From: Cafeteria roenbergensis
Taxonomy: Eukaryota > Sar > Bigyra > Bicosoecida > Cafeteriaceae
Direction: 5' to 3'
DNA length: 64,000 nt
Assembly (NCBI GenBank): GCA_008330645.1
Contig: VLTN01000006.1
Location: 248,001-312,000, forward strand
Both the position numbers and the translations under genes were made by a program. Positions 1 to 64,000 of the stretch are shown piece after piece; the first letter of the stretch is position 1; the number at the start of each line of letters is the position of its first letter. The notes under the pieces are model-generated. The model did not search any database, was not told where the DNA came from, and saw nothing but the letters and a program-made list of their open reading frames with translations.

Positions 1-2591
1 CTTCATCGCCCACCAGCGGGCCAAGGACGCCTCCCAGGCAGCGGCACGCCTGCGGTCGGCGCTGCGCTACATCTCGCACGAGGCGCGCTCGCCGCTCGGT
101 GGCGCCATCCTCTCGCTCAGCCTCATCAGCGACGCCATCGACGAGTCAAACGCGGCCGAGTCTAAGGCGCTGCTGGGAGACCTGCATGTGTCGCTGGAGG
201 CGGCCAAGCGGCACCTGGACGACTTGCTGCTCTTCGAGAAGGTGACCAGCAAGCAGGGCGGCGGCGAGTCGGCGGCGCTGGCGGGGAGCCTTCGGGTGGA
301 CGGGTTCGGTCCCCCGACGCTCCGGCGGCAGACGAGCGCCTTCCGCGGTGCGTGCCAGGCAGAGGGCATCCACATCGCCGTGACGGCGTCGGGCGGGCGC
401 ATGGACGTGGCCGGCACACTGGCCGGGTGGCCGCTGGTGCCCCGGGGGACGTCGTCTGTGACGGGTGCGAGCGCTGGGGCGGCGGGGCCAGGCCCCGGCC
501 GGAGCAGCAGCACCGGGAGCGATCGCGGACGAGCCAGGGCGGCCACTCCGGACCTGACGATGCGGGAGCCCGTGGCGCATCGGGCTGACGAGGCTGCGGC
601 CGGGTTGGGAGGTGTACGCGAACTGGCAGCGGCTGGACGCCATCGTGCAGAACGCCGTGTCCAACAGCGTCAAGCACGCCCCGGGGGGGCGCAGAGGCCG
701 CATCGCCGTGAGCGTGTCGCTGGTGGACGCGTCCGTGCTGGACGGCCGGCGTCCGGTTGCTTGTCCGCCCGAGGCGGCGGGCCAGCGGCGGCCGTCGGTC
801 GTGGCGGCGGCAGGTCGGCTGGCCCTGTCGGCAGTGGCACAGGACGGGGCGGCGGTCGGCGGGGCGGTGGTCGGCGGGCGGGCGGACGACAAGCTGCACC
901 ACGGCGTGGCCGCTCCGCCGCGGGCGGGGCGAGCGCACGTGCAGACTGCAGCTGGAGCCGCGTCGCGACACCCAGCCTCGACGGTGTGGCGCCGGTCGGC
1001 GTTCACCAGCCATGCGGCTCCGGCGCCGGCGGTGGAGCCCATTGAGGCCAAGGTGCTTGTGATCGAGGTGCTGGACAACGGCAAGGGCATTCCCGCCGAG
1101 ATGCTGCGCCCTGGCCGTCTGTTCAGGCCCTTCCAGCAGCTGCGCATGGGCGACTCGGCGCTGCGGATGACGTCGAGCGGGCTGGGTCTGTCCATCGTGA
1201 AGAGCGTGGTGGTGGACCAGATGGGGGGCGACGTCGGCCTGGCCAGTCGCGAGGAGGAGGGCACGCTGTTCTTCGCGCGAGTTCCGGTGTGGGCTCGTCG
1301 TTGCGGTGGCGAGGGCGATGGCGAGGGCGAGGGCGAGGGCTGCGGTGCGGACGATGGTGTGGAGGCCTCTACGAGGGGCGAAGACGACGGAAGTGAACCT
1401 CGCGAAGCGGCATCATATCCCCCGAGCGCATCCCCGCCATCGTCCAAGACCTGCCTTGCCACCGACGGTCAGGCTTCCGTCGCGTCTGTCAGCGCGTCGG
1501 TTGAAATTGAGGTTTCTGGACTGCAAAGCGTCGGCGCAACATCCCCTTCGCGCTGCACCACCCCCAACGAGCTCAGCCAGCGTCGCGAACCGTGCAGTTT
1601 CTCCACGCTCGAGCCAGGTCCTGGGGCGAGCGACAGCGCACCCTTGCCTGTTCAGGCTCCCATTGTTGTGGCACGGGGTGGCTCGGCTGTGAGCCAGCGC
1701 TTTGGCAAGGGATTTGAACCCCATGGTGCCACTGCCCCGTTGTCAGCATCTTTCGGCGAGTCAGAGACACCATCGGGGCCACGCCCCAGCTCGGACGCGC
1801 TCTCTCAAAGGCGGTTGATACATGAGCGTCTAGGAGGGTGTGCGACTCCCCCTGTCCCAGTGTCCAGGCGTGAGCATGGTCAGCAGAGCGGCGATGCCGC
1901 CGTCACGCCCGGCAGCCAGTCCCGAGAGGACCGGCAGGGCAGGCGCGAGCGCCGACTCGCCAAGCGGTCCGGCGAGCGCCGTGCCGGGAACGATGGGGCG
2001 CCCCCTCTGCCCCTGGCGTGGGTGGTGGACGACGAGCGGGTGAACCGCACGCTCATGGCGCGCGTGATCCGCAAGTGGGGCTTCGAGGTGCTCGAGTTCG
2101 GCGACGGGGCCGAGCTGGTGGAGGCCGTGGAGGGCGTGCTGGCCGGCCCGCCGCCCGGGGAGTCGCCGGCCGGCGGCAGGGCGGGATGCGCCGACTCCGC
2201 AGACGCCGTGTCGGGCCCTGCGCTGCCGTCGCCGCCGCCGCCATCGCCGTCGACCTCGTCGTTGCCACGATCGGGTGGCCGACGATGGCCGGCCTTCGTG
2301 ACGCTCGACGCCCAGATGCCTCGCATGGGGGGCAGCGACGCCATGGCCGCCCTGGCCGCGATCCGGTCCCGGCTGGAGTCGGCTGGTGCGACGGCGGATG
2401 CGGCGGGCCTGGCCGGCGTGCGCGTGATCGGTGTGACCGGGCAGGCGGTGGAGGAGGACCGGGATCGGCTGTCAGCGATGGGGGCGTGTAGCGTGTTGAC
2501 CAAGCCCGTGGCGCCGCGGGAGCTGGCGCGGGTGGTTGCGGCCGAGGTTGCGAGTGTGAGTTTGCCGGCGACGGCGTTTGGGCACCTGTGA
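1..2591 (+). CDS. Hybrid histidine kinase, copy 1, 3' part (5' end outside the window; one frame break)
   Basis: Two-component hybrid sensor kinase missing its N-terminal (membrane) part because the window starts inside it. Domains in order: a HisKA H-box (SHEARSPLGG, about nt 73-105), an HATPase with N-box (QNAVSNSVKHAP, near 645-680), G1 (DNGKGIP, near 1075) and G2 (SSGLGLSIV, near 1175), a ~200-codon low-complexity linker (about 1305-1890), then a receiver domain from about 2015 with acidic DDE, phospho-acceptor Asp in TLDAQMP (near 2305), Thr in VTGQA and Lys in LTKP. It ends at a TGA at 2589-2591. The frame changes between the H-box part and the ATPase part near nt 605, where this copy has one more T than copy 2 (8165-11907). 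The predicted role is His-to-Asp phosphorelay inside one protein. The ligand and the output are unknown. The frame break may be real or a sequencing indel; an intron is less likely, since copy 2 reads straight through. Confidence 0.8.
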
Positions 2592-2641
2592 CGCTGCCAA
2601 GTGGGATTGGCCTCTTGCCGCGGATTGCCACGCAATTGCGA
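1..2641 (+). repeat. Segmental duplication, copy 1 (partner 9553-11957)
   Basis: Base 1 lines up with 9553. The two copies are nearly identical across the kinase and receiver parts and for about 50 bases past the stop codon, then diverge completely at about 2641 and 11957. The inter-domain linker (about 1305-1890 here, about 10865-11205 in the partner) is not alignable. The left edge of this copy lies outside the window. Confidence 0.9.
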
Positions 2642-2800
2642 CTCGGTGACTCCAGGCAGGTGATCATCACCCGGGCCAGACAGAGTGGCACAGTTAGTTC
2701 GGTGAGGGGACAGGGTGCGCCCATGCCACACAAGTTGAATGGCGCGCCAGTCGGGGCCCGGTCGGCAGATGGATATTTGCCGGCCCAAGAACATTTGCCG

Positions 2801-2809
2801 CAAGCAGGC
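2801..2809. repeat. 9-bp target-site duplication, left
   Basis: CAAGCAGGC directly abuts the outer base of the left inverted repeat (GGTAGAGCG starts at 2810). The identical 9-mer lies directly outside the right repeat at 7701-7709. Confidence 0.92.
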
Positions 2810-3157
2810 GGTAGAGCGTACAGGGGGCCTAAGCCCCCCCCCTTATTGACATCATTTTCCCTTCCGCCCACTCCGGCAACCACACCACCGCCAAAACCAC
2901 CGCTTTTTCGCAAAAGCCGGCGCAAATGCTACTAAACCTTCATGTGTGACGCGGGCAGCGCCCAGGACCACGCCGCCGAGGCGTGAGGCGGCGGCAAAGT
3001 CGGCGCGAATTACGCAGTCGAACGCCCAGCCTCCCCCACCCTCTCCAGACCTTCGGTGTCACCCCTCCCCCCCGCAGATCCATCGTCAGGGCCTGGGAAT
3101 GACTCCCTGGCGCGGGAATCCGGCCCAATGGAGCCAGGGTAGCGCCAAGCGATCGCC
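2810..3157 (+). repeat. Left terminal inverted repeat
   Basis: Starts GGTAGAGCGTACAGGGGGCC. It matches the reverse complement of 7355-7700 base for base, except for a longer C-run near 2834-2842 and a few changes near 3090-3122. Homology stops sharply after GATCGCC at 3151-3157. Confidence 0.93.
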
Positions 3158-3830
3158 CGGGAGAAAATGTGGTCACCGTTTGAAGACCTTCCTCGCTCAT
3201 TTCTCTGCCATGAAAGAGCTTTCGCGACCACGGGGCTGTGTGCGACTTAATCAACTGTTAAGCGTCGCTGCGGTACTGTTGGGGATGAGGAAGGTGGGCT
3301 GCGGCGGTACCGAGGAGCATTTTTGCAGTGGCCGTTGATCCTCAGCCAGCTCCAGCCGCCCGGCTGTCGCCCACAGGGCCTAATTGCCAAAGCACCAGAT
3401 GGATCCGTTGTAGCTTCAAGTGATCTCGACGCTTGGGCCGCTGGCTGTTCGAAAGACCTCATTGCAAGGGCACGTCTGCTGTGAAGCCTGACATGCTGGC
3501 CGCAAATGAGCCAACCAGCGTCGGCAGAGCAACGTAACTGCAAGCCGGCTGTGAAGTGTGAGGTGCGGGGGCACTTGAGTCGTGCGGAGACGCTGGAATC
3601 GGACTCGTGAGGCTTCTGCGTAGCGATCAATGGGGAGAATGGCCTCTGCGCATTCCGCGATGCGGTCCCAAGGAAGGCTCGCAGCTCGGGAGAATGCGTT
3701 GAAGAGTGATGGGTACGACGGCGCTGTCACTCACGACGCCAGCCGTGTGTTCGTCGATGGAATTGCAGTCAATGGCGTTCGAAATGACGCCAGCCATGAG
3801 GAAGCTGCTGGAATGGTCGTCACCCGCGTC
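3158..3830. other. Transposon interior, left: no recognised gene
   Basis: About 670 bases between the left TIR and the minisatellite. I find no transposase motif, zinc finger or long coding frame. A minus-strand open frame ends here at 3627, running out of the adjacent array. Confidence 0.6.
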
Positions 3831-6215
3831 AACGTCGCTGAAGTGGACGTCTACGTTGCTCGGAAGGACGTCAGCCGCGTCTACGTTGCTCTGGAGGACG
3901 TCAGCCGCGTCTACGTTGCTCGGGAGCACGTCAGCCGCGTCTACGTTGCTCGGGAGGACGTCAGCCGCGTCTACGTTGCTCTGGAGGACGTCAGCCGCGT
4001 CTACGTTGCTCTGGAGGACGTCAGCCGCATCTACGTTGCTCGGGAGCACGTCAGCCGCATCTACGTTGCTCTGGAGGACGTCAGCCGCGTCTACGTTGCT
4101 CTGGAGGACGTCAGCCGCGTCGACGTCGCTGTAGTGGACGTCAGCCGCATCTACGTTGCTCTGGAGGACGTCAGCCGCGTCGACGTCGCTGTAGTGGACG
4201 TCTACGTTGCTCGGGAGCACGTCAGCCGCGCCGACGTTGCTCGGGAGGACGTCAACCGCGTCGACGTCGCTGTAGTGGACGTCAGCCGCGTCTACGTTGC
4301 TCTGGAGGACGTCAGCCGCGTCGACGTCGCTGTAGTGGGACGTCTACGTTGCTCGGGAGCACGTCAGCCGCGCCGACGTTGCTCGGGAGGACGTCAACCG
4401 CGTCGACGTCGCTGTAGTGGACGTCAGCCGCGTCTACATTGTCTACGTTGCTCTGGAGGACGTCAGCCGCGTCGACGTTGCTCGGGAGGACGTCAGCCGC
4501 GTCGACGTCGCTGTAGTGGACGTCTACGTTGCTCTGGAGGACGTCAGCCGCGTCGACGTTGCTCGGGAGGACGTCAGCCCGCGTCGACGTCGCTGTAGTG
4601 GACGTCTACGTTGCTCGGGAGCACGTCAGCCGCGCCGACGTTGCTCGGGAGGACGTCAGCCGCGTCGACGTCGCTGTAGTGGACGTCTACGTTGCTCGGG
4701 AGCACGTCAGCCGCGCCGACGTTGCTCGGGAGGACGTCAACCGCGTCGACGTCGCTGTAGTGGACGTCTACGTTGCTCGGGAGCACGTCAGCCGCGCCGA
4801 CGTTGCTCGGGAGGACGTCAACCGCGTCGACGTCGCTGTAGTGGACGTCAACCGCGTCTACGTTGCTCTGGAGGACGTCAGCCGCGTCTACGTTGCTCGG
4901 GAGGACGTCAGCCGCGTCGACGTCGCTGTAGTGGACGTCTACGTTGCTCTGGAGGACGTCAGCCGCGTCTACGTTGCTCGGGAGCACGTCAGCCGCATCT
5001 ACGTTGCTCGGGAGCACGTCAGCCGTGTCTACGTTGCTCTGGAGGACGTCAAGCCGCGTCGACGTCGCTGTAGTGGACGTCAGCCGCGTCTACGTTGCTC
5101 GGAGCACGTCAGCCGCGCCGACGTGCTCGGGAGGACGTCAGCCGCGTCGACGTCGCTGTAGTGGACGTCTACGTTGCTCGGGAGCACGTCAGCCGCGCCG
5201 ACGTTGCTCGGGAGGACGTCAACCGCGTCGACGTCGCTGTAGTGGACGTCAGCCGCGTCTACGTTGCTCTGGAGGACGTCAGCCGCGTCTACGTTGCTCT
5301 GGAGGACGTCAGCCGCGTCTACGTTGCTCGGGAGCACGTCAGCCGCATCTACGTTGCTCGGGAGCACGTCAGCCGCGTCTACGTTGCTCGGGAGCACGTC
5401 AGCCGCATCTACGTTGCTCTGGAGGACGTCAGCCGCGTCTACATTGTCTACGTTGCTCGGGAGGACGTCAGCCGCGTCTACGTTGCTCGGGAGGACGTCA
5501 GCCGCGTCTACGTTGCTCTGGAGGACGTCAGCCGCGTCTACGTTGCTCGGAGGACGTCAGCCGCGTCTACGTTGCTCGGGAGGACGTCAGCCGCGTCTAC
5601 GTTGCTCTGGAGGACGTCAGCCGCGTCTACGTTGCTCTGGAGGATGTCAGCCGCGTCTACGTCGCTGTAGTGGACGTCAGCCGCGTCGACGTCGCTGTAG
5701 TGGACGTCAGCCGCATCTACGTCGCTGTAGTGGACGTCAGCCGTGTCTACGTTGCTCTGGAGGATGTCAGCCGCGTCTACATTGTCTACGTTGCTCGGGA
5801 GGACGTCAGCCGCGTCTACGTTGCTCGGGGAGGACGTCAGCCGCGTCTACGTTGCTCTGGAGGACGTCAGCCGCGTCTACGTTGCTCTGGAGGATGTCAG
5901 CCGCGTCTACGTCGCTGTAGTGGACGTCAGCCGCGTCGACGTCGCTGTAGTGGACGTCAGCCGCATCTACGTCGCTGTAGTGGACGTCAACCGCGTCTAC
6001 GTCGCTGTAGTGGACGTCAGCCGCGTCGACGTCGCTGTAGTGGACTTCAGCCGCGGTCTACGTTGCTCGGGAGGACGTCAGCCGTGTCTACGTTGCTCGG
6101 GAGGACGTCAGCCGTGTCTATATTGCTCGGGAGGACGTCAGCCGTGTCTACGTTGCTTGGGAGGACGTCAGCCGCGTCTACGTTTGCTCTGGAAGACGTT
6201 AGCCGCATCCACGGT
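3831..6215. repeat. 30-bp minisatellite inside the transposon; minus strand reads as pentapeptide-like repeats
   Basis: About 2.4 kb of tandem units, basic period 30 bp with a 15-bp sub-period. Each 30-bp unit carries GACGTC, and variants end in the half-unit containing GTCGCTGTAGTG. In-frame losses of 9 bp create a higher-order unit of about 80 bp at 4200-5230. Because units are multiples of three, several frames stay open for long stretches. On the minus strand one frame reads ADVLQ-SNVDA-ADVHY-SDVDA, matching the pentapeptide-repeat pattern [A/S][D/N][V/I]xx. The longest minus-strand open stretches are 3627-4220, 4574-5017, 5080-5397 and 6047-6232, separated by small indels. A plus-strand frame reads a decapeptide (EDVSRVYVAL). 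I cannot tell whether any frame is expressed. The array may equally be non-coding. Confidence 0.85.
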
Positions 6216-7354
6216 GGTGGAATGGACCTCAACGCGTTCGGATGACTGCCGATCGTCTCGATGCTCTGGGAAATGGCTTCTTGACTGTGGCCTTTTGGCA
6301 GTGGATGCAGCCTGCGCTCGCTTTGGTCCTGTGCTCAAGTCTTCCAGTGGACATTGCCTTGATGATTGTGTGCTCTGCTGGGCTCATGGCCGGCCTTGCG
6401 CTTGGGTGTGACGCATAGCAAACCCAGCTAGCCAAATGTGTGATGCCCACTGTGCAGAGCCGTCAAATTTGCGCGACCAAGCAGCTCGAACTTCGTCAAG
6501 TGCTCTGCTGCCTCATGCGGTTCGCAACATTGTCTCCGGCACGCACCATGCCATTTGGCAGATGTGGCTGCGCCAGATTGGTAATCTCCCTTGGAAGCAC
6601 TGGACAGGTCAACTCCTGCACCGGTACAAAGAGCGGCATCCTCTTGCGATGCTCCCCATCGCAGTGCCTCGCGGGGCTTAATGTCCCTGCGCGCGCGAGG
6701 CAGCGGGTACGTAACAGAGGCCCCGGTTGCCTTGCGACTCAAACCCGCCCCTGTCGCGGCAACGAGAGTTTGTACTGCTTCCCAGCATCCACCAGCGTAG
6801 TCCCATTGACGACGGCGAAGTGCCCAAGCAGCAAGTCCTCTGGCTCAGCTGCTCTGGTCAGCCAATCAGCCCTCCTTGGCAACGCCTGCCGAATGGATGA
6901 GGCGTTATACCATTCGGACACCACTTTCTGGGCAACTCGGTGACCACAACTACCGGATGCGCCTCTGGTAGCCAGGAGAAAGGCTCTGCCGACGTCAGCA
7001 GGCAGTCACGACAAGCTCAGCGGGCTCTCCGCCGCTCTCAGCACTCCCAGGGGCCAACGACTCCACGGCATGGATTCCGCAAATGCTCTGAAATGTTCTG
7101 AAGCAAGCAAACCGTGACGGAGGTGGTCCTTGTTTGCAGGGGGAGCCATCTCCAGTGCTGGCGGGAGCGGCGAAAAGCAACGGTCGATTCGTTTCGGGCA
7201 GCAAACGCCGCTACAGCCCACATAGCCTCGCTCAACCAAGAGTCATCTCTTCCTGGGGAGTCTGAAAGACGTACATGCTGGTCCTTTGGTCAGATGGCTG
7301 CATTCCGGCCAAGAACTTGTGAGCCACGTGCGGCCTGTTGATGGCAACGGCCAC
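6216..7354. other. Transposon interior, right: no recognised gene
   Basis: About 1.1 kb between the array and the right TIR, visibly less GC-rich than the flanking genes. Only short open frames occur on either strand, and no transposase DDE/D block or MULE-type zinc finger is visible. Confidence 0.6.
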
Positions 7355-7700
7355 GGCGATCGCTTGGCGCTACCCTGGCTCCATTGGGCCAGATTCCCGC
7401 GCCAGGGAGTCATTCCATGCCCTGACGATGGATCTGCGGGGGGGAGGGGTGACACCGAAGGTCTGGAGAGGGTGGGGGAGGCTGGGCGTTCGACTGCGTA
7501 ATTCGCGCCGACTTTGCCGCCGCCTCACGCCTCGGCGGCGTGGTCCTGGGCGCTGCCCGCGTCACACATGAAGGTTTAGTAGCATTTGCGCCGGCTTTTG
7601 CGAAAAAGCGGTGGTTTTGGCGGTGGTGTGGTTGCCGGAGTGGGCGGAAGGGAAAATGATGTCAATAAGGGGGGGGCTTAGGCCCCCTGTACGCTCTACC
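7355..7700 (-). repeat. Right terminal inverted repeat
   Basis: Reverse complement of 2810-3157. The outer end is at 7700 (ACGCTCTACC), immediately followed by the second copy of the 9-bp target duplication. Confidence 0.93.
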
Positions 7701-7709
7701 CAAGCAGGC
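7701..7709. repeat. 9-bp target-site duplication, right
   Basis: CAAGCAGGC, identical to 2801-2809. Confidence 0.92.
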
Positions 7710-8164
7710 TCCAAACAAGCCGCAGGCCAACCAGCGGCCGGGCGACTTCGCTTCTGGCACGCAACCCGCCGATTGCCGCCGAGGGTGAACGTGACCACTG
7801 CAAGCGAGCTGCCGCGCGACTTGCACAGACAGGAACACGCAGACACGCAAAAGCGCTTGCAGGCCGAATTGACGCGCGGCCACACGCTCTGCTCTCGAGC
7901 CTTGACTGCAGTGGCCACTCGCCGGGTGCTGTCCGCCTGGCCGCGACCAGAGGAGAGGATGGCGTCGACCTCGCTGATGCCCGCGAATCGGAGCATGTTT
8001 TCGCTACCCGCGTGAGCTACTGCTGGCCCTTCATGACACGCGCGCGCCGGCCCAGCTCCTGTTGCCCTTGAAAGTGCAGCTGCAGTGACCCGCCTGACCG
8101 CTCTCGCAGGGCTGGCAGCCGGGACCCCATCCGGCACCTTCCCCCCGGGTGGCAAGTCTCGTCA
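7710..8164. other. Upstream region of histidine kinase copy 2
   Basis: No independent gene recognised. An ATG at about 7960 opens a short plus-strand frame (MASTSLMPANRSMFSLP) that meets a GTGAGC donor-like site near 8012. It could be a first coding exon of the kinase gene that follows, joined to an acceptor-like CAG near 8180. Both sites are weak evidence. Confidence 0.35.
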
Positions 8165-11100
8165 TTGTCGCCGTCCAAGTCCAGCCAGGAGCAGGAGGCC
8201 GCCCCGAAGCCGGAGCGTCCGACTTGCCGCTGCGAGGCGCTCTGGGCCACTGGGCTCTTCTCGGCGTGGGTGGTGGCCTCGTTTGGGGCAGCGAAGCCCC
8301 TGGTGGAGCTGGTGAACCCCGAGGTGGGCAGGTACCTGAACTCGCATGCGCTTCAAGCGTCCCTGGCTGAGGCGGGGGTGGACTCGCCGGTTGCGTTCCT
8401 CACGTACTTGGGAGGAGCGGCCATGACGAGCATCGCGACGCTTGCCACAGCTGTGATCGTGGCACTGGTGGCCACGCTATGGGGCGCCTTCGGACGACGC
8501 CAGCGCGAGGGGTGAGCCTCTGCATAGCCGAGGCTATCAGTCGTGACGTGGGCAAGCGCCAAGCGCGAGCGCAGCCGATGATATGGACAGCGTCAGCAAT
8601 CCCAACGCCTCCGCTTCCCGCTTTGCTCACGCCCACCGCGACGCAGAGCGACAGTCATTTTCTTCGCATGCATGCTCGCTGGACTCTACCAGATACTTCA
8701 GTTCTCGTTCTCGACACCCACGCCGCTGTCCCGCGTGAGCCGGTCACCAACGCCGACAGCAGTGCTGCCAATCATACTCGGCTCATCTCCGAAATCGAGA
8801 CGCTTGCCCCCACCGCCCTGTTGGCCCTCTCCTGCTCGCCCCTGCCTGCCCCCGCAGATGGCGCTCTTCACCGGCAACTGCGTCATGGTGACGGCGGGCG
8901 CCAAGGCCAGCGCCGCCGCCGGCGTGCTCATGCTCTCCATGGTCGTCCACGTGCCCTCGCGCGACTCCGACGAGGTACCAGCCTTCCTGAGCGGGTGGTG
9001 GCTGGGCTTCTATCGCGTCGCGGAGGTGTGGGGGCCAGCGGTTTGGATGCTGCTTGCGGCGCTGGACACGGTGTCGATCGCCTTCGACTGGAACTCGACC
9101 CCGCTGGCGTCGGCCCGCAACGTGGCCGAGCTGCTGGTACTGCTGGTGCTGATGGCGGGGGGGCTGGTGGGCGACCTCGCTGCGTTGCCGATGTGCTTCC
9201 GTCCGGCGAAGCGGGGCAAGGCCGAAGCGGAGGATCCCAGCTGCTGCAAGGGGGTGCCGGGCAGCTGCTTGCTGCGGGGCACACGGGCGGTCATCTTCGG
9301 CGGAGCCATGACAGTTGTCATGCTCCCAATCGTCTTTGTCGGGTACCACCTGGATGCCTCCGTGCCTTGCTCGCCTGAGCTCTTGGGGGTGGGGGTGGCG
9401 CCGGCCAACGCCACATGGCCGGCGGGCACAACCGATCTGCCCGGCGGAATGGCGCTCGCTCACGCGACCGCGGCAACAACAGCCAACATGTGGTACGCCA
9501 GTGCTACTGCCACCGGTGCTGCAGCTGTGCTCTTCGTCGTGACCACGCAGTCCTTCATCGCCCACCAGCGGGCCAAGGACGCCTCCCAGGCAGCGGCACG
9601 CCTGCGGTCGGCGCTGCGCTACATCTCGCACGAGGCGCGCTCGCGCTCGGTGGCGCCATCCTCTCGCTCAGCCTCATCAGCGACGCCATCGACGAGTCAA
9701 ACGCGGCCGAGTCTAAGGCGCTGCTGGGAGACCTGCATGTGTCGCTGGAGGCGGCCAAGCGGCACCTGGACGACTTGCTGCTCTTCGAGAAGGTGACCAG
9801 CAAGCAGGGCGGCGGCGAGTCGGGCGGCGCTGGCGGGGGAGCCTTCGGGTGGGACGGGTTCGGTCCCCCGACGCTCCGGCGGCAGACGAGCGCCTTCCGC
9901 GGTGCGTGCCAGGCAGAGGGCATCCACATCGCCGTGACGGCGTCGGGCGGGCGCATGGACGTGGCCGGCACACTGGCCGGGTGGCCGCTGGTGCCCCGGG
10001 GGACGTCGTCTGTGACGGGTGCGAGCGCTGGGGCGGCGGGGCCAGGCCCCGGCCGGAGCAGCAGCACCGGGAGCGATCGCGGACGAGCCAGGGCGGCCAC
10101 TCCGGACCTGACGATGCGGGAGCCCGTGGCGCATCGGGCTGACGAGGCTGCGGCCGGGTGGGAGGTGTACGCGAACTGGCAGCGGCTGGACGCCATCGTG
10201 CAGAACGCCGTGTCCAACAGCGTCAAGCACGCCCCGGGGGGGCGCAGAGGCCGCATCGCCGTGAGCGTGTCGCTGGTGGACGCGTCCGTGCTGGACGGCC
10301 GGCGTCCGGTTGCGTGTCCGCCCGAGGCGGCGGGCCAGCGGCGGCCGTCGGTCGTGGCGGCGGCAGGTCGGCTGGCCCTGTCGGCAGTGGCACAGGACGG
10401 GGCGGCGGTCGGCGGGGCGGTGGTCGGCGGGCGGGCGGACGACAAGCTGCACCACGGCGTGGCCGCTCCGCCGCGGGCGGGGCGAGCGCACGTGCAGACT
10501 GCAGCTGGAGCCGCGTCGCGACACCCAGCCTCGACGGTGTGGCGCCGGTCGGCGTTCACCAGCCATGCGGCTCCGGCGCCGGCGGTGGAGCCCATTGAGG
10601 CCAAGGTGCTTGTGATCGAGGTGCTGGACAACGGCAAGGGCATTCCCGCCGAGATGCTGCGCCCTGGCCGTCTGTTCAGGCCCTTCCAGCAGCTGCGCAT
10701 GGGCGACTCGGCGCTGCGGATGACGTCGAGCGGGCTGGGTCTGTCCATCGTGAAGAGCGTGGTGGTGGACCAGATGGGGGGCGACGTCGGCCTGGCCAGT
10801 CGCGAGGGGGAGGGCACGCTGTTCTTCGCGCGAGTCCCGGTGTGGGCTCGTCGTTGCGGTGGCGATGGCGAGGGCGGCGGCGGCTGTGATGAACGCGATG
10901 GGAACACGGCGCAGGTGGACAGCGGGAGTGGGGCGCAAGACAGTGCAGACGGTGTGCTGACTGGCGACAGTGCTGGCCGCATCGCGACCATGACCAGCTC
11001 CACGGCCTTCTTTGATGCCCCGAGCGCGGCGGTGGTCGGGCTGAGCTCCGATGCCGAGGCTACGACACCGAGCCACGCCAGAGCAGCAATCGCGATGACT

Positions 11101-11907
11101 CCGCCGGAGGCCCCGGGGCCCGGACCGCGCTCGGGTCTTGCAGCGTCCACCGATGTCACGGGTAGCAAGAGTTTGCTGGCGAAGCGTGTGCGCGGCCGGC
11201 AGAGCGGCGGTGCCGCCGTCACGCCCGGCAGCCAGTCCCGAGAGGACCGGCAGGGCAGGCGCGAGCGCCGACTCGCCAAGCGGTCCGGCGAGCGCCGTGC
11301 CGGGAACGATGGGGCGCCCCCTCTGCCCCTGGCGTGGGTGGTGGACGACGAGCGGGTGAACCGCACGCTCATGGCGCGCGTGATCCGCAAGTGGGGCTTC
11401 GAGGTGCTCGAGTTCGGCGACGGGGCCGAGCTGGTGGAGGCCGTGGAGGGCGTGCTGGCCGGCCCGCCGCCCGGGGAGTCGCCGGCCGGCGGCAGGGCGG
11501 GATGCGCCGACTCCGCAGACGCCGCGTCGGGCCCTGCGCTGCCGTCGCCGCCGCCGCCATCGCCGTCGACCTCGTCGTTGCCACGATCGGGTGGCCGACG
11601 ATGGCCGGCCTTCGTGACGCTCGACGCCCAGATGCCTCGCATGGGGGGCAGCGACGCCATGGCCGCCCTGGCCGCGATCCGGTCCCGGCTGGAGTCGGCT
11701 GGTGCGACGGCAGATGCGGCGGGCCTGGCCGGCGTGCGCGTGATCGGTGTGACCGGGCAGGCGGTGGAGGAGGACCGGGATCGCTTGTCGGCGATGGGGG
11801 CGTGCTGCGTGTTGACCAAGCCCGTGGCGCCGCGGGAGCTGGCGCGGGTGGTTGCGGCCGAGGTTGCGAGTGTGAGTTTGCCGGCGACGGCGTTTGGGCA
11901 CCTGTGA
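8165..11907 (+). CDS. Hybrid histidine kinase, copy 2, with N-terminal membrane region (one frame break)
   Basis: Longer partner of the kinase at 1-2591. A first coding block (about 8180-8511) holds hydrophobic segments around 8240-8290 and 8420-8490. A second block, after a pyrimidine-rich CAG acceptor at 8857, reads MALFTGNCVM and carries several membrane helices up to about 9550. The phase of the GT at 8512 does not match the frame at 8858, so this junction is uncertain. The H-box (ISHEARS) is at about 9620-9645. One C fewer than copy 1 there shifts the frame right after SHEARS. The HATPase N-, G1- and G2-boxes (10170-10760), a linker unlike that of copy 1 (about 10865-11205) and a complete receiver domain (11335-11880; Asp in TLDAQMP) follow. 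Predicted membrane sensor with an internal phosphorelay. The frame break lies in the phospho-acceptor box, so either this copy lacks kinase activity or one base is missing from the sequence. Confidence 0.8.
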
Positions 11908-11957
11908 CGCTGCCAAGTGGGATTGGCCTCTTGCCGCGGATTGCCACGCAATTGCGA
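9553..11957 (+). repeat. Segmental duplication, copy 2 (partner 1-2641)
   Basis: Direct repeat of 1-2641, with the linker region replaced by unrelated sequence. Small G-run differences near 9815-9855 cancel and keep the frame. Confidence 0.9.
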
Positions 11958-12061
11958 CCCCGCGACACTCAGCCTTGGAGAGGTCTGCAGGGTGGGCCAT
12001 GAGCGCACTCCGTCTTTGGGAGTGCGACTGGGAAGCGCGCGCTCTCCCAATGCTCTCTCCC

Positions 12062-13334
12062 TCAGCCGGACTGCGCTCCGGCCAGGTTCACGCCAAGGGC
12101 TGCCTCCAGTCCCCAGCCAACAAGGTATGCGGCAGCCGCAGCGAAGGAGCCGTTCATCATCATCAGCAGACCCTGCTTGACGGCGCTGCAGCACGCCGCC
12201 TTGACGATTCGGGCCTTGGTGAAGCCGAGAAGGAACATGGTCAGGGCCGTGGCGACGCATGCAACGGCGAACTGGATGCCAGCATCGCGGTTTCCAGCGG
12301 CGTAGAAGACGACGTAGAACCACATCGGGATCGAACCGAAGATGACGAAGGAGAGGAACGTGATGAAGCCATTCCACATCGGGTTGTCGTCCGGATCGGG
12401 CACCTGCTGGCCGAGCTCTACGATCATCATGTGGTCAATGAACTGCTGCTCGTACTTGAGCTTTCCGTCGGGTTCGTCTTCAAGAAGGTGTCAATGATGG
12501 TGGTGGCGTCCTCCTTCTCAAAGCCGTTGTTCACATACTCGTCGATCATTTCCTGGCGCTCGCCCTCAGGGTACTGCTCCAGCTCCCACGCCTCGCGCTT
12601 GCGCTCCTGCATGATGGAATCAATCTCTGCAGCCGTAGAGAGGTAGTCACCAAGCCCCATTGAGATGGCGTCCGCGATGAGGTTGGCAAAGCCCATGAGC
12701 AGGACCACCTCGAGCGGGAGGCTGGCTCCGGCCACTGCTGCGACGATTGCAAAGGTCGTGATGATGCCATCAAGGCCGCCGAACACAATCGACTTGATGT
12801 AGTCCGAGCCTGCACTGCGGTCACCACGGGGGCCAAGGTCTCGCAAGCCGCGCAACTCGTTGCACACGACAGCCTCGCGGATCAGCTGAACACTGAGCGC
12901 GCCACGTCCCCGCCCCAAACCGAGTCGCTAGCCCCAGGTCGCTCACCCGCCGTGCTTCTCGTCCGCCACAGTACCGGCCTTGGCGTCGTGGACGGCCCGG
13001 GAAAGCTCGGGATCCTCGGCCGCGTCTGCAGGGGCAAGGTGGAGGGAGCAGTGAGAGTCGTGTTTGCGCGCATCGCCACGGGGTGCCAGCGATCATTGGC
13101 GTGCAAACGGCAAACACGGCGCTGCGGGGCCGCGGCGCAGCAGCTGGGGCCGCGCGCGTGCAGACTCACATGCTGCCTTTGCTGCCTTCACGGTGCCCTC
13201 GACCTTTGGAGCATCTGCGCGAGCCCGAGGCGGAACGCGATGGCAGCGCGTCGCCGGTTGACGCGCCCCCAACTTGCAGCGTGACGAGACGAGGCAGGCA
13301 GCCGCCTCGCCAAGAGCCACTCACCAGTCGCCAT
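12062..13334 (-). CDS. VIT1: VIT/CCC1-family vacuolar iron (Fe2+/Mn2+) transporter
   Basis: Predicted to move Fe2+ or Mn2+ from the cytosol into the vacuole. I propose three coding exons: 13325-13334 (a 10-nt exon, ATG plus two codons and one base), 12947-13025 and 12062-12892. The phases agree across introns of 299 and 54 nt, both GT-AG. The protein (~305 residues) shows the family signature GGLDGIITTFAIV in helix 1, then GFANLIADAISMGLGDYLS, the Glu-rich cytoplasmic metal-binding helix (EIDSIMQERKREAWELEQYP), a conserved DHMM, and three more helices at the C-terminus. The frame changes by one base near 12480-12490, just before LEDEPDGKLKYEQQF; both sides match the family, so this is a real disruption or a sequencing indel. 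It is divergent from the coiled-coil gene at 13767. Confidence 0.88.
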
Positions 13335-13766
13335 GGCTGACTTGGACGCCAGTTCAACGGAGGGGGCAGTTGCTGCGGGACACGCCACGGGGATGGAAGC
13401 CGCAGCAAGCGCATGGGCGGCGCACGTCAGAGTTGCACCGCGCTGGACTGCAAAGCAGGCTGGGCCCAAGGCCAGCCGGCGCGCCTTCGGGCAGGAGAGC
13501 GTTGCCACGCACTCGAGCCTCACCCATCGTGCCCGGGCCCTGGGAGAGTGTCCTGCCGCGCTTGCAGGGCGGGAGGGCGGCCAGGCTGACGACGCGCAGG
13601 TTCGAACCTTTGGTCAATCGACGCTCCGAGACGCAAGCGCGCTCTGCCAGGGTAGCATAGCACCATCCTGTTTGCACGCGACCCGCACGCGGTCCCCGAC
13701 GCTCCACTGGTCAGCCCTTTCGAAGGCAGTAGACACCTGCGAACCGCTGCATGCCGAGCGAGCCTC

Positions 13767-16700
13767 ATGGCGGAGCAACCCTTGCCTGAAGGTGGCGGCG
13801 GCAGCCTGAGTCCGCGCCCTGCTCCAACGGCTTCGCCCTCGCAACAGCCGCAAGCGTCGAGCCCGCAGCCCCAAAGTGCCGACCCAGCGCACGTGGTGCA
13901 CGATGCCGACCCCGTGGCCGGGTCTTCCCCTGAGCCTGGCGCTCCCCCCGACTCCGGCACCCCAGTCCCTCAAGCCGCCGACTCGGCAGGTCGGCGTCCG
14001 AGTGACGCACAGGAGCCTGCACAGGAGCCACCCCACCCCGGGGTGCATATTGATGAGTCGATCAGTCCTGCGCCGAGTGGAGAGGCGGAGGCCGAAGGAC
14101 TTGGGCAGGAGCTGGTGTCTGGCCAGCCGGCCGGCACCATCGCCCCGGGCGAGTCATCCCCGCAGAGTGAGGACAGCCCAGAGGCGGGCGCGGCTGACAG
14201 GGGCATGGGGGAGCTTGCGGACCTTGGGGCAGGGGCACCGGCCCCAGCTCCGTCGGCTGCAAGCGCCCCGTGCCTTGAGCCAGCAGCCAGTGGCGCGTCG
14301 CCGCCGAGCGAGCACGGCCAGTGTGATTCTGCGTCCGACAAAGGTAGTTCGAGCTCCGGGCATGCGCTGGCTCGCCCCAGCGTGGCCCTGGCCTCTACCC
14401 CAGGCTCTGAAGGGACGAGTGCTGGCCCACAAGGCGGCGGGGCCCCGAGCTCCGCGCGTGGCCGCGGTGCAACAGAGCCCCAGGGCGCCGGGCCAAGCAG
14501 CGTGGCTGCAGCAGTGGGGCACCCGGGCCCCAGCCCGCAGCAATCGCAGCCTGCCAGCCCGCCGCCGGCTAGCCCCGTGGGTGCGGAGAGCGATGGGGAC
14601 GAGGCCGCGCCTGCAGAAGCGGGCGGCCACGCTGGCCTGGCTGCAGGCTATGGCAACGACGGCGGAGATCGCACGACCGAAGACGTTTCCGCGCTGAGGC
14701 TTCGAGCCGAAAAGGCCGAGGCCGCGCTGGCAGAGCTGCAAGCGCTCCGCGGCGCAGCTGAGGACGGCTCCGACCTTGAGGATCTGGAGGGGATGGTGCT
14801 GTCGGCCTCGCACCGAGCGGTAGAGGCGGCTGCCAAGTCTCGAGAGGTGAGTTCTCCGTTCGCTGCAGTGCGCTGCCCAAGAGACCACCGCGGTCAAAAT
14901 CGGGACGTGCGCTCGCGTAGCAACGAGCCAGGGAGCCTGGGGGCAGCGCGCCAGTGGTCAAGCTTGACTGGTACTCTCTCTTGTCTTGCAACGGCCCCAT
15001 GCCACTGGCGCGGCAGCCCTCTCGCGAGTCGTCCGACAGGCGGCGTCGTCAGGCGGTCCCCTCGATGCTGCGGATGCCTTTGCCCTGGCTTGGGCTCCGG
15101 GGTCGCGAGAGGCCCCCGACCGTCGCTTGGCTGGATGGCTCGCGCTGAAGCTCCCAACATGAAAGAGAGCAGTGGTCCTGCGCGGCGCTGCCGGGCAGCC
15201 GCTGCGCAGGCGGGTGGCTTCCGAGCCGGGCTTGCCCCAGCAAAGGTTGCCACCTGTTTGCCCGGCCAGCTGCCCCTTTGGGTGCGCGAACAAGGCCGCA
15301 CCGACGCCCAAGGCCCGTGGCCAGGTGCGGAGTCCCCCACCCAAACATTTCGTCGCGCATTTGCTCGTCGCTCGTCGCGCTTTCATCTGTGGCCCCGCCA
15401 TCGTCGAGAGCTGCTCCCAGCTGCTCGGCTGCTCTCGACGCGGGCCAAAGTTGCTGCGCCTCTACGTGTCGCTTGTCGCTCTGTGCACCGCAGTTCGCTG
15501 GAAAGCTGCAGACCGAGCGCGACGGCAGGCTTGCAGCCGAAGCGCAGCTCTCGCAGCTTCGAGCCGCCTTGGTGCAGGGTGTTGCAGGCCCCAGCGCAGA
15601 CGTGTCTCTCTATCAGCACGCTCCGCTCCTGGACCTTGTGAGGCTGTTCGGCAAGGAAAAGGCGGACGCGGCTGCTGCCGATGCAGCAGCCACCGCCCGC
15701 CCGCTGTCCCAGAGTTCACGGCCACCCTCTCGCGCCTTCTCGAGAGGCGGCGTCCGTCGAGCACGGACTCCCACGAGGGCACGGCCTGACTCTCCGAGCA
15801 CGGGTGCGTCTGAGCTTGGCGGAAAAGCGCGGTCCGGGCTGCGCTTGGCTGCCAGCGGCCGCGACGGCGACGACGACGACGTTGCTCTTGCGTCACCACG
15901 CGACGCCCAGGACGGGGGGGGCATGGACGACGATGACAGCAAGACTGACGCGGAGGCCGAAGAGGACGCGGCCGCCGCCAGCCGCGTGATGGGCAGCTTG
16001 GACCACGACGCGGCTCTACGTGCCGCTCGCCTGCACAACCTGGAGCTCAGCAGGCGTCTGGAGAGCGTAGCGAAGCGAGAGGAGGCGCTTGCAGAGGAAG
16101 CCCGCTCGGCATCGGACGCCAAGGCCAGGGCCATGTCTTTCGCAGCAAAGCTGCGGGCGGCCAGCTCGAGGGCGAGCCGGGCCGAGGCCGCTGCAGAAGC
16201 GGCAGAGGAGCGCGTGGACGCGCTGACCCAGCACATCACAAAACTGATGACGCACTTGGAGCACGAGGCGGGCGGGAAGGCGAAGCTGCACGACAAGCTG
16301 CGCCACGCAGAGGCTGTCATCGGCCGCCTCAAGGCGCGCAACGGCAGAATGGCGCAAGCGAACCAAGAGCGAGACCGCCTTGTGCTCGACCTCAAGGTGA
16401 GTGGCTGGGGAGGGGGCACAGGCTCGGAAAGGGGGGTTGGAACTTGGGGGCGGTGTTGCTTCGCGCGGATGGCAGCGGCGTGAATCACCTCGCAGTTTTC
16501 GCTCGCGGACTCTGACTGCTGCAAACGTGGCCATCTCGACCCGCGCATGACCGTGTTCGCAGGAGGGGGCGAAGATTCTGGAGGACCAACTCCGTCTGAT
16601 GGATCAAAAGTACGTGGAGCTGAGGGGCAAGCTGGACTGGCTCAGGGCGCGAGCCGACAAGGAGGTCCGCAAGGCCAGGAAGCAGGCGGAGGTTGTGGAG

Positions 16701-16973
16701 CGCGCGTGGCTGGAGCTGCAGGCCTCGGGGGTCATCCCCATTTCCAGGAAACCTCCCAAGATGCCTGCCTCCAGGCTGCAAGTGGGCGACCCGCCAGGCA
16801 TGCCCGGGGCCGACGTGAAGCCTCTGGCCGATAGCTCGGCGGCTGCTGGTGCAGCGAGCTCGCCGGGCGCGGGCTCGTCGACGCCTTCGCTGCCGTCCAT
16901 CTCGGGGGGTCGGCCTGCGGCGGGGGCGGCCGCTCCAAGGCGCGCCGGGACTGCCGCTGTGGGGAGGTTGTGA
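13767..16973 (+). CDS. Coiled-coil protein with disordered N-terminal region, 797 aa
   Basis: Three exons, all introns phase 0: 13767-14846, 15494-16396 and 16563-16973. Donors are GAG/GTGAGT and AAG/GTGAGT; acceptors are ACCGCAG and TTCGCAG. Residues 1 to about 290 are Pro/Ser/Ala/Gly-rich and probably disordered. A short heptad region follows (LRAEKAEAALAELQALRG), then a long helical stretch around residues 500-740 (for example LEHEAGGKAKLHDKLRHAEA and LEDQLRLMDQKYVELRGKLD). The tail is Pro/Ser/Gly-rich. I do not recognise the family with certainty. The last exon resembles coiled-coil proteins of centrosomes or cilia, a weak impression. The first intron is 647 nt and shows no gene. The gene lies head-to-head with VIT and tail-to-tail with the NIFK-like gene. 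Confidence 0.8.
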
Positions 16974-17204
16974 ACATTGCGATACGGACCGGCTGAATTC
17001 GTGTGCCCGCGCTTCATGAGGGGCCCCGAATCGCGCTGGCAAGCGCGCGCCTGCTTGTGTGCGTGTGTGCGGGCGCCGTGCGTGATCCCCCCGTGCGCCG
17101 CTGTGGCGCGCGGCTGCGAGAGATGTGCGAAGGTGCGGATTGGGCCAGCAAGATCTGGCGCAAACGAAAGGGTTCGAGGATGGGCACGACTCTCACGCAA
17201 GCCT

Positions 17205-18445
17205 TCAAGCCTTGGCCCTCTTGCCCTTGCTTCCAGAGGCAGGGGACTTGGCCTTGCGGCCAGATGCCGGCGACTTGACGGCCTTGCGGCCGGAAGCGGG
17301 AGACTTGGCCGACGCCTTGGCCGGGGACTTGGCCGGGGACTTGGCGGGCGACTTGGCCGGGGACTTGGCTGACTTCCGGGCAGACGCGGGAGACTTGGCA
17401 GAGCCGGCATCCTTCGCAGCCGCGCCGCGAGCACGCTTCGGGCTTTGCTTGGCCCCAAGCGTGGACGCCTCGGCAATGGTAGCCGCGGCTGCCGCCATGT
17501 CCTCGTCATCGTCCTCGATGTCCTCGTCCGAGTCATCGTCGCCCGCACCAGCCTCAAAGTCCTCGTCGTCCTCCTCGTCCACAAGATCCGTGGACGAGCT
17601 CAGTGCGGCAAGGGCAGAGGTCGCCTCGGCGGCCGCCTCGTCGTCCTCACGGGGCCGCTTGCCGGGCCGGGCGGCGAGCGCCTCAGCCGCCTGCTTGGTG
17701 CCGGTGAAGGAGTAGGCGATGCCCTCCGCCTCCAGCTTGGCGTTCCGCTCGGTCTCGCGGGTCAGCAGCAGCTCGGTGCGGCGAGCCAGCATCTCCGCCG
17801 GCTTGGGGGCGGAGCGGCGCTTGCGCGCGGCCTGGCGCCAGTCCACGGCCTTGAAGCGGCGGTGGGCTCCGACGAACAGCAGCGGGTGCGCGTCCGCGCC
17901 AGCGATGAACTTTGCCACGAGGTACTTGCCACCAAGGTAGTACCGGTTCATCGTCTCGGCGACGATGCGAGCGACCTGCGCGCCGGCAGTCGAGGGGCGG
18001 GAAGCGGCAGCACACGCGGCAGCGTCAGTGGCCTTGCCCGCGGGCAGCGGCGCCGCAGCACAGACGCGGTCCACGAAGCGGCCAGCTCCCAGCACCCAAC
18101 CCAGCTACTCACCTCGGAGTTGCTGAACTCCACAAATGCGTACCCCTTGGCCCGGGCCGTCTTCTTGCTCCGGGCAACACGGACGCGGGTGACGCGACCG
18201 AACTGCGCGAAGAAGCCACGAATCGCCTCCTCGTAGAAACCGTGCGGGAGGTGCCCGACGTACACCACGCCAGCCGTCGTAGGCGTGGGTCCGGCGGGCA
18301 GCTGCGTCTCAAGGCGCTGGGCCAGGGGCGGGCGGCGCGCGCCCTTGCGAGCGGCCTGCTTGGCAGCGTCATCGCCCGCGACCTTGCCGCCCTCTGCGGC
18401 GAGAGAGCTCGCAGCCACACCGTCGGCGGCCTTGGACTTGGGCAT
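17205..18445 (-). CDS. NIFK: NIFK/Nop15-like nucleolar RRM protein
   Basis: Predicted RNA-binding ribosome-biogenesis factor of the large subunit. Two exons: 18113-18445 and 17205-17975 (phase 0, 137-nt intron; donor GAG/GTGAGT, acceptor GCGCAG), giving 367 aa. The RRM spans about residues 59-140: RNP2-like VVYVGHLPHGFYEEAI, FGRVTRVRVAR, RNP1-like KGYAFVEF, then VAETMNRYYLGGKYLVAKF. That last block, followed by HPLLFVGAHRRFK, is diagnostic of the NIFK/Nop15 family. The C-terminal third is acidic (DDDSDEDIEDDDED), then a Lys-Ser-Pro-Ala repeat tail (KSPAKSPAKSPAKSP), typical of nucleolar or chromatin contacts. The start is the first ATG of the exon, ahead of a basic stretch. It shares a 207-bp divergent upstream region with CCDC61. 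Confidence 0.9.
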
Positions 18446-18652
18446 TTCTCGCGGTCTTTAGCTGAGCACGGGTGCGCTGGGCTCGGCGGCACGCTGGTTG
18501 CCGCTCGGGCTGGTCCCACCTCGCTGGCAGAGCCGCTGGCCCGCCCCAATATTGCCCCCCGTGCGAACAAGCAGGCGGCGGTTTACTGCCGTGCGCCCAC
18601 CCAGCGGCGCCGCCCGCCTGGAGCGGTCGACCCCGCCGGCCACCGGCGCAGT

Positions 18653-21260
18653 ATGTCAAGCGCATCAATCGACCACGCGGTGGACATTACCTTTCATGGG
18701 TGCGGCCTGCTCGAGGAAAGCGTGGAGCCGCTGCCCCCGGCCGCTCCGATTTGCTTCAGCCCGCCATGCAGCCTGTCCACGCCAGCCCTGAGCCCTGCCT
18801 GTGTGCGCCCCTGTGCACGTCTGTCAACAGGACGGAGTACGTGCTGTCGGTGACCACCGAGGGAGAGGACCTGCTCGCTGTGGAGCTTGAGCAAGAGGCC
18901 ACCGGCCAACGGTGGACAGGCCGATTCACGTCGCGATGTGAGCCCCCTTGTGCGGCAGGCGACCCGACTTCGCCCAGGCCGTGCCAGTAGACGCAGGACC
19001 ATCCGTCCGCCCGTGTTGCTGTGCGCCCATGCGACGGCCTTGCTCGCTTCGTGGGCCTTGCGCCCCTGCTCTGTTCCGACGCCGCTGCAGACATTGAGGA
19101 CATCACCCACAAAACCGGCAACCACAAGCGGTTCGCCGTCTTCGTTGAGATGCTGCTCAGCGCCATCTCCCAGCGGTCGGACTCGGTGTATGTGGACCTC
19201 CTCACTTACGCGGACTTGGTGAGCTGCGGAATCGGCGCCCTGCGGTGCTCAGCGGCGCGAGCGCCGAGCCGCCGCCCTCGACGCGGAGCAGACCGCTTGC
19301 CCGAATGAGCGTCCGCAGGAAGCCCTGCGAAGCCGAAAGGCGTCCTCGCCCTCGGCTTCGGGCGCAGGCGCGCCGTCGTCCGCGCCCGGAGGCCCCCACT
19401 CCCGCAAGCGATACCTCATCCTGACCTACACGGTAGAGTTCGACAGAGTTCACTACCCTCTGCCACTGGCTTTCGAGGACGAGCCGTCGGCCGAGAGCAT
19501 GCAGCGCACGATCCGCCGCCTCCGCCGGGACCTTGCCGAGCAGCGGTCCGCAGCAGCCGGCGCGCCCGACCCACGAGCGGAGGTGAGCCTGGCCTGGCCT
19601 GGTTTGCGCGCGCGCGCTCCCGCTCGAGCGTCTGGGGGCGCTGACCTGCTTCGACTGGGTGCTGGCAGCGCACTGGTCGATAGTCCGGGCTCGAGCACGA
19701 GCCCCGCGGGGCCTCGCCTCCCGCCGCTGAGTTCTCGGCGCTCAGGTCTGCTTGCTGCCCCCCCCCCCTCCCCTCCCCCCGCGTCGCCGCCCACAGCGTG
19801 AATTGCAAGCCTTGCGCGTGCGCCTGTCTGAGGCCCGGGAAGAAGCGGGCAGGGCCAAGGCAGAGGCGCGAGAGGCGGTGCGCCAGCTCGCGAACAGTGA
19901 GGCAGCGCGCAAGGAGGCCGAGGCGTCGTACGCTGCGCTGCGGACGTCGGGGCGTAAGGACGCCAAGCGCATGCAGGCGGAGGCGGACCAGCTGCGCGCC
20001 AAGCTCGAGGCCACGGAGGCAGCGACGAGCAAAGCCGCCGATGCCATCCGCGAGGGCGAGGCGGAGGCCGTGAGCCTGCTCCGGGAGACGAACGAGAAGC
20101 TGCGGCAGCGCGTTCGAGAGCTGACGCGTCAGCTCAAAGACTTGGGAAGCCGGCCATACGCCCAGCCCGTTGCCAGGCCAACGCGGCACCGCACGCCTTC
20201 ACCTGCGCCGGCAAGGGGACGCCGCGTCCGCCGTGACCCCGCCGCGGCGGGTGACCGGGCCGCGAGCCGTGGGTCCGTAGGCAGCCGCGCGAGCTCGGTG
20301 GGCAGCGCGCGCAGCAGCCGCGCCTCCTCTGCGGCAAGGAGCGGGAGGGGGCCAGGCCGGTTTGACCCCACTGCGTACGTGCGCGAGCGGCAGGAGAGGC
20401 AGGCTGCCCGCCGCAGCAGGTCGAACAGCAGGACGACGACGCCACGCGGAGTGGGTCCGGCCGCCGCTGTTCCCGCGAGCCCCGCAGGGTCGCACGGCTC
20501 CAACCGATCGGGCGCGTCTCGGCGGTCCGGGGTGTCTGCGCGCTCTGGTTTCTCGCACCGGTCCAGCGCGTCGGCGAGGTCTGGCGCCCAGTCCGCGCGG
20601 GCGGCGGTCGCGCCTTCCCGAGCAGGCCAAGGCTCGCTGCGCCCGCCCCGGGCCGTCACTGGGGCGGCTGCGGTGCGCACCCGGCCCGCGACGGCCCGGC
20701 CGAGCAGGTCAACAGGACGGCGGACGCGGCCAGATGCCGCCGCCGAGCCGCGCCGGTCGGATGCCCTGGCAGCCGCAGTGGCGCGCGGGTCCTCTCGCCC
20801 GAAAATCTGGGAGCGGTCCCCAAGCGTGAGCAGCGCAGGATCCAGGGGGTCGCGCGCTCGCCAGTCGACCGGGAAGGCCCGACGTGCTTCCGGATCTGGG
20901 GCCAGGCAAGCAGCGGCGGCTGCCAAGAAGACCAAGTCACGCCCGACCAAGCGGAGGTCGCAACCGAACAGAGTGGACAGCGGGCCGCTTGAAGGGCAGG
21001 CATCCCTCGATGCCGTGGACCTCCTTGGGAGCGAAGTCGGTGCGGGGAGCGGGCTGCTCTCCGAGGGCGGCGGTCGTGCATCGCACTTGCACCCTGCGGT
21101 GCGCAGGGAGGCGTGGGCTGGGCCGCCCGTGGAGGAGCCCGCCTCGGACGCCGGCGGGCACGCTCCTGACCCCAAGTCGGAGCTCACAGACATTGACTCG
21201 CGCCTGCGCGCGCTCCAGAGCTTCCTCCGCGAAGCGAAGACCTCCGGCTCGCGCTACTGA
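18653..21260 (+). CDS. CCDC61: CCDC61/VFL3 centriole-associated protein, 669 aa
   Basis: Expected to organise basal-body rootlets (in Chlamydomonas, VFL3 affects flagellar number and placement). Five exons fit by phase and family alignment: 18653-18699, 18831-18937, 19091-19218, 19319-19582 and 19797-21260. The XRCC4-like N-terminal head reads HAVDITFHG, TEYVLSVTTEGEDLLAVE, YIEDITHKTGNHKRF, VYVDLLTYADLEALRSRK and KRYLILTYTVEFDRVHYPLP, all diagnostic. A parallel coiled coil follows (about residues 185-300), then a Ser/Arg-rich basic tail including GRFDPTAYVRERQ, a tail motif of the family. The first donor is GTGCGG rather than GTGAGT. The start ATG at 18653 was chosen because the 47-nt exon supplies the expected first beta-strand. 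Confidence 0.92.
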
Positions 21261-21527
21261 TGGCTTCGAGCCGAGCGGTGTTGTGTCCGGGAAAGCGACG
21301 CCAGCGCTGCCTGCGCGCGCTCCCACAAGCGAGCGTCACGCTCGCCCCTGCATCTTTGCCCACGGCCTCACGCAGCCCGCGCTGCCACCATACGTCGGCA
21401 GCCAAGCGACCTGCGCAAGCTGCCTGCGGGCAGAGCTGCGAGTGCAACGCTGTCCAACTCGCGAGGCAATGCCGGAGCGAGTCGGAGCGCCACAGCCGGA
21501 GCGCCCTTGCGGCAGCGTGGAGCCGCC

Positions 21528-22781
21528 ATGGCCTCGGGGAAAGTGAATGTCTCCAAACAGATCGACCTGATGGATTCGTGCCTTGTGAGCCTTCCGGTCC
21601 GCGAGCAGGCTGCGAGGCGCGGCGCGTTGCGCGAGCGCTCGCGCTCCCGCCGGGCTCCCCCAACGTCGCAAGGCGGCTGCCATGCTCCTTGGGCCCTCGC
21701 AGAGCGATATGAGGACGATTTGCGATGCCTTCGAGTCGCAAGTCACCCGGCTTGAGCGCATGAGCGCGGCTGAGCGTCGGGAGAATGCCATCGAGGTGAG
21801 GAGCAACGATTGCCCTCCGGCGCGCCGCCTCACTGCGTGTCAATATGGCTCCCCCCGCGCCCGACCTTCCGCTCTCAGCTCCAGGGCAACCACCGTCGCT
21901 GGCACACGCGAGGCAAGGGGGCCGGGGCTGAGGGCCACAGGCCAACGCCCGCCTTCCGCCACCGGATTGTTCCCTGCTCGCCTCCAGTTGCCTTGCGTCC
22001 ACGCAGCACAGCAACTGGCGGGACGCTAACCAGCGCCGCTTCAACGCCCAGGAGACCACCATGGTCAAGAGCCTGGCCAAGGTGGAGCGAGTCGACCCCA
22101 AGACCGCAGCCCGCTACGGCACCGTGAGCGAGGCAGCGTGCTGCCACGATACGCCTCATCCGTTGCCCAGGCCATCGCTTCGCCCCGCCCACCTGCACCA
22201 TTCTCGCGGTGTCTCTCCTCCCCGTTTCCGCGTCGCCACTGCAGCGCAAGCGGGAGGTCAAGTCCAAGTTCAATGAGGTGCTGGCGGCCTTCAACTCGCT
22301 TGGCGTGTCCAAGGACGCGTCGGCCGCACGCTCCGCAGCAATGTTCGCGGGCCGCACCAAGCAGATGGACCTGGACAGGAGCGCGGGCAACGATGCTCAC
22401 ATTTCCGCAACGGCGGCGATCCTCAAGGAAACGCATGCCGACGCAGAGGCTGGCGTGAAGCAGCTGGCGGAGGTGCACGGCGTGATCCAGGCGGCCAACG
22501 CCAAGGTGCAGGAGGACAACGACGAGCTCAAGCGCGTGGAGCTGACTCTGAAGGAGATCGACAGCGAGACGGAGCTAGCAGGAAAGGTGGTGCGCAACAT
22601 GCTCAAGCGCGTGTACACGGACAAAATCCTGCTTGTGTTCATCGCCCTCGTGGTCCTTGGCGTGGCCGGCATCATCATCTACTCGTCTCTCGTGCCGGAC
22701 AACGACTTCAACGTGCCTGATGTTGCCAAGCCGCCCACGCCCGAGTGCGTCCAGATTATGGCGAACGGCGGCACCTGCTGA
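21528..22781 (+). CDS. NPSN-type Qb-SNARE, tail-anchored, 267 aa
   Basis: Membrane-fusion SNARE of the Qb class, closest in appearance to the novel plant SNAREs, which act at the plasma membrane and division plane in plants. Four exons, all phase 0: 21528-21584, 21703-21795, 22007-22123 and 22245-22781. Residues 1-130 form the helical N-terminal domain. The SNARE helix is about residues 150-215 (VKQLAEVHGVIQAANAKVQ to ELAGKVVRNMLKRV). A membrane anchor follows (about 217-236, LLVFIALVVLGVAGIIIY). The short tail SLVPDNDFNVPDVAKPPTP parallels the NPSN tail (VNPNNKDIRDIPGLAPP), an unusual feature, since most SNAREs end right after the anchor. It lies 267 bp downstream of CCDC61 on the same strand and converges on METAP2. 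Confidence 0.85.
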
Positions 22782-23023
22782 CCGCAGAGGCCGCAGAGCT
22801 GTGGCTGGCTTGAGGAGGGGCAAGGGCGAGGCGGAGGAGGCCAAGGCTTTTCGTGCGAGTGCATGCCTGTCTGAGATCCTCTGAGTACGTCTCCGTGTCG
22901 TGAGTGTTTTCCGTGTCAAATTCTTGGGGTGTGGGACATTGAGCAGCGGCGCAGGCCCTCGCTTGGCTGGGGGGTTGGCCAGCACAGCCCGGCGGCACGC
23001 AAACGATGGCAGTCCGCGCGAAA

Positions 23024-24760
23024 TCAGTAGTCGGTTCCGCGACTGACGACCTCCTTGCAGCCGCCCTTGATCACGATGGTGTGCTCGTACTGGGCAGTGT
23101 AGGACCCCACCACGTCACACAGCGGCGGGTAGGCGTCCACGAGGCCGGCCTCGCAAAGGTGGCGCAGTGCGCCCATGTAGCGCTCCTGCTTGCCGCTGGT
23201 GCCGTGCAAAAAGGTGCTGCCTCCGTCGTCGCGCTCCAGCCAGCGACGGCAGAATCCGAGCGTGCCAAACGTCTTGGTGATGTGGGAGAGCAGGTTGCGC
23301 GCGCTCTTGAGCCGCAGGGTGGTGTGGGGCGCGTGAATGTTCTTCATGTAGTGCGAGCACTCCAGGTCCTCGTGCACCTCCGCGCGGCCGTTGATGCTGC
23401 CGAAGGTCTCGATGGCGAAAAGCTCCCCTGCCTCCATGCGGGTGGGGTCGCCGTTGGCCACGATGGGCACGGACTTGCCGGCGTGGATCTGGTACGGCGC
23501 GATGGAGTGGCCATTGAGGTTCTGAATGGCCTTGACAGGGTAGAGCCGGCCGGGCTCGAGCTCCACTTCGAAGCTCTCCATGACTTCTTGAATCTGCGCG
23601 CCAACGTCGCCGAGGGTCACGTCCACGCCCGCGGCGCGGATTCCCGCCTCAGTGGCCTCGCGCACAGCCTCGAGGAGGGCGTCAAAGCGGGGATCGAACG
23701 AGACCGTCCACGCGGAGTCGATGATGTGGCCGTTGATCTGCGTGCCAAAGTCCACCTTCATCACATCGCCGGCACCGAGCTCAGTGTCGTCGCCGCCGTT
23801 GGGCGTGTAGTGTGCCGCCACGTGGTTGAGACTGCAGCCGGTGGGGAAGGCGATGCCGCGCTCCAGGCCGCGCTCGCCGACCAGCTCCCGGTTCTTGTTC
23901 TCGAGCGCCTCGCACATGTCCCGCAGCTTGATGCCGGGCTTGATCAGAGACGAGGCGAAGGCGCGAGTCTGGCGATGCACTTCGGCGCCTTCACGGAGGG
24001 CAAGCAGGCGAGCGTCGGCCTCCTCTGCGTCCACCTCGCGCGCCTCCGCGGCGGTCACGCGGGTCGTCGTCTCGGGGAACTCCATGTGCTCCCCTTCCGG
24101 GAACGGCATACCGAGCGAGGTAAAGAGCTCAGCCACCGGCACGGAGGGAGGCTCGGACTGGCCATACTTGGCGTAGTAGTCGGTGAAGTGCGTCGACTTG
24201 ATGCCACGGTACTCGGCCTGCTTCTTCGCTGCGGGGAGAAGCGCGCACCCACACGCGACCAGCCGACAGTAACAGCAAGCGCGCAGAAACGCGCGCACGA
24301 CTGCCCATGCTGCGGCAAAGCCTTGTGCTGGCGGAGCGAGCGCCGAGACCACTCCCCCTGCGCCCCATCGGCCCACGACACGCTCCCCCCGTCTCGCCGG
24401 ATCCCTTGACGAGGGGGGCAGCTGCACCCACGGCATTGCCCGCTGAACACACGCGCACACCGACTCACGCTCTCTGGGAGGGCCAGCGGGCGCGGAGGCG
24501 CCACCCTTCTTCTTGCGCTTGCCGCGCTTGCGCTTGCGCTTCTTCTTGCCATCGTCGCCCTCCTCGTCATCGCCTGCTCCGCCCTCTTCAGCAGCATCGC
24601 CGGCGGGCTCGGCAGACGCCGCGGCAGACGCCGCAGCTGCCGCAGCAGGGGCAGCGACTTCCGCGGCCTCCGAAGCGGCCGAGGCCGCCGCGGCTGTGGC
24701 CGCCTCCGGGGCTTCCGCCGAGGCAGACACGGCAGCATCGGCAGGCAGCGCAGCATCCAT
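23024..24760 (-). CDS. METAP2: Methionine aminopeptidase 2
   Basis: Removes the initiator Met from nascent proteins in the cytosol; a di-metal enzyme of the type 2 class. Two exons: 24469-24760 and 23024-24228 (phase 1, 240-nt intron; donor GTGAGT, acceptor CCCCGCAG), 498 aa. The N-terminal region (about residues 1-95) is Ala-rich, then acidic and polybasic (KKKRKRKRGKRKKK), like the ribosome- and eIF2-interacting tail of animal METAP2. The catalytic domain (about 175-498) has His237 (AAHYTPN), metal ligands Asp257 and Asp268 (KVDFGTQINGHIID), His338 (NGHSIAPYQIHAG), Glu371 (AIETFGS) and Glu479 (QYEHTIV). It ends in VSRGTDY, close to the animal VSRGDDY. All ligands are present. Divergent from MOK. 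Confidence 0.97.
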   Translation of the reverse strand: MDAALPADAAVSASAEAPEAATAAAASAASEAAEVAAPAAAAAASAAASAEPAGDAAEEGGAGDDEEGDDGKKKRKRKRGKRKKKGGASAPAGPPRERESVCACVQRAMPWVQLPPSSRDPARRGERVVGRWGAGGVVSALAPPAQGFAAAWAVVRAFLRACCYCRLVACGCALLPAAKKQAEYRGIKSTHFTDYYAKYGQSEPPSVPVAELFTSLGMPFPEGEHMEFPETTTRVTAAEAREVDAEEADARLLALREGAEVHRQTRAFASSLIKPGIKLRDMCEALENKNRELVGERGLERGIAFPTGCSLNHVAAHYTPNGGDDTELGAGDVMKVDFGTQINGHIIDSAWTVSFDPRFDALLEAVREATEAGIRAAGVDVTLGDVGAQIQEVMESFEVELEPGRLYPVKAIQNLNGHSIAPYQIHAGKSVPIVANGDPTRMEAGELFAIETFGSINGRAEVHEDLECSHYMKNIHAPHTTLRLKSARNLLSHITKTFGTLGFCRRWLERDDGGSTFLHGTSGKQERYMGALRHLCEAGLVDAYPPLCDVVGSYTAQYEHTIVIKGGCKEVVSRGTDY

Positions 24761-25100
24761 TGCTGCTGAGCGTGTGCTGGGACGGTGGGAACTGCAAGCG
24801 CCGGGGCGCCGGCTGCCCGCAAAGAACAAAATTCCGCTGTTGCCGTGGCCCGGCACTGCGGCTCTGCCAGACTGCCAGTCGTGCAACTTCGGGCGTCTCG
24901 GGGGTTCAAATAGAGCGCCAAATCTGCGCGGCTCTGCCCTGTTGCGGCGCGGGCCCAGGCGCGGAAACACGCGACTGGGGTCGGGCGGAAGCGCAGGGCG
25001 CGGCCCTGGGAGCTAGTTCCCGGCACCAGCGGACTGGTCGGACCTTGCCGCCACTCGCCTCGCCCCGGGCCCGCTCAGGGCCGGAGTTCGGCGGGCCAGC
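24761..25100. promoter_or_regulatory. Shared upstream region of METAP2 (-) and MOK (+)
   Basis: 340 bases between two divergent start codons. No TATA box or other clear element is visible; it is GC-rich throughout. Bidirectional promoter activity is inferred from the layout only. Confidence 0.45.
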
Positions 25101-27535
25101 ATGCACAGTGAGTGTAACCGCACTTGCACCAGCGTCGCCATGCATCTCGTTCCGCACGAATACGAGCCCCGCCGGGAAGCGGGGCTTCTTCTCCCCCACC
25201 CGCGCCCACGGGACGCCACGCGTGCGCTGCGCACCTGGCTGGTGCGCTGAGCGCGAGCAAGCGTTTCCGAGCGCCACAAGGCCAAGGCCTGCTCGAGCAC
25301 GTTGCGCCAGGCTGCGTTGCGCCTTGCCACGCCCTGCCAGCCCGCCGCGGCCTCCGCGGCCTCCGCTTATCTGCAGAGTACCGCCTTGTGGCGAAGAAAG
25401 GGGAGGGGACGTTCTCCGAGGTTCTGAAGGCCCAGTCGCTCAAGAACGGGCGCTCGGTCGCTGTCAAATGCATGAAGCAGACGTTCGTCAGCCTAGACCA
25501 GGTGAACAACCTTCGCGAGATTCAGGCCATCAGGCGTCTCTCGCCCCACCCCAACATCATTAGGCTGTACGAGGTCCTGTACGACCACCCTTCGGGCCGG
25601 CTTGCTCTGGTGTTCGAGCTGATGCACTGCAATTTGTACGAGCTGATCAAGGGCAAGCGCCAGTACCTCCCCGAGGCCACAGTCAAGACTCTCGTGTACC
25701 AGCTTCTGCGGTCCATCGACCACATGCACCGCAATGGGATCTTTCACCGGGACATTAAGCCTGAGAATGTCCTACTGACGAACGACGACACTGTGAAGCT
25801 GGCGGACTTTGGCTCCTGCAGGGGGATCTACTCCAAACAGCCCTATACGGAGTATATTTCAACGAGGTGGTACCGGGCGCCCGAGTGCCTGCTCACCGAC
25901 GGGTACTACGGCTATAAAATGGACATCTGGGGAATCGGGTGTGTAATCTTTGAGCTGCTTGCCTTGTTTCCCCTCTTCCCGGGCAAGGACGAGGCAGACC
26001 AGGTCCGCAAGGTCCATGACATCCTTGGAACGCCCCACCCCGAGGTTCTCCGCAAGTTCCGTAAGCAGGGGAGCCACGCTGACTTGAACTTCCCCCCCCA
26101 GCACGGGAGTGGCATTAAGCGGCTCCTGCCGCACTGCTCCCCGCAAGCTGTCGACCTGATCCAGCAAATGCTGGCCTACGACCCGGAGGAGCGAATCACC
26201 GCTCGTTCTGCAATGAGGCATCCCTGGTTTGCAGACTTGCGGGCCGAGGAGAAACGCAAGCGCGAGCTCCGCAAAGCTGCGAGCTCGTCTTCCGGGACCC
26301 CGCATGGCACTAGCGACGACCACGCTGCAGCGACCGCGGGGAGCAAGGCGGACAGCCCAAGTGACGCAAGTCCCGCGGCCCTGAGCGCCCGGCAGCCGCA
26401 GCCTTCCCCAAAGCCCGCGCGGGCAGTTCCAGCGCCGGCTGCAGCGGCTGCTGGCCCGAGCCCTCTCGCTGCGGCAGCGGCTCACAAGCATCCGGCGTGG
26501 CGCCGAGGCTCGTCGCCGACGCCGGCTGCTGTGGAAGACGAGGCAGGCCTGGCACCCTCGCCCCTCGCAGCCACTTCTCGGCGAGAGCAGTCCGGCGAAG
26601 GAATGCCCCCCACAGTGCCAACTGAACTGACGCCAGCCCATGGCACGGCGGGCGATGCGCCGGAGAGCAAGTCTCACTCGAGCGTCCCGGGCTTGAGCAT
26701 GGCATCATCGGGGAGCAGCACCAAGGCACCTCGAGGCCACCGCAAGAGCAAAGGAGGAAAGCTGCACAGGGGACTCGCAGTCGGAGGAGGCTCGGGCGTG
26801 GTCGGGTCGTTCGGGGCCGCCGAGCCAACGGTGCGGTCCATTGCGCCCTCCAAGGCGCAGCAGCTGGCAGGGGGTCACGGGGTCGGCCGCTTCGGGCACC
26901 GTCGTCTCGCTGCAAACCACCAGCCCGCCGCGATGCAGCCGCTTCCGTCGGCAGTCTCCCGAGACGCGAGCAAGGGCGCCGTCCCCGGCGGCATGATGAT
27001 CGGTGGCGCGCGGCCGCCCCAGCACTACGTTCACCAGTTCAGGCAAGCCCGAGCTGCCGCACCTGTGGTCGGGCACCCCGTGCCTGGCTCCACAGCGAGC
27101 AGGTCCATCGTGCAGGCTCGTCAACTCCGCGCGGCAGGGCACGCGCCCATGCCCGCTGCGCCCTCGGCCAGGCAGTACCGCTTGGGCCAGCGGAGCGGCG
27201 TCGCAGTGTCCTCGCGCAGCGACGCGTCGGCACGAGGCGGGAGGTCGGGGATGGCTCGGCTCCCTGGCATCGCCGCTCTGCGCAGTGATGGCCGAGCGGG
27301 CGCTGCCAGCCTGTCGCGCTCTGGCGCCTACGCGTCGTCGCTTCAGGTAGCCGCTCCGAGTCATTCAACAAAGTATGGCGCAGGGCAGCTGGCTGCACTC
27401 GCCGGGTCCGGGACGGCTCACTACGGCAGCACAGTCATGGCAACGCGGACACTCCCCGCTGGGGGAAGCACGTCGAGCCCGTATTCGCACCGGGTCGCCC
27501 ATTCGTTTGGCCACTCGGGAAAGCCCCGCAGGTGA
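25101..27535 (+). CDS. MOK: MOK/RCK-family Ser/Thr kinase (MAK-related), 721 aa
   Basis: CMGC kinase of the MAK/ICK/MOK group, which tunes cilium length and intraflagellar transport. Two exons: a 7-nt first coding exon 25101-25107 (ATGCACA, then GTGAGT) and 25377-27535. The phases join to MHKYRLVAKKGEGTFSEV, matching the expected N-terminus of MOK (MKNYKAIGKIGEGTFSEV). Kinase domain about residues 4-300: Gly loop GEGTFSEV, VAIK-type Lys33, QVNNLREIQAIRRL, catalytic HRD at 126-128, DFG Asp146, and the MOK-diagnostic activation segment YSKQPYTEYISTRWYRAPEC with T160-E-Y162. The long tail (about 300-721) is Ser/Ala/Pro/Arg-rich and disordered. CCDC61 in the same window is another basal-body gene. 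Confidence 0.93.
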
Positions 27536-27866
27536 TGTTCTCAGCGCCTCTCAACGAGGCGCTGTGCTGCCCTCCACGTGCGTCCTACCTGCCCCAGCGA
27601 CTTTGTGTTTGCATTACGCAGCCCTGCTCCGCACACAGGAACGCGCGTCTGAATGCTGTCGGAGGCGGCCGGCAAGTTTCCATGCAGTGCTTGTTCGTCC
27701 CAGCGCGCGCTGCAAATTCATGGTGCTTGGCGCATTCAGGGTCCACTCTGCTCGAAACGCCGCGGGATACAAACCAGCCCCGCGCAATATTTGCCTCCAC
27801 TCCCTCCGGTTGCTGGCGCCCGAGTGGCACTCTCCGCGTCGCTAGCGCGCGCGAGGGAGCTGCCGC
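27536..27866. other. Intergenic, MOK to membrane-protein gene
   Basis: 330 bases; I see no gene or clear regulatory motif. Confidence 0.5.
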
Positions 27867-28629
27867 ATGCGCCAAGCGATCGTGGTTCTTGCCCTGGTGG
27901 CGATGTCGCGGGCGCACACTCAGTGAGCGCTGGCATTGCGCCTGTTGGGCGCCCGCGCCGGCGAGGTTCCAGGCCACTCATGCCGGGTCATTGCGATGCC
28001 CGACTTCGCCTTCCTCCCCGCCTTGCAGGACCGCACGTGCCCGGGTCGACGACGGGCCAACCCGCTTGCAATTGTTTACGGGCGCCGAGGCCCAGCACGT
28101 GTGCATTGTCGGGGTCACTCCTTCGAGCGTCTACGAGGCAAGGGCGTCCGTCTCGGCGGCGACACCCGCCGCGGTTGACCTGTCCATGGTCATCAGCACC
28201 TCGTCGCGGGGGCAAGGGGGGAGCCCCGCGAGCGCAGCGGGGCGGCGTGTGCTGCTGGACACCGAAAAGCTGGTGTTCGGCACCGACGAGCAGGGCGCTG
28301 TGGCCTGCGACAAGGTCCACGGCCAGTGTGCAACGGCAGACCTGGCGGAAGTTGCCCGCTTTGGCACGGGTGGTGCGTGCGATGCATGGCTGCGGGTCAG
28401 CGCACGGCCGCGTGGGCCAGCCGCCAACGCCGACGGCGGGAGGCGCTTGATTGCAGTCGCAATCGCAGTGGACAGCCTCGTGCTTGGGCTGCCGTCCACA
28501 GCCGGGTCAATGGTTGCCTTTCTCGTGGGTGCTCTGGTTCTGGCGTTTGGAGTGGGCATCCCACTCGCCATGTGGGCCAAGGGTCCCTGCGGCGACGGCA
28601 CGCTCGCCTTTGGGGGAAAGTCCGAGTGA
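27867..28629 (+). CDS. Small type I membrane protein, 218 aa, unrecognised family
   Basis: Two exons: 27867-27922 (donor CA/GTGAGC, phase 2) and 28029-28629 (acceptor CCGCCTTGCAG). The first exon encodes a clean signal peptide (MRQAIVVLALVAMSRAHTQ). The lumenal part (about residues 20-170) carries several Cys (HVCIVG, VACDKVHGQCATAD, GACDAWL) and looks beta-rich. One membrane helix lies at about 179-200 (MVAFLVGALVLAFGVGIPLAMW), followed by a ~17-residue cytoplasmic tail. I cannot name the family. The topology suggests a secretory-pathway or plasma-membrane protein. It follows MOK on the same strand. Confidence 0.75.
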
Positions 28630-28814
28630 TGCGCCCGCTGCGCTGCCGCCCTGCCTCCGAAGCAGAGAGAGAGAGAGAGCGCTGCGTGTGTGCCGTGCGT
28701 GTGTCTGTGCCCTACCTGTGCTCCAATGTGCTGCGTTTGATCGTGTCCCAGCACAGAAGGCCTCGCCGGGACCACAAACGAGCGTGGAGCGGGCTGGGGC
28801 TGGGGCTGGGGCAG

Positions 28815-28817
<3 letters not shown>

Positions 28818-28874
<57 letters not shown>
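28818..28874 (+). repeat. Uninterrupted (CAG)19 microsatellite
   Basis: Nineteen perfect CAG units followed by five CGG units. It lies between the stop codon of the membrane-protein gene (28629) and the stop codon of the convergent acidic-protein gene (28960), so it probably falls in a 3' UTR or spacer rather than in coding sequence. Confidence 0.95.
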
Positions 28875-28876
<2 letters not shown>

Positions 28877-28959
28877 GCGGCGGCGGCCAGCGGCGATTGC
28901 GCACACACAGGGCATTGCGCCGAGCCGCTGCGTGACACCTGCGACGGCGCAAGCGAGCC

Positions 28960-30192
28960 TCAGCGGTCGCCTCCGTCGTCGTCACCATCGTCGTCAGCGT
29001 CGTCGTCGTCGTGGTCGTCATCGTCGTCGGTTTCGTCCTCCTCGTCGCTGGGCTCATACCCCTGTGCCCGATCGGCCCGCTCTGGGACGCACTCTGGTCT
29101 GAACGGCTCTGCCGCTGTGTCTGCGCCGCTGTCCTTGTCCTCCTCGTCGCTGGGCTCATACCCCTGTGCCCGATCGGCCCGCTCTGGGACGCACTCTGGT
29201 CTGAACGGCTCTGCCGCTGTGTCTGCGCCGCTGTCCTTGTCCTCCTCGTCGGCCTCGTACGACACGTCATCGTCCTCGTCCGTGCGCGGGGACATGGACA
29301 CATCGTCGGCGTCCTCCTCGTCAGCGTCCCACCCCGAGGCAGAGGCAAGCCCAGCGCTGCCCGGGCTGGAGGCGTCTTGCGCAGCGTGGCCCCCTCCTCG
29401 CATCAGATGACGCAGCCTGGCCCTGGCAGCAGCGTGGGGGCCCTGACCCAGGCGTGGCGGGGGCGCCGGCCGGGCCCTGCGACCCGTCGCCACGGCGGGG
29501 CGGCGCGATGATGCCGCGGCAGCGACGGCGGCGGCTCGTGCTGCCCTGGCAAGCGGCGGGGCATCCGCGCGCCCGCCCGGCCGAGTGTCCCCGCCAGCGG
29601 CCACAAGCTCCCGGCCGGGACGGGCGCCAGGCTGCCGGCCCTCGGAACTGGCTCCCCAGCCCATCGACCACCCCGGCAGAGCTGCAAGCGACCCCGCCGC
29701 CGGGCCTTGCCGCGAAGCGCCGGCAAGCGCGTGCAGGCCGGTGGGGACTGCAGGCGCCAGGCTCGTGGCGGAAAGGGGGGCAGACCTAGCCCACCCAGGT
29801 GACAAAAATGCCCGGGGGAGGCCCTGGCCGCAGTGCGCGGTTGCCTGCTCCCACGGGCTGCGCTGCGCGCCGTCCCGAGCGCTGGTCCCGTAACTTCGTC
29901 CGTCCTCGGTTGCGCGAACGGCCTTCAGCCGCTCGGTTCGCACAGGGGAGCGGGGCCGCTTGCGGTTGAGGCGGGCAGCGCGAACTGCCTCTGAGAACGC
30001 TGTCGCAGACGTATCGCCCAGCACTCCGCTGTCCGTGGTCTCGCACGCTGCGGCCCCGCCCCTTCTGCCCGACGTGTCGCTGTTGTCTGCAAAGTAGGCC
30101 TCTGCCTCGGCTGCAGCGGCGCGAGCGGAGCCCTGCGATCGGCGAGCCACCCAGGTTGCGTCCGCCTCGTAGCCACTGTCGGACGCGCTCAT
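28960..30192 (-). CDS. Acidic, low-complexity protein, 410 aa, function unknown
   Basis: One open frame from ATG at 30192. The N-terminal ~90 residues are Ser/Asp/Ala-rich with a basic patch (RLNRKRPRSPVRTERLKA, a possible nuclear localisation signal). The middle is Pro/Gly/Ala/Arg-rich. The C-terminal ~110 residues are strongly acidic, ending in a long Asp run (DDDDDHDDDDADDDGDDD). Two exact 34-residue repeats sit in the acidic part (nt 29037-29240). No domain is recognised. An intron in the low-complexity middle is possible, since a pyrimidine-rich CAG occurs near 29745, but none is needed. Convergent with the membrane-protein gene and upstream of nothing obvious. Confidence 0.6.
   Translation of the reverse strand: MSASDSGYEADATWVARRSQGSARAAAAEAEAYFADNSDTSGRRGGAAACETTDSGVLGDTSATAFSEAVRAARLNRKRPRSPVRTERLKAVRATEDGRSYGTSARDGAQRSPWEQATAHCGQGLPRAFLSPGWARSAPLSATSLAPAVPTGLHALAGASRQGPAAGSLAALPGWSMGWGASSEGRQPGARPGRELVAAGGDTRPGGRADAPPLARAARAAAVAAAASSRRPAVATGRRARPAPPPRLGQGPHAAARARLRHLMRGGGHAAQDASSPGSAGLASASGWDADEEDADDVSMSPRTDEDDDVSYEADEEDKDSGADTAAEPFRPECVPERADRAQGYEPSDEEDKDSGADTAAEPFRPECVPERADRAQGYEPSDEEDETDDDDDHDDDDADDDGDDDGGDR
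29037..29240 (-). repeat. Tandem 102-bp coding duplication
   Basis: Two copies of a 102-bp unit in frame, encoding DKDSGADTAAEPFRPECVPE followed by RADRAQGYEPSDEE. I see no differences between the copies, so the duplication is recent or kept uniform. Confidence 0.88.
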
Positions 30193-30476
30193 TGGCGAGA
30201 GGGCGCCTCAGTCCCGCACTCCCAGGCAGAGTCCCCAAAGTCCCACAAGCGCAAAAGCCCCACAGGCCGCGCTGCTGACTCGCGCCACGTACAGCGAGCC
30301 GAGGTGCGGCAAAATTGATCTCAATGCAAAATGTGGGTCCGCTGGCAAATAAGACTGACGCTACTGCCTTTGAACACCGTTGTCGGTTCCTTGCGCGGCG
30401 CGCCAGATTGCCGGCAACGCACCATGCACACGCGGCTACTCTCTTCTTTGTGCTGCTCGAGACTCAAGCGGTGCGG

Positions 30477-32921
30477 TCAAAGCCAGGAGCCGCCGAGGAG
30501 CTCCCCAAAGTGCGACGCGCTTCTTGGCCGCCGCGCCGCAGCCTCGGATGCATGCTTGCGGCGCAGGTGGTCCACCAGCAAGTCGGCAGCAGTGGGGCCC
30601 GGCTGCCGCGGGCCACCAAGGGCGTGCAGCTTTGGACTGTCCCGCGCATGTGGTGGGGACCCCGCCCTGGCCGCCAGTTGGGCTGGCGGACGGGGCTGCG
30701 GCGAAACCGCAGGCAGCGCAGACTGCGGTCTAACAGCTGCCGGCCCTACGCTTCTCGCCTGCGCTTGGCCCACCGGCTGGGTCGGGGCAGGCGCCTCGGG
30801 CATCGGCGCGGCCGCCGCTGGTGTGCGCGGCCGGTCGCGCGCCCTGACTGGGGTTCGCGCCCGCCCACGCGTTCGGCCATGGGCCCCGCCATGGGCTCGG
30901 CCATGGGCTCGGCCATGGGCTCGGCCAGGCGGCGTGCGGGATGTGGCCGCGCGGGCCGCATCCGGTGCGCCCTCCAGGCTGTCCGTCGACGAGGCAATGT
31001 CTGGTCGGAGGACGGCGCTTGGATCCGCGGCTCGCCGGTCAGGGCGCCCTGCCCCATCTGCCTGCCCCGGCCTGCGCTGGCGTGATCTCCCTACGCGGAC
31101 GCGTGCTCTTCCTCCAGCGGGCGGTCCCCCGCCGAGCGAGCCGTCCCGCGCAGCCCGAGACGGCGGCTGCCGATCGGGGCTTCCTGCAGCTGCGCCTGGA
31201 CTGGGCGCGGCGGCCCCGCGCTTTGCTGGCCGCGTCCTCCCCACGCGAACGACCCTTGGCCCTGCCAGCGACGACGTCCATCTGAGGCCGTCGCGCGCTC
31301 CTCCGCCTCTGCGCCGCACGTCTAGGTCCGCCCCTGCGCGGGGCCGGCCTGCGGGCCGTGGCGCGAGGTCTGCGCGGCCCGCAGGCGCCGGCGACGCTGG
31401 TCGAGCACGGGAGGCAGAGTCGCGGCGACGGGGCGTGCGGTGGGCCGCGTGGCGGGACCTGTCGGAGGGCTGGGAGGCGCGGGCAAGGCGCTCGGGGCTG
31501 GCGGCGCCTCCGCGAGAGCACGCCGCGTCGGCGGGCGGTGAGAGGCTCCTGAGGACGGAGCGCGGCTGGTCTTGCCCCGCGCTCTGCGCGAGGGGCAGAG
31601 CCGGTGGCGAGGCGGGCCGGGAGACGGCCGCGCTCTCGGTGCTTGAAGCGGTGTTGGAGGCCGGGAAGGCGCTGGGGCGACTGCGCCCGGGCAGGCAGGC
31701 TCGACGGCCGCTTTGGCGGGGGCGGAGCGCCGGGGCTTCGTCGTCCGACCGGCCAGCGCACGCGACCTGCGGCCTGCTTCGGCGCGCGGATGCGGCGCGG
31801 AGCGTCGACGCCAGCACGCCGGCCAAGGCGGTGGCAACCTGCTCCATCGTGGGACGGTCGGACGGGCGCTTGCGCAGCATTGCGCCGCAGAGGTCGGCGA
31901 GGGGGCGGGGGGTGGCCTCGGGCAGCGGGGGCGGCTCCTCCGAGGTGATGGCGCGGCAGAGCGCCACGAGGGAGGGGCCGTTGAAGGGCACTGCGCCGGT
32001 GAGGCACTCGTGAAGGACCACCCCGAGGGACCACACGTCGGTGGGCGGGCCGTAGGAGGAGGACGAGGCCACCTCGGGAGACAGGTAGAGCGGGGTGCCG
32101 AGGGACGTCCGCGCCAGGGCGTCGCCCGGGCAGAGCCGCCGGGCGATCCCGAGGTCAGCGAGCTTGGCGACCGGCGTTGGCGCGCCCGCTTGGGCCTGCT
32201 CCTTCTGTCCCTCCTGCCGCCGCTGCAGGTGCTGCTGCTGCAGCTGGTGCGGGCGAGGGAGCCGCCCACACCGACTGGGCGTCGTGCCGGCAGCGCTGGT
32301 CGGCGGCGATCGGCTGGCGTCAGTCTCCTCCAGGGAGTCCGACTCCGCACCACCCGCGCCGGCTCCGCTCCCCCCTCCGCGGCGGCGGCGGCGGCGGCGG
32401 CGCGCCCCCCGCGGCGGAAAGAGGAGCACGTTGAGGCTCTTGATGTCCCGGTGCAGCACGCCGCGGCGGTGCAGGTGAGCGACGCCCTGGGCGACGTCCA
32501 AGCAGACGCCGCACGCAACAGCCACAGGCAGCACCGTTGCTGCAGCCCTGGCTCCACCGCCGAGTCCCGCAGCTGGCTCCCGCGCGGCCTCGTGGCGGCG
32601 GCGGGCGATGAGGGAAGCCAGGTCGCCGAGCGGCGCCCACTCGAGCACGATGTACACCGCCCGGCCGCCCGGCCCCAGAAAGTAGCCATAACACTCCACG
32701 ATGCGCGGGTGCCTGTTCTCCATCAGCACCTCCACTTCGTGGAGCATATTGCTGCTCCGGCCCAGCTCTGGGGTCGTCCGCCGTTTGAGCGCAACCACTT
32801 GCCCCGTCTTGCGGCTTCTCGCCTTGAGCACTGTCCCCGTTGCCGACGTTGCAATCTCAAGGAGAACCTCAAAGTCCGATATGGCGCTGCCGTGAGGACC
32901 CCCGGGTGGGAGCGCTGCCAT
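30477..32921 (-). CDS. NEK-like protein kinase with long disordered tail, 814 aa
   Basis: Single open frame. I chose the ATG at 32919-32921 because the kinase domain begins 14 residues later (ISDFEVLLEI). NEK hallmarks: HRDIKSLNVLL catalytic loop, DLG in place of DFG (KLADLGIARRL) and GTPLYLSPE. The Gly-rich loop is degenerate (EIATSATGTVLKA) but the VAIK-type Lys (VVALKRR) and the catalytic Asp are present, so activity is possible. A ~70-residue Arg/Gly/Gln-rich insertion separates the catalytic loop from the DLG motif. The tail (about residues 360-814) is Arg/Ser/Pro/Ala-rich with a short GRAH repeat. NEKs often act at centrosomes and cilia; the substrate is unknown here. Divergent from the TMEM135-like gene. 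Confidence 0.82.
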   Translation of the reverse strand: MAALPPGGPHGSAISDFEVLLEIATSATGTVLKARSRKTGQVVALKRRTTPELGRSSNMLHEVEVLMENRHPRIVECYGYFLGPGGRAVYIVLEWAPLGDLASLIARRRHEAAREPAAGLGGGARAAATVLPVAVACGVCLDVAQGVAHLHRRGVLHRDIKSLNVLLFPPRGARRRRRRRRGGGSGAGAGGAESDSLEETDASRSPPTSAAGTTPSRCGRLPRPHQLQQQHLQRRQEGQKEQAQAGAPTPVAKLADLGIARRLCPGDALARTSLGTPLYLSPEVASSSSYGPPTDVWSLGVVLHECLTGAVPFNGPSLVALCRAITSEEPPPLPEATPRPLADLCGAMLRKRPSDRPTMEQVATALAGVLASTLRAASARRSRPQVACAGRSDDEAPALRPRQSGRRACLPGRSRPSAFPASNTASSTESAAVSRPASPPALPLAQSAGQDQPRSVLRSLSPPADAACSRGGAASPERLARASQPSDRSRHAAHRTPRRRDSASRARPASPAPAGRADLAPRPAGRPRAGADLDVRRRGGGARDGLRWTSSLAGPRVVRVGRTRPAKRGAAAPSPGAAAGSPDRQPPSRAARDGSLGGGPPAGGRARVRVGRSRQRRPGQADGAGRPDRRAADPSAVLRPDIASSTDSLEGAPDAARAATSRTPPGRAHGRAHGRAHGGAHGRTRGRARTPVRARDRPRTPAAAAPMPEAPAPTQPVGQAQARSVGPAAVRPQSALPAVSPQPRPPAQLAARAGSPPHARDSPKLHALGGPRQPGPTAADLLVDHLRRKHASEAAARRPRSASHFGELLGGSWL

Positions 32922-33293
32922 GCGCTCTCCGGAGCTCCGGCCACTCAAGCGCCCCGACTCCGGGGCCGAGACGCGCGCGCCGCAAACGGGCGCGCGCCAG
33001 CCCGACCAGCCCCTCCCCCCTCCCCCCGTCTGCAAATGAAGGAAGTTGGGCTCGGTCCGGAGCCGCTCGGCACGAGTGTGGGAGCAGAACCGGAATCGCT
33101 GCATTGGCTCTGCCACAGATTGCCAGTGCGTCATGCGCTCGAACGCAGGCGAGCGCCTAGCACTGGCGCTTGGCGGTCTTGCTCGCGGCAGGGGTGGTCT
33201 GCCAACACTGTTCGGCGGATTGTGGCGCTCCTCCGCCAGCAAGGGACAGACGGTGCCCCTCGTTGCGAAAGCCGCGTTGACCTGGTGGCAACG
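32922..33293. promoter_or_regulatory. Shared upstream region of the NEK-like (-) and TMEM135-like (+) genes
   Basis: 372 bases between divergent start codons. No defined motif is visible; promoter function is inferred from position. Confidence 0.4.
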
Positions 33294-35132
33294 ATGCCAG
33301 GCCGCCGGTCCGTGCTGCGAGCCCTGCGGTTCGCCGTGGCCGGGTTCGCCACGAACGGGCTCTTTGTCTACAACGTCGCGTCCGGAACTGCGCTGTTGCT
33401 GCACCTGCTGAAGATCGTGCGCCGCCGTGGCGGCTCGATTGGCCTGAACGACTTGGTCGGGGAGGGCAGCTTGCGGTTCCGAGTGCCAGCCGCCCGAGCT
33501 GCGCTCTTCGTTGCGGCATTCACGCTTTTGTACCGTCTAGGACTAGAAGCGGGGCGCAGGCGGGTCCGCGACGCCGGCGCTGCGGGTGGCCAGGGAGGCG
33601 CTAGTCTGGGTGTCGAGCCTGGCGCGGAAAGCGACTCGGACACGGACACCGACGTTGGCAGCACGTCCACAGCCCGCCGCGCGGGCATTGCCCCGTCTGC
33701 ACAGGGCGGGCACGGGTCGACCTCGTCGATGGGGGCGCTGTCGTCGGCGGCCGACGACAGCGCCCCCAGGCCTGCGCCTGCAAGATCCACGACGACAATT
33801 CTGCCGCTGGCCGTCGCGCTGTCGTCGGCTGGGGCGGCGGCGGTGGCGTCCCTGGCGCTCTCGCGCTCCACGCGCTCCTCGCTGGCGCTCTACTCCTTCA
33901 CGCGCGCGCTGCACGTGCTCTGGCGGGCCGGCCGCGAGCGGGGACTGCTGGCAGCAGCGGTCCCGTCGCCGCTGGCGGAGGCGGCGTGGCAGCAGCTGGC
34001 CATGGCACTGTGCGGCGGCTTCGTCATGTATGCGTACGTGATGCGGCCCGAGGCGCTGGACCCGTCGCTGCGCCGCTTCATGGTGAAGACGGCCCCGATC
34101 GACCCGGTGGCGCTCCGGGCCACGGCGGCGGTTGCCAGGGCAGACCCGGTGGACGCGGAGGAGGTTGGCCGGTTCGTGGCTGCCGTCAATCCGGACTGGA
34201 GGCGCCACTGGGGGGCGGGCGCCGCCTCGCCGAGTGGGTGGCCGGCCGACATGGGTCCCCCCGGGGAAGCAGGCATGTCGTGGGGGCGGTGGCTGCAGCA
34301 GCTGCGGGAGCAAGCGTGGGGCGCGATGAACCCCTTCACCGTCTCCCGCCCGGGGAAGCTGGCAGAGCTGCGCCGCTGGCTCGGCGCGCGGACGGCGCCA
34401 GGCGTGAGCGCGACCGCTCGGGGCGGGGCGCCGTACTTGTCCTCGCGCCACGGGGTTGAGGCGGCGGCGGCGACGACGGTGGCGGGCGCCATCGACGCGT
34501 GGGGCTCCCCCGCGCAGCTGGCCACGGCGGGAGGCGCGTCGGTCGGCGACAACCCGTCGCTGCTGCTCCGGCCGCAGCAGCCCGTGGCGCTTCTGCACTG
34601 GCTCGAGACGTTTTCGTCGTCCGTTCGGTCGACGTTCCCGCTGTACGTGGCCCTGGGGGCGGTCCCGTCGGCTGCGTTCAATCCTCGCGCGCTCGTGCAG
34701 CGCCCGCTCGGCTGGGCGTGGGGCGTTCTGGCAACCGCCGCGCGGTCGGCCGGGTTCATCTCGTGCTTTGTCACAGTGTACATGGCGTCTGTTGACATCT
34801 ACAACCGCTACCTCTCGCCGCGCCTGCCAAAGGGCCCAGCCCGCTCGCCTCGGGCTCTCTACTTCATCGCGGGAATGATCGCCTGTGCGACCACGGTGCT
34901 GGAGCGGCCGTCTCGACGTGGGGAGCTCCTCCTGTACTGCTTCGCGCGTGCCCTCGAGATTTTGGCGGCCATTCTCGCCGCCCGCGGGTGGAAGGGCGTG
35001 CGGGGTTGGGACAGTGCGCTGCTTGCAGCGTCCGTCGCCGTGCTGGTGTACGCACACCGTTTCGAGCGCAAGCTGCTGACGTCGCTCCCCCGGACGGTGC
35101 TTGACTCCCTGCTGGGTGTGCCGGCCTCGTGA
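33294..35132 (+). CDS. TMEM135: TMEM135-like membrane protein, 612 aa
   Basis: Single exon. It resembles the TMEM135 family, linked to peroxisomes, mitochondria and lipid handling. Visible features: an N-terminal helix pair (FAVAGFATNGLFVYNVASG and AALFVAAFTLLYRLGLEAG), a central pair (AVALSSAGAAAVASLALS and LALYSFTRALHVLWRAG), and a C-terminal repeat of the same pattern (FIAGMIACATTVLERPSRRG, ELLLYCFARALEILAAIL). The repeated G...ERxSRR...ELxLYxxxRAL motif is characteristic, and the two halves look like an internal duplication. An acidic insert (SDSDTDTDVG) and a long Ala/Gly-rich loop lie between them. There is no clear signal peptide. Divergent from the NEK-like kinase. Confidence 0.82.
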   Translation: MPGRRSVLRALRFAVAGFATNGLFVYNVASGTALLLHLLKIVRRRGGSIGLNDLVGEGSLRFRVPAARAALFVAAFTLLYRLGLEAGRRRVRDAGAAGGQGGASLGVEPGAESDSDTDTDVGSTSTARRAGIAPSAQGGHGSTSSMGALSSAADDSAPRPAPARSTTTILPLAVALSSAGAAAVASLALSRSTRSSLALYSFTRALHVLWRAGRERGLLAAAVPSPLAEAAWQQLAMALCGGFVMYAYVMRPEALDPSLRRFMVKTAPIDPVALRATAAVARADPVDAEEVGRFVAAVNPDWRRHWGAGAASPSGWPADMGPPGEAGMSWGRWLQQLREQAWGAMNPFTVSRPGKLAELRRWLGARTAPGVSATARGGAPYLSSRHGVEAAAATTVAGAIDAWGSPAQLATAGGASVGDNPSLLLRPQQPVALLHWLETFSSSVRSTFPLYVALGAVPSAAFNPRALVQRPLGWAWGVLATAARSAGFISCFVTVYMASVDIYNRYLSPRLPKGPARSPRALYFIAGMIACATTVLERPSRRGELLLYCFARALEILAAILAARGWKGVRGWDSALLAASVAVLVYAHRFERKLLTSLPRTVLDSLLGVPAS

Positions 35133-35594
35133 TGCTGATGCGGGCATGCCATTGTGTGTTCGTGAGCGGGTGGGCGTGCTGGCGGCGATGGGTGCTCGTC
35201 CCAATAATTGCCCGTGCGTCTCCCAAGCAACTTGGCACCGGTGCTGCCCGGTGGGCCAGCAGCTGCCCCGCTCGAAACGCGCGCACGCAGTGCCCGCCCA
35301 ATTGGGCAATGGCACCAACCCAACGCAAAGCACGTGGGAGGCGCCCGGCTCGTGGGGGGATTGGCAAGCCGGAAAGCTCAACTCTGCTTCCCCAATCCCG
35401 GTGCGAAATACTTGGCGGCAGGCACACATTCACACCCTGCGTGGCGCGGCGGCCACAGGTCGGGCCGCCGAAGGCCCACCGCCCCGCTCCCCTGCTGCTC
35501 TTGCGAAGCACGGGCGCGAGCGCTCGGGGCGGCGACCTGCCTGGCTGCTGGTCCAGTCAGCGGCAAGCCAGCAGGCGCCCCTGCCTTCAAGGCG
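35133..35594. other. Intergenic, TMEM135-like to PX-PH kinase
   Basis: 462 bases with no convincing coding frame; presumably 3' UTR plus promoter of the downstream kinase. Confidence 0.5.
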
Positions 35595-38500
35595 ATGGCC
35601 GCCGCCGTCGGCGCGGACGCCGCCGCCGCCGCCGTCGCCGCCGCCCCTGCCGCGGACGAGGCGGCCATTATCGGGACGGAGGTCGGCAACAACTCGACCC
35701 GCGTGTTTACGCGCTACGTCGTGCGAGTGACTCTCGGGCCCGAGACGCTTCAGGCGAGCAGGCGGTACAACGAGTGAGGCACCGGCCGCGCGATCGGGCC
35801 TGGCCAGCCGCCTCGCGCCGGGGCGCCTCAAGGGGCGACGGCAGGGCGCGCATGCGGGGGCGATGCGCTTCCCTGCCCGTGGGCTGACTCTCGTGCCCTG
35901 GCCTCGGTTCCGTGCGTGCCACGCAGTTTCCGTCAACTCGACGGCGCAGTGCGCGCTCTTTCGGCGGGCAAGCGCCCAGGCAAGCAGGGGCTCCCCCACC
36001 TCACGGGAAGGACGTGGGGCAAGGGCACGCAAGAGCGCGTGGTGGCAAAGCGCCGGCCCAAGCTTGAAGCGTACCTGAAGGAGGTCGTGAGCCTCGCAGC
36101 GAGCTTCCCTGCCATTCGGCGACTCGTGGTGCAGTTCATGACGGACGGCATGTCGCCCGGCTCGGGTAGGCCCAGCAGTGAGCACAGCCTGTCTTCCAGC
36201 GCGGGGGATGCCGGCCGGCGCGGTCGGCTGTCGTCGATGAGCAGCTCCTGCTACATGTGCGGGCGCCCTCTGGCCCCCGACCTCGCCCCGCCGGCCGGCG
36301 AGAGCGCTTCTGGCGAGCTGCACCTCTTCTGCTCGGCCACTTGCGAGGCCTACTTCGACCGCGCCCGCGCCCTCGGCATGGAGGTGGACAGGACCGCTCA
36401 GTCGGCCGTGCTGGCCCCGGCCCGCACCAGCGCCGCCTCCGACCCAGACGCAGGGCGCGCTGCTCCCGCCGCGATCAGCAGCCCACGGTCGGCGGCCGGC
36501 AGCGCCGAGGCCGTGGTTGTGTCCCGCCCGAGCCTGGACCCGTCGGCGGAGAGCTCCCGCCAGCTGCTGCTGCGGGCCGCCGGCGCCACCCGAGGCGACG
36601 GCGGGCCAGGGCCCTTGGGGGCACCAGGGGCGACGCCCGGGCAGGTGGCCGTGTTCCGCGACTCGAGCGCGGCGGCCCCTGGCCAGGCCGCCGAGGGCGC
36701 AGACCCCGCCGAGGCGGTGACGCAGCCGGTGCTGCTGGGAAGCACGCAGGCGCCGGAGGAGGAGGCGGCCAGGTCCGCCGTGGTGGGCGCGAGCGGAAGC
36801 CGTCGCGGCCACCACGCTGCAGCCCCGTCCGGGTTTGGGGTTGCTGGCGACGACAGCCCCGCGCCCCCGCTGCGGGAGACGCGTCGGCGGACGATGCTCG
36901 CCTCGCTGGGCGACAGCCTGCGGCGCATGAGCACGACTGCGGAGTCCTCTGCCCAGCAGAGCAACGAGGCCGTCGTGAAGCGGGGGGGGCACTTGTGGAA
37001 GCGCGGCGGGTTCCGGGGGGGGCGCCAGAACTGGAAGCGCCGGTTCTTCTGTCTCATGGACAGGGCGCTACACTACTATCAGGAGACCACGCCCACGCTG
37101 CTGGGGGTCATGCCGCTCGTGGGGAGCGCGACTCCCGGGCCCGCGGCGCTGGGCGGAGGCTCCGCCTTCTTCGCGACCGTGAAGCTGCTGACCGAAGCCG
37201 AGGCGCGCCAGGCGGGGGCGCCGGCGCGCGCGTCCAAGGACGGCCGCTGGGCCTTTTCGGTCTCCACCCCGCAGCGCGTGCTGCTGCTCTGCGCGGAGAA
37301 CGCCGCTGACCGGCAGAGCTGGGCGGACGCCGTGACGGCCCTGGTGGCCAAGCACAGGGCCACGCACGTGAGCCGGCACAGCATGGGGCCGTGGCTGGCG
37401 CGGCCGGCGCCAGTCAACCCAGCGGCGCCCCCGCCGTCCCCTTCCCCCTCCACGTCCGCTGCCGGGGGCGCCGCCCCGGCCGCTGACACGGCCCCCGCGT
37501 GGGGCATGCACAGCCCCAGCGGCTTCCGTCCCCACCCCGCCGCGCTGGCGCTGAGGCAGGCCGAGGCCGCGCTCGGGATCGGCGACGGCCGCCCCGGCGG
37601 CTCCCCCTTCCCGCGCTCGCCGTCCCTGTACGTGGGCAGCCCCTCCAGCATCGTGTCGGGGGGGGGCCGCGGGCGCGACGCGCAGCCGCCCGGCAGGCTG
37701 CGCCGCCCCCGCACCACCCTCATGGACGTGGTGGCCCAGCGGGAGGCCGGCGCCGACGCAGCGGGGTCGGTGGGCGAAGCCGGGGTCGGCGTCGCAGGGC
37801 TCGGCTCGCCACTGGCGGACGCATCGTCCGGGGCCAGCGCAAGGGGCTCGCTCGCCAGGCCAGCGGACGGCTCAGCTGCGGCGCAGCCCGCCACGGCTTC
37901 CTCCGGCGAGCGCTCCGCCCGCGGCTCGGCGCAGGGCCGGCACCGCCCCTCGGGCACGTTGCCTCTGCTCCCCACCCCTCAGCCAGACTTCGCGGAAGCG
38001 CAGACGGCGGAAGGGGCGGCGCGCCGGCCCTCGCTCACAGCGGGCGGCCTGTCGCCCATCGCTGCCGAGGACGGCCGCAGCAAGCCGCGAAACCGCCTGC
38101 GCGCCCAAAGTAACGCATACGCGTCCACGTCGCGGTCCCCGCCCCCGCCTCCCGACCGCCGGAAGCGGTCAGCCTCGTCCGTCTCCACGCCCAGGGCGGG
38201 GTCCGGCGCGACCCCGCCGCCCCCGCCCCCGCGCGGACACGCGACGCAGAGCCCCCGCGAGACGGAGCCTCTCGCGCCGCCCACGCTGGCGGACCCGGTC
38301 CCGCTCACGCCCAACACCCCGCAGACGTCCGTGGCTGGCTCCCAGCCGCGGCACAGCGTGGCCAGCGCGCGCGGCATGCTGGGCGAGGAGTGGATGCCGC
38401 AGCTCTCGGGCGGGACGTGGGAGGTCGCGGAGGACGAGATTGAGGTGACGGAGCGCATCGGCGAGGGCGCGTTCGGGGACGTGTACCGGGGCCGCCTCTG

Positions 38501-41500
38501 GGGCACGGACGTGGCGGTAAAGCTGGTGCGCAAGGGCGTGGCAGAGCTGGGCAGCGAGGCGCTGGAGGCGCTTCGCGCAGAGGTGACGGTGCTGTCGCAG
38601 CTGCGGCACCCCAACGTGGTGCTGTACCTGGGGGCGGGAACGCGCCCGCCCTCCGTCTTCATCGTGACCGAGTGGTGCGAGCGCGGGGACCTGAACTGCC
38701 TGCTGTACGACACCGCGGCGCCGCTGTCGGTGGCGGCGCGAGTGCGGCTCGCCCTCCACGCCGCGCAGGGCCTGACCTACCTGCACTCGCAGCGGCGCGG
38801 CATCGTGCACCGGGACCTCAAGAGCCACAACCTGCTGCTCACGCGGCACTACATTCTCAAGGTGGCCGACTTTGGCCTCACAGTGTTCCAGGGGGAGCTG
38901 GCCAAGGTGGCTGCCCCCGAAGACGCCGCCACGGAGGAGGACGCGGCGGCCCCAGGGGGCGGCCCCGCCGACGGCGCGGTGGGGACCCCGCAGTGGATGG
39001 CGCCGGAGGTCCTGGAGGGACACCGCTACGACGAGAAGGTCGACGTCTACTCGTTCGGCGTGGTGCTGGCAGAGCTGTGCTCGCGCGTGGAGCCGTACAG
39101 CGACCGGTTCAAGCGGTGGGACTTCGTCGAGGCGGTCTTGGAGGAGGGCGCGGCGCCCACCATGCCGCTGTGGGCGGACGCGCCACCCCCCGTGGATGAC
39201 GTCATCGCGGCCGAGGCGCAGCTTACAACGCTTGAGGCGCGGACGAAGCCCCCCCAGGCGGCGGCGGCCCAGCCGCAGGCGGCGAGGCAGCGGTCGCACT
39301 CGAACGCGTCGGGGCACAGCGACGCGCACTCGACCTCCAGCAGGCGGCGGCAGGCAGCGCCCCTGGGTGCCAGCGCGCCCACCACGGACGGCTCCGGGCC
39401 CGGCAGCCTGGGCGGGGGGGGCGCCTCCGTTGGCTCCCCCGCGCACAGCTTCAAGGCCTCCTCCAGGGGAAGCTTCTCCCACCTATCGCTGCCCCAGCTC
39501 TCGCGGGCGCTGCAGGACGCCGCGGGCCTGAGAGACGACGACTTCCAGACCCGGACGACGGAGCCCCTCGTCGCGCCCGCGGGGGCGGCCTCTCCGCCCC
39601 CCATCCTCCCCGCCATGTTCCGCCGTCTGCCGCTGTGGTGGACCAGCGACGCGGCCTTTTGCGCCGCGCTCGCCGGCGCGGCCGACCCCTCCACGTGCCT
39701 GGTCCCGGGACCGTCCGCCGCCGGGGGGGTCGGCTCCACGGTCGCCTTTGCGCTCGCGGCGCTCCCGGAGCCCGGGCGGGCGACGCGCGACCTGGCCATG
39801 GGCGACGCTCCCCTGGTTGCAGCTCTGCGCCAAGCGCGCTCGGGCCTGCTGGCGGTGCCCGAGGGGGAGCGGTTTCCCTCCCGCGTCAAGCCCGCGGAGT
39901 CTTTGTCCGCCGAGTGGCGGTCCCTCCCGGGGCGCGCAGAGGAGTGGCGGTGCATGCACGGCGACTGCACAGGGGTGCTCCAGCTCCTGGCCACGGCCTG
40001 CCTCAGCCGCGACCCCGACAAGCGGCCCAGCTTCGACGAGATCGCCGACCTGCTGGGGGCGCTGCTCGCCTCGCAGCAGGGCAGGATGTTCCTGGAGCTC
40101 GAGGTGCCGCGGTTTCGCGAGGAGCTTGCGTATGGCAGCCGCCAGGTGCAGCTGCGCGCGGCGGCGGAGATCTCGCACGTGGCCTCTCACGCGCTGCTCG
40201 CAGCCAGCCGCGCTCTCTGCCCGGCAGGCTCGGCGGACGCCGCGGGGCTGTGGTTCCCGGGGCTCGACTGCGACGTGGCCGTGCACTACGAGAGGCAGGC
40301 GCTGGAGGAGCCGGCCGACCGCGAGGCCGCGCTTCGGCCGGGCGCGAGCGCGGCCACTGCCAGGGTGCCTGACGCCCTGTGGGCCTGCGCCGACCTGCCC
40401 TTCGCGTTTGCGAGCACGCTGGGCGCGGCAGCCGTCGCCTCCGCCGGCCCCGCTGCCGCTTTCGCTGCGGAGCCCCGGTGCCCCGTGTCGGCCTGCGACA
40501 CTCCCGCCCTGAGGCAGGGGGCGCCCGAGCTGGTGGCCGCGCTCGCTGGCTGCATGCGCGCCCACGGCGCGATGCTGCGCCTGCATGCTGGCCTGCCGCT
40601 GGAGGCAGACGCCACGCCTGCAGTGCTCGCCCAGCTCGAGGAGCTGGCGGCTGCCGGGGTGTTCGGCCTGCCCGCCGGGGCGGCGCCCCTCGCTCGCAGG
40701 CGCACCGTGTCGGGCACCACGAGCCCGCCCGCGGAGCCGAAGCAGCACAGGGCCGGACCGAAGTCCTCCGCGGCGCAGGGACAGCCCCGCCCCGCCGGGG
40801 CGGTCCTCGTGCCCGTGTCGCGCCGGGCCCGCGACGCCGCGGCCGCCCAAGCCGCGGCCGCCCAAGCCGCGGCAGAGCTGCCGCCCAAGCGCGACGACGG
40901 GCCTGCCGACCCGACGCCGAGCAAGGCCAAGCCCGTCCGTCGCGCCCGGCGCGGCAAGGCCCGAGGCCCCGTGGGGCCAACCGCGGCCGAGAGCCAAGAG
41001 CTGCTCACGCGCTGCGTGGAGGCGCTGGCCGTGCTGCTCCGGGCCTCCGTGGCCACCCCGCGCCCCGAGCCGGAGGAGCCCCTCAGCCCCGCGCAGGCCG
41101 CGGCGGAGGCGGAGTTGGCGCGACTGAGGGAGGTGTCCGACTCGGTCGGACTCCTGTGGCTGCGCGTGCGGGACTGCCTCCTGCCAAGCCTGGGCAGGCT
41201 CGCGCACTCGCTGTCGCTGCTGGCGGTGTGTCCCGGCAGCAAGCACGGCGAGGGCCCCCTCCCCTCAGAGCTGTGGCCGAGGGACGCGGCAGCGGCTGCG
41301 GCGCTGCTGGTGGCCTGCTGGTCGGCCTGCCCCGGCCAGCGAGCCCGCGGCCTCCTGGCCTTCACGATCAGCCACACGCTGGCGCACGCCGTTGCAGCGG
41401 CCGCCGAGGCCGACTCCACGCCTGCTCGCGCCGCGCTTCGCTGCCGCGCCCTCCTGGAGCTCAAGCTCGGAGATGCCTCCGCTGGCCTGCCCTCGGCAGA

Positions 41501-41552
41501 GCTTCGCGCCGCGTGCATCGCCGTGCTTGACCGGGTCATCATGTTTGAGTGA
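35595..41552 (+). CDS. PX - zinc motif - PH - TKL (Raf/MAPKKK-like) protein kinase, 1934 aa
   Basis: Two exons, 35595-35773 and 35927-41552 (GA/GTGAGG donor, CACGCAG acceptor). The joint RRYND-FRQLDGAVRAL completes a PX domain (about residues 25-115; TRVFTRYVVRVTL, RRYNDF, KRRPKLEAYL), a phosphoinositide binder. Next come a Cys pair motif (about 167-205; CYMCGRPLAP to FCSATCEAYF), a long Ala/Ser-rich stretch and a PH domain (about 410-538; GHLWKRGGFRGGRQNWKRRF to ADRQSWADAV). A TKL kinase domain starts near 890: IGEGAFGDVYRG, VAVKLVRK, IVHRDLKSHNLLL (HRD near 1018), VADFGLTVF, GTPQWMAPEVL. A ~230-residue insertion splits the C-lobe before DKRPSFDEIADLLGALL. The last ~480 residues are helical and low-complexity. 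All catalytic residues are present. A predicted lipid-recruited signalling kinase; partners are unknown. Confidence 0.9.
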
Positions 41553-41693
41553 GGCGGCGCCGCGTGGGCGAGGGGCGTCACGGTTTCATTTGCATTGGAA
41601 AGCGCGAGGCGAGCGACACTGGCGGCAGCGTGTTGCGCGCACTGCGCCGCGCCGCCTCACACGAACAGTTACAGCCTGGCTCATCGGGGCAGC

Positions 41694-42416
41694 TCAGAAC
41701 ATGCCCACACGGCGCATGATGTTGTGGCCGCGCATCGCGTGGAAGCCAACAGCACCGATGTGGACAGGGATCATGTACTCCAGCGCCTGGCCGGTCAGCT
41801 TGTGCACCTTGAAGGCCTGCTTGGCGATCGCGCCGTTGGGCTCAGCCGCGCCCGGGATCTTGTAGCCGAAGAACGGCAGGCCCTTGCCCCCGAAGTAGCC
41901 CATGGCGATGCCGGTGCCAGGAAGGATGATCATCATGGCGTACAGCACACCGTGCGAGAGCTTGCCGGCGAGCGCCTGCCATGCCGGGCCGGGAACGGAG
42001 CTCGGGGCCTTGGTCACGAGGCGGATAGCGACGCGGGGGACGATGGCGCCTGCCATGAGGAGCCCGCAAGACTTGTGAATGTTCATCAGCTGGCCCTTCC
42101 GCTCGCCCTTGACCTGCTGAGCAGCAAGAACAGTGCCGACGCAAGTCAGCAGGCCAGCCGCCATGATCCAGTGCAGGTAGCGGATCGCCGGCGCGTACCG
42201 CTCCTCCATCGCGGGGGGGACCTCGGCCTTGGGAGCGCTTGACGACATGCGCTTCTGCAGCGCCAGGCGAGAGCGGGCCACGGCCGGCGACGCGCGGGCA
42301 ACGGTGCCGCGAGACCCAGCGGTGCGGAATGCCCGCGCGCCCTGCGCGGTCATGAACGACCGGGACGGGCCCATGCTCGAGCGGGCGAGTGCAACGGCGA
42401 ATGCGGTGGCTTTCAT
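41694..42416 (-). CDS. Bacterial-type cytochrome b561 with organelle-targeting presequence, 240 aa
   Basis: Membrane b-type cytochrome, predicted electron carrier. The first ~60 residues are Arg/Ser/Ala-rich with no acidic residues (MKATAFAVALARSSMGPSRS), typical of mitochondrial import. The rest has four helices and the conserved His of the prokaryotic b561 family: RYLHWIMAAGLL, NIHKSCGLLMAG, GKLSHGVLYAMMIILPGTGI and KVHKLTGQALEYMIPVHIGA with GFHAMRGHNIMRR. GYFGGKGLPFFGYKIPG is also family-typical. Single exon; the ATG at 42414-42416 starts the presequence. Not the same family as animal CYB561. The best guess is inner mitochondrial membrane; the redox partner is unknown. It ends 141 bp after the TKL kinase gene on the opposite strand. 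Confidence 0.85.
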   Translation of the reverse strand: MKATAFAVALARSSMGPSRSFMTAQGARAFRTAGSRGTVARASPAVARSRLALQKRMSSSAPKAEVPPAMEERYAPAIRYLHWIMAAGLLTCVGTVLAAQQVKGERKGQLMNIHKSCGLLMAGAIVPRVAIRLVTKAPSSVPGPAWQALAGKLSHGVLYAMMIILPGTGIAMGYFGGKGLPFFGYKIPGAAEPNGAIAKQAFKVHKLTGQALEYMIPVHIGAVGFHAMRGHNIMRRVGMF

Positions 42417-42691
42417 GCTTGCGAACAGCCTCAAGTCGGGTGTGAAGAAGCCGGCCAGCTGGGCAGCAGCGGCCCCGTGTTCGGCGCGACGATCGACCAA
42501 TCGCCTGCGACCTTGGGCAGCGCGCTGCAACTCGCGCGCGAACCTGCACCACAAGCGGATTCCGCCGGCCCCAATGCCGGAAAGCAGCCCGAGACAACGC
42601 CCGGGCCCGTCTCGGGCAAGACCATTGCGGATCGCTGGACGCTCGATACCGAGAACGGAATGCGAGCGGACGCGCAAGCGAGGCAAAAAGT

Positions 42692-42765
42692 CATCTGACG
42701 CAGGACTCGAACCTGCAACCTCCCGATCCGTAGTCGGACGCGCTATCCAATTGCGCCAGCCAGAC
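42692..42765 (-). tRNA. tRNA-Arg (anticodon ACG)
   Basis: Folds as a complete cloverleaf on the minus strand: acceptor GTCTGGC with GTCAGAT (two G-U pairs), D-arm GCGC/GCGC, anticodon stem TCCGA/TCGGG with loop CTACGGA (anticodon ACG, read as inosine-CG), T-arm GCAGG-TTCGAGT-CCTGC. No intron. A TTTTT run (plus-strand AAAAA at 42685-42689) directly follows as a Pol III terminator. Confidence 0.95.
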
Positions 42766-45394
42766 AGATGAAGGGAGGAGAGCGAAAAAGAATCTCTGAT
42801 GTACTGTTTGCTAGGATGCAGGGAATGTTGGATTCCGCACCGAGCGAGCACGCTCCCTGCGTTTCACCCACTGCTACAAGCGAGAGCAGCAGTAGCCAGC
42901 TCCCGGAAGAGCAACGCGTCCCGTCCCCAGGCGAGCAGCTTGAATTCCTTGCCGAGCTGAGAAGTTGGGCTGCCGGGTGGAACGGCGCCACGCTCGCAGT
43001 GAGACTGAGTGCCGACAGCCCCCCCTCCCCCTCCCGGTCAGCGCGCCCTGCAGCTCGCTTGGCACTTGGCACGGCTTTCCCAGTGCCAGTGCGTTGCCCT
43101 TCAGCGCTGACGATGCCCGGCGCATGTGCCAGCCAAGGATGCTTGAGGTGCGTGGAAGCGGGGCTGGGATGTGGCAGCTGCGAACCTACTCTGGCGAGAT
43201 ACCGAGACAACAACAGGACTTGCCAGTCATCTTTGCATGCGTGCCAAGGAGTCGTACCAACTAAGCCCGCCGACGACGGCGCCCAAACCTCAAAGACGTT
43301 GGCCATTCGAGGGACAGGTTGGTGCTTTGGCACGCTTGCAGGTCAGTCAGCCGAGCGCTGTCTGCCCCATTGTGAGAAGAGAGGCATTACCAGCCAAATT
43401 GATTGTCGGAGCCAGTCTGTTTTTGCCCCCGTGACGTTGTGGATGCGACCTCAGCGCACTCCTCTCGCAAGCAAGTCGGCGAGATACCGCTCAGCAAGCC
43501 AGATTCAGAGTCGTACAGCAGTCTGCTTGAGGAGCCTCGTCTCGCCCGGCGGAGAAACCCAAGCCAGACTGTGTTGCAAGTGCAATGCATCGCACTCCTG
43601 TGAATGTTCGCGTGTATTTGTGACTTTGTCTGAGACCGAACCTATAAGAGTCACACGTACATGTTCTCGAGAGAAGGGGAGCTTGCCGTTGTCTGGTGGT
43701 TCTGGACTTTGCGCTGGCAAATGGACAGAAAGTGAGGGTTGTGCGCAACAATATTTGCACCTATCTGGGTGATCTGAACCGTGGTGAGGGGGGTGACCCA
43801 GTTTCCGGCAGAGCTGTGTCTTGCTTCCGTGTTCGAAACGGAGCGTGATCAACTCTGTCGCAATCTCGAAGTGAATGCACACTCTCTGTGCTTTAGAATC
43901 GTGGCAATGGTGTATGAACAACAATCACACACTTGAGTATTGTTCAAGAGCAAAGTACGATACTTGGCAAAGGATCAAGGTCCTGGTAAAAGAAGGAACT
44001 ATTGCAAGTATGACCCGTTTGCATGTTCGACCCGAGTGGTACCTGCCACAACAATGACTCGAAGTGGGATGCGCTTCTGCCGTACAAGCTGTGCTTACTG
44101 AGTGGGAAGACGTAATGCGATGACACTGTCCTCCTTGGAAGCTGTGCATTGCGTTGTCCAGGTGCCACACCTGACCTCAGCAGGTGTCTTTGTCGACGTA
44201 ACATTAGAACCTGCTTCCGTTTCGATAGTCAAGACCTGACGTGAAAAGCAACGCCTTCTAAATTGGCTGGCACTTGAGTCTCGACTGAAGCTGAGCGTCG
44301 AAACACCGCAGGCGCTGTACTGCAGCACTCGTGAAGCAGAGACTCTAGCAGCACTAGCGATGCCTGATGCGCACCCGCAGTGCTCCACTTGGCCTCCGAT
44401 TCATCGGCAGCCTCGCCATCCACGAGGAAAGAATCGTCAGAAATCCCACGCAGCGTGATTTTGTCCGTGCTCTTGAGTTTTTGCTCTTTCCGACGAAGCG
44501 CTTGCGACGCGAGTGGCGTCAATGAAGGCGCTGTTCCTTGGACACCCAGCGTCTGAATTCAAGTGCTCCTGCAGTAGCGCTCCGAATTGTTCGTGAGAGT
44601 TTGTCGACAGTCAACCCAGTAGGCAATCGTCAGGCCCCCTTTCCATTGTTGCCAGCTCAAGAACACAGCACTGCCATGGAGTCCCATAGCCAGCACCTGT
44701 TTCAGCCCCATTTTCTACTGATGGTTGGCTATGGCTTCAGTAGTGGTGTCTTCTCGCCAGTTCTTGCTAAGACCACGTTCCAGTATTCGCCCGAACCAGA
44801 CTAGCAAAGATCCGCATGTCGATGACAATGACTTGCTTCATCATCCAGAAAGACCCATGTTCGCTGCCGTGAAGCATACACACGCAAACCTGCTCGTACC
44901 ACCATGCCTCATCGCCTGCGATCACTCCACCTGCCAAGTTTGTTGCCGGCCCCCTCTTTCACACAGTCGGTCGTATTTTCTCCGGGCCTGGAGCTCGTTG
45001 TATGCGGCCTTTCGGGCGTCCCGAGGGTCCAGTGCTGTGTTCTCGTTTGCGTCCTCGCTGGAGCTGCTTGGTCACAAACCTGTGTGCCTGGGCTCACTTT
45101 GGGTGCGAGGGAGGGCTCCACACCCGTCGTTCGCGACGATATTCGCAACGCACTTGCCAACTTCTCGTTTCGATATCGACACAAGCAAGCTTGCCTCTCT
45201 GCATTCCAGCCCGCTGCCACAAGGCCGCACAAGTTGGCCCCTTGTTCTGTCGCTATTTCTGCTTGGGCAGCCTCAGACGCAGTGCCGTCCCTGGCCAGCG
45301 ATGCCCAGGGGCGGCCCCTGCTTCCGGTCCACGCAGAGCTTTGAGCTTGGGGCGACGCGACCCGTCAGCGCTCCGGCGCCGTGGCTCTCAGCAT
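42766..45394. other. Gene-poor, lower-GC stretch
   Basis: About 2.6 kb with only short open frames on either strand, none with a recognisable domain. From about 43390 to 45230 the base composition is close to balanced, in contrast to the strongly GC-rich genes on both sides. No inverted ends or tRNA-like features were found apart from the tRNA at its left edge. Confidence 0.6.
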
Positions 45395-45479
45395 CATCAT
45401 TTGGGGGGGGGGGGCGGGGGCGAAACTCTCGTGTCACAAGACCTCACGCACGATTCACAGCCTCATCCGAACCAACCCA
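45395..45479 (-). mobile_element. LINE 3'-tail fragment, minus orientation
   Basis: The G-run plus the stretch GTGTCACAAGACCTCACGCA to about 45479 matches the reverse complement of the shared 3' tail of the LINE copies at 45477-46111 and 54040-55388 (G-run, then CACTCAATTCACAGACTCAC). It is joined head-to-head to the LINE copy that follows, with CCCAGC shared at the junction. Confidence 0.65.
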
Positions 45480-46111
45480 GCCGGGGTCCAGCGAGGCCGC
45501 GCGCAAGCGACCGGACCTGCGGGTGCACGTCGACTTCGAGACCACCCGTCTCGTCGACGTGCAGATCACCTCGGCGGTGAGCAAGTCCTACGTGACGCAG
45601 GGCCTGCAGAGCATGGACGCCTTTCTCGAGCGCCGTGAGAAGGACAAGATGGGGGAGTACAAGAAGAGCTCAGCTACAAAGGACAACATGAGCTCCATTG
45701 TGCCCTTCGTCGTCACGACCACGGGACGCATGGGACCGGCGGCCTTCGCCTTCCTCAAGAAGGTGGCGGACACGGCCTTTGGTGACCGGCCGAGGGAGCG
45801 TGCGCGCTGGGCCTTTCGCTGGCTATCGAGGCTGAACGAGGTCATCGCCAAGGGACTGGCGACCCAGCTGATCGGGCAGACGCAGTACCTGCGACAGCAG
45901 GTGGAGCGTTTGCGGTGAGCAGGGGTGGTTGAGTGGCGACTCGTGGCGGTGTGATGGAAGTGATTTGGGACTTGGGACTTGTGATTGCGGGTTTGGCGCG
46001 GTTTGTGATTCATCGGTGATGGAGTTGCTGGATTGGTGATTGGTGAGTCTGTGAATTGAGTGTGTGGTATGGTGACGCGAGTTTTCGACCCCCCCCAACG
46101 ATGTTCATTCA
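45477..46111 (+). mobile_element. 5'-truncated LINE, copy A (C-terminal endonuclease domain and 3' UTR)
   Basis: The coding part reads KRPDLRVHVDFETTRLVDVQ and continues to FLKKVADTAFG and YLRQQVERLR, stop near 45916. It is the end of a restriction-enzyme-like endonuclease domain (RPD ... VDV) as found after the reverse transcriptase in R2/NeSL-type LINEs. The 3' UTR has a TGG/GACTTG-rich stretch and a C-run, and ends AACGATGTTCATTCA at 46111, the last base shared with copy B. The frame is open over this piece. The reverse transcriptase is absent. Confidence 0.8.
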
Positions 46112-49100
46112 CGCATCAGCTCGAATCGGAGGCGTTACCGGACAGCAGGAGGATGCCCCCCATAAAGCCAAGCGGCGGCGACGGTGCCATCGTTGGTTGC
46201 ACTCGGCTCGTTGGAGCACACCGGCAATGTAATCGCAGCCGCACAGATCCAACGCTACCTTGCCAGTCTGCGATATCCATTGCCCAACCGATACACAGAG
46301 CCATTGTCCTGGCAAGACAGCTTGCAGCACATATGATGCTTTGCAAACACTCAATGCCAGCACAGCCATGAGCGCGGACTCACCAAGCTCTGGGCTTCCA
46401 CTTCTACACCGCGGGCTACCAGCACCTCCACAGTTTCTTCGTAAGTGTTCATCACTGCCACCATCAGTGCCGTATGGCCATACTGCGACGCCACGTGCCC
46501 TCAGCGACCACAGCCCCTCACAACATGCGACGGGCGCCACCTCCCGCCAGCCAGCCAGCTGTCCACGCCTGCCTTGACGCAGTCCCGATTGCTATCGCAG
46601 TCCACGGTGCGCCCACTCCACGCACGCTCTGTCCGCCCCCAAAACGGCATCCTTGTCGCCGAACTCACGCGGTTCTTGGCCTCCATGTCAGCGCCCCAGT
46701 CCAGCAGCAGCTCAACAGTGTTCCTGTGACGCCCCCCTGCCACGTCCATCAAATCCGCGTAGCTTCGCTGCGTTACCACGTGGTCTCAACGTCTGCTGCC
46801 CTCCTTGTGGCATGCAACGGGCGTCGCCTGCCGCCAGCCAGCCAGCGGTCCTAAACTGTCATGACGCAGCCCGATCGCCATCGCAGCCCACGGCCCGCCC
46901 ACATCACGCACGCTCTGTCCGAACCCGAAGCGGCATTCTCCTCGCCTGACTCACGCAGTCCTCGGCCTCCTCGTCGGCGCTCCAGCCCAGCTGCGTCTCC
47001 ACACCCTCTCTGTGACGACCCTCTGCCGCAGTCATCAGCGCCGTGCAGCCACCCTGCGGCAACACGTGCCCTCAGCGACCACAGGCCCCTCTCACAGCAT
47101 GCGACGGGCGCCGCCTCCCGCCAGCCGCCCAGCGGCTTTCAGCACGCATTGATGCAGCCCTGATCACCATCGTAGTCGACGACCCGCTCACTGCACGCAC
47201 GCTCTGTCCACCACCGAAGCGACATCGTCCTCGCCGAACTCACCCGATCCTTGGCCTCCACGTCGGCGCCCCTTTCTAGCAGCAGCTCAACAGTTTCTCT
47301 GTGACGACCCCCTGCCGCATCGATGAGTGCTGTGTCGCCATCCTGCGGCACCACGTGCCCTCAACGACCACAGTCCTCGCGACATGAGACGGGCGCCGCC
47401 TCCCGCTTGCCGCACGGCGGCTTAGAGCCTGCCATGTCGCAGCCCTGAGAGCGATCGCGGATCGGGGCCCGCCTGCTTCACCCATGCGCCGCCCGCCCCC
47501 AAACTGCATCCTTGTCGCCGAACTTACTTCGGCCTTGGCCTCCAAGTCGGCACCTCGATCCAGCAGCAGCTCAACAGTGTCCCTGTGTCCATGCCGCGCC
47601 GCAACTATCAGTGCCGTGTAGCCAAACTGCGACGCCATGTGCCTTCAACGACCACAGCCCCCTTCACGGAATGCGGCGAGCGCTACCTCCCGCTCACTAT
47701 CCAGCGGCACCCAGCCCGACATGTCACCGTCGTCATTGCGGTTTGCGGCCTTTCGGCTTTACCCACGCGCTGTCGGCCCCCAAAGCGGCATCCTTGTCGC
47801 TGAACTCACCTGGCCCTTGGTCTCCAAGTCGGCACCACGGTCAAGCAGCAGCTCAACGGTGTCCCTGTGGCCACCTTGTGCCGCAGCTATCAGTGCTGTG
47901 TCGCCAAACTGCGACGCCATGTGCCCTCAACGACCACAGCCCCCTTCACGGAATGCGGCGAGCGCTACCTCCCGCTCACTATCCAGCGGCACCCAGCCCG
48001 ACATGTCACCGTCGTCATTGCGGTTTGCGGCCTTTCGGCTTTACCCACGCGCTGTCGGCCCCCAAAGCGGCATCCTTGTCGCTGAACTCACCCGGTCCTT
48101 GGCCCCCACGTCGGCGCCCCGATCCAGCAGCCACTCAACGGTGTCGCTGTGACCACGTGCTGCAGCAACTGCGAGCAAACTGACGCCATCCTGCGGTGCC
48201 ACGCACTCTCAACAATCACAGCCCCCCTCGTGTCACGCGACCAGGACCACCTCCTGTGCACCGCCCGGCGGCACTCATCATGCCGTGCCTCTGCTTCCGT
48301 CGCCTTCGCGATTCGCGACCCGCCCGCTTCACCCGCGCGCAGTCCACTCTTGAAACGGCATCCTCCTTGCCCAACTCACGCAGTCCTTGGCCTCCAGGCC
48401 GATGTCTCGTTCCAGCAGCAGCTCCACATTTTCATTGTGACCACCTGCTGCCGCCTTCATCAGCGCTGTGCTGCCATCCTGCGGCGCCACGTGCCCTCAG
48501 CGACCACAGGCCCTCCTCGCTACATGAGACAGGCGCCACCTCCTGTAAGCCACCCTGGGACATTCTGCCCGACGTGTCACCGTCGCCGTCGTCATCGCGG
48601 TTTGCGGCCCATCCGCTTCGCCCGCAAGCTGTCGGCCCCGAAGCGGCATCCTTGTCGCCGAACTCACCCGGTCCTTGGCCTCCACGTCGGCGCCCCGGTC
48701 CAGCAGCAGCACAACAGTGTCCCTGTGTCCACGCCATGCCGCCATGATCAGTGCCGTGTAGCCATGCTGCGATGCCAGGTGCTGTCAACCATCATGGCCT
48801 CCCTCGCGGCATGACATGGGCACCACCTCTCGCTCGCAGCCTGCCGGCCGCCAGCCAGCCATGCCGCTGCGCTGATCGTCATTGCAGTCCACGGGCCGCC
48901 CCTGAAGCGGAATCCTCGTCGCCGAACTCACCCAGTCCTTGGCCTCCATGTCAGCGTCCTTGTCCAGCAGCAGCTCAACAATGTGCCTCTGACCACGTGC
49001 TGCCGCCCTCATCAGCGTCGTGAAGCCATTCTGCGATACCACGCGCCCTCAACGATCAAAGCCTCCCCATCGCGTCATAAGATGGGCGCGACCTCCCGCT

Positions 49101-52100
49101 CGCCGCTCGGCGGCGTCAAGCCTGCCATGACGCAGCCCCGATCGCAAATCGCAGTCCACGGACTGCCCACTCCAGCCGCGCGCAGCCCACCCCCCAAACG
49201 GCATTCTCCCTGCCCGACTCACCCGGTCCTTACCGTCCACATCGGCGCCCCTGTCAAGCAGCAGCTGAACAGTGTCCTTGTGGTCACCTCGTACCGCATT
49301 GCTCAGTGCCGTGTTGCCATACTGCAGCGCCACGTGCCCTCAACGATTGCAGCCGCCTCTCATTGCGTCACGAGACGGGCGCCACCTCCTGCTCACCGCC
49401 CAACGGCGTCCAGCCTGCCATGTCGCAGCCCTGAGAACCATCGCTGTTCCTGGCCCGCCCGCTTCACTCGCGCGCGGCCCGCCCCGAAACGTCATTCTCC
49501 TCGCCGAGCTCACTTCGTCCTTGGCCTGCACGTTGGCGCCCCGATCCAGCAGCAGCTCAACCGTGTCTGTGTGGCCACCTGCTGCTGCAGTGATTAGCGA
49601 CGTGTTGCCATACTGCGGCGCCAAGTGCCATCAACGATCGAAGCCCACTCTCATCGCGGAATGCGACGGGCGTCACTTCCCGCTCGCCGCCAGGTGGCAC
49701 TCAGCCTGCCAAGTCACAGTCCTGATAGCCATTGCGGCTTGCGGCCCGCCTGCTTCACCCGCGCGTGGTCCGCCCCCGAAGCGGCATCCTCCTCGCCGAG
49801 CTCACCCAGTCTGTATGGTCAACTCGGACGCCCAGGTCCAGCAGCAATTCAACCATGTCTCTGTGGCCGCCTTCTGCCGCCTCCTTCATCACGATGGAAC
49901 TTGCCTGCGATGCCAAATTCCCTCAACGATCACAGGCTCTCTCACAGCTTGCGACGGGCGCCGCCTCCCGCTCGCCGACCTGCGGCCCCGTGCCTGCCAT
50001 GCCACCGTCCCGATCGCCAGGCGCAGTTCACGGCCCGCGTGCTGCACCCGCGCGTGGCCTGTCCCCGAAGCGGCATCCTCCGAGCCCGACTCACGCGGTC
50101 CTTAGCGTCCAAGGAGGCGCCACGGTCCAGAAGTAGCGCAGCCGTAGCCCTGTGGCCACCTGCTGCCGCCTTCATCAGCGCCGTGTTGCCATACTGCGGC
50201 GCCACGTGCCCTCAACGACCACAGCCTCTCCATCGCGGCATGAGACGGGCGCCACCTCCCGCTCGCCGCACGCCGGCTTAGAGCCTGCCATGTCGCAGCC
50301 CTGGGAGCCATCGCGGTTTGCGGCCCGCCTGCTTCGCCCGCACGTGGACCACCCCCGAAGCGGCATCCTCCGAGCCCGACTCACGCGGTCCTTAGCGTCC
50401 AAGGAGGCGCCACGGTCCAGAAGTAGCGCAGCCGTAGCCCTGTGGCCACCTGCTGCCGCCTTCATCAGCGCCGTGTTGCCATACTGCGGCGCCACGTGCC
50501 CTCAACGACCACAGCCTCTCCATCGCGGCATGAGACGGGCGCCACCTCCCGCTCGCCGCACGCCGGCTTAGAGCCTGCCATGTCGCAGCCCTGAGAGCCA
50601 TCGCGGTTTGCGGCCCGCCTGCTTTGCCTGCGCGCGACCCGCCCCCGAAGCGTCATCATCCTCGCCGAACTTACTTCGGCCTTGGCCTGCACGTCGGCGC
50701 CCCAGTCCAGCAGCAGCGCAGCCGTGGCCCTGTGGCCACCTGCTGCCGCCTTCATCAGCGCCGTGTTGCCCATCTGCGTCGCCACGCACCCTCAACGACC
50801 ACAGCCTCCCCCTCGCGGCATGAGACGGGCGCGACCTCCCGCTCGCTGCCCGGCGGCTTAGAGCCTGCCATGTCGCAGCCCTGGGAGCCATCGCGGTTTG
50901 CGGCCCGCCTGCTTTGCCAGCGCGCGACCCGCCCCCGAAGCGGCATCCTTGTCGCCGAATTTACTTCGGCCTTGGCCTGCACGTCGGCGCCCCAGTCCAG
51001 CAGCAGCTCCACAGTGTCCCTGTGGCCACCTCGTGCCGCATTGGTCAGCGCTGTGTTGCCAGTCTGCGCCGACACGTGCCCTCAACGACCACAGCCCCCC
51101 CAGCCTCGCGGCATGAGACGGGCGCCACCTCCCGCTCGCCGGCCCGCGGCGTTGAGCCTGCCATGCCACAGCCTCGATCGCAATGCACGGCCCACGGACT
51201 GCCAACTTCACCCACGAGCGGCCCAGCCGCGAATCGTCGTCCACACCCAACTCACCCTGTCCTTGGCCTGCACGTCGGCGCCTCTGTCAAGAAGCAGCTC
51301 CACAATGTCCCTGTGGCCACCTGCTGCCGCCTCCAACAGCGCCGTGTTGCCATACTGCAGCACCAAGTGCCCTCAACGACCACAGCTGCCTCTCATTGCG
51401 TCGTAAGATGGGCGCCGCCTCCCGCTCGCCGACCGGTGGCGTCCAGCCTGCCATGTCGCAGCCCTGGGAGCCATCGCGGTTTGCGGCCCGCCTGCTTCGC
51501 CCGCACGTGGACCACCCCCGAAGCGGCATCCTCCGAGCCCGACTCACGCGGTCCTTAGCGTCCAAGGAGGCGCCACGGTCCAGCAGCAGCGCAGCCGTGG
51601 CCCTGTGGCCACCTGCTGCCGCCTTCATCAGCGCCGTGTTGCCCATCTGCGTCGCCACGCACCCTCAACGACCACAGCCTCCCCCTCGCGGCATGAGACG
51701 GGCGCCACCTCCCGCTCGCCGCACGCCGGCTTAGAGCCTGCCATGTCGCAGCCCTGAGAGCCATCGCGGTTTGCGGCCCGCCTGCTTTGCCTGCGCGCGA
51801 CCCGCCCCCGAAGCGGCATCATCCTCGCCGAACTTACTTCGGCCTTGGCCTGCACGTCGGCGCCTCTGTCAAGAAGCAGCTCCACAGTGTCCCTGTGGCC
51901 ACCTGCTGCCGCCTTCATCAGTGCCGTGTTGCCATACTGCGGCGCCACGTGCCCTCAACGACCACAGCCCCCCCAGCCTCGCGGCATGAGACGGGCGCGA
52001 CCTCCCGCTCGCCGCACGCCGGCTTAGAGCCTGCCATGTCGCAGCCCTGAGAGCCATCGCGGTTTGCGGCCCGCCTGCTTTGCCTGCGCGCGACCCGCCC

Positions 52101-52913
52101 CCGAAGCGGCATCATCCTCGCCGAACTTACTTCGGCCTTGGCCTGCACGTCGGCGCCTCTGTCAAGAAGCAGCTCCACAGTGTCCCTGTGGCCACCTGCT
52201 GCCGCCTTCATCAGTGCCGTGTTGCCATCCTGCGGCGCCACATGCCCTCAACGATCGAAGCCTCCCCGTTGCGGCATGAGACGGGCGCCACCTCCCGCTC
52301 GCCGCACGGCGGCTTAGAGCCTGCCATGTCGCAGCCCTGAGAGCCATCGCGGTTTGCGGCCCGCCTGCTTTGCCTGCGCGCGACCCGCCCCCGAAGCGGC
52401 ATCATCCTCGCCGAACTTACTTCGGCCTTGGCCTGCACGTCGGCGCCTCTGTCAAGAAGCAGCTCCACAGTGTCCCTGTGGCCACCTGCTGCCGCCTTCA
52501 TCAGTGCCGTGTTGCCATCCTGCGGCGCCACATGCCCTCAACGATCGAAGCCTCCCCGTTGCGGCATGAGACGGGCGCGACCTCCCGCTCGCCGACCGGC
52601 AGCTTCCAGCACGACATGCCTTCGCGCCTGTAGGCGCCGCTTCCCGGGCTGCCCCGCACGTTTTCCAGCGCGGACCGTGGCACAACCGCGCAACCGGTGA
52701 TAGAATTGCAACGTGCTGGTTTTGTTGCGCCCGGTGCCCTCGGCAGCGAGGGGGAAGCATGTCACCTGTCCCAGCGCTCACGTCCGCGTCACTTTTCCAG
52801 TCCACCGGCGCGCCCGCATCGAGCAGCCTGCTAGCTTCGGCAGTGTTCCCGGCCTTCGCAAGCTCCAAAAGCGTGTTGCCCAATGCCTTTACCCTCATAG
52901 CAGGGGAGGCCAT
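46109..52913 (-). CDS. 24-exon ankyrin-repeat protein, one repeat per exon, 822 aa
   Basis: First exon 52782-52913 (MASPAMRVKALGNTLLELAK; 44 codons). Then 22 exons of exactly 99 nt, each one 33-residue ankyrin repeat such as GNTALMKAAAGGHRDTVELL. Their left edges are 52421, 52131, 51838, 51548, 51256, 50965, 50675, 50385, 50095, 49806, 49514, 49223, 48932, 48668, 48380, 48092, 47810, 47528, 47244, 46955, 46669 and 46384 (each +98). The last exon, 46109-46267, ends in RAECNQRWHRRRRLALWGAS. Every intron is phase 0, 116-262 nt (mostly 183-194), with donors GTAAGT or GTGAGT and acceptors CGCAG or similar. Repeats from 50.0 to 52.6 kb are nearly identical in exon and intron; those near the 3' end are diverged. 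There is no signal peptide, membrane helix or second domain. Likely a cytosolic protein-binding scaffold; the partner is unknown. The stop codon coincides with the last bases of LINE copy A. Confidence 0.88.
50000..52620 (-). repeat. Homogenised ~290-bp exon-intron tandem array
   Basis: At least nine consecutive units of 290-293 bp, near-identical across both the 99-nt exon and the ~191-nt intron. This is the younger, 5' half of the ankyrin gene. Older units to about 46.4 kb keep the same period but have diverged. Confidence 0.88.
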
Positions 52914-54039
52914 GTCGTCGGACGCTCCTGGTGGCGGGCAAGCGCAGTTTGGGAGCTGTGGACCGGCCAGGCATTTTCGCGGAGCCCGAAGGACACAGCG
53001 ATCGTTCAACTTTGGGTTGAATGACTTGGGGTTCAGAGTTCGAAGAGGCTCTCAACTTGCGCATGCTTCCCAGCCAGCCGCGCCGCGGGCCGGCAAGCGA
53101 GATGCGACATGTTGGCCGCGGCGAGCGAGGCCTCTGTGGCACGCCAAAGCCTCTCAATCTCATTTTGTGTTGAACGTTGCTGGATGTGATGGAAACCTGG
53201 AGCTGCTGTCCGGTCGAGTTGAGCGGCCGACGCCCTCAGACACTGCTGACCTACGTGGGCGTTGAGAGGACGCGCGCGGGTGGAAATCTGATGCTGACTT
53301 GAAAGGCTCAAGTTCGGCGAGGCGGAAGTCACACGGGGTGGTACAAGGGACGGGAGGGAGTGGTCACGCGCTTGAATCGAGCGCGCACACACCACACGGG
53401 GCTGCTGACCTGTGTGGGCGTTGAGAGGCCGCTCGATGGTGAAGGACTGGTGTTGACCTAAAAGGCTTAAGTTCGGCGCGGCCGGGACCGCACGGGGTCG
53501 CCCGAGGGACGGGAGGGAGGGCTCAAACGATCGAATCGTTCGGTAACCGGTTGGGTTCGTATTTGTCCGCAGACGTAGATTCCACCCCGACAAAACAGAC
53601 GAGCCATCTGGCATCGTCCCGACACTCTCCTGGGCGACGCGGCTTCCCCACAGCGTGTTGGGGGTGCCCCCGGCGTGACTCAGAGAGTCCCGAGCTCTAG
53701 TCTACCCGCCTGCGTCGGCGGCCAAGACAAGCAGCTCGCTGGCAAGGCGCGCGCAGCGTGCGCTTCGCTTTGCCCGCCGTGCCGTGCGAACGCTCGCGCA
53801 GCACCCCAGGGCCCGTTGCGGTTGGCTTTGAGGTTGTGTGAGAGCAAAGCCGCATTCGTGACCCGCCTGCCCATCCCGCGGCAGGCTGGGAGGTGGCTTG
53901 CGAGGTTTCAGTGCCCCTGTGGGTGCAGTCTCCGAGCAAGGCACTGCCACTCCCAGCCCGCTGGCGCCGGACACCTAACAGGTGCCCATTTGGCCACTGC
54001 TGGATACATGATCACCATTCCCTACGATCACACGCACCA
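52914..54039. other. Upstream of the ankyrin gene; no gene seen
   Basis: About 1.1 kb. It presumably contains the ankyrin promoter near 52914-53050. It also holds a two-unit tandem repeat at 53250-53540. No coding frame with a recognisable product. Confidence 0.5.
53250..53540. repeat. Two ~150-bp tandem repeat units, related inverted copy at 55100-55215
   Basis: Both units begin GACCT(A/G)(C/T)GTGGGCGTTGAGAGG and share GGCT(C/T)AAGTTCGGCG and GGGACGGGAGGGAG. The reverse complement of the second unit's end (CCCTCCCGTCCCTCGGGCGACC) recurs at about 55155-55185, inside the insertion in LINE copy B. Dispersed repeat family of unknown type. Confidence 0.7.
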
Positions 54040-55388
54040 GGGCGAATCGGAGGCGTTGCCGGACAGATGGGGCCTCGCGGGCTCACGGACGAGGAGTTCG
54101 CAGTGGTCAGCCGCCACCGCATCGGAGCCTCCGAGGCCGACCACGTGGTGCCGGACGGCGTGTCGATCAACTGCGCGTGCGTGCAGCGGGATACCACCGC
54201 GAGAGGCACCGTCCACATCGGCGGGGTCTCCGGTGTGGCGCATCACCTGGCGCGCTGCCGCTGCGGCAAGGGCTCCACCATTCGGGCGCACAACGACGTC
54301 CGCGACGTGCTGCACGCGGCGGTGCGCTCGGCGGGGCTGCAGTCGGTGGTGGAGCCCTCCAGCTGGCAGGACGGGCAGGCGCGCTTCGGATCCCAGCCGG
54401 GGTCCAGCGAGGCCGCGCGCAAGCGACCGGACCTGCGGGTGCACGTCGACTTCGAGACCACCCGTCTCGTCGACGTGCAGATCACCTCGGCGGTGAGCAA
54501 GTCCTACGTGACGCAGGGCCTGCAGAGCATGGACGCCTTTCTCGAGCGCCGTGAGAAGGACAAGATGTGGGAGTACAAGAAGAGCTCAGCTACAAAGGAC
54601 AACATGAGCTCCATTGTGCCCTTCGTCATCACGACCACGGGACGCATGGGACCGGCGGCCTTCGCCTTCCTCAAGAAGGTGGCGGACACGGCCTTTTGGT
54701 GACCGGCCGAGGGAGCGTGCGCGCTGGGCCTTTCGCTGGCTATCGAGGCTGAACGAGGTCATCGCCAAGGGACTGGCGACCCAGCTGATCGGGCAGACGC
54801 AGTACCTGCGACAGCAGGTGGAGCGCATGCGGTGAGCAGGGGCGGTTGAGTGGCGACTCGTGGCGGTGTGATGGAAGTGATTTGGGACTTGGGACTTGTG
54901 ATTGCGGGTTTCTGGAAATGATCGAAATCTAGGGCTGCTGTACAACTTGGTTGGCATCGAAACGCTACCGCTAAACCTTGCGAGCGCATGTGGCTCTGCT
55001 TTCTACGGCAGAGCTGCACCTCGCCGATCGTCAATCGTTTTGCGCCCTCCGAGAAGCGAGCGCACCCGGTGGTCTAGCCCACGTGGGCTTCCCGGGCGAC
55101 CCCCCCTACCGTCTCGCGCGCGCGCCCCGTGTGGTGTGTGCGTGAACTCGTTTGACCCACCCTCCCGTCCCTCGGGCGACCCTGGCGGTCCCCGCCGAGC
55201 CGAATCTTTAGCCACTAGGTCAGCATCGGCGATTCTCGCCTCCACTCTGCCAACCAGAAATAAGACAGCAGCGCGGTTTGTGATTCATCGGCTGATGGAG
55301 CTGCTGGATTCGTGTTTGATGAGTCTGTGAATCGAGTGTGTGGTATGGTGACGCGAGTTTTCGACCCCCCCCAACGATGTTCATTCAT
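54040..55388 (+). mobile_element. 5'-truncated LINE, copy B (zinc knuckle, RLE endonuclease, 3' UTR), with an insertion
   Basis: Coding part from about 54046: LTDEEFAVVSRHRIGA (end of the RT/thumb region), a Cys/His cluster (CAC ... HHLARCRCG), IRAHNDVRDVL (the RHN motif), RPDLRVHVDF and LVDVQIT (PD...D endonuclease core). This order is that of the restriction-like endonuclease of R2/NeSL/Dong-type LINEs. An extra T near 54697 relative to copy A brings an early stop. The 3' UTR is interrupted at 54912-55270 and ends at 55388 with the same terminal bases as copy A. Confidence 0.82.
54912..55270. repeat. 359-bp insertion in the 3' UTR of LINE copy B
   Basis: Copy A reads straight through (GCGGGTTT then GCGCGGTTT). 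Copy B carries about 359 extra bases at that point. Part of the insert is an inverted relative of the 53250-53540 repeat. I see no inverted ends, poly-A or clear target duplication. Confidence 0.7.
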
Positions 55389-55480
55389 CCAGCAAATCCA
55401 TCCCCGATGAGTCACAGATCGCCCGAACCCGCAAGCCCAAGTCCAAAGCCCCAAGCCCAATCCCAGTCTCAGTCCGAAGC
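55389..55480 (-). mobile_element. LINE 3'-tail fragment, minus orientation
   Basis: CCAGCAAATCCATCCCCGAT followed by GAGTCACAGATCGCCCGAAC matches the reverse complement of the 5' half of the LINE 3' UTR (CCAGCAACTCCATCACCGAT, then GAATCACAAACCGCG). It begins exactly where LINE copy B stops and continues the tail that breaks off at 45479. Confidence 0.65.
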
Positions 55481-55836
55481 CCAGGTCAATGCCATCGCCC
55501 TGCAGCGGGTCGACGCTCAGCCGCCCATGCTCACCGCAGACGCTCGGCGCGGTTTCGCTTGCGCGTGTGTGTGTTTCGCGAGCCCCCCACTCACCCGTGC
55601 CCTCGGAAGGGCGCACAACAGGCGCGGTCCTGTCGCTAGCCACTGCCAACCGTTGCGCCAGACGCAGTGCCGCGTCCAAAGGGGGCATTTCCCGCATCTT
55701 CCCCGGCACCACACACACAGCCGAGCTGGGGAGAGCCCGTAGGGAACACATGAACATCGAGCTCGAGCTCCAACCCAGCCACGACAGTAGTGATCCCCGC
55801 AGCGCCCATGCAGCCACACAACGGCCCGGCCTGCGG
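55481..55836. other. Intergenic; no gene seen
   Basis: About 350 bases downstream of the convergent hypothetical gene; no recognisable feature. Confidence 0.45.
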
Positions 55837-57801
55837 TCAAGACCGAGCCAACGTGGTTTCGGGACACATCTTGTGGGCGACCCTGAGTAGCGCAGTGATG
55901 CGCTCCCGGCGCGGGGCGTCAATGACGCCGCCGTCGGTCCGTCTGCTCGGAGGCCATTCTCGGATTCGGTCCGCCTCGGCCTTCATCCGGCGCGCTCGCG
56001 ACAGCAGCGAGAACTCGACCGATGGGGCCGCAGCGCGCCGCCATGACGATGGGGGCGGCCTCCCCTTTGCAACCAGCTGCGCGAACGCCCCTACGTCGCC
56101 CGCAGTGGAAGGCGACTCCGGGCTACCGCGCACCGTCGCGAGACTCGAGGCCGAGTGGACGAGGTCGCGCGCCAGCTCTTCCGAGGCGGCTTCGTCGTCT
56201 GTCCGCGACGCCTCCACGGCCATGAACAGTGCAGTCAGCAGGAGGGTCAGCCCGCGACGGCCGAGCCACGCCGTGTCGTCGAACGCCAGCTTTGGGTCGT
56301 GCTGCACAAACGCTTCCGCCGCGTCCAGGACCTCGTCCACGATCGGCACGAGGTCCTCGGACTCGACGAACGACGCTACCAGAAGCAGCATGCAGGGCAC
56401 CGAGAGGTTCGTCCGACGGAGGATGCGCTGGCGGTCGTGCGTCCGGCTCTCGCAAAAGGCCCGGAATGCCGTCTGGAACATCTTTTCGTCGTGCGTCAGG
56501 GTACGCTTGCGCCCGCTCTCCACGCTGGCCCCTCCTTCCGCATCGTCCTCCAGCCACCGCGCCGCCACGATGCCCTCCTCATCGAGCGGAGAGGCCTTTG
56601 CAGCATCGAGGAGCTTGGCGTGTGCCGACCGGAGCTTGGCCACAGCCCTGCGGTCGTCCCCGACGCCAAAGAGCGCCATGGCATGGTTGGAATCGAACCG
56701 GGCACGAAGGTGCTCAATCCCGGCCTTGGCCATGTCCGCGCTGTGCTTGTCGTACGCCGCAGCCGCCTGGTTGGGGTTGTCGCAAATGGCGGCAAGGAAG
56801 CTGTTGGCATCGGCCTGCCGGAGTGCGATGCGGTCTAGCAGGTCCTTCTCCCACATGCCGAGGACGGACACCTCCACGTGGCGCGCCTTGACTTCCGCCT
56901 GGGCGAGGCAGCTCCTGGCGAACTCGATGGTGTCTCGAGCATACCGCCACCGCGCCGTCGGCGTGGCCTCCTCGTCCATTAGCGCCGAAGTGTCCTCGTC
57001 GAGCGTGTGGAGCGCAGTGGACGCCGCGTAGTAGAGCATCACGGCGTGCCACATCGCGAGGGCCTCCATCTTCAGGTGCGAGTGGAGGTGCGTGGAGATG
57101 GCCGGATGCGGCTCGTCGCGGATGCTGACCTCTCGCATCGCCATGTCGTAGGCGTCCTCCATGTGCCGCAGCGCCTCCATCGCGCGAGACCTGGCGCTCA
57201 GATGGTTTGTCGCCATGCCGTCGTGGTGGGCGTGCTTGGCAAACACAAAGGCGTCGGCTGCGCTGCAGTGGACCCTGGTGGCGGCATGCCGTGCGCGATC
57301 ATCCTTGACGTCGGCGGCCGCGCGCTCCCGCTCTTTGCGGTCTCCGGCCTGCTCCGCGGCCAAGCGCATCATGGCCTCTGCCGACACGGCTTGCGACGCC
57401 GCCGAGCGCATCATGGCCTCTGCCGACTCAGCTTGCGACGCCGCCGACGCGGCTTGCGAGCTGGCAAGAGAGATCCCGATGACGCTGACGAGCACGGCTC
57501 GCAACAGCCACTTGAGGTCTTCCGTCGAAACCTTCTTCAATCGCTGCCGGGTCGCTGTCGAGTCGCGAAGCATTTGCTCCACGACCGTTCCCTCCCGCAC
57601 GTTCGCACCCCTCGCCCGCCCCGCGGGGCCGAATGATGCCATTTCGGCTTCGGAAACGCTCGTGGACACCATACGGCGGAGCCCTCCCCAAGACGTGGCC
57701 GGCGGCGCTCGTGGAAGCGAGCGAGCCGCAGCAGCCGGCACCGTCGCGGCCCGTCTCACTGGCACATCTCGACGCAGCGACCTTCTGAGCGTGACAAGCA
57801 T
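55837..57801 (-). CDS. Hypothetical protein, 654 aa, presequence plus one membrane helix plus helical domain
   Basis: Single open frame. I chose the ATG at 57799-57801 (MLVTLRRSLRRDVPVRRAAT), which gives an Arg-rich amphipathic N-terminus resembling a mitochondrial presequence; further in-frame ATGs lie upstream. A hydrophobic helix follows (LLRAVLVSVIGISLASS), then two imperfect 13-residue repeats (AASQAxSAEAMMR). A large all-helical region (about residues 200-600) has spaced Ala/Leu patterns that could be TPR-like (MEALRHMEDAYDMAMREV, MWHAVMLYYAASTALHTL, NPNQAAAAYDKHSADMAKAG). No catalytic motif is seen and the family is not recognised. A membrane-anchored organellar scaffold is a guess. 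Confidence 0.7.
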   Translation of the reverse strand: MLVTLRRSLRRDVPVRRAATVPAAAARSLPRAPPATSWGGLRRMVSTSVSEAEMASFGPAGRARGANVREGTVVEQMLRDSTATRQRLKKVSTEDLKWLLRAVLVSVIGISLASSQAASAASQAESAEAMMRSAASQAVSAEAMMRLAAEQAGDRKERERAAADVKDDRARHAATRVHCSAADAFVFAKHAHHDGMATNHLSARSRAMEALRHMEDAYDMAMREVSIRDEPHPAISTHLHSHLKMEALAMWHAVMLYYAASTALHTLDEDTSALMDEEATPTARWRYARDTIEFARSCLAQAEVKARHVEVSVLGMWEKDLLDRIALRQADANSFLAAICDNPNQAAAAYDKHSADMAKAGIEHLRARFDSNHAMALFGVGDDRRAVAKLRSAHAKLLDAAKASPLDEEGIVAARWLEDDAEGGASVESGRKRTLTHDEKMFQTAFRAFCESRTHDRQRILRRTNLSVPCMLLLVASFVESEDLVPIVDEVLDAAEAFVQHDPKLAFDDTAWLGRRGLTLLLTALFMAVEASRTDDEAASEELARDLVHSASSLATVRGSPESPSTAGDVGAFAQLVAKGRPPPSSWRRAAAPSVEFSLLSRARRMKAEADRIREWPPSRRTDGGVIDAPRRERITALLRVAHKMCPETTLARS

Positions 57802-58933
57802 CGCAGCTGTGAGTCTCGACACCGGCCCGTGATGCACAGGGCCGTCCAGAGTGCGGTCACCGGGTTCGGTTCGCGCGGCAACTCTGTCAAGCGGATGGCG
57901 GGTCGCAGCTCGCTCTGCACTGCACCTCTGCCAGCACGGACAACTGCGCTTCGCGCTCGGCCTGAGCCGAGCTGCACGCTCCCCTGCAGCTACTAGTCGC
58001 TTGCGAACGGTTGTCAGCATCGTTGGGGGGATGGGGGGGGGGGATTGCTTGTCAGCGCCATTGATTGGGCGCGGGGCGAAACACTGGTGTCACCACTCCA
58101 CGCACTCAATTCGCAGCCTCGTCAAAGCTAGTCCAGGGAGTCCACCCCCCCCGCAGTGTCACAGATCGCGCGAACCCGCAAGCCCGATCCCCGGTCGCCG
58201 CCATCACCCAGCAGCGAGCCGTGGCTGGGTGCGAGTATCATCCGCGAGCGGCGCAGATTGCCGCCAGCGGCCTTGCCACCGGGTCGACGCTTTGCGAGCG
58301 CTGTCTCGATGCAACACCGCAGTTGTTCGTCGTTCTGCGCTTCACGGGTTGGCTCACGATGTTTGCTTCGATTCATTGTCAGCGAGCGCTACAAAGCTGC
58401 CCACCAGTTTGGGATTGCCAATTCGTTTGTGTCCAGGCGAGCCACAGCAGTCGATCCCGTTCGTTGGCTCCTCGCCGAGCGCTGCCAGCAATGCCTGTTC
58501 AAGCGCGAAAGGCCGCATCTCTGCATGTCAAGCACGTGTGGTCAATCGCTTGGTTTGTTCCGGTCCGTCCTTGGCGTGGGCGGGCGGAGGCCGCTGGCCG
58601 CTGCATGGCCTGTGTGGCAGAGCTGCGCTGGACAGTTCCACGGCGTGCACGGGGGCCACTTGCTCGCTGCAGAACTCGCCGCGGGTTCCGCACGGGAGTT
58701 GACGACTACCGCTGATAGCGTGTCTGTCCGGCCAGCAAGCCCGGGACTCTCGCCCCTGCCCCATTGCCAGGCCGGTGTTCTGCCGCATGGCCGTCACTCT
58801 GCCGCGAATGCCACGGGTGCTTATCTCTTGCCGTCTGGCAGGGAGAGCGCTGGCGTCAAGGGGTGGCGTTCTGCAGCGAACTGCCACAGTCGTCCCCCCG
58901 GGAAGCGTGCGTGCTCTCGGCAGCTGGCGGAGC
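57802..58933. other. Divergent intergenic region between the hypothetical protein and ISCA2
   Basis: About 1.1 kb. A degenerate minus-strand LINE tail occupies 58020-58230. I see nothing recognisable in the rest. Confidence 0.5.
58020..58230 (-). mobile_element. Diverged LINE 3'-tail fragment, minus orientation
   Basis: ATCGTTGGGG, a G-run, GGTGTCACCACTCCACGCAC, then GTCACAGATCGCGCGAACCC match, in order, the reverse complement of the LINE 3' UTR, including both halves found separately at 45395-45479 and 55389-55480. Here the two halves are continuous. Confidence 0.65.
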
Positions 58934-59545
58934 ATGGCTAGTGCCGCAGTTGAGGACCGCGCGGTGGCAGAGTCCATGTTCGCGGACGCCGGCTCGCCAG
59001 CGCCGCTTGCCATCACGGAAGCAGCCGCACAAGTGAGTACCGTGAAGATGCGCGGCGCGCACCACGCCTACTAGTTCCCATGGGCGTCCGGTGCGGGGCG
59101 GCGCCTGGTCGGTGGTCCGCGTGGTGCCTGGCCTCTCTCCGCGCCAGCGCAACACCGCGGTCCTGCAGCTGTTTACCGCTCTTCAGATTGTGAGCATTCG
59201 CGCACCCTTTCGTACCCTGGCTCCCCGCAGTACATTTTGCAGGTTCGCCAGAAAAGGGGAGCAGAGCAGCTGTGGCTCCGCGTGTCTGTTGCCCCAGGCG
59301 GCTGCGGAGGGCACCAGTACCACTTTGCTTTCACCGAGGAGGCGCCCAGCGACAGCGATGTGGTCCTGACACGGGGTGATGCCGCAGTGGTGGTGGACGG
59401 GCGCAGCCTCGGTTTTATGCAGGGCTCCACTGTGGACTACCAGCGGACGATGATGGAGTCGGGGCTCACAATCTCGGACAACCCCAACGCGACGTCTGGG
59501 TGCGGGTGCGGAACGAGCTTTGCTCTCAAGGACGATGACTTTTAA
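58934..59545 (+). CDS. ISCA2: ISCA2-type iron-sulfur cluster assembly protein (HesB/IscA family), 137 aa
   Basis: A-type carrier needed for mitochondrial [4Fe-4S] assembly. Two exons, 58934-59032 and 59231-59545 (phase 0; donor CAA/GTGAGT, acceptor CCCCGCAG). The joint reads PLAITEAAAQ-YILQVRQKRG, giving the usual spacing to LRVSVAPGGCGGHQYHFAF. The three metal-binding Cys are present: C58 (PGGCGG), and C124 and C126 (SGCGCGTSF). GSTVDYQRTMMESGLTISDN matches the ISCA2 rather than the ISCA1 subgroup. The N-terminus is short and acidic, without an obvious presequence; a longer upstream exon is possible. Ends before a 20-G run. Confidence 0.92.
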
Positions 59546-59636
59546 GCAGCGAGCATGCGTGTGTGGGCGCGCCGACCACTCCTCTGACAGCCGCCCCGAA
59601 GGCTCCCACGCCATGGTTTGCAGCCAGCGTTGTGCT

Positions 59637-59656
59637 GGGGGGGGGGGGGGGGGGGG
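59637..59656 (+). repeat. 20-base G homopolymer
   Basis: Uninterrupted run of G between the ISCA2 stop (59545) and the convergent methyltransferase-like stop (59810). Its length may be inexact in the assembly. Confidence 0.9.
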
Positions 59657-59809
59657 AGCAGCTGCCCACCCCCCTCCCCCCATCCAGTGCGCGCCAAGCG
59701 AGCCGCCGAGCCACACGAGCACGTGCACCGCCCGCCCTCCGACGAGCGCATCGGCGGCGGCCCGCCGGCCGAGTTTGCTTCTGCCCGCCGTCAAAAAGTG
59801 CGCTCGCGC

Positions 59810-62239
59810 CTACGAGAAGAATGGCATGCGGTTCGCGAGGTAGTCCCAAGGGGTGAGCTGCGCCGCGTTCACCAGGGGCGGCGTCCACTCCTGTCCAGCC
59901 GAAAACAGTCGCGGCCACAGCTGGTGCAGCTGCTTCGTGTTGCGCCGGCGGCAGAGGTCGTGCAGGGCAGTGCCTCCGTCCGCGAACGCGAGGGGGGTTT
60001 GGGCCGCGGCGCAGGCGTCGGTCCAGTCGAGCAGCAATGCTGCCTGGTCCTTTTCCAGTTGACGCCACATGAGCGCCTGGTGCGCGGGCGGGCGGAGGTC
60101 GTCGCGGGCTCTGAGCAGAGCGGCCTTGAAGCGCTCCGACACCTCCGGGGAGGCGCCCGGCGGCAGCAGCGTGTAGGACTCGCTGAGCGACAGGCAGCGG
60201 CCAGGGGGCTGCCTGGCCGCCACAGCCTGCACGGACGGGTAGACGAGGTCGTCCCCCACGACGACCGCCCTCGGAAAGCACTTGTGGACTGCTTTGAGCA
60301 GGGCCTCGAGCGGCGCGGACTTTTTCTCGCAGTCGATGAACACAACGCTGGGCTCCGGCACAGACGGGTCGGCCTCAATCAGCCGCGCGGCGATGCGCAC
60401 CGCATCGTGGGCGTCAGCTTGCATCAGGAATGTGCGGCCAAGGGAGCCAGGCTCGCTGCGCAAGGCCGCGCCGTCGGCCGGCTCTGCCGCCGCGCCGTCG
60501 GGCGGGCCGGCATCCGTGCCTGCTGCGCAGGCGGCAGAGCTTGCCGGCGCCGCTGCCGGCCGAGCCTGGCCCTGCAACGCCGCCTCCGTGGCGAGCATGT
60601 TGGCCGCGAACGTTTCGAACCTGGGGTGGTTGAGGAAGAGCTTGTCCGCCGGCCCGAGGCGCTTCATGGGCCAGTCAAGTCGGGCGTTGTTCTTAAACCA
60701 GTCCACGGCAATGATGGTTGAGCCGGGGGCCGCGCGACGTATCGCACGGGTGCTCTTGCCATACCACGAGCCGAGCTCGAGAATGCACTCTGGGCGCGTC
60801 TCCCGGATGGCCGCGAGAAGGCCGGCGTGCGTGTCCTGGCTTAACCAGCCGTGAGCGGCGGGAGGCGCGTGCCGGCCGATGCATGGGCGCAGCAGCGACA
60901 CTCGCCCGTCGCTCAGCATGCCTGCTCGCACAGAGCTCAGGCCAGACCGGTGCCACGACACCTCCGCCGACGCCGGCGAGCGCGGCGGCTGCACCCCCTT
61001 GGCAACCAGCACGGCGCCGATGGTGCTCGCGCTGCGCGTAAGCAGGGAGTTCGCGACGTCCGCAGGGGTCGCGGCAGAGCCGTCCACGCCGTTTAGCTGC
61101 TCGAGCTGCGACGGAGTGAAGAGCAGCGTGCCGGGGTCCAGCACGCACGGGTACACTGGCAGCCAGTCGTCGACTGTCAGCGGTGTCTGCGGCAGCCCCA
61201 GCTCGAACGCGTCGCCGCAGTCGAGCAGCACGAGGTCGGCGCCGCCCTCGATGGCAGCGTCAAAGCAGCGATTCACCCTGTGCCCAAGCGTTGGCTCTGC
61301 CAGCGACGCGGCGTCGGCCTCGCCCGGGCGAGGGGCCGCGGAGCGCGCTGAGACCTCCACAACGTCCGGCGCCGGCCGGGCGCCCGCCTGCGCCCCCGGC
61401 TGGGAGGCCGCCTCTGCAGCGGAAGCGAGGCCCGCGACGGGCGCAATGTCGCCCCCAGCCTCGGCTCCTGCCGTCGCCCCCCGTGCTGCTGCCGCGGCCG
61501 CCCCAACGACCGCCACGGCGTGCATGGCCACAGGCCTGTGCCTCCGCGGCTCGCCCGCCGTCGCGTCGGCAGCGGCGGTCGCCTCTTCGGGGTTCCCGGC
61601 GCGGATGACCCACACGCACTGCGCAGCAGCACCAGCGAACCTCCGCGCGAGGTTCCCCTTGAGGATCTCCATCGAAGTGGGCTGGCTCTGGGTGTCCGGG
61701 TGCAGCAGGTGCAGCTCCCACTCCGACGTGGGGCGGCCAGGGTCCCCGCGCGAGAACGGTGGGAGCGCTGCGGCTGTCGCCGCCTCGCTGAACGGCAGGG
61801 GGCGGTGAAGGAAGAACGGCGCGGCCGGTTCGGGGTCCACACCGCGCATCTGCTGAACAAACCTGCGCTGCCCGGGGTCATAGAGCCACCCCTTGTCGGC
61901 CCAGCGCCTCACCGACTCCATGAAATGCGCTGTGGCAGCGTTTGCCTCTTGGGCGAGTCGCCGTGGGTCTGAAGCCACGATCCGAGCGGCCTCGGAAAAG
62001 GACACTCGCCTCTGGCGGCTGACCTGCTCGCGCGCTGGGTCGATCTCGAACAGGCGCGCCTCCGCCTCCGCAGTTTGGCTCCTCACGAACTGCGAAAAGA
62101 GCGCCGCTTCGTCGTCTGTCGTGGGCATGGCGCTTGTCAGGCGGGGGCCGTCGGGCGAAGCCGATCGAGCTCGCTTCCCTGCCCGGCCACGGCCCTCCTG
62201 GCCACCGCTGCTTGCAGGGGCGCCCCTGCTCGTGGCCAT
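59810..62239 (-). CDS. Methyltransferase-like protein with ankyrin-like C-terminus, 809 aa
   Basis: Single open frame from ATG at 62237-62239; another in-frame ATG at 62128 (MPTTDDEAALFSQF) is equally plausible. The N-terminal ~220 residues are unrecognised (SRQRRVSFSEAARIVASDPR, WADKGWLYDPGQRRFVQQMR). A Rossmann-type class I methyltransferase core lies at about 475-680: motif I ILELGSWYGKSTRAIRRAAP, then GSTIIAVDWFKNN, ADAHDAVRIAARL, VVFIDCEKKSAPLEALLKAV and VVVGDDLVYPSV. An Ala/Gly-rich insert interrupts it. The C-terminus (TALHDLCRRRNTKQLHQLWP, LVNAAQLTPWDYLANRM) resembles one or two ankyrin-like repeats. Substrate unknown. Divergent from LMF with 159 bp between starts. Confidence 0.7.
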   Translation of the reverse strand: MATSRGAPASSGGQEGRGRAGKRARSASPDGPRLTSAMPTTDDEAALFSQFVRSQTAEAEARLFEIDPAREQVSRQRRVSFSEAARIVASDPRRLAQEANAATAHFMESVRRWADKGWLYDPGQRRFVQQMRGVDPEPAAPFFLHRPLPFSEAATAAALPPFSRGDPGRPTSEWELHLLHPDTQSQPTSMEILKGNLARRFAGAAAQCVWVIRAGNPEEATAAADATAGEPRRHRPVAMHAVAVVGAAAAAARGATAGAEAGGDIAPVAGLASAAEAASQPGAQAGARPAPDVVEVSARSAAPRPGEADAASLAEPTLGHRVNRCFDAAIEGGADLVLLDCGDAFELGLPQTPLTVDDWLPVYPCVLDPGTLLFTPSQLEQLNGVDGSAATPADVANSLLTRSASTIGAVLVAKGVQPPRSPASAEVSWHRSGLSSVRAGMLSDGRVSLLRPCIGRHAPPAAHGWLSQDTHAGLLAAIRETRPECILELGSWYGKSTRAIRRAAPGSTIIAVDWFKNNARLDWPMKRLGPADKLFLNHPRFETFAANMLATEAALQGQARPAAAPASSAACAAGTDAGPPDGAAAEPADGAALRSEPGSLGRTFLMQADAHDAVRIAARLIEADPSVPEPSVVFIDCEKKSAPLEALLKAVHKCFPRAVVVGDDLVYPSVQAVAARQPPGRCLSLSESYTLLPPGASPEVSERFKAALLRARDDLRPPAHQALMWRQLEKDQAALLLDWTDACAAAQTPLAFADGGTALHDLCRRRNTKQLHQLWPRLFSAGQEWTPPLVNAAQLTPWDYLANRMPFFS

Positions 62240-62398
62240 CTGGTGCTGCGAGGTGCGGCCTTGTGCGGTCAGGCTCGGCGGCGGGGGTTGTGTTTTGTTG
62301 TCGCCAATCGCAGCACGGCTCTGCCACGCGGCGTTTGGCTGTGCACAGTCGAGCACTCGCCGACGGCAAGGGAAGGCGCAAGCCGCAGTCCGGCTGCG
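62240..62398. promoter_or_regulatory. Shared 159-bp upstream region, methyltransferase-like (-) and LMF (+)
   Basis: Short spacer between divergent start codons; contains TTTGTTGTCGCCAATCGCAG, less GC-rich than its surroundings. No named motif is recognised. Confidence 0.4.
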
Positions 62399-64000
62399 AT
62401 GTGGGGCATGTTGTGCGGGTGCGGATGGAGCGCGCGGGCGGCCGACAAGCTGCTGCTGCTCATTGCGCTCGTTGCCTTTGCATCCCTGGCGCAGCAAGTG
62501 CGTGGTGTGCTTGGCGCCGACGGCATCGAGGCGGTGGGCGAAACGCTGCTTGGGTTCGCCAACTGGAAGGCGCCCGACTTTGCTCCCGCCCAGGTGTTTC
62601 GCGTGCTCCCGACGCTGCTCTGGTGGGCGCCCAAGACCGGGCTTCCGTTCGAAACTGCCCTGGAGGTGCTGCTCCTCGTCGGCACGTGCACTGCCTTGCT
62701 TGGCATCGCGCTGGGCGGATCCACCCTGCTCTTTCTGGTGTTGTGGGGTGTGTACCTGTCTGTCTTCGTCAGCGGCGGCACGATGCTGTCGTTCCAGTGG
62801 GACATGCTGCTGCTGGAGGCCTTGTTTGCCGCCGCGCTGCACGCCCCGCTGCTGCCCGAGGTCGCCACCGCTTTCTTCCGCCGCTGGCTGTGGCCATCTT
62901 TGGGCGCCAAACCCGGGGCGGGCATGTCCCAGGCCGTTGCCGTGGCGGAGTCGGCCCCGCCCTCTACGCACTCCGTGTCGGCGCGCTGGCTGCTGCGAGC
63001 CTTGCTGGTCAAGCTCATGCTCATGGCAGGCGCTGTCAAGATCCAGTCGCAGTGCCCGACCTGGCTCGGACTGACCGCGCTGGCGGTGCACTTCCAAGGC
63101 CAGTGCCTGCCGCACGCGCTGTCGTGGTGGGCGGCGCAGCCCCCTCCTCTGCTGCTCAAGGCCGGCGTGGCCGCCACGCTCTTGATCGAAGGACCAATGG
63201 TGCCGCTGCTCGCAGTGCCCATCTGGCCTGTCCGCGCAGTGGCTGCGTGGCTGCAGGTGCTGCTCCAGCTGGCTATCGTGCTCACGGGGAACTACAACTT
63301 CTTCAACGTCCTCACCATGCTGCTGGCAGTGTACGCGGCCATGGAGGACCCTGTGCTGCCGTCACCGCCTGCCGGGCCGACACACGGACGCGGCCACCAA
63401 GATGCCCCCGCAAGCTTGATGGGGCGAATCGAGGCGTTTTGGACCGCCGCGAGCCGGTCGAGCGTTGCGTGGGCGGCAGGCATCGCCGTGAACGTCGTGG
63501 TGGCAGCTGCGGCAGCCAACAGCATGTTCCTCGTCGTGGATGTGTCCCGCGGCGAGCCCCTTCCGTGGTGGCGTGCCTACGACCTGGAGCTCATCCCCGA
63601 CTTCGAGAAGGTGATGAACGCCTTCCTCGCGTTCCTCTTGCCGCGGGTCTTCGGGACGCTGGCCGTTCTCATTGTCGTGTCCGGCCTGCGCCAAGCTGTT
63701 GCGGTGCTGGTTTGGGCGCCGCGCCCTGATGCTACGGAGGACGTTCCAGGGGAAGCCCCGCTGCCGGCGCGCGACCTGCGGCTCAGCGACGCGGGTGAGG
63801 TCACGCAATCCGCGGCAGCAGCAGAGGCAGGGCCCACTCCGACGAAAGGACCAAAGGCCGACACTCAGGCCACGGACGGCGCAAGCGCGGACGCCTCGCC
63901 GGGCACCGAGCTGCGCCAGCGAAAGAACCGTCGTGGCGGCTATAGGCGCACCCGCGCCCGCTTGCGGCGCGAAGCCGCTCTGGCAGAGGCGCCCCCCGCC
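62399..64000 (+). CDS. Lipase maturation factor (LMF1/LMF2 family), 5' 534 codons
   Basis: ER membrane protein needed to fold and export secreted lipases in animals. The frame is open from ATG at 62399 to the window end, so the 3' end is missing. Family hallmarks in order: an N-terminal helix (KLLLLIALVAFASLAQQV), GVLGADGIEAV, LWGVYLSVFVSGGTMLSFQW with DMLLLEALF, RALLVKLMLMAGAVKIQSQC with PTWLGLTALAVHFQGQCLPH, LIEGPMVPLL, and LTGNYNFFNVLTMLLAVY. These are the most conserved LMF motifs. After about residue 320 come more helices (VAWAAGIAVNVVVAAAAANS; VFGTLAVLIVVSGLRQAV), then a low-complexity charged stretch. I cannot separate LMF1 from LMF2 without the C-terminus. Confidence 0.93.
   Translation, partial: MWGMLCGCGWSARAADKLLLLIALVAFASLAQQVRGVLGADGIEAVGETLLGFANWKAPDFAPAQVFRVLPTLLWWAPKTGLPFETALEVLLLVGTCTALLGIALGGSTLLFLVLWGVYLSVFVSGGTMLSFQWDMLLLEALFAAALHAPLLPEVATAFFRRWLWPSLGAKPGAGMSQAVAVAESAPPSTHSVSARWLLRALLVKLMLMAGAVKIQSQCPTWLGLTALAVHFQGQCLPHALSWWAAQPPPLLLKAGVAATLLIEGPMVPLLAVPIWPVRAVAAWLQVLLQLAIVLTGNYNFFNVLTMLLAVYAAMEDPVLPSPPAGPTHGRGHQDAPASLMGRIEAFWTAASRSSVAWAAGIAVNVVVAAAAANSMFLVVDVSRGEPLPWWRAYDLELIPDFEKVMNAFLAFLLPRVFGTLAVLIVVSGLRQAVAVLVWAPRPDATEDVPGEAPLPARDLRLSDAGEVTQSAAAAEAGPTPTKGPKADTQATDGASADASPGTELRQRKNRRGGYRRTRARLRREAALAEAPPA

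What the first reader, a model, noticed from the sequence alone, without database searches (positions are those of the whole stretch)
46109..52913. Ankyrin gene built from 22 identical-length exons, one 33-residue repeat each
Every internal exon is exactly 99 nt, starts at the same place in the ankyrin repeat and is bounded by phase-0 introns. Any exon can therefore be skipped, duplicated or deleted without breaking the frame or the fold. The 5' half is nearly uniform in exon and intron, so the array has been expanding or converting recently. It looks like a cassette system for making ankyrin scaffolds of variable length, by unequal crossing-over or by alternative splicing.
Basis: partly seen in the sequence, partly recalled or inferred. 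Interest (0 to 1): 0.85.

Follow-up and report, generated by a model that had tools for sequence, protein, structure and literature searches.

The report
Ankyrin gene, one repeat per exon
An unidentified, GC-rich eukaryote carries a gene that spells a long ankyrin-repeat protein with 22 exons of exactly the same length, one repeat each; parts of the array are recent copies, and the design is already known for other repeat proteins.

Summary
On the minus strand, 46109-52913 reads as a 24-exon gene: a 132-nt first exon, 22 exons of exactly 99 nt and a 159-nt last exon, joined by 23 GT-AG introns, all phase 0, predicting 822 aa. The 22 repeats are ankyrin; the two end exons have no Pfam match alone. 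Absence of stops, absence of exon indels and a conserved core point to selection on the spliced protein, though overall pN/pS is high, 0.67-0.77. The array is young in places: exact 269- and 241-nt copies lie one 290-bp unit apart. Exon 7 is a mosaic with its breakpoint inside the exon, so the exchanged unit is the exon-plus-intron repeat, not strictly the exon. '5' half nearly uniform' is overstated: two exon subfamilies alternate there. Unequal crossing-over or conversion is well supported as history; variable length by alternative splicing is possible by design (253 of 253 contiguous skips in frame) but untested. Uniform-exon arrays are known for LRR genes of Tetrahymena and brown algae, so this is a new member of a known kind. 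Odd detail: introns 16 and 17 differ at 1 of 183 sites between exons 17-29% different.

The parts
52782..52913 (-). exon 1 (132 nt): ATG and, by my reading, an N-terminal cap repeat
   Evidence: no Pfam match alone
52520..52781 (-). first intron, 262 nt, GTGAGC...GCAG; its last 59 nt equal those of intron 1
52421..52519 (-). 99-nt repeat exon 1
52131..52229 (-). 99-nt repeat exon 2 (identical to repeat exon 1)
51838..51936 (-). 99-nt repeat exon 3 (1 nt from exons 1-2)
51548..51646 (-). 99-nt repeat exon 4 (second subfamily)
51256..51354 (-). 99-nt repeat exon 5
50965..51063 (-). 99-nt repeat exon 6; the donor after it is GTAAAT
50675..50773 (-). 99-nt repeat exon 7: mosaic, first 69 nt as exon 4, last 27 nt as exon 3
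50385..50483 (-). 99-nt repeat exon 8
50095..50193 (-). 99-nt repeat exon 9 (identical to exon 8)
49806..49904 (-). 99-nt repeat exon 10 (diverged; lacks the G-x-T motif)
49514..49612 (-). 99-nt repeat exon 11
49223..49321 (-). 99-nt repeat exon 12
48932..49030 (-). 99-nt repeat exon 13
48668..48766 (-). 99-nt repeat exon 14
48380..48478 (-). 99-nt repeat exon 15
48092..48190 (-). 99-nt repeat exon 16
47909..48091 (-). intron 16 (183 nt), 1 mismatch to intron 17
47810..47908 (-). 99-nt repeat exon 17
47627..47809 (-). intron 17 (183 nt), 1 mismatch to intron 16
47528..47626 (-). 99-nt repeat exon 18
47244..47342 (-). 99-nt repeat exon 19
46955..47053 (-). 99-nt repeat exon 20
46669..46767 (-). 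99-nt repeat exon 21
46384..46482 (-). 99-nt repeat exon 22 (most diverged)
46268..46383 (-). last intron, 116 nt, GTGAGT...GCAG
46109..46267 (-). last exon (159 nt with TGA): by my reading a partial C-terminal repeat and an arginine-rich tail
   Evidence: no Pfam match alone

Best explanation
This is a spliced nuclear gene of an unidentified GC-rich eukaryote. It encodes an almost pure ankyrin solenoid of 22 uniform repeats between two end pieces that I read as cap repeats, 822 aa. I expect it to be spliced mostly end to end into one long protein-binding scaffold. The array grows, shrinks and homogenises in the germ line by unequal crossing-over and gene conversion between exon-plus-intron units of about 290 bp. 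Any in-register exchange keeps the frame and the fold, whether its breakpoint lies in an intron or in an exon. The older 3' half has diverged with its core kept and its exposed positions free. Shown here: anatomy, frame, splice signals, core constraint, recent duplications and one intra-exon mosaic. Inferred: expression, constitutive splicing, germ-line timing, binding function.
For: Anatomy. Ankyrin identity: Pfam Ank_2 E 2.3e-149 and Ank E 1.5e-142 for the spliced 822-aa protein; best PDB match Ankyrin-1, E 4.1e-103, for the 396 aa of repeat exons 1-12. No stops in frame, no exon indels. In exons 11-21 the nonsynonymous difference is 0.138 at 14 core positions (interval 0.07-0.22), against 0.29 for introns and 0.34 for synonymous sites. 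Exact repeats of 269, 241 and 229 nt at lags 290, 290 and 293. Exon 7: its first 69 nt and the 59 nt of intron before it equal unit 4, its last 27 nt and the next 21 nt of intron equal unit 3; 48 informative sites, 0.94 then 0.00 like unit 4, P 0.0005, the floor of 2000 permutations. Exon difference rises weakly with separation, Mantel r 0.25, P 0.008. Single-intron retention gives a premature stop, 23 of 23. Another gene of the window, with an M24 metallopeptidase domain, has a GTGAGT...CGCAG intron by my reading.
Against: No transcript, protein or second allele; no genome held. pN/pS among repeats is 0.67-0.77 and some neighbouring pairs (12/13, 13/14, 14/15) have pN at or above pS, so constraint outside the core is weak and a decaying gene is not strictly excluded. 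The end exons have no Pfam match alone. The copy number depends on an assembly that I cannot check.
Confidence: 0.75

Rival explanations
1. Cassette gene used by alternative splicing: transcripts skip different exons to make ankyrin scaffolds of many lengths and surfaces.
For: 253 of 253 contiguous skips stay in frame. In Ectocarpus, ROCO genes with one LRR per exon have up to nine splice variants (PMC11378527, passages), and exon modularity of LRR domains with skipping is reported for NLRP3 (PMC6642158, abstract and passages).
Against: The junction signals are nearly alike along the array (donors GTRAGY in 22 of 23), with no contrast of weak and strong sites. Intron retention, not exon skipping, is believed to be the prevalent mode outside animals (PMC6142364, start of abstract in the listing). 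No RNA data.
Confidence: 0.15
2. Decaying or unexpressed array: once a gene, now a repeat evolving mainly by turnover.
For: pN/pS 0.67-0.77, with pN at or above pS in some neighbouring pairs; degenerate repeats 10, 20 and 22.
Against: 0 stops in 429 codons of exons 10-22, no exon indels, GT-AG in 23 of 23 introns, core positions below the intron level.
Confidence: 0.08
3. The introns are a mobile, introner-like family that inserted at the same place of each repeat.
For: Introns 16 and 17 match at 182 of 183 sites while adjoining exons differ at 17 and 29 of 99 sites, as if introns moved on their own.
Against: No convincing similarity of introns 1-21 to the rest of the window: four hits of 16-35 nt, E 0.003-0.009. 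Exon and intron are duplicated together in exact blocks.
Confidence: 0.03

Closest known systems
Tetrahymena LRR genes with arrays of exactly 90-bp exons (PMC6564038, passages)
   Same: Tandem array of exons of one exact length and one phase in a eukaryotic microbe's repeat-protein genes; variable exon number; ectopic recombination inferred
   Different: LRR, not ankyrin; phase 2, so that exons interlock by split codons; a family of many genes there, one gene visible here
Brown-algal ROCO LRR genes, 72-bp exons (PMC11378527, passages; the original report, Zambounis 2012, is not held)
   Same: One repeat per exon, one phase, exon turnover
   Different: LRR, phase 2, joined to ROC-COR GTPase; splice variants and positively selected positions are reported there, not shown here
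Vertebrate ankyrin genes ANK1-3 (exon structure from recall; the listings did not give it and I opened none of their ANK1-3 papers)
   Same: Recalled: 24 ankyrin repeats, many 99-bp exons of one repeat each. Seen: best PDB match of repeat exons 1-12 is Ankyrin-1
   Different: Recalled: repeats well diverged, some exons with two or more repeats, ZU5/UPA/death domains after the repeats; Pfam finds none of these domains here
Large ankyrin arrays in general (PMC7314423, abstract and passages)
   Same: Arrays of 24 repeats are exceptionally frequent, and 22-24 is read there as about one superhelical turn; this gene has 22 repeats, 24 if both end pieces count as I read them
   Different: A survey of proteins; in the passages seen exon structure appears only as one possible mechanism

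Membership tests
Ankyrin-repeat protein family | 33-residue repeats matching the ankyrin profile in tandem | tested here: met
   Pfam Ank (16 stretches) and Ank_2 on the spliced protein; end exons alone do not match
Ankyrin-repeat protein family | helix-turn-helix-hairpin solenoid fold | not tested
Vertebrate-type ankyrins (ANK1-3) | ZU5, UPA and death domains after the repeats (recalled) | tested here: not met
   At E up to 0.001 only ankyrin-type families, and one other hit below its cut-off
Uniform-exon repeat arrays | at least three consecutive exons of identical length, one phase, one repeat period each | tested here: met
   22 of 22, phase 0
Uniform-exon repeat arrays | recent unequal exchange between units | tested here: met
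Alternatively spliced repeat-cassette genes (ROCO type) | transcripts with different exon combinations | not testable with these tools
   no RNA held
Introner-derived introns | similar introns in unrelated genes of the same genome | tested here: inconclusive
   none convincing in the 64-kb window; no genome held

The most novel reading that the evidence does not exclude
The gene is a diversity generator. Exons are kept different at exposed positions while introns are homogenised and keep the array recombining (introns 16 and 17 match at 182 of 183 sites between exons with synonymous difference 0.34-0.35), so that the lineage, or even cells within a population, carries a changing repertoire of ankyrin recognition surfaces, multiplied further by exon skipping.
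Probability: 0.08. Interest if true: 0.8.

Novelty: new member of a known kind. Interest (0 to 1): 0.42.

Why it matters
It is a clean natural example of a repeat protein whose gene, exon and fold share one period, with both fresh and old copies in one array. It lets one measure how solenoid arrays grow, where exchange breakpoints fall and whether exons and introns homogenise separately.

Tried and rejected
Origin of the window: no genome is held. The tRNA and Rfam scans each gave the same single tRNA. Introns and gene content say eukaryote; I could not name it.

Relatives: two patterns, which match the window itself 8 and 12 times with 0 expected, gave 0 stretches: the 3' intron end in viral contigs, the exon end plus donor in viral contigs and genome contigs. 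The protein scan of viral contigs gave 1 relative among 10 candidate stretches, a 123-aa ankyrin ORF, 41% identical, contiguous over the match. These collections are viral and prokaryotic, so absence says little about eukaryotes.

Coding otherwise: 6 of the 10 plus-strand ORFs of 150 aa or more lying inside the array (list), one minus-strand ORF overlapping exon 1 and one upstream of it have no Pfam match at E 0.1.

Diversifying selection: in exons 11-21 six surface positions (recalled from designed ankyrin libraries) differ more than random sets of six, P 0.005, with pN 0.43 against pS 0.34 there, but their bootstrap interval, 0.26-0.56, includes the intron level 0.29. I do not claim positive selection. 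Core and surface lists were both written into after the variability table had been seen; repeat position 24, semi-variable in those libraries, was left out of the six, and position 31, which is in the six, is in fact conserved. Over all 22 exons, core is 0.12 and surface 0.41, with introns at 0.25; over exons 10-22, 0.18 and 0.47, with introns at 0.29.

MaxChi: of eight named triples, three (4/3/8, 6/3/11, 5/3/11) were not significant; the five others reached the floor of 2000 permutations. The triples were chosen after seeing the repeat blocks. The scan of all triples has no correction for multiple tests and was used only as a pointer.

Literature: no text giving exon lengths of ankyrin genes was found; the vertebrate comparison stays recall.
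Full report
What is there. The minus strand of 46109-52913 contains a 24-exon gene model. A scan for AG, an open frame of 90-108 nt, GT and an ankyrin-like start gave 24 candidates: 20 of the 99-nt repeat exons, one covering most of exon 1, and three spurious overlaps. Two further 99-nt exons lack the start motif; after I corrected my first placement by 1 and 3 nt they too have AG and GT borders. The model is exon 1 of 132 nt with the ATG, 22 exons of 99 nt, and a last exon of 159 nt with TGA; 2469 nt coding, 822 aa; 23 of 23 junctions are phase 0. The finding's coordinates equal this span. The 23 introns run GT...GCAG and measure 116-262 nt, the 21 internal ones 165-194 nt.

Is it a gene? Three lines agree. 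First, the coding frame has 0 stops in 726 codons against 37 and 23 of 704 in the other frames; for exons 10-22 it is 0 of 429 against 22 and 16 of 416. Second, the repeat exons never change length, while the internal introns have 11 lengths and 15 gap classes. Third, in exons 11-21 the nonsynonymous difference is 0.138 at 14 core positions, 0.30 at other positions and 0.43 at six exposed positions, while introns stand at 0.29 and synonymous sites at 0.34. The units share ancestry, so P values are indicative. Retaining any single intron gives a premature stop, 23 of 23, and without splicing no frame of the strand stays open beyond 160 codons. Against this, pN/pS among repeats is 0.67-0.77 and some neighbouring pairs have pN at or above pS; a survey of protein repeats reports strongly relaxed constraint between copies as general (PMC5120217, abstract and passages). 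Expression is not shown.

What the protein is. Pfam finds ankyrin families in the spliced protein (Ank_2, E 2.3e-149; Ank, 16 stretches) and nothing else above its cut-off. Exon 1 and the last exon alone match nothing, so calling them caps is my reading. The strongest PDB matches to repeat exons 1-12 are Ankyrin-1 and designed or chimaeric ankyrin proteins. With both end pieces the array would have 24 repeats, the length reported as exceptionally frequent, and 22-24 has been read as about one superhelical turn (PMC7314423, abstract and passages). The most variable repeat positions are 1, 3, 8, 11 and 33; the most constant are G2, L6, A9, A10, H14, L21 and L22. This is what a binding scaffold would show; a partner cannot be inferred.

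How the array evolves. Exons 1 and 2 are identical, exon 3 is 1 nt away, exons 8 and 9 are identical. The longest exact repeats are 269 nt (first intron through repeat exon 1 into intron 1, repeated one unit on), 241 nt (intron 7 through exon 8 into intron 8, repeated one unit on) and 229 nt. The first two are tandem copies with ends in introns. Exon 7 is different: its first 69 nt and the 59 nt of intron before it equal unit 4, its last 27 nt and the next 21 nt of intron equal unit 3, and the MaxChi break falls between exon nt 66 and 79 with unit 3 as the second parent and between 56 and 70 with unit 6. So exchange also happens inside exons, and it is harmless because the register is kept. 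Exon difference rises weakly with distance in the array (Mantel r 0.25, P 0.008). The 5' half is young but not uniform: two subfamilies differ at 21-23 of 99 nt.

The odd detail. Introns 16 and 17 differ at 1 of 183 sites; the identity ends 6 nt into exon on one side and 1 nt on the other. The exons compared differ at 17 and 29 of 99 sites (Fisher P 9e-8 and 7e-14, post hoc), with synonymous difference 0.34-0.35. A conversion tract that happened to span one intron is the simplest account. Selection against homogenised exons, or copying of the intron by itself, are bolder ones. No intron shows convincing similarity to the rest of the window.

Comparison with the known. Arrays of exons with one exact length and phase are described in Tetrahymena LRR genes, 90 bp, phase 2, where ectopic recombination is inferred (PMC6564038, passages), and in brown-algal ROCO genes, 72 bp, phase 2, with splice variants (PMC11378527, passages). 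Human LRR domains show exon modularity with skipping (PMC6642158, abstract and passages). A survey of domain repeats held that exon shuffling explains only some families and that ankyrin domains rarely duplicate one at a time (PMC1553488, passages); single-unit duplication is plain here, which departs from that trend. From recall, vertebrate ankyrin genes have many 99-bp exons; the listings that I saw do not state it. The gene is thus a new member of a known kind; ankyrin fold, phase 0 and extreme regularity are its own features.

Limits. One sequence, no RNA, no named organism, no genome. Exact repeats reach 269 nt, so the repeat number should be checked with long reads. Outside the 22 exons the window holds no further match to their profile better than E 0.2.

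Noticed in passing
47627-47809 and 47909-48091: Neighbouring introns 17 and 16 differ at 1 of 183 sites although the exons around them differ at 17 and 29 of 99 sites.
   Followed up: partly
3848-6213: About 80 copies of a 30-bp minisatellite, partly open on the plus strand (ORF 3630-4598) with a repeated peptide such as VSRVYVALED.
   Followed up: no
298-2160 and 9852-11476: Direct duplication 9.3-9.6 kb apart, 97-100% identical in three 300-nt blocks; an ORF in each copy carries a histidine-kinase-type ATPase domain and a response-regulator receiver domain.
   Followed up: partly
53243-53538: 1.9 copies of a 159-bp repeat, 330-625 bp upstream of the ankyrin gene's ATG.
   Followed up: no
41694-42851 minus: A prokaryotic-type cytochrome b561 domain (Ni_hydr_CYTB) in the C-terminal part of an open frame of a eukaryotic contig; the frame's beginning overlaps the tRNA-Arg at 42690-42766, so its true start lies further in.
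   Followed up: no
35916-41552 plus: An 1878-aa open frame with a PH domain and a protein kinase domain.
   Followed up: no
29035-29251: A 102-bp unit repeated 2.1 times with 100% match, lying in the acidic end of the minus-strand ORF 28960-30192.
   Followed up: no
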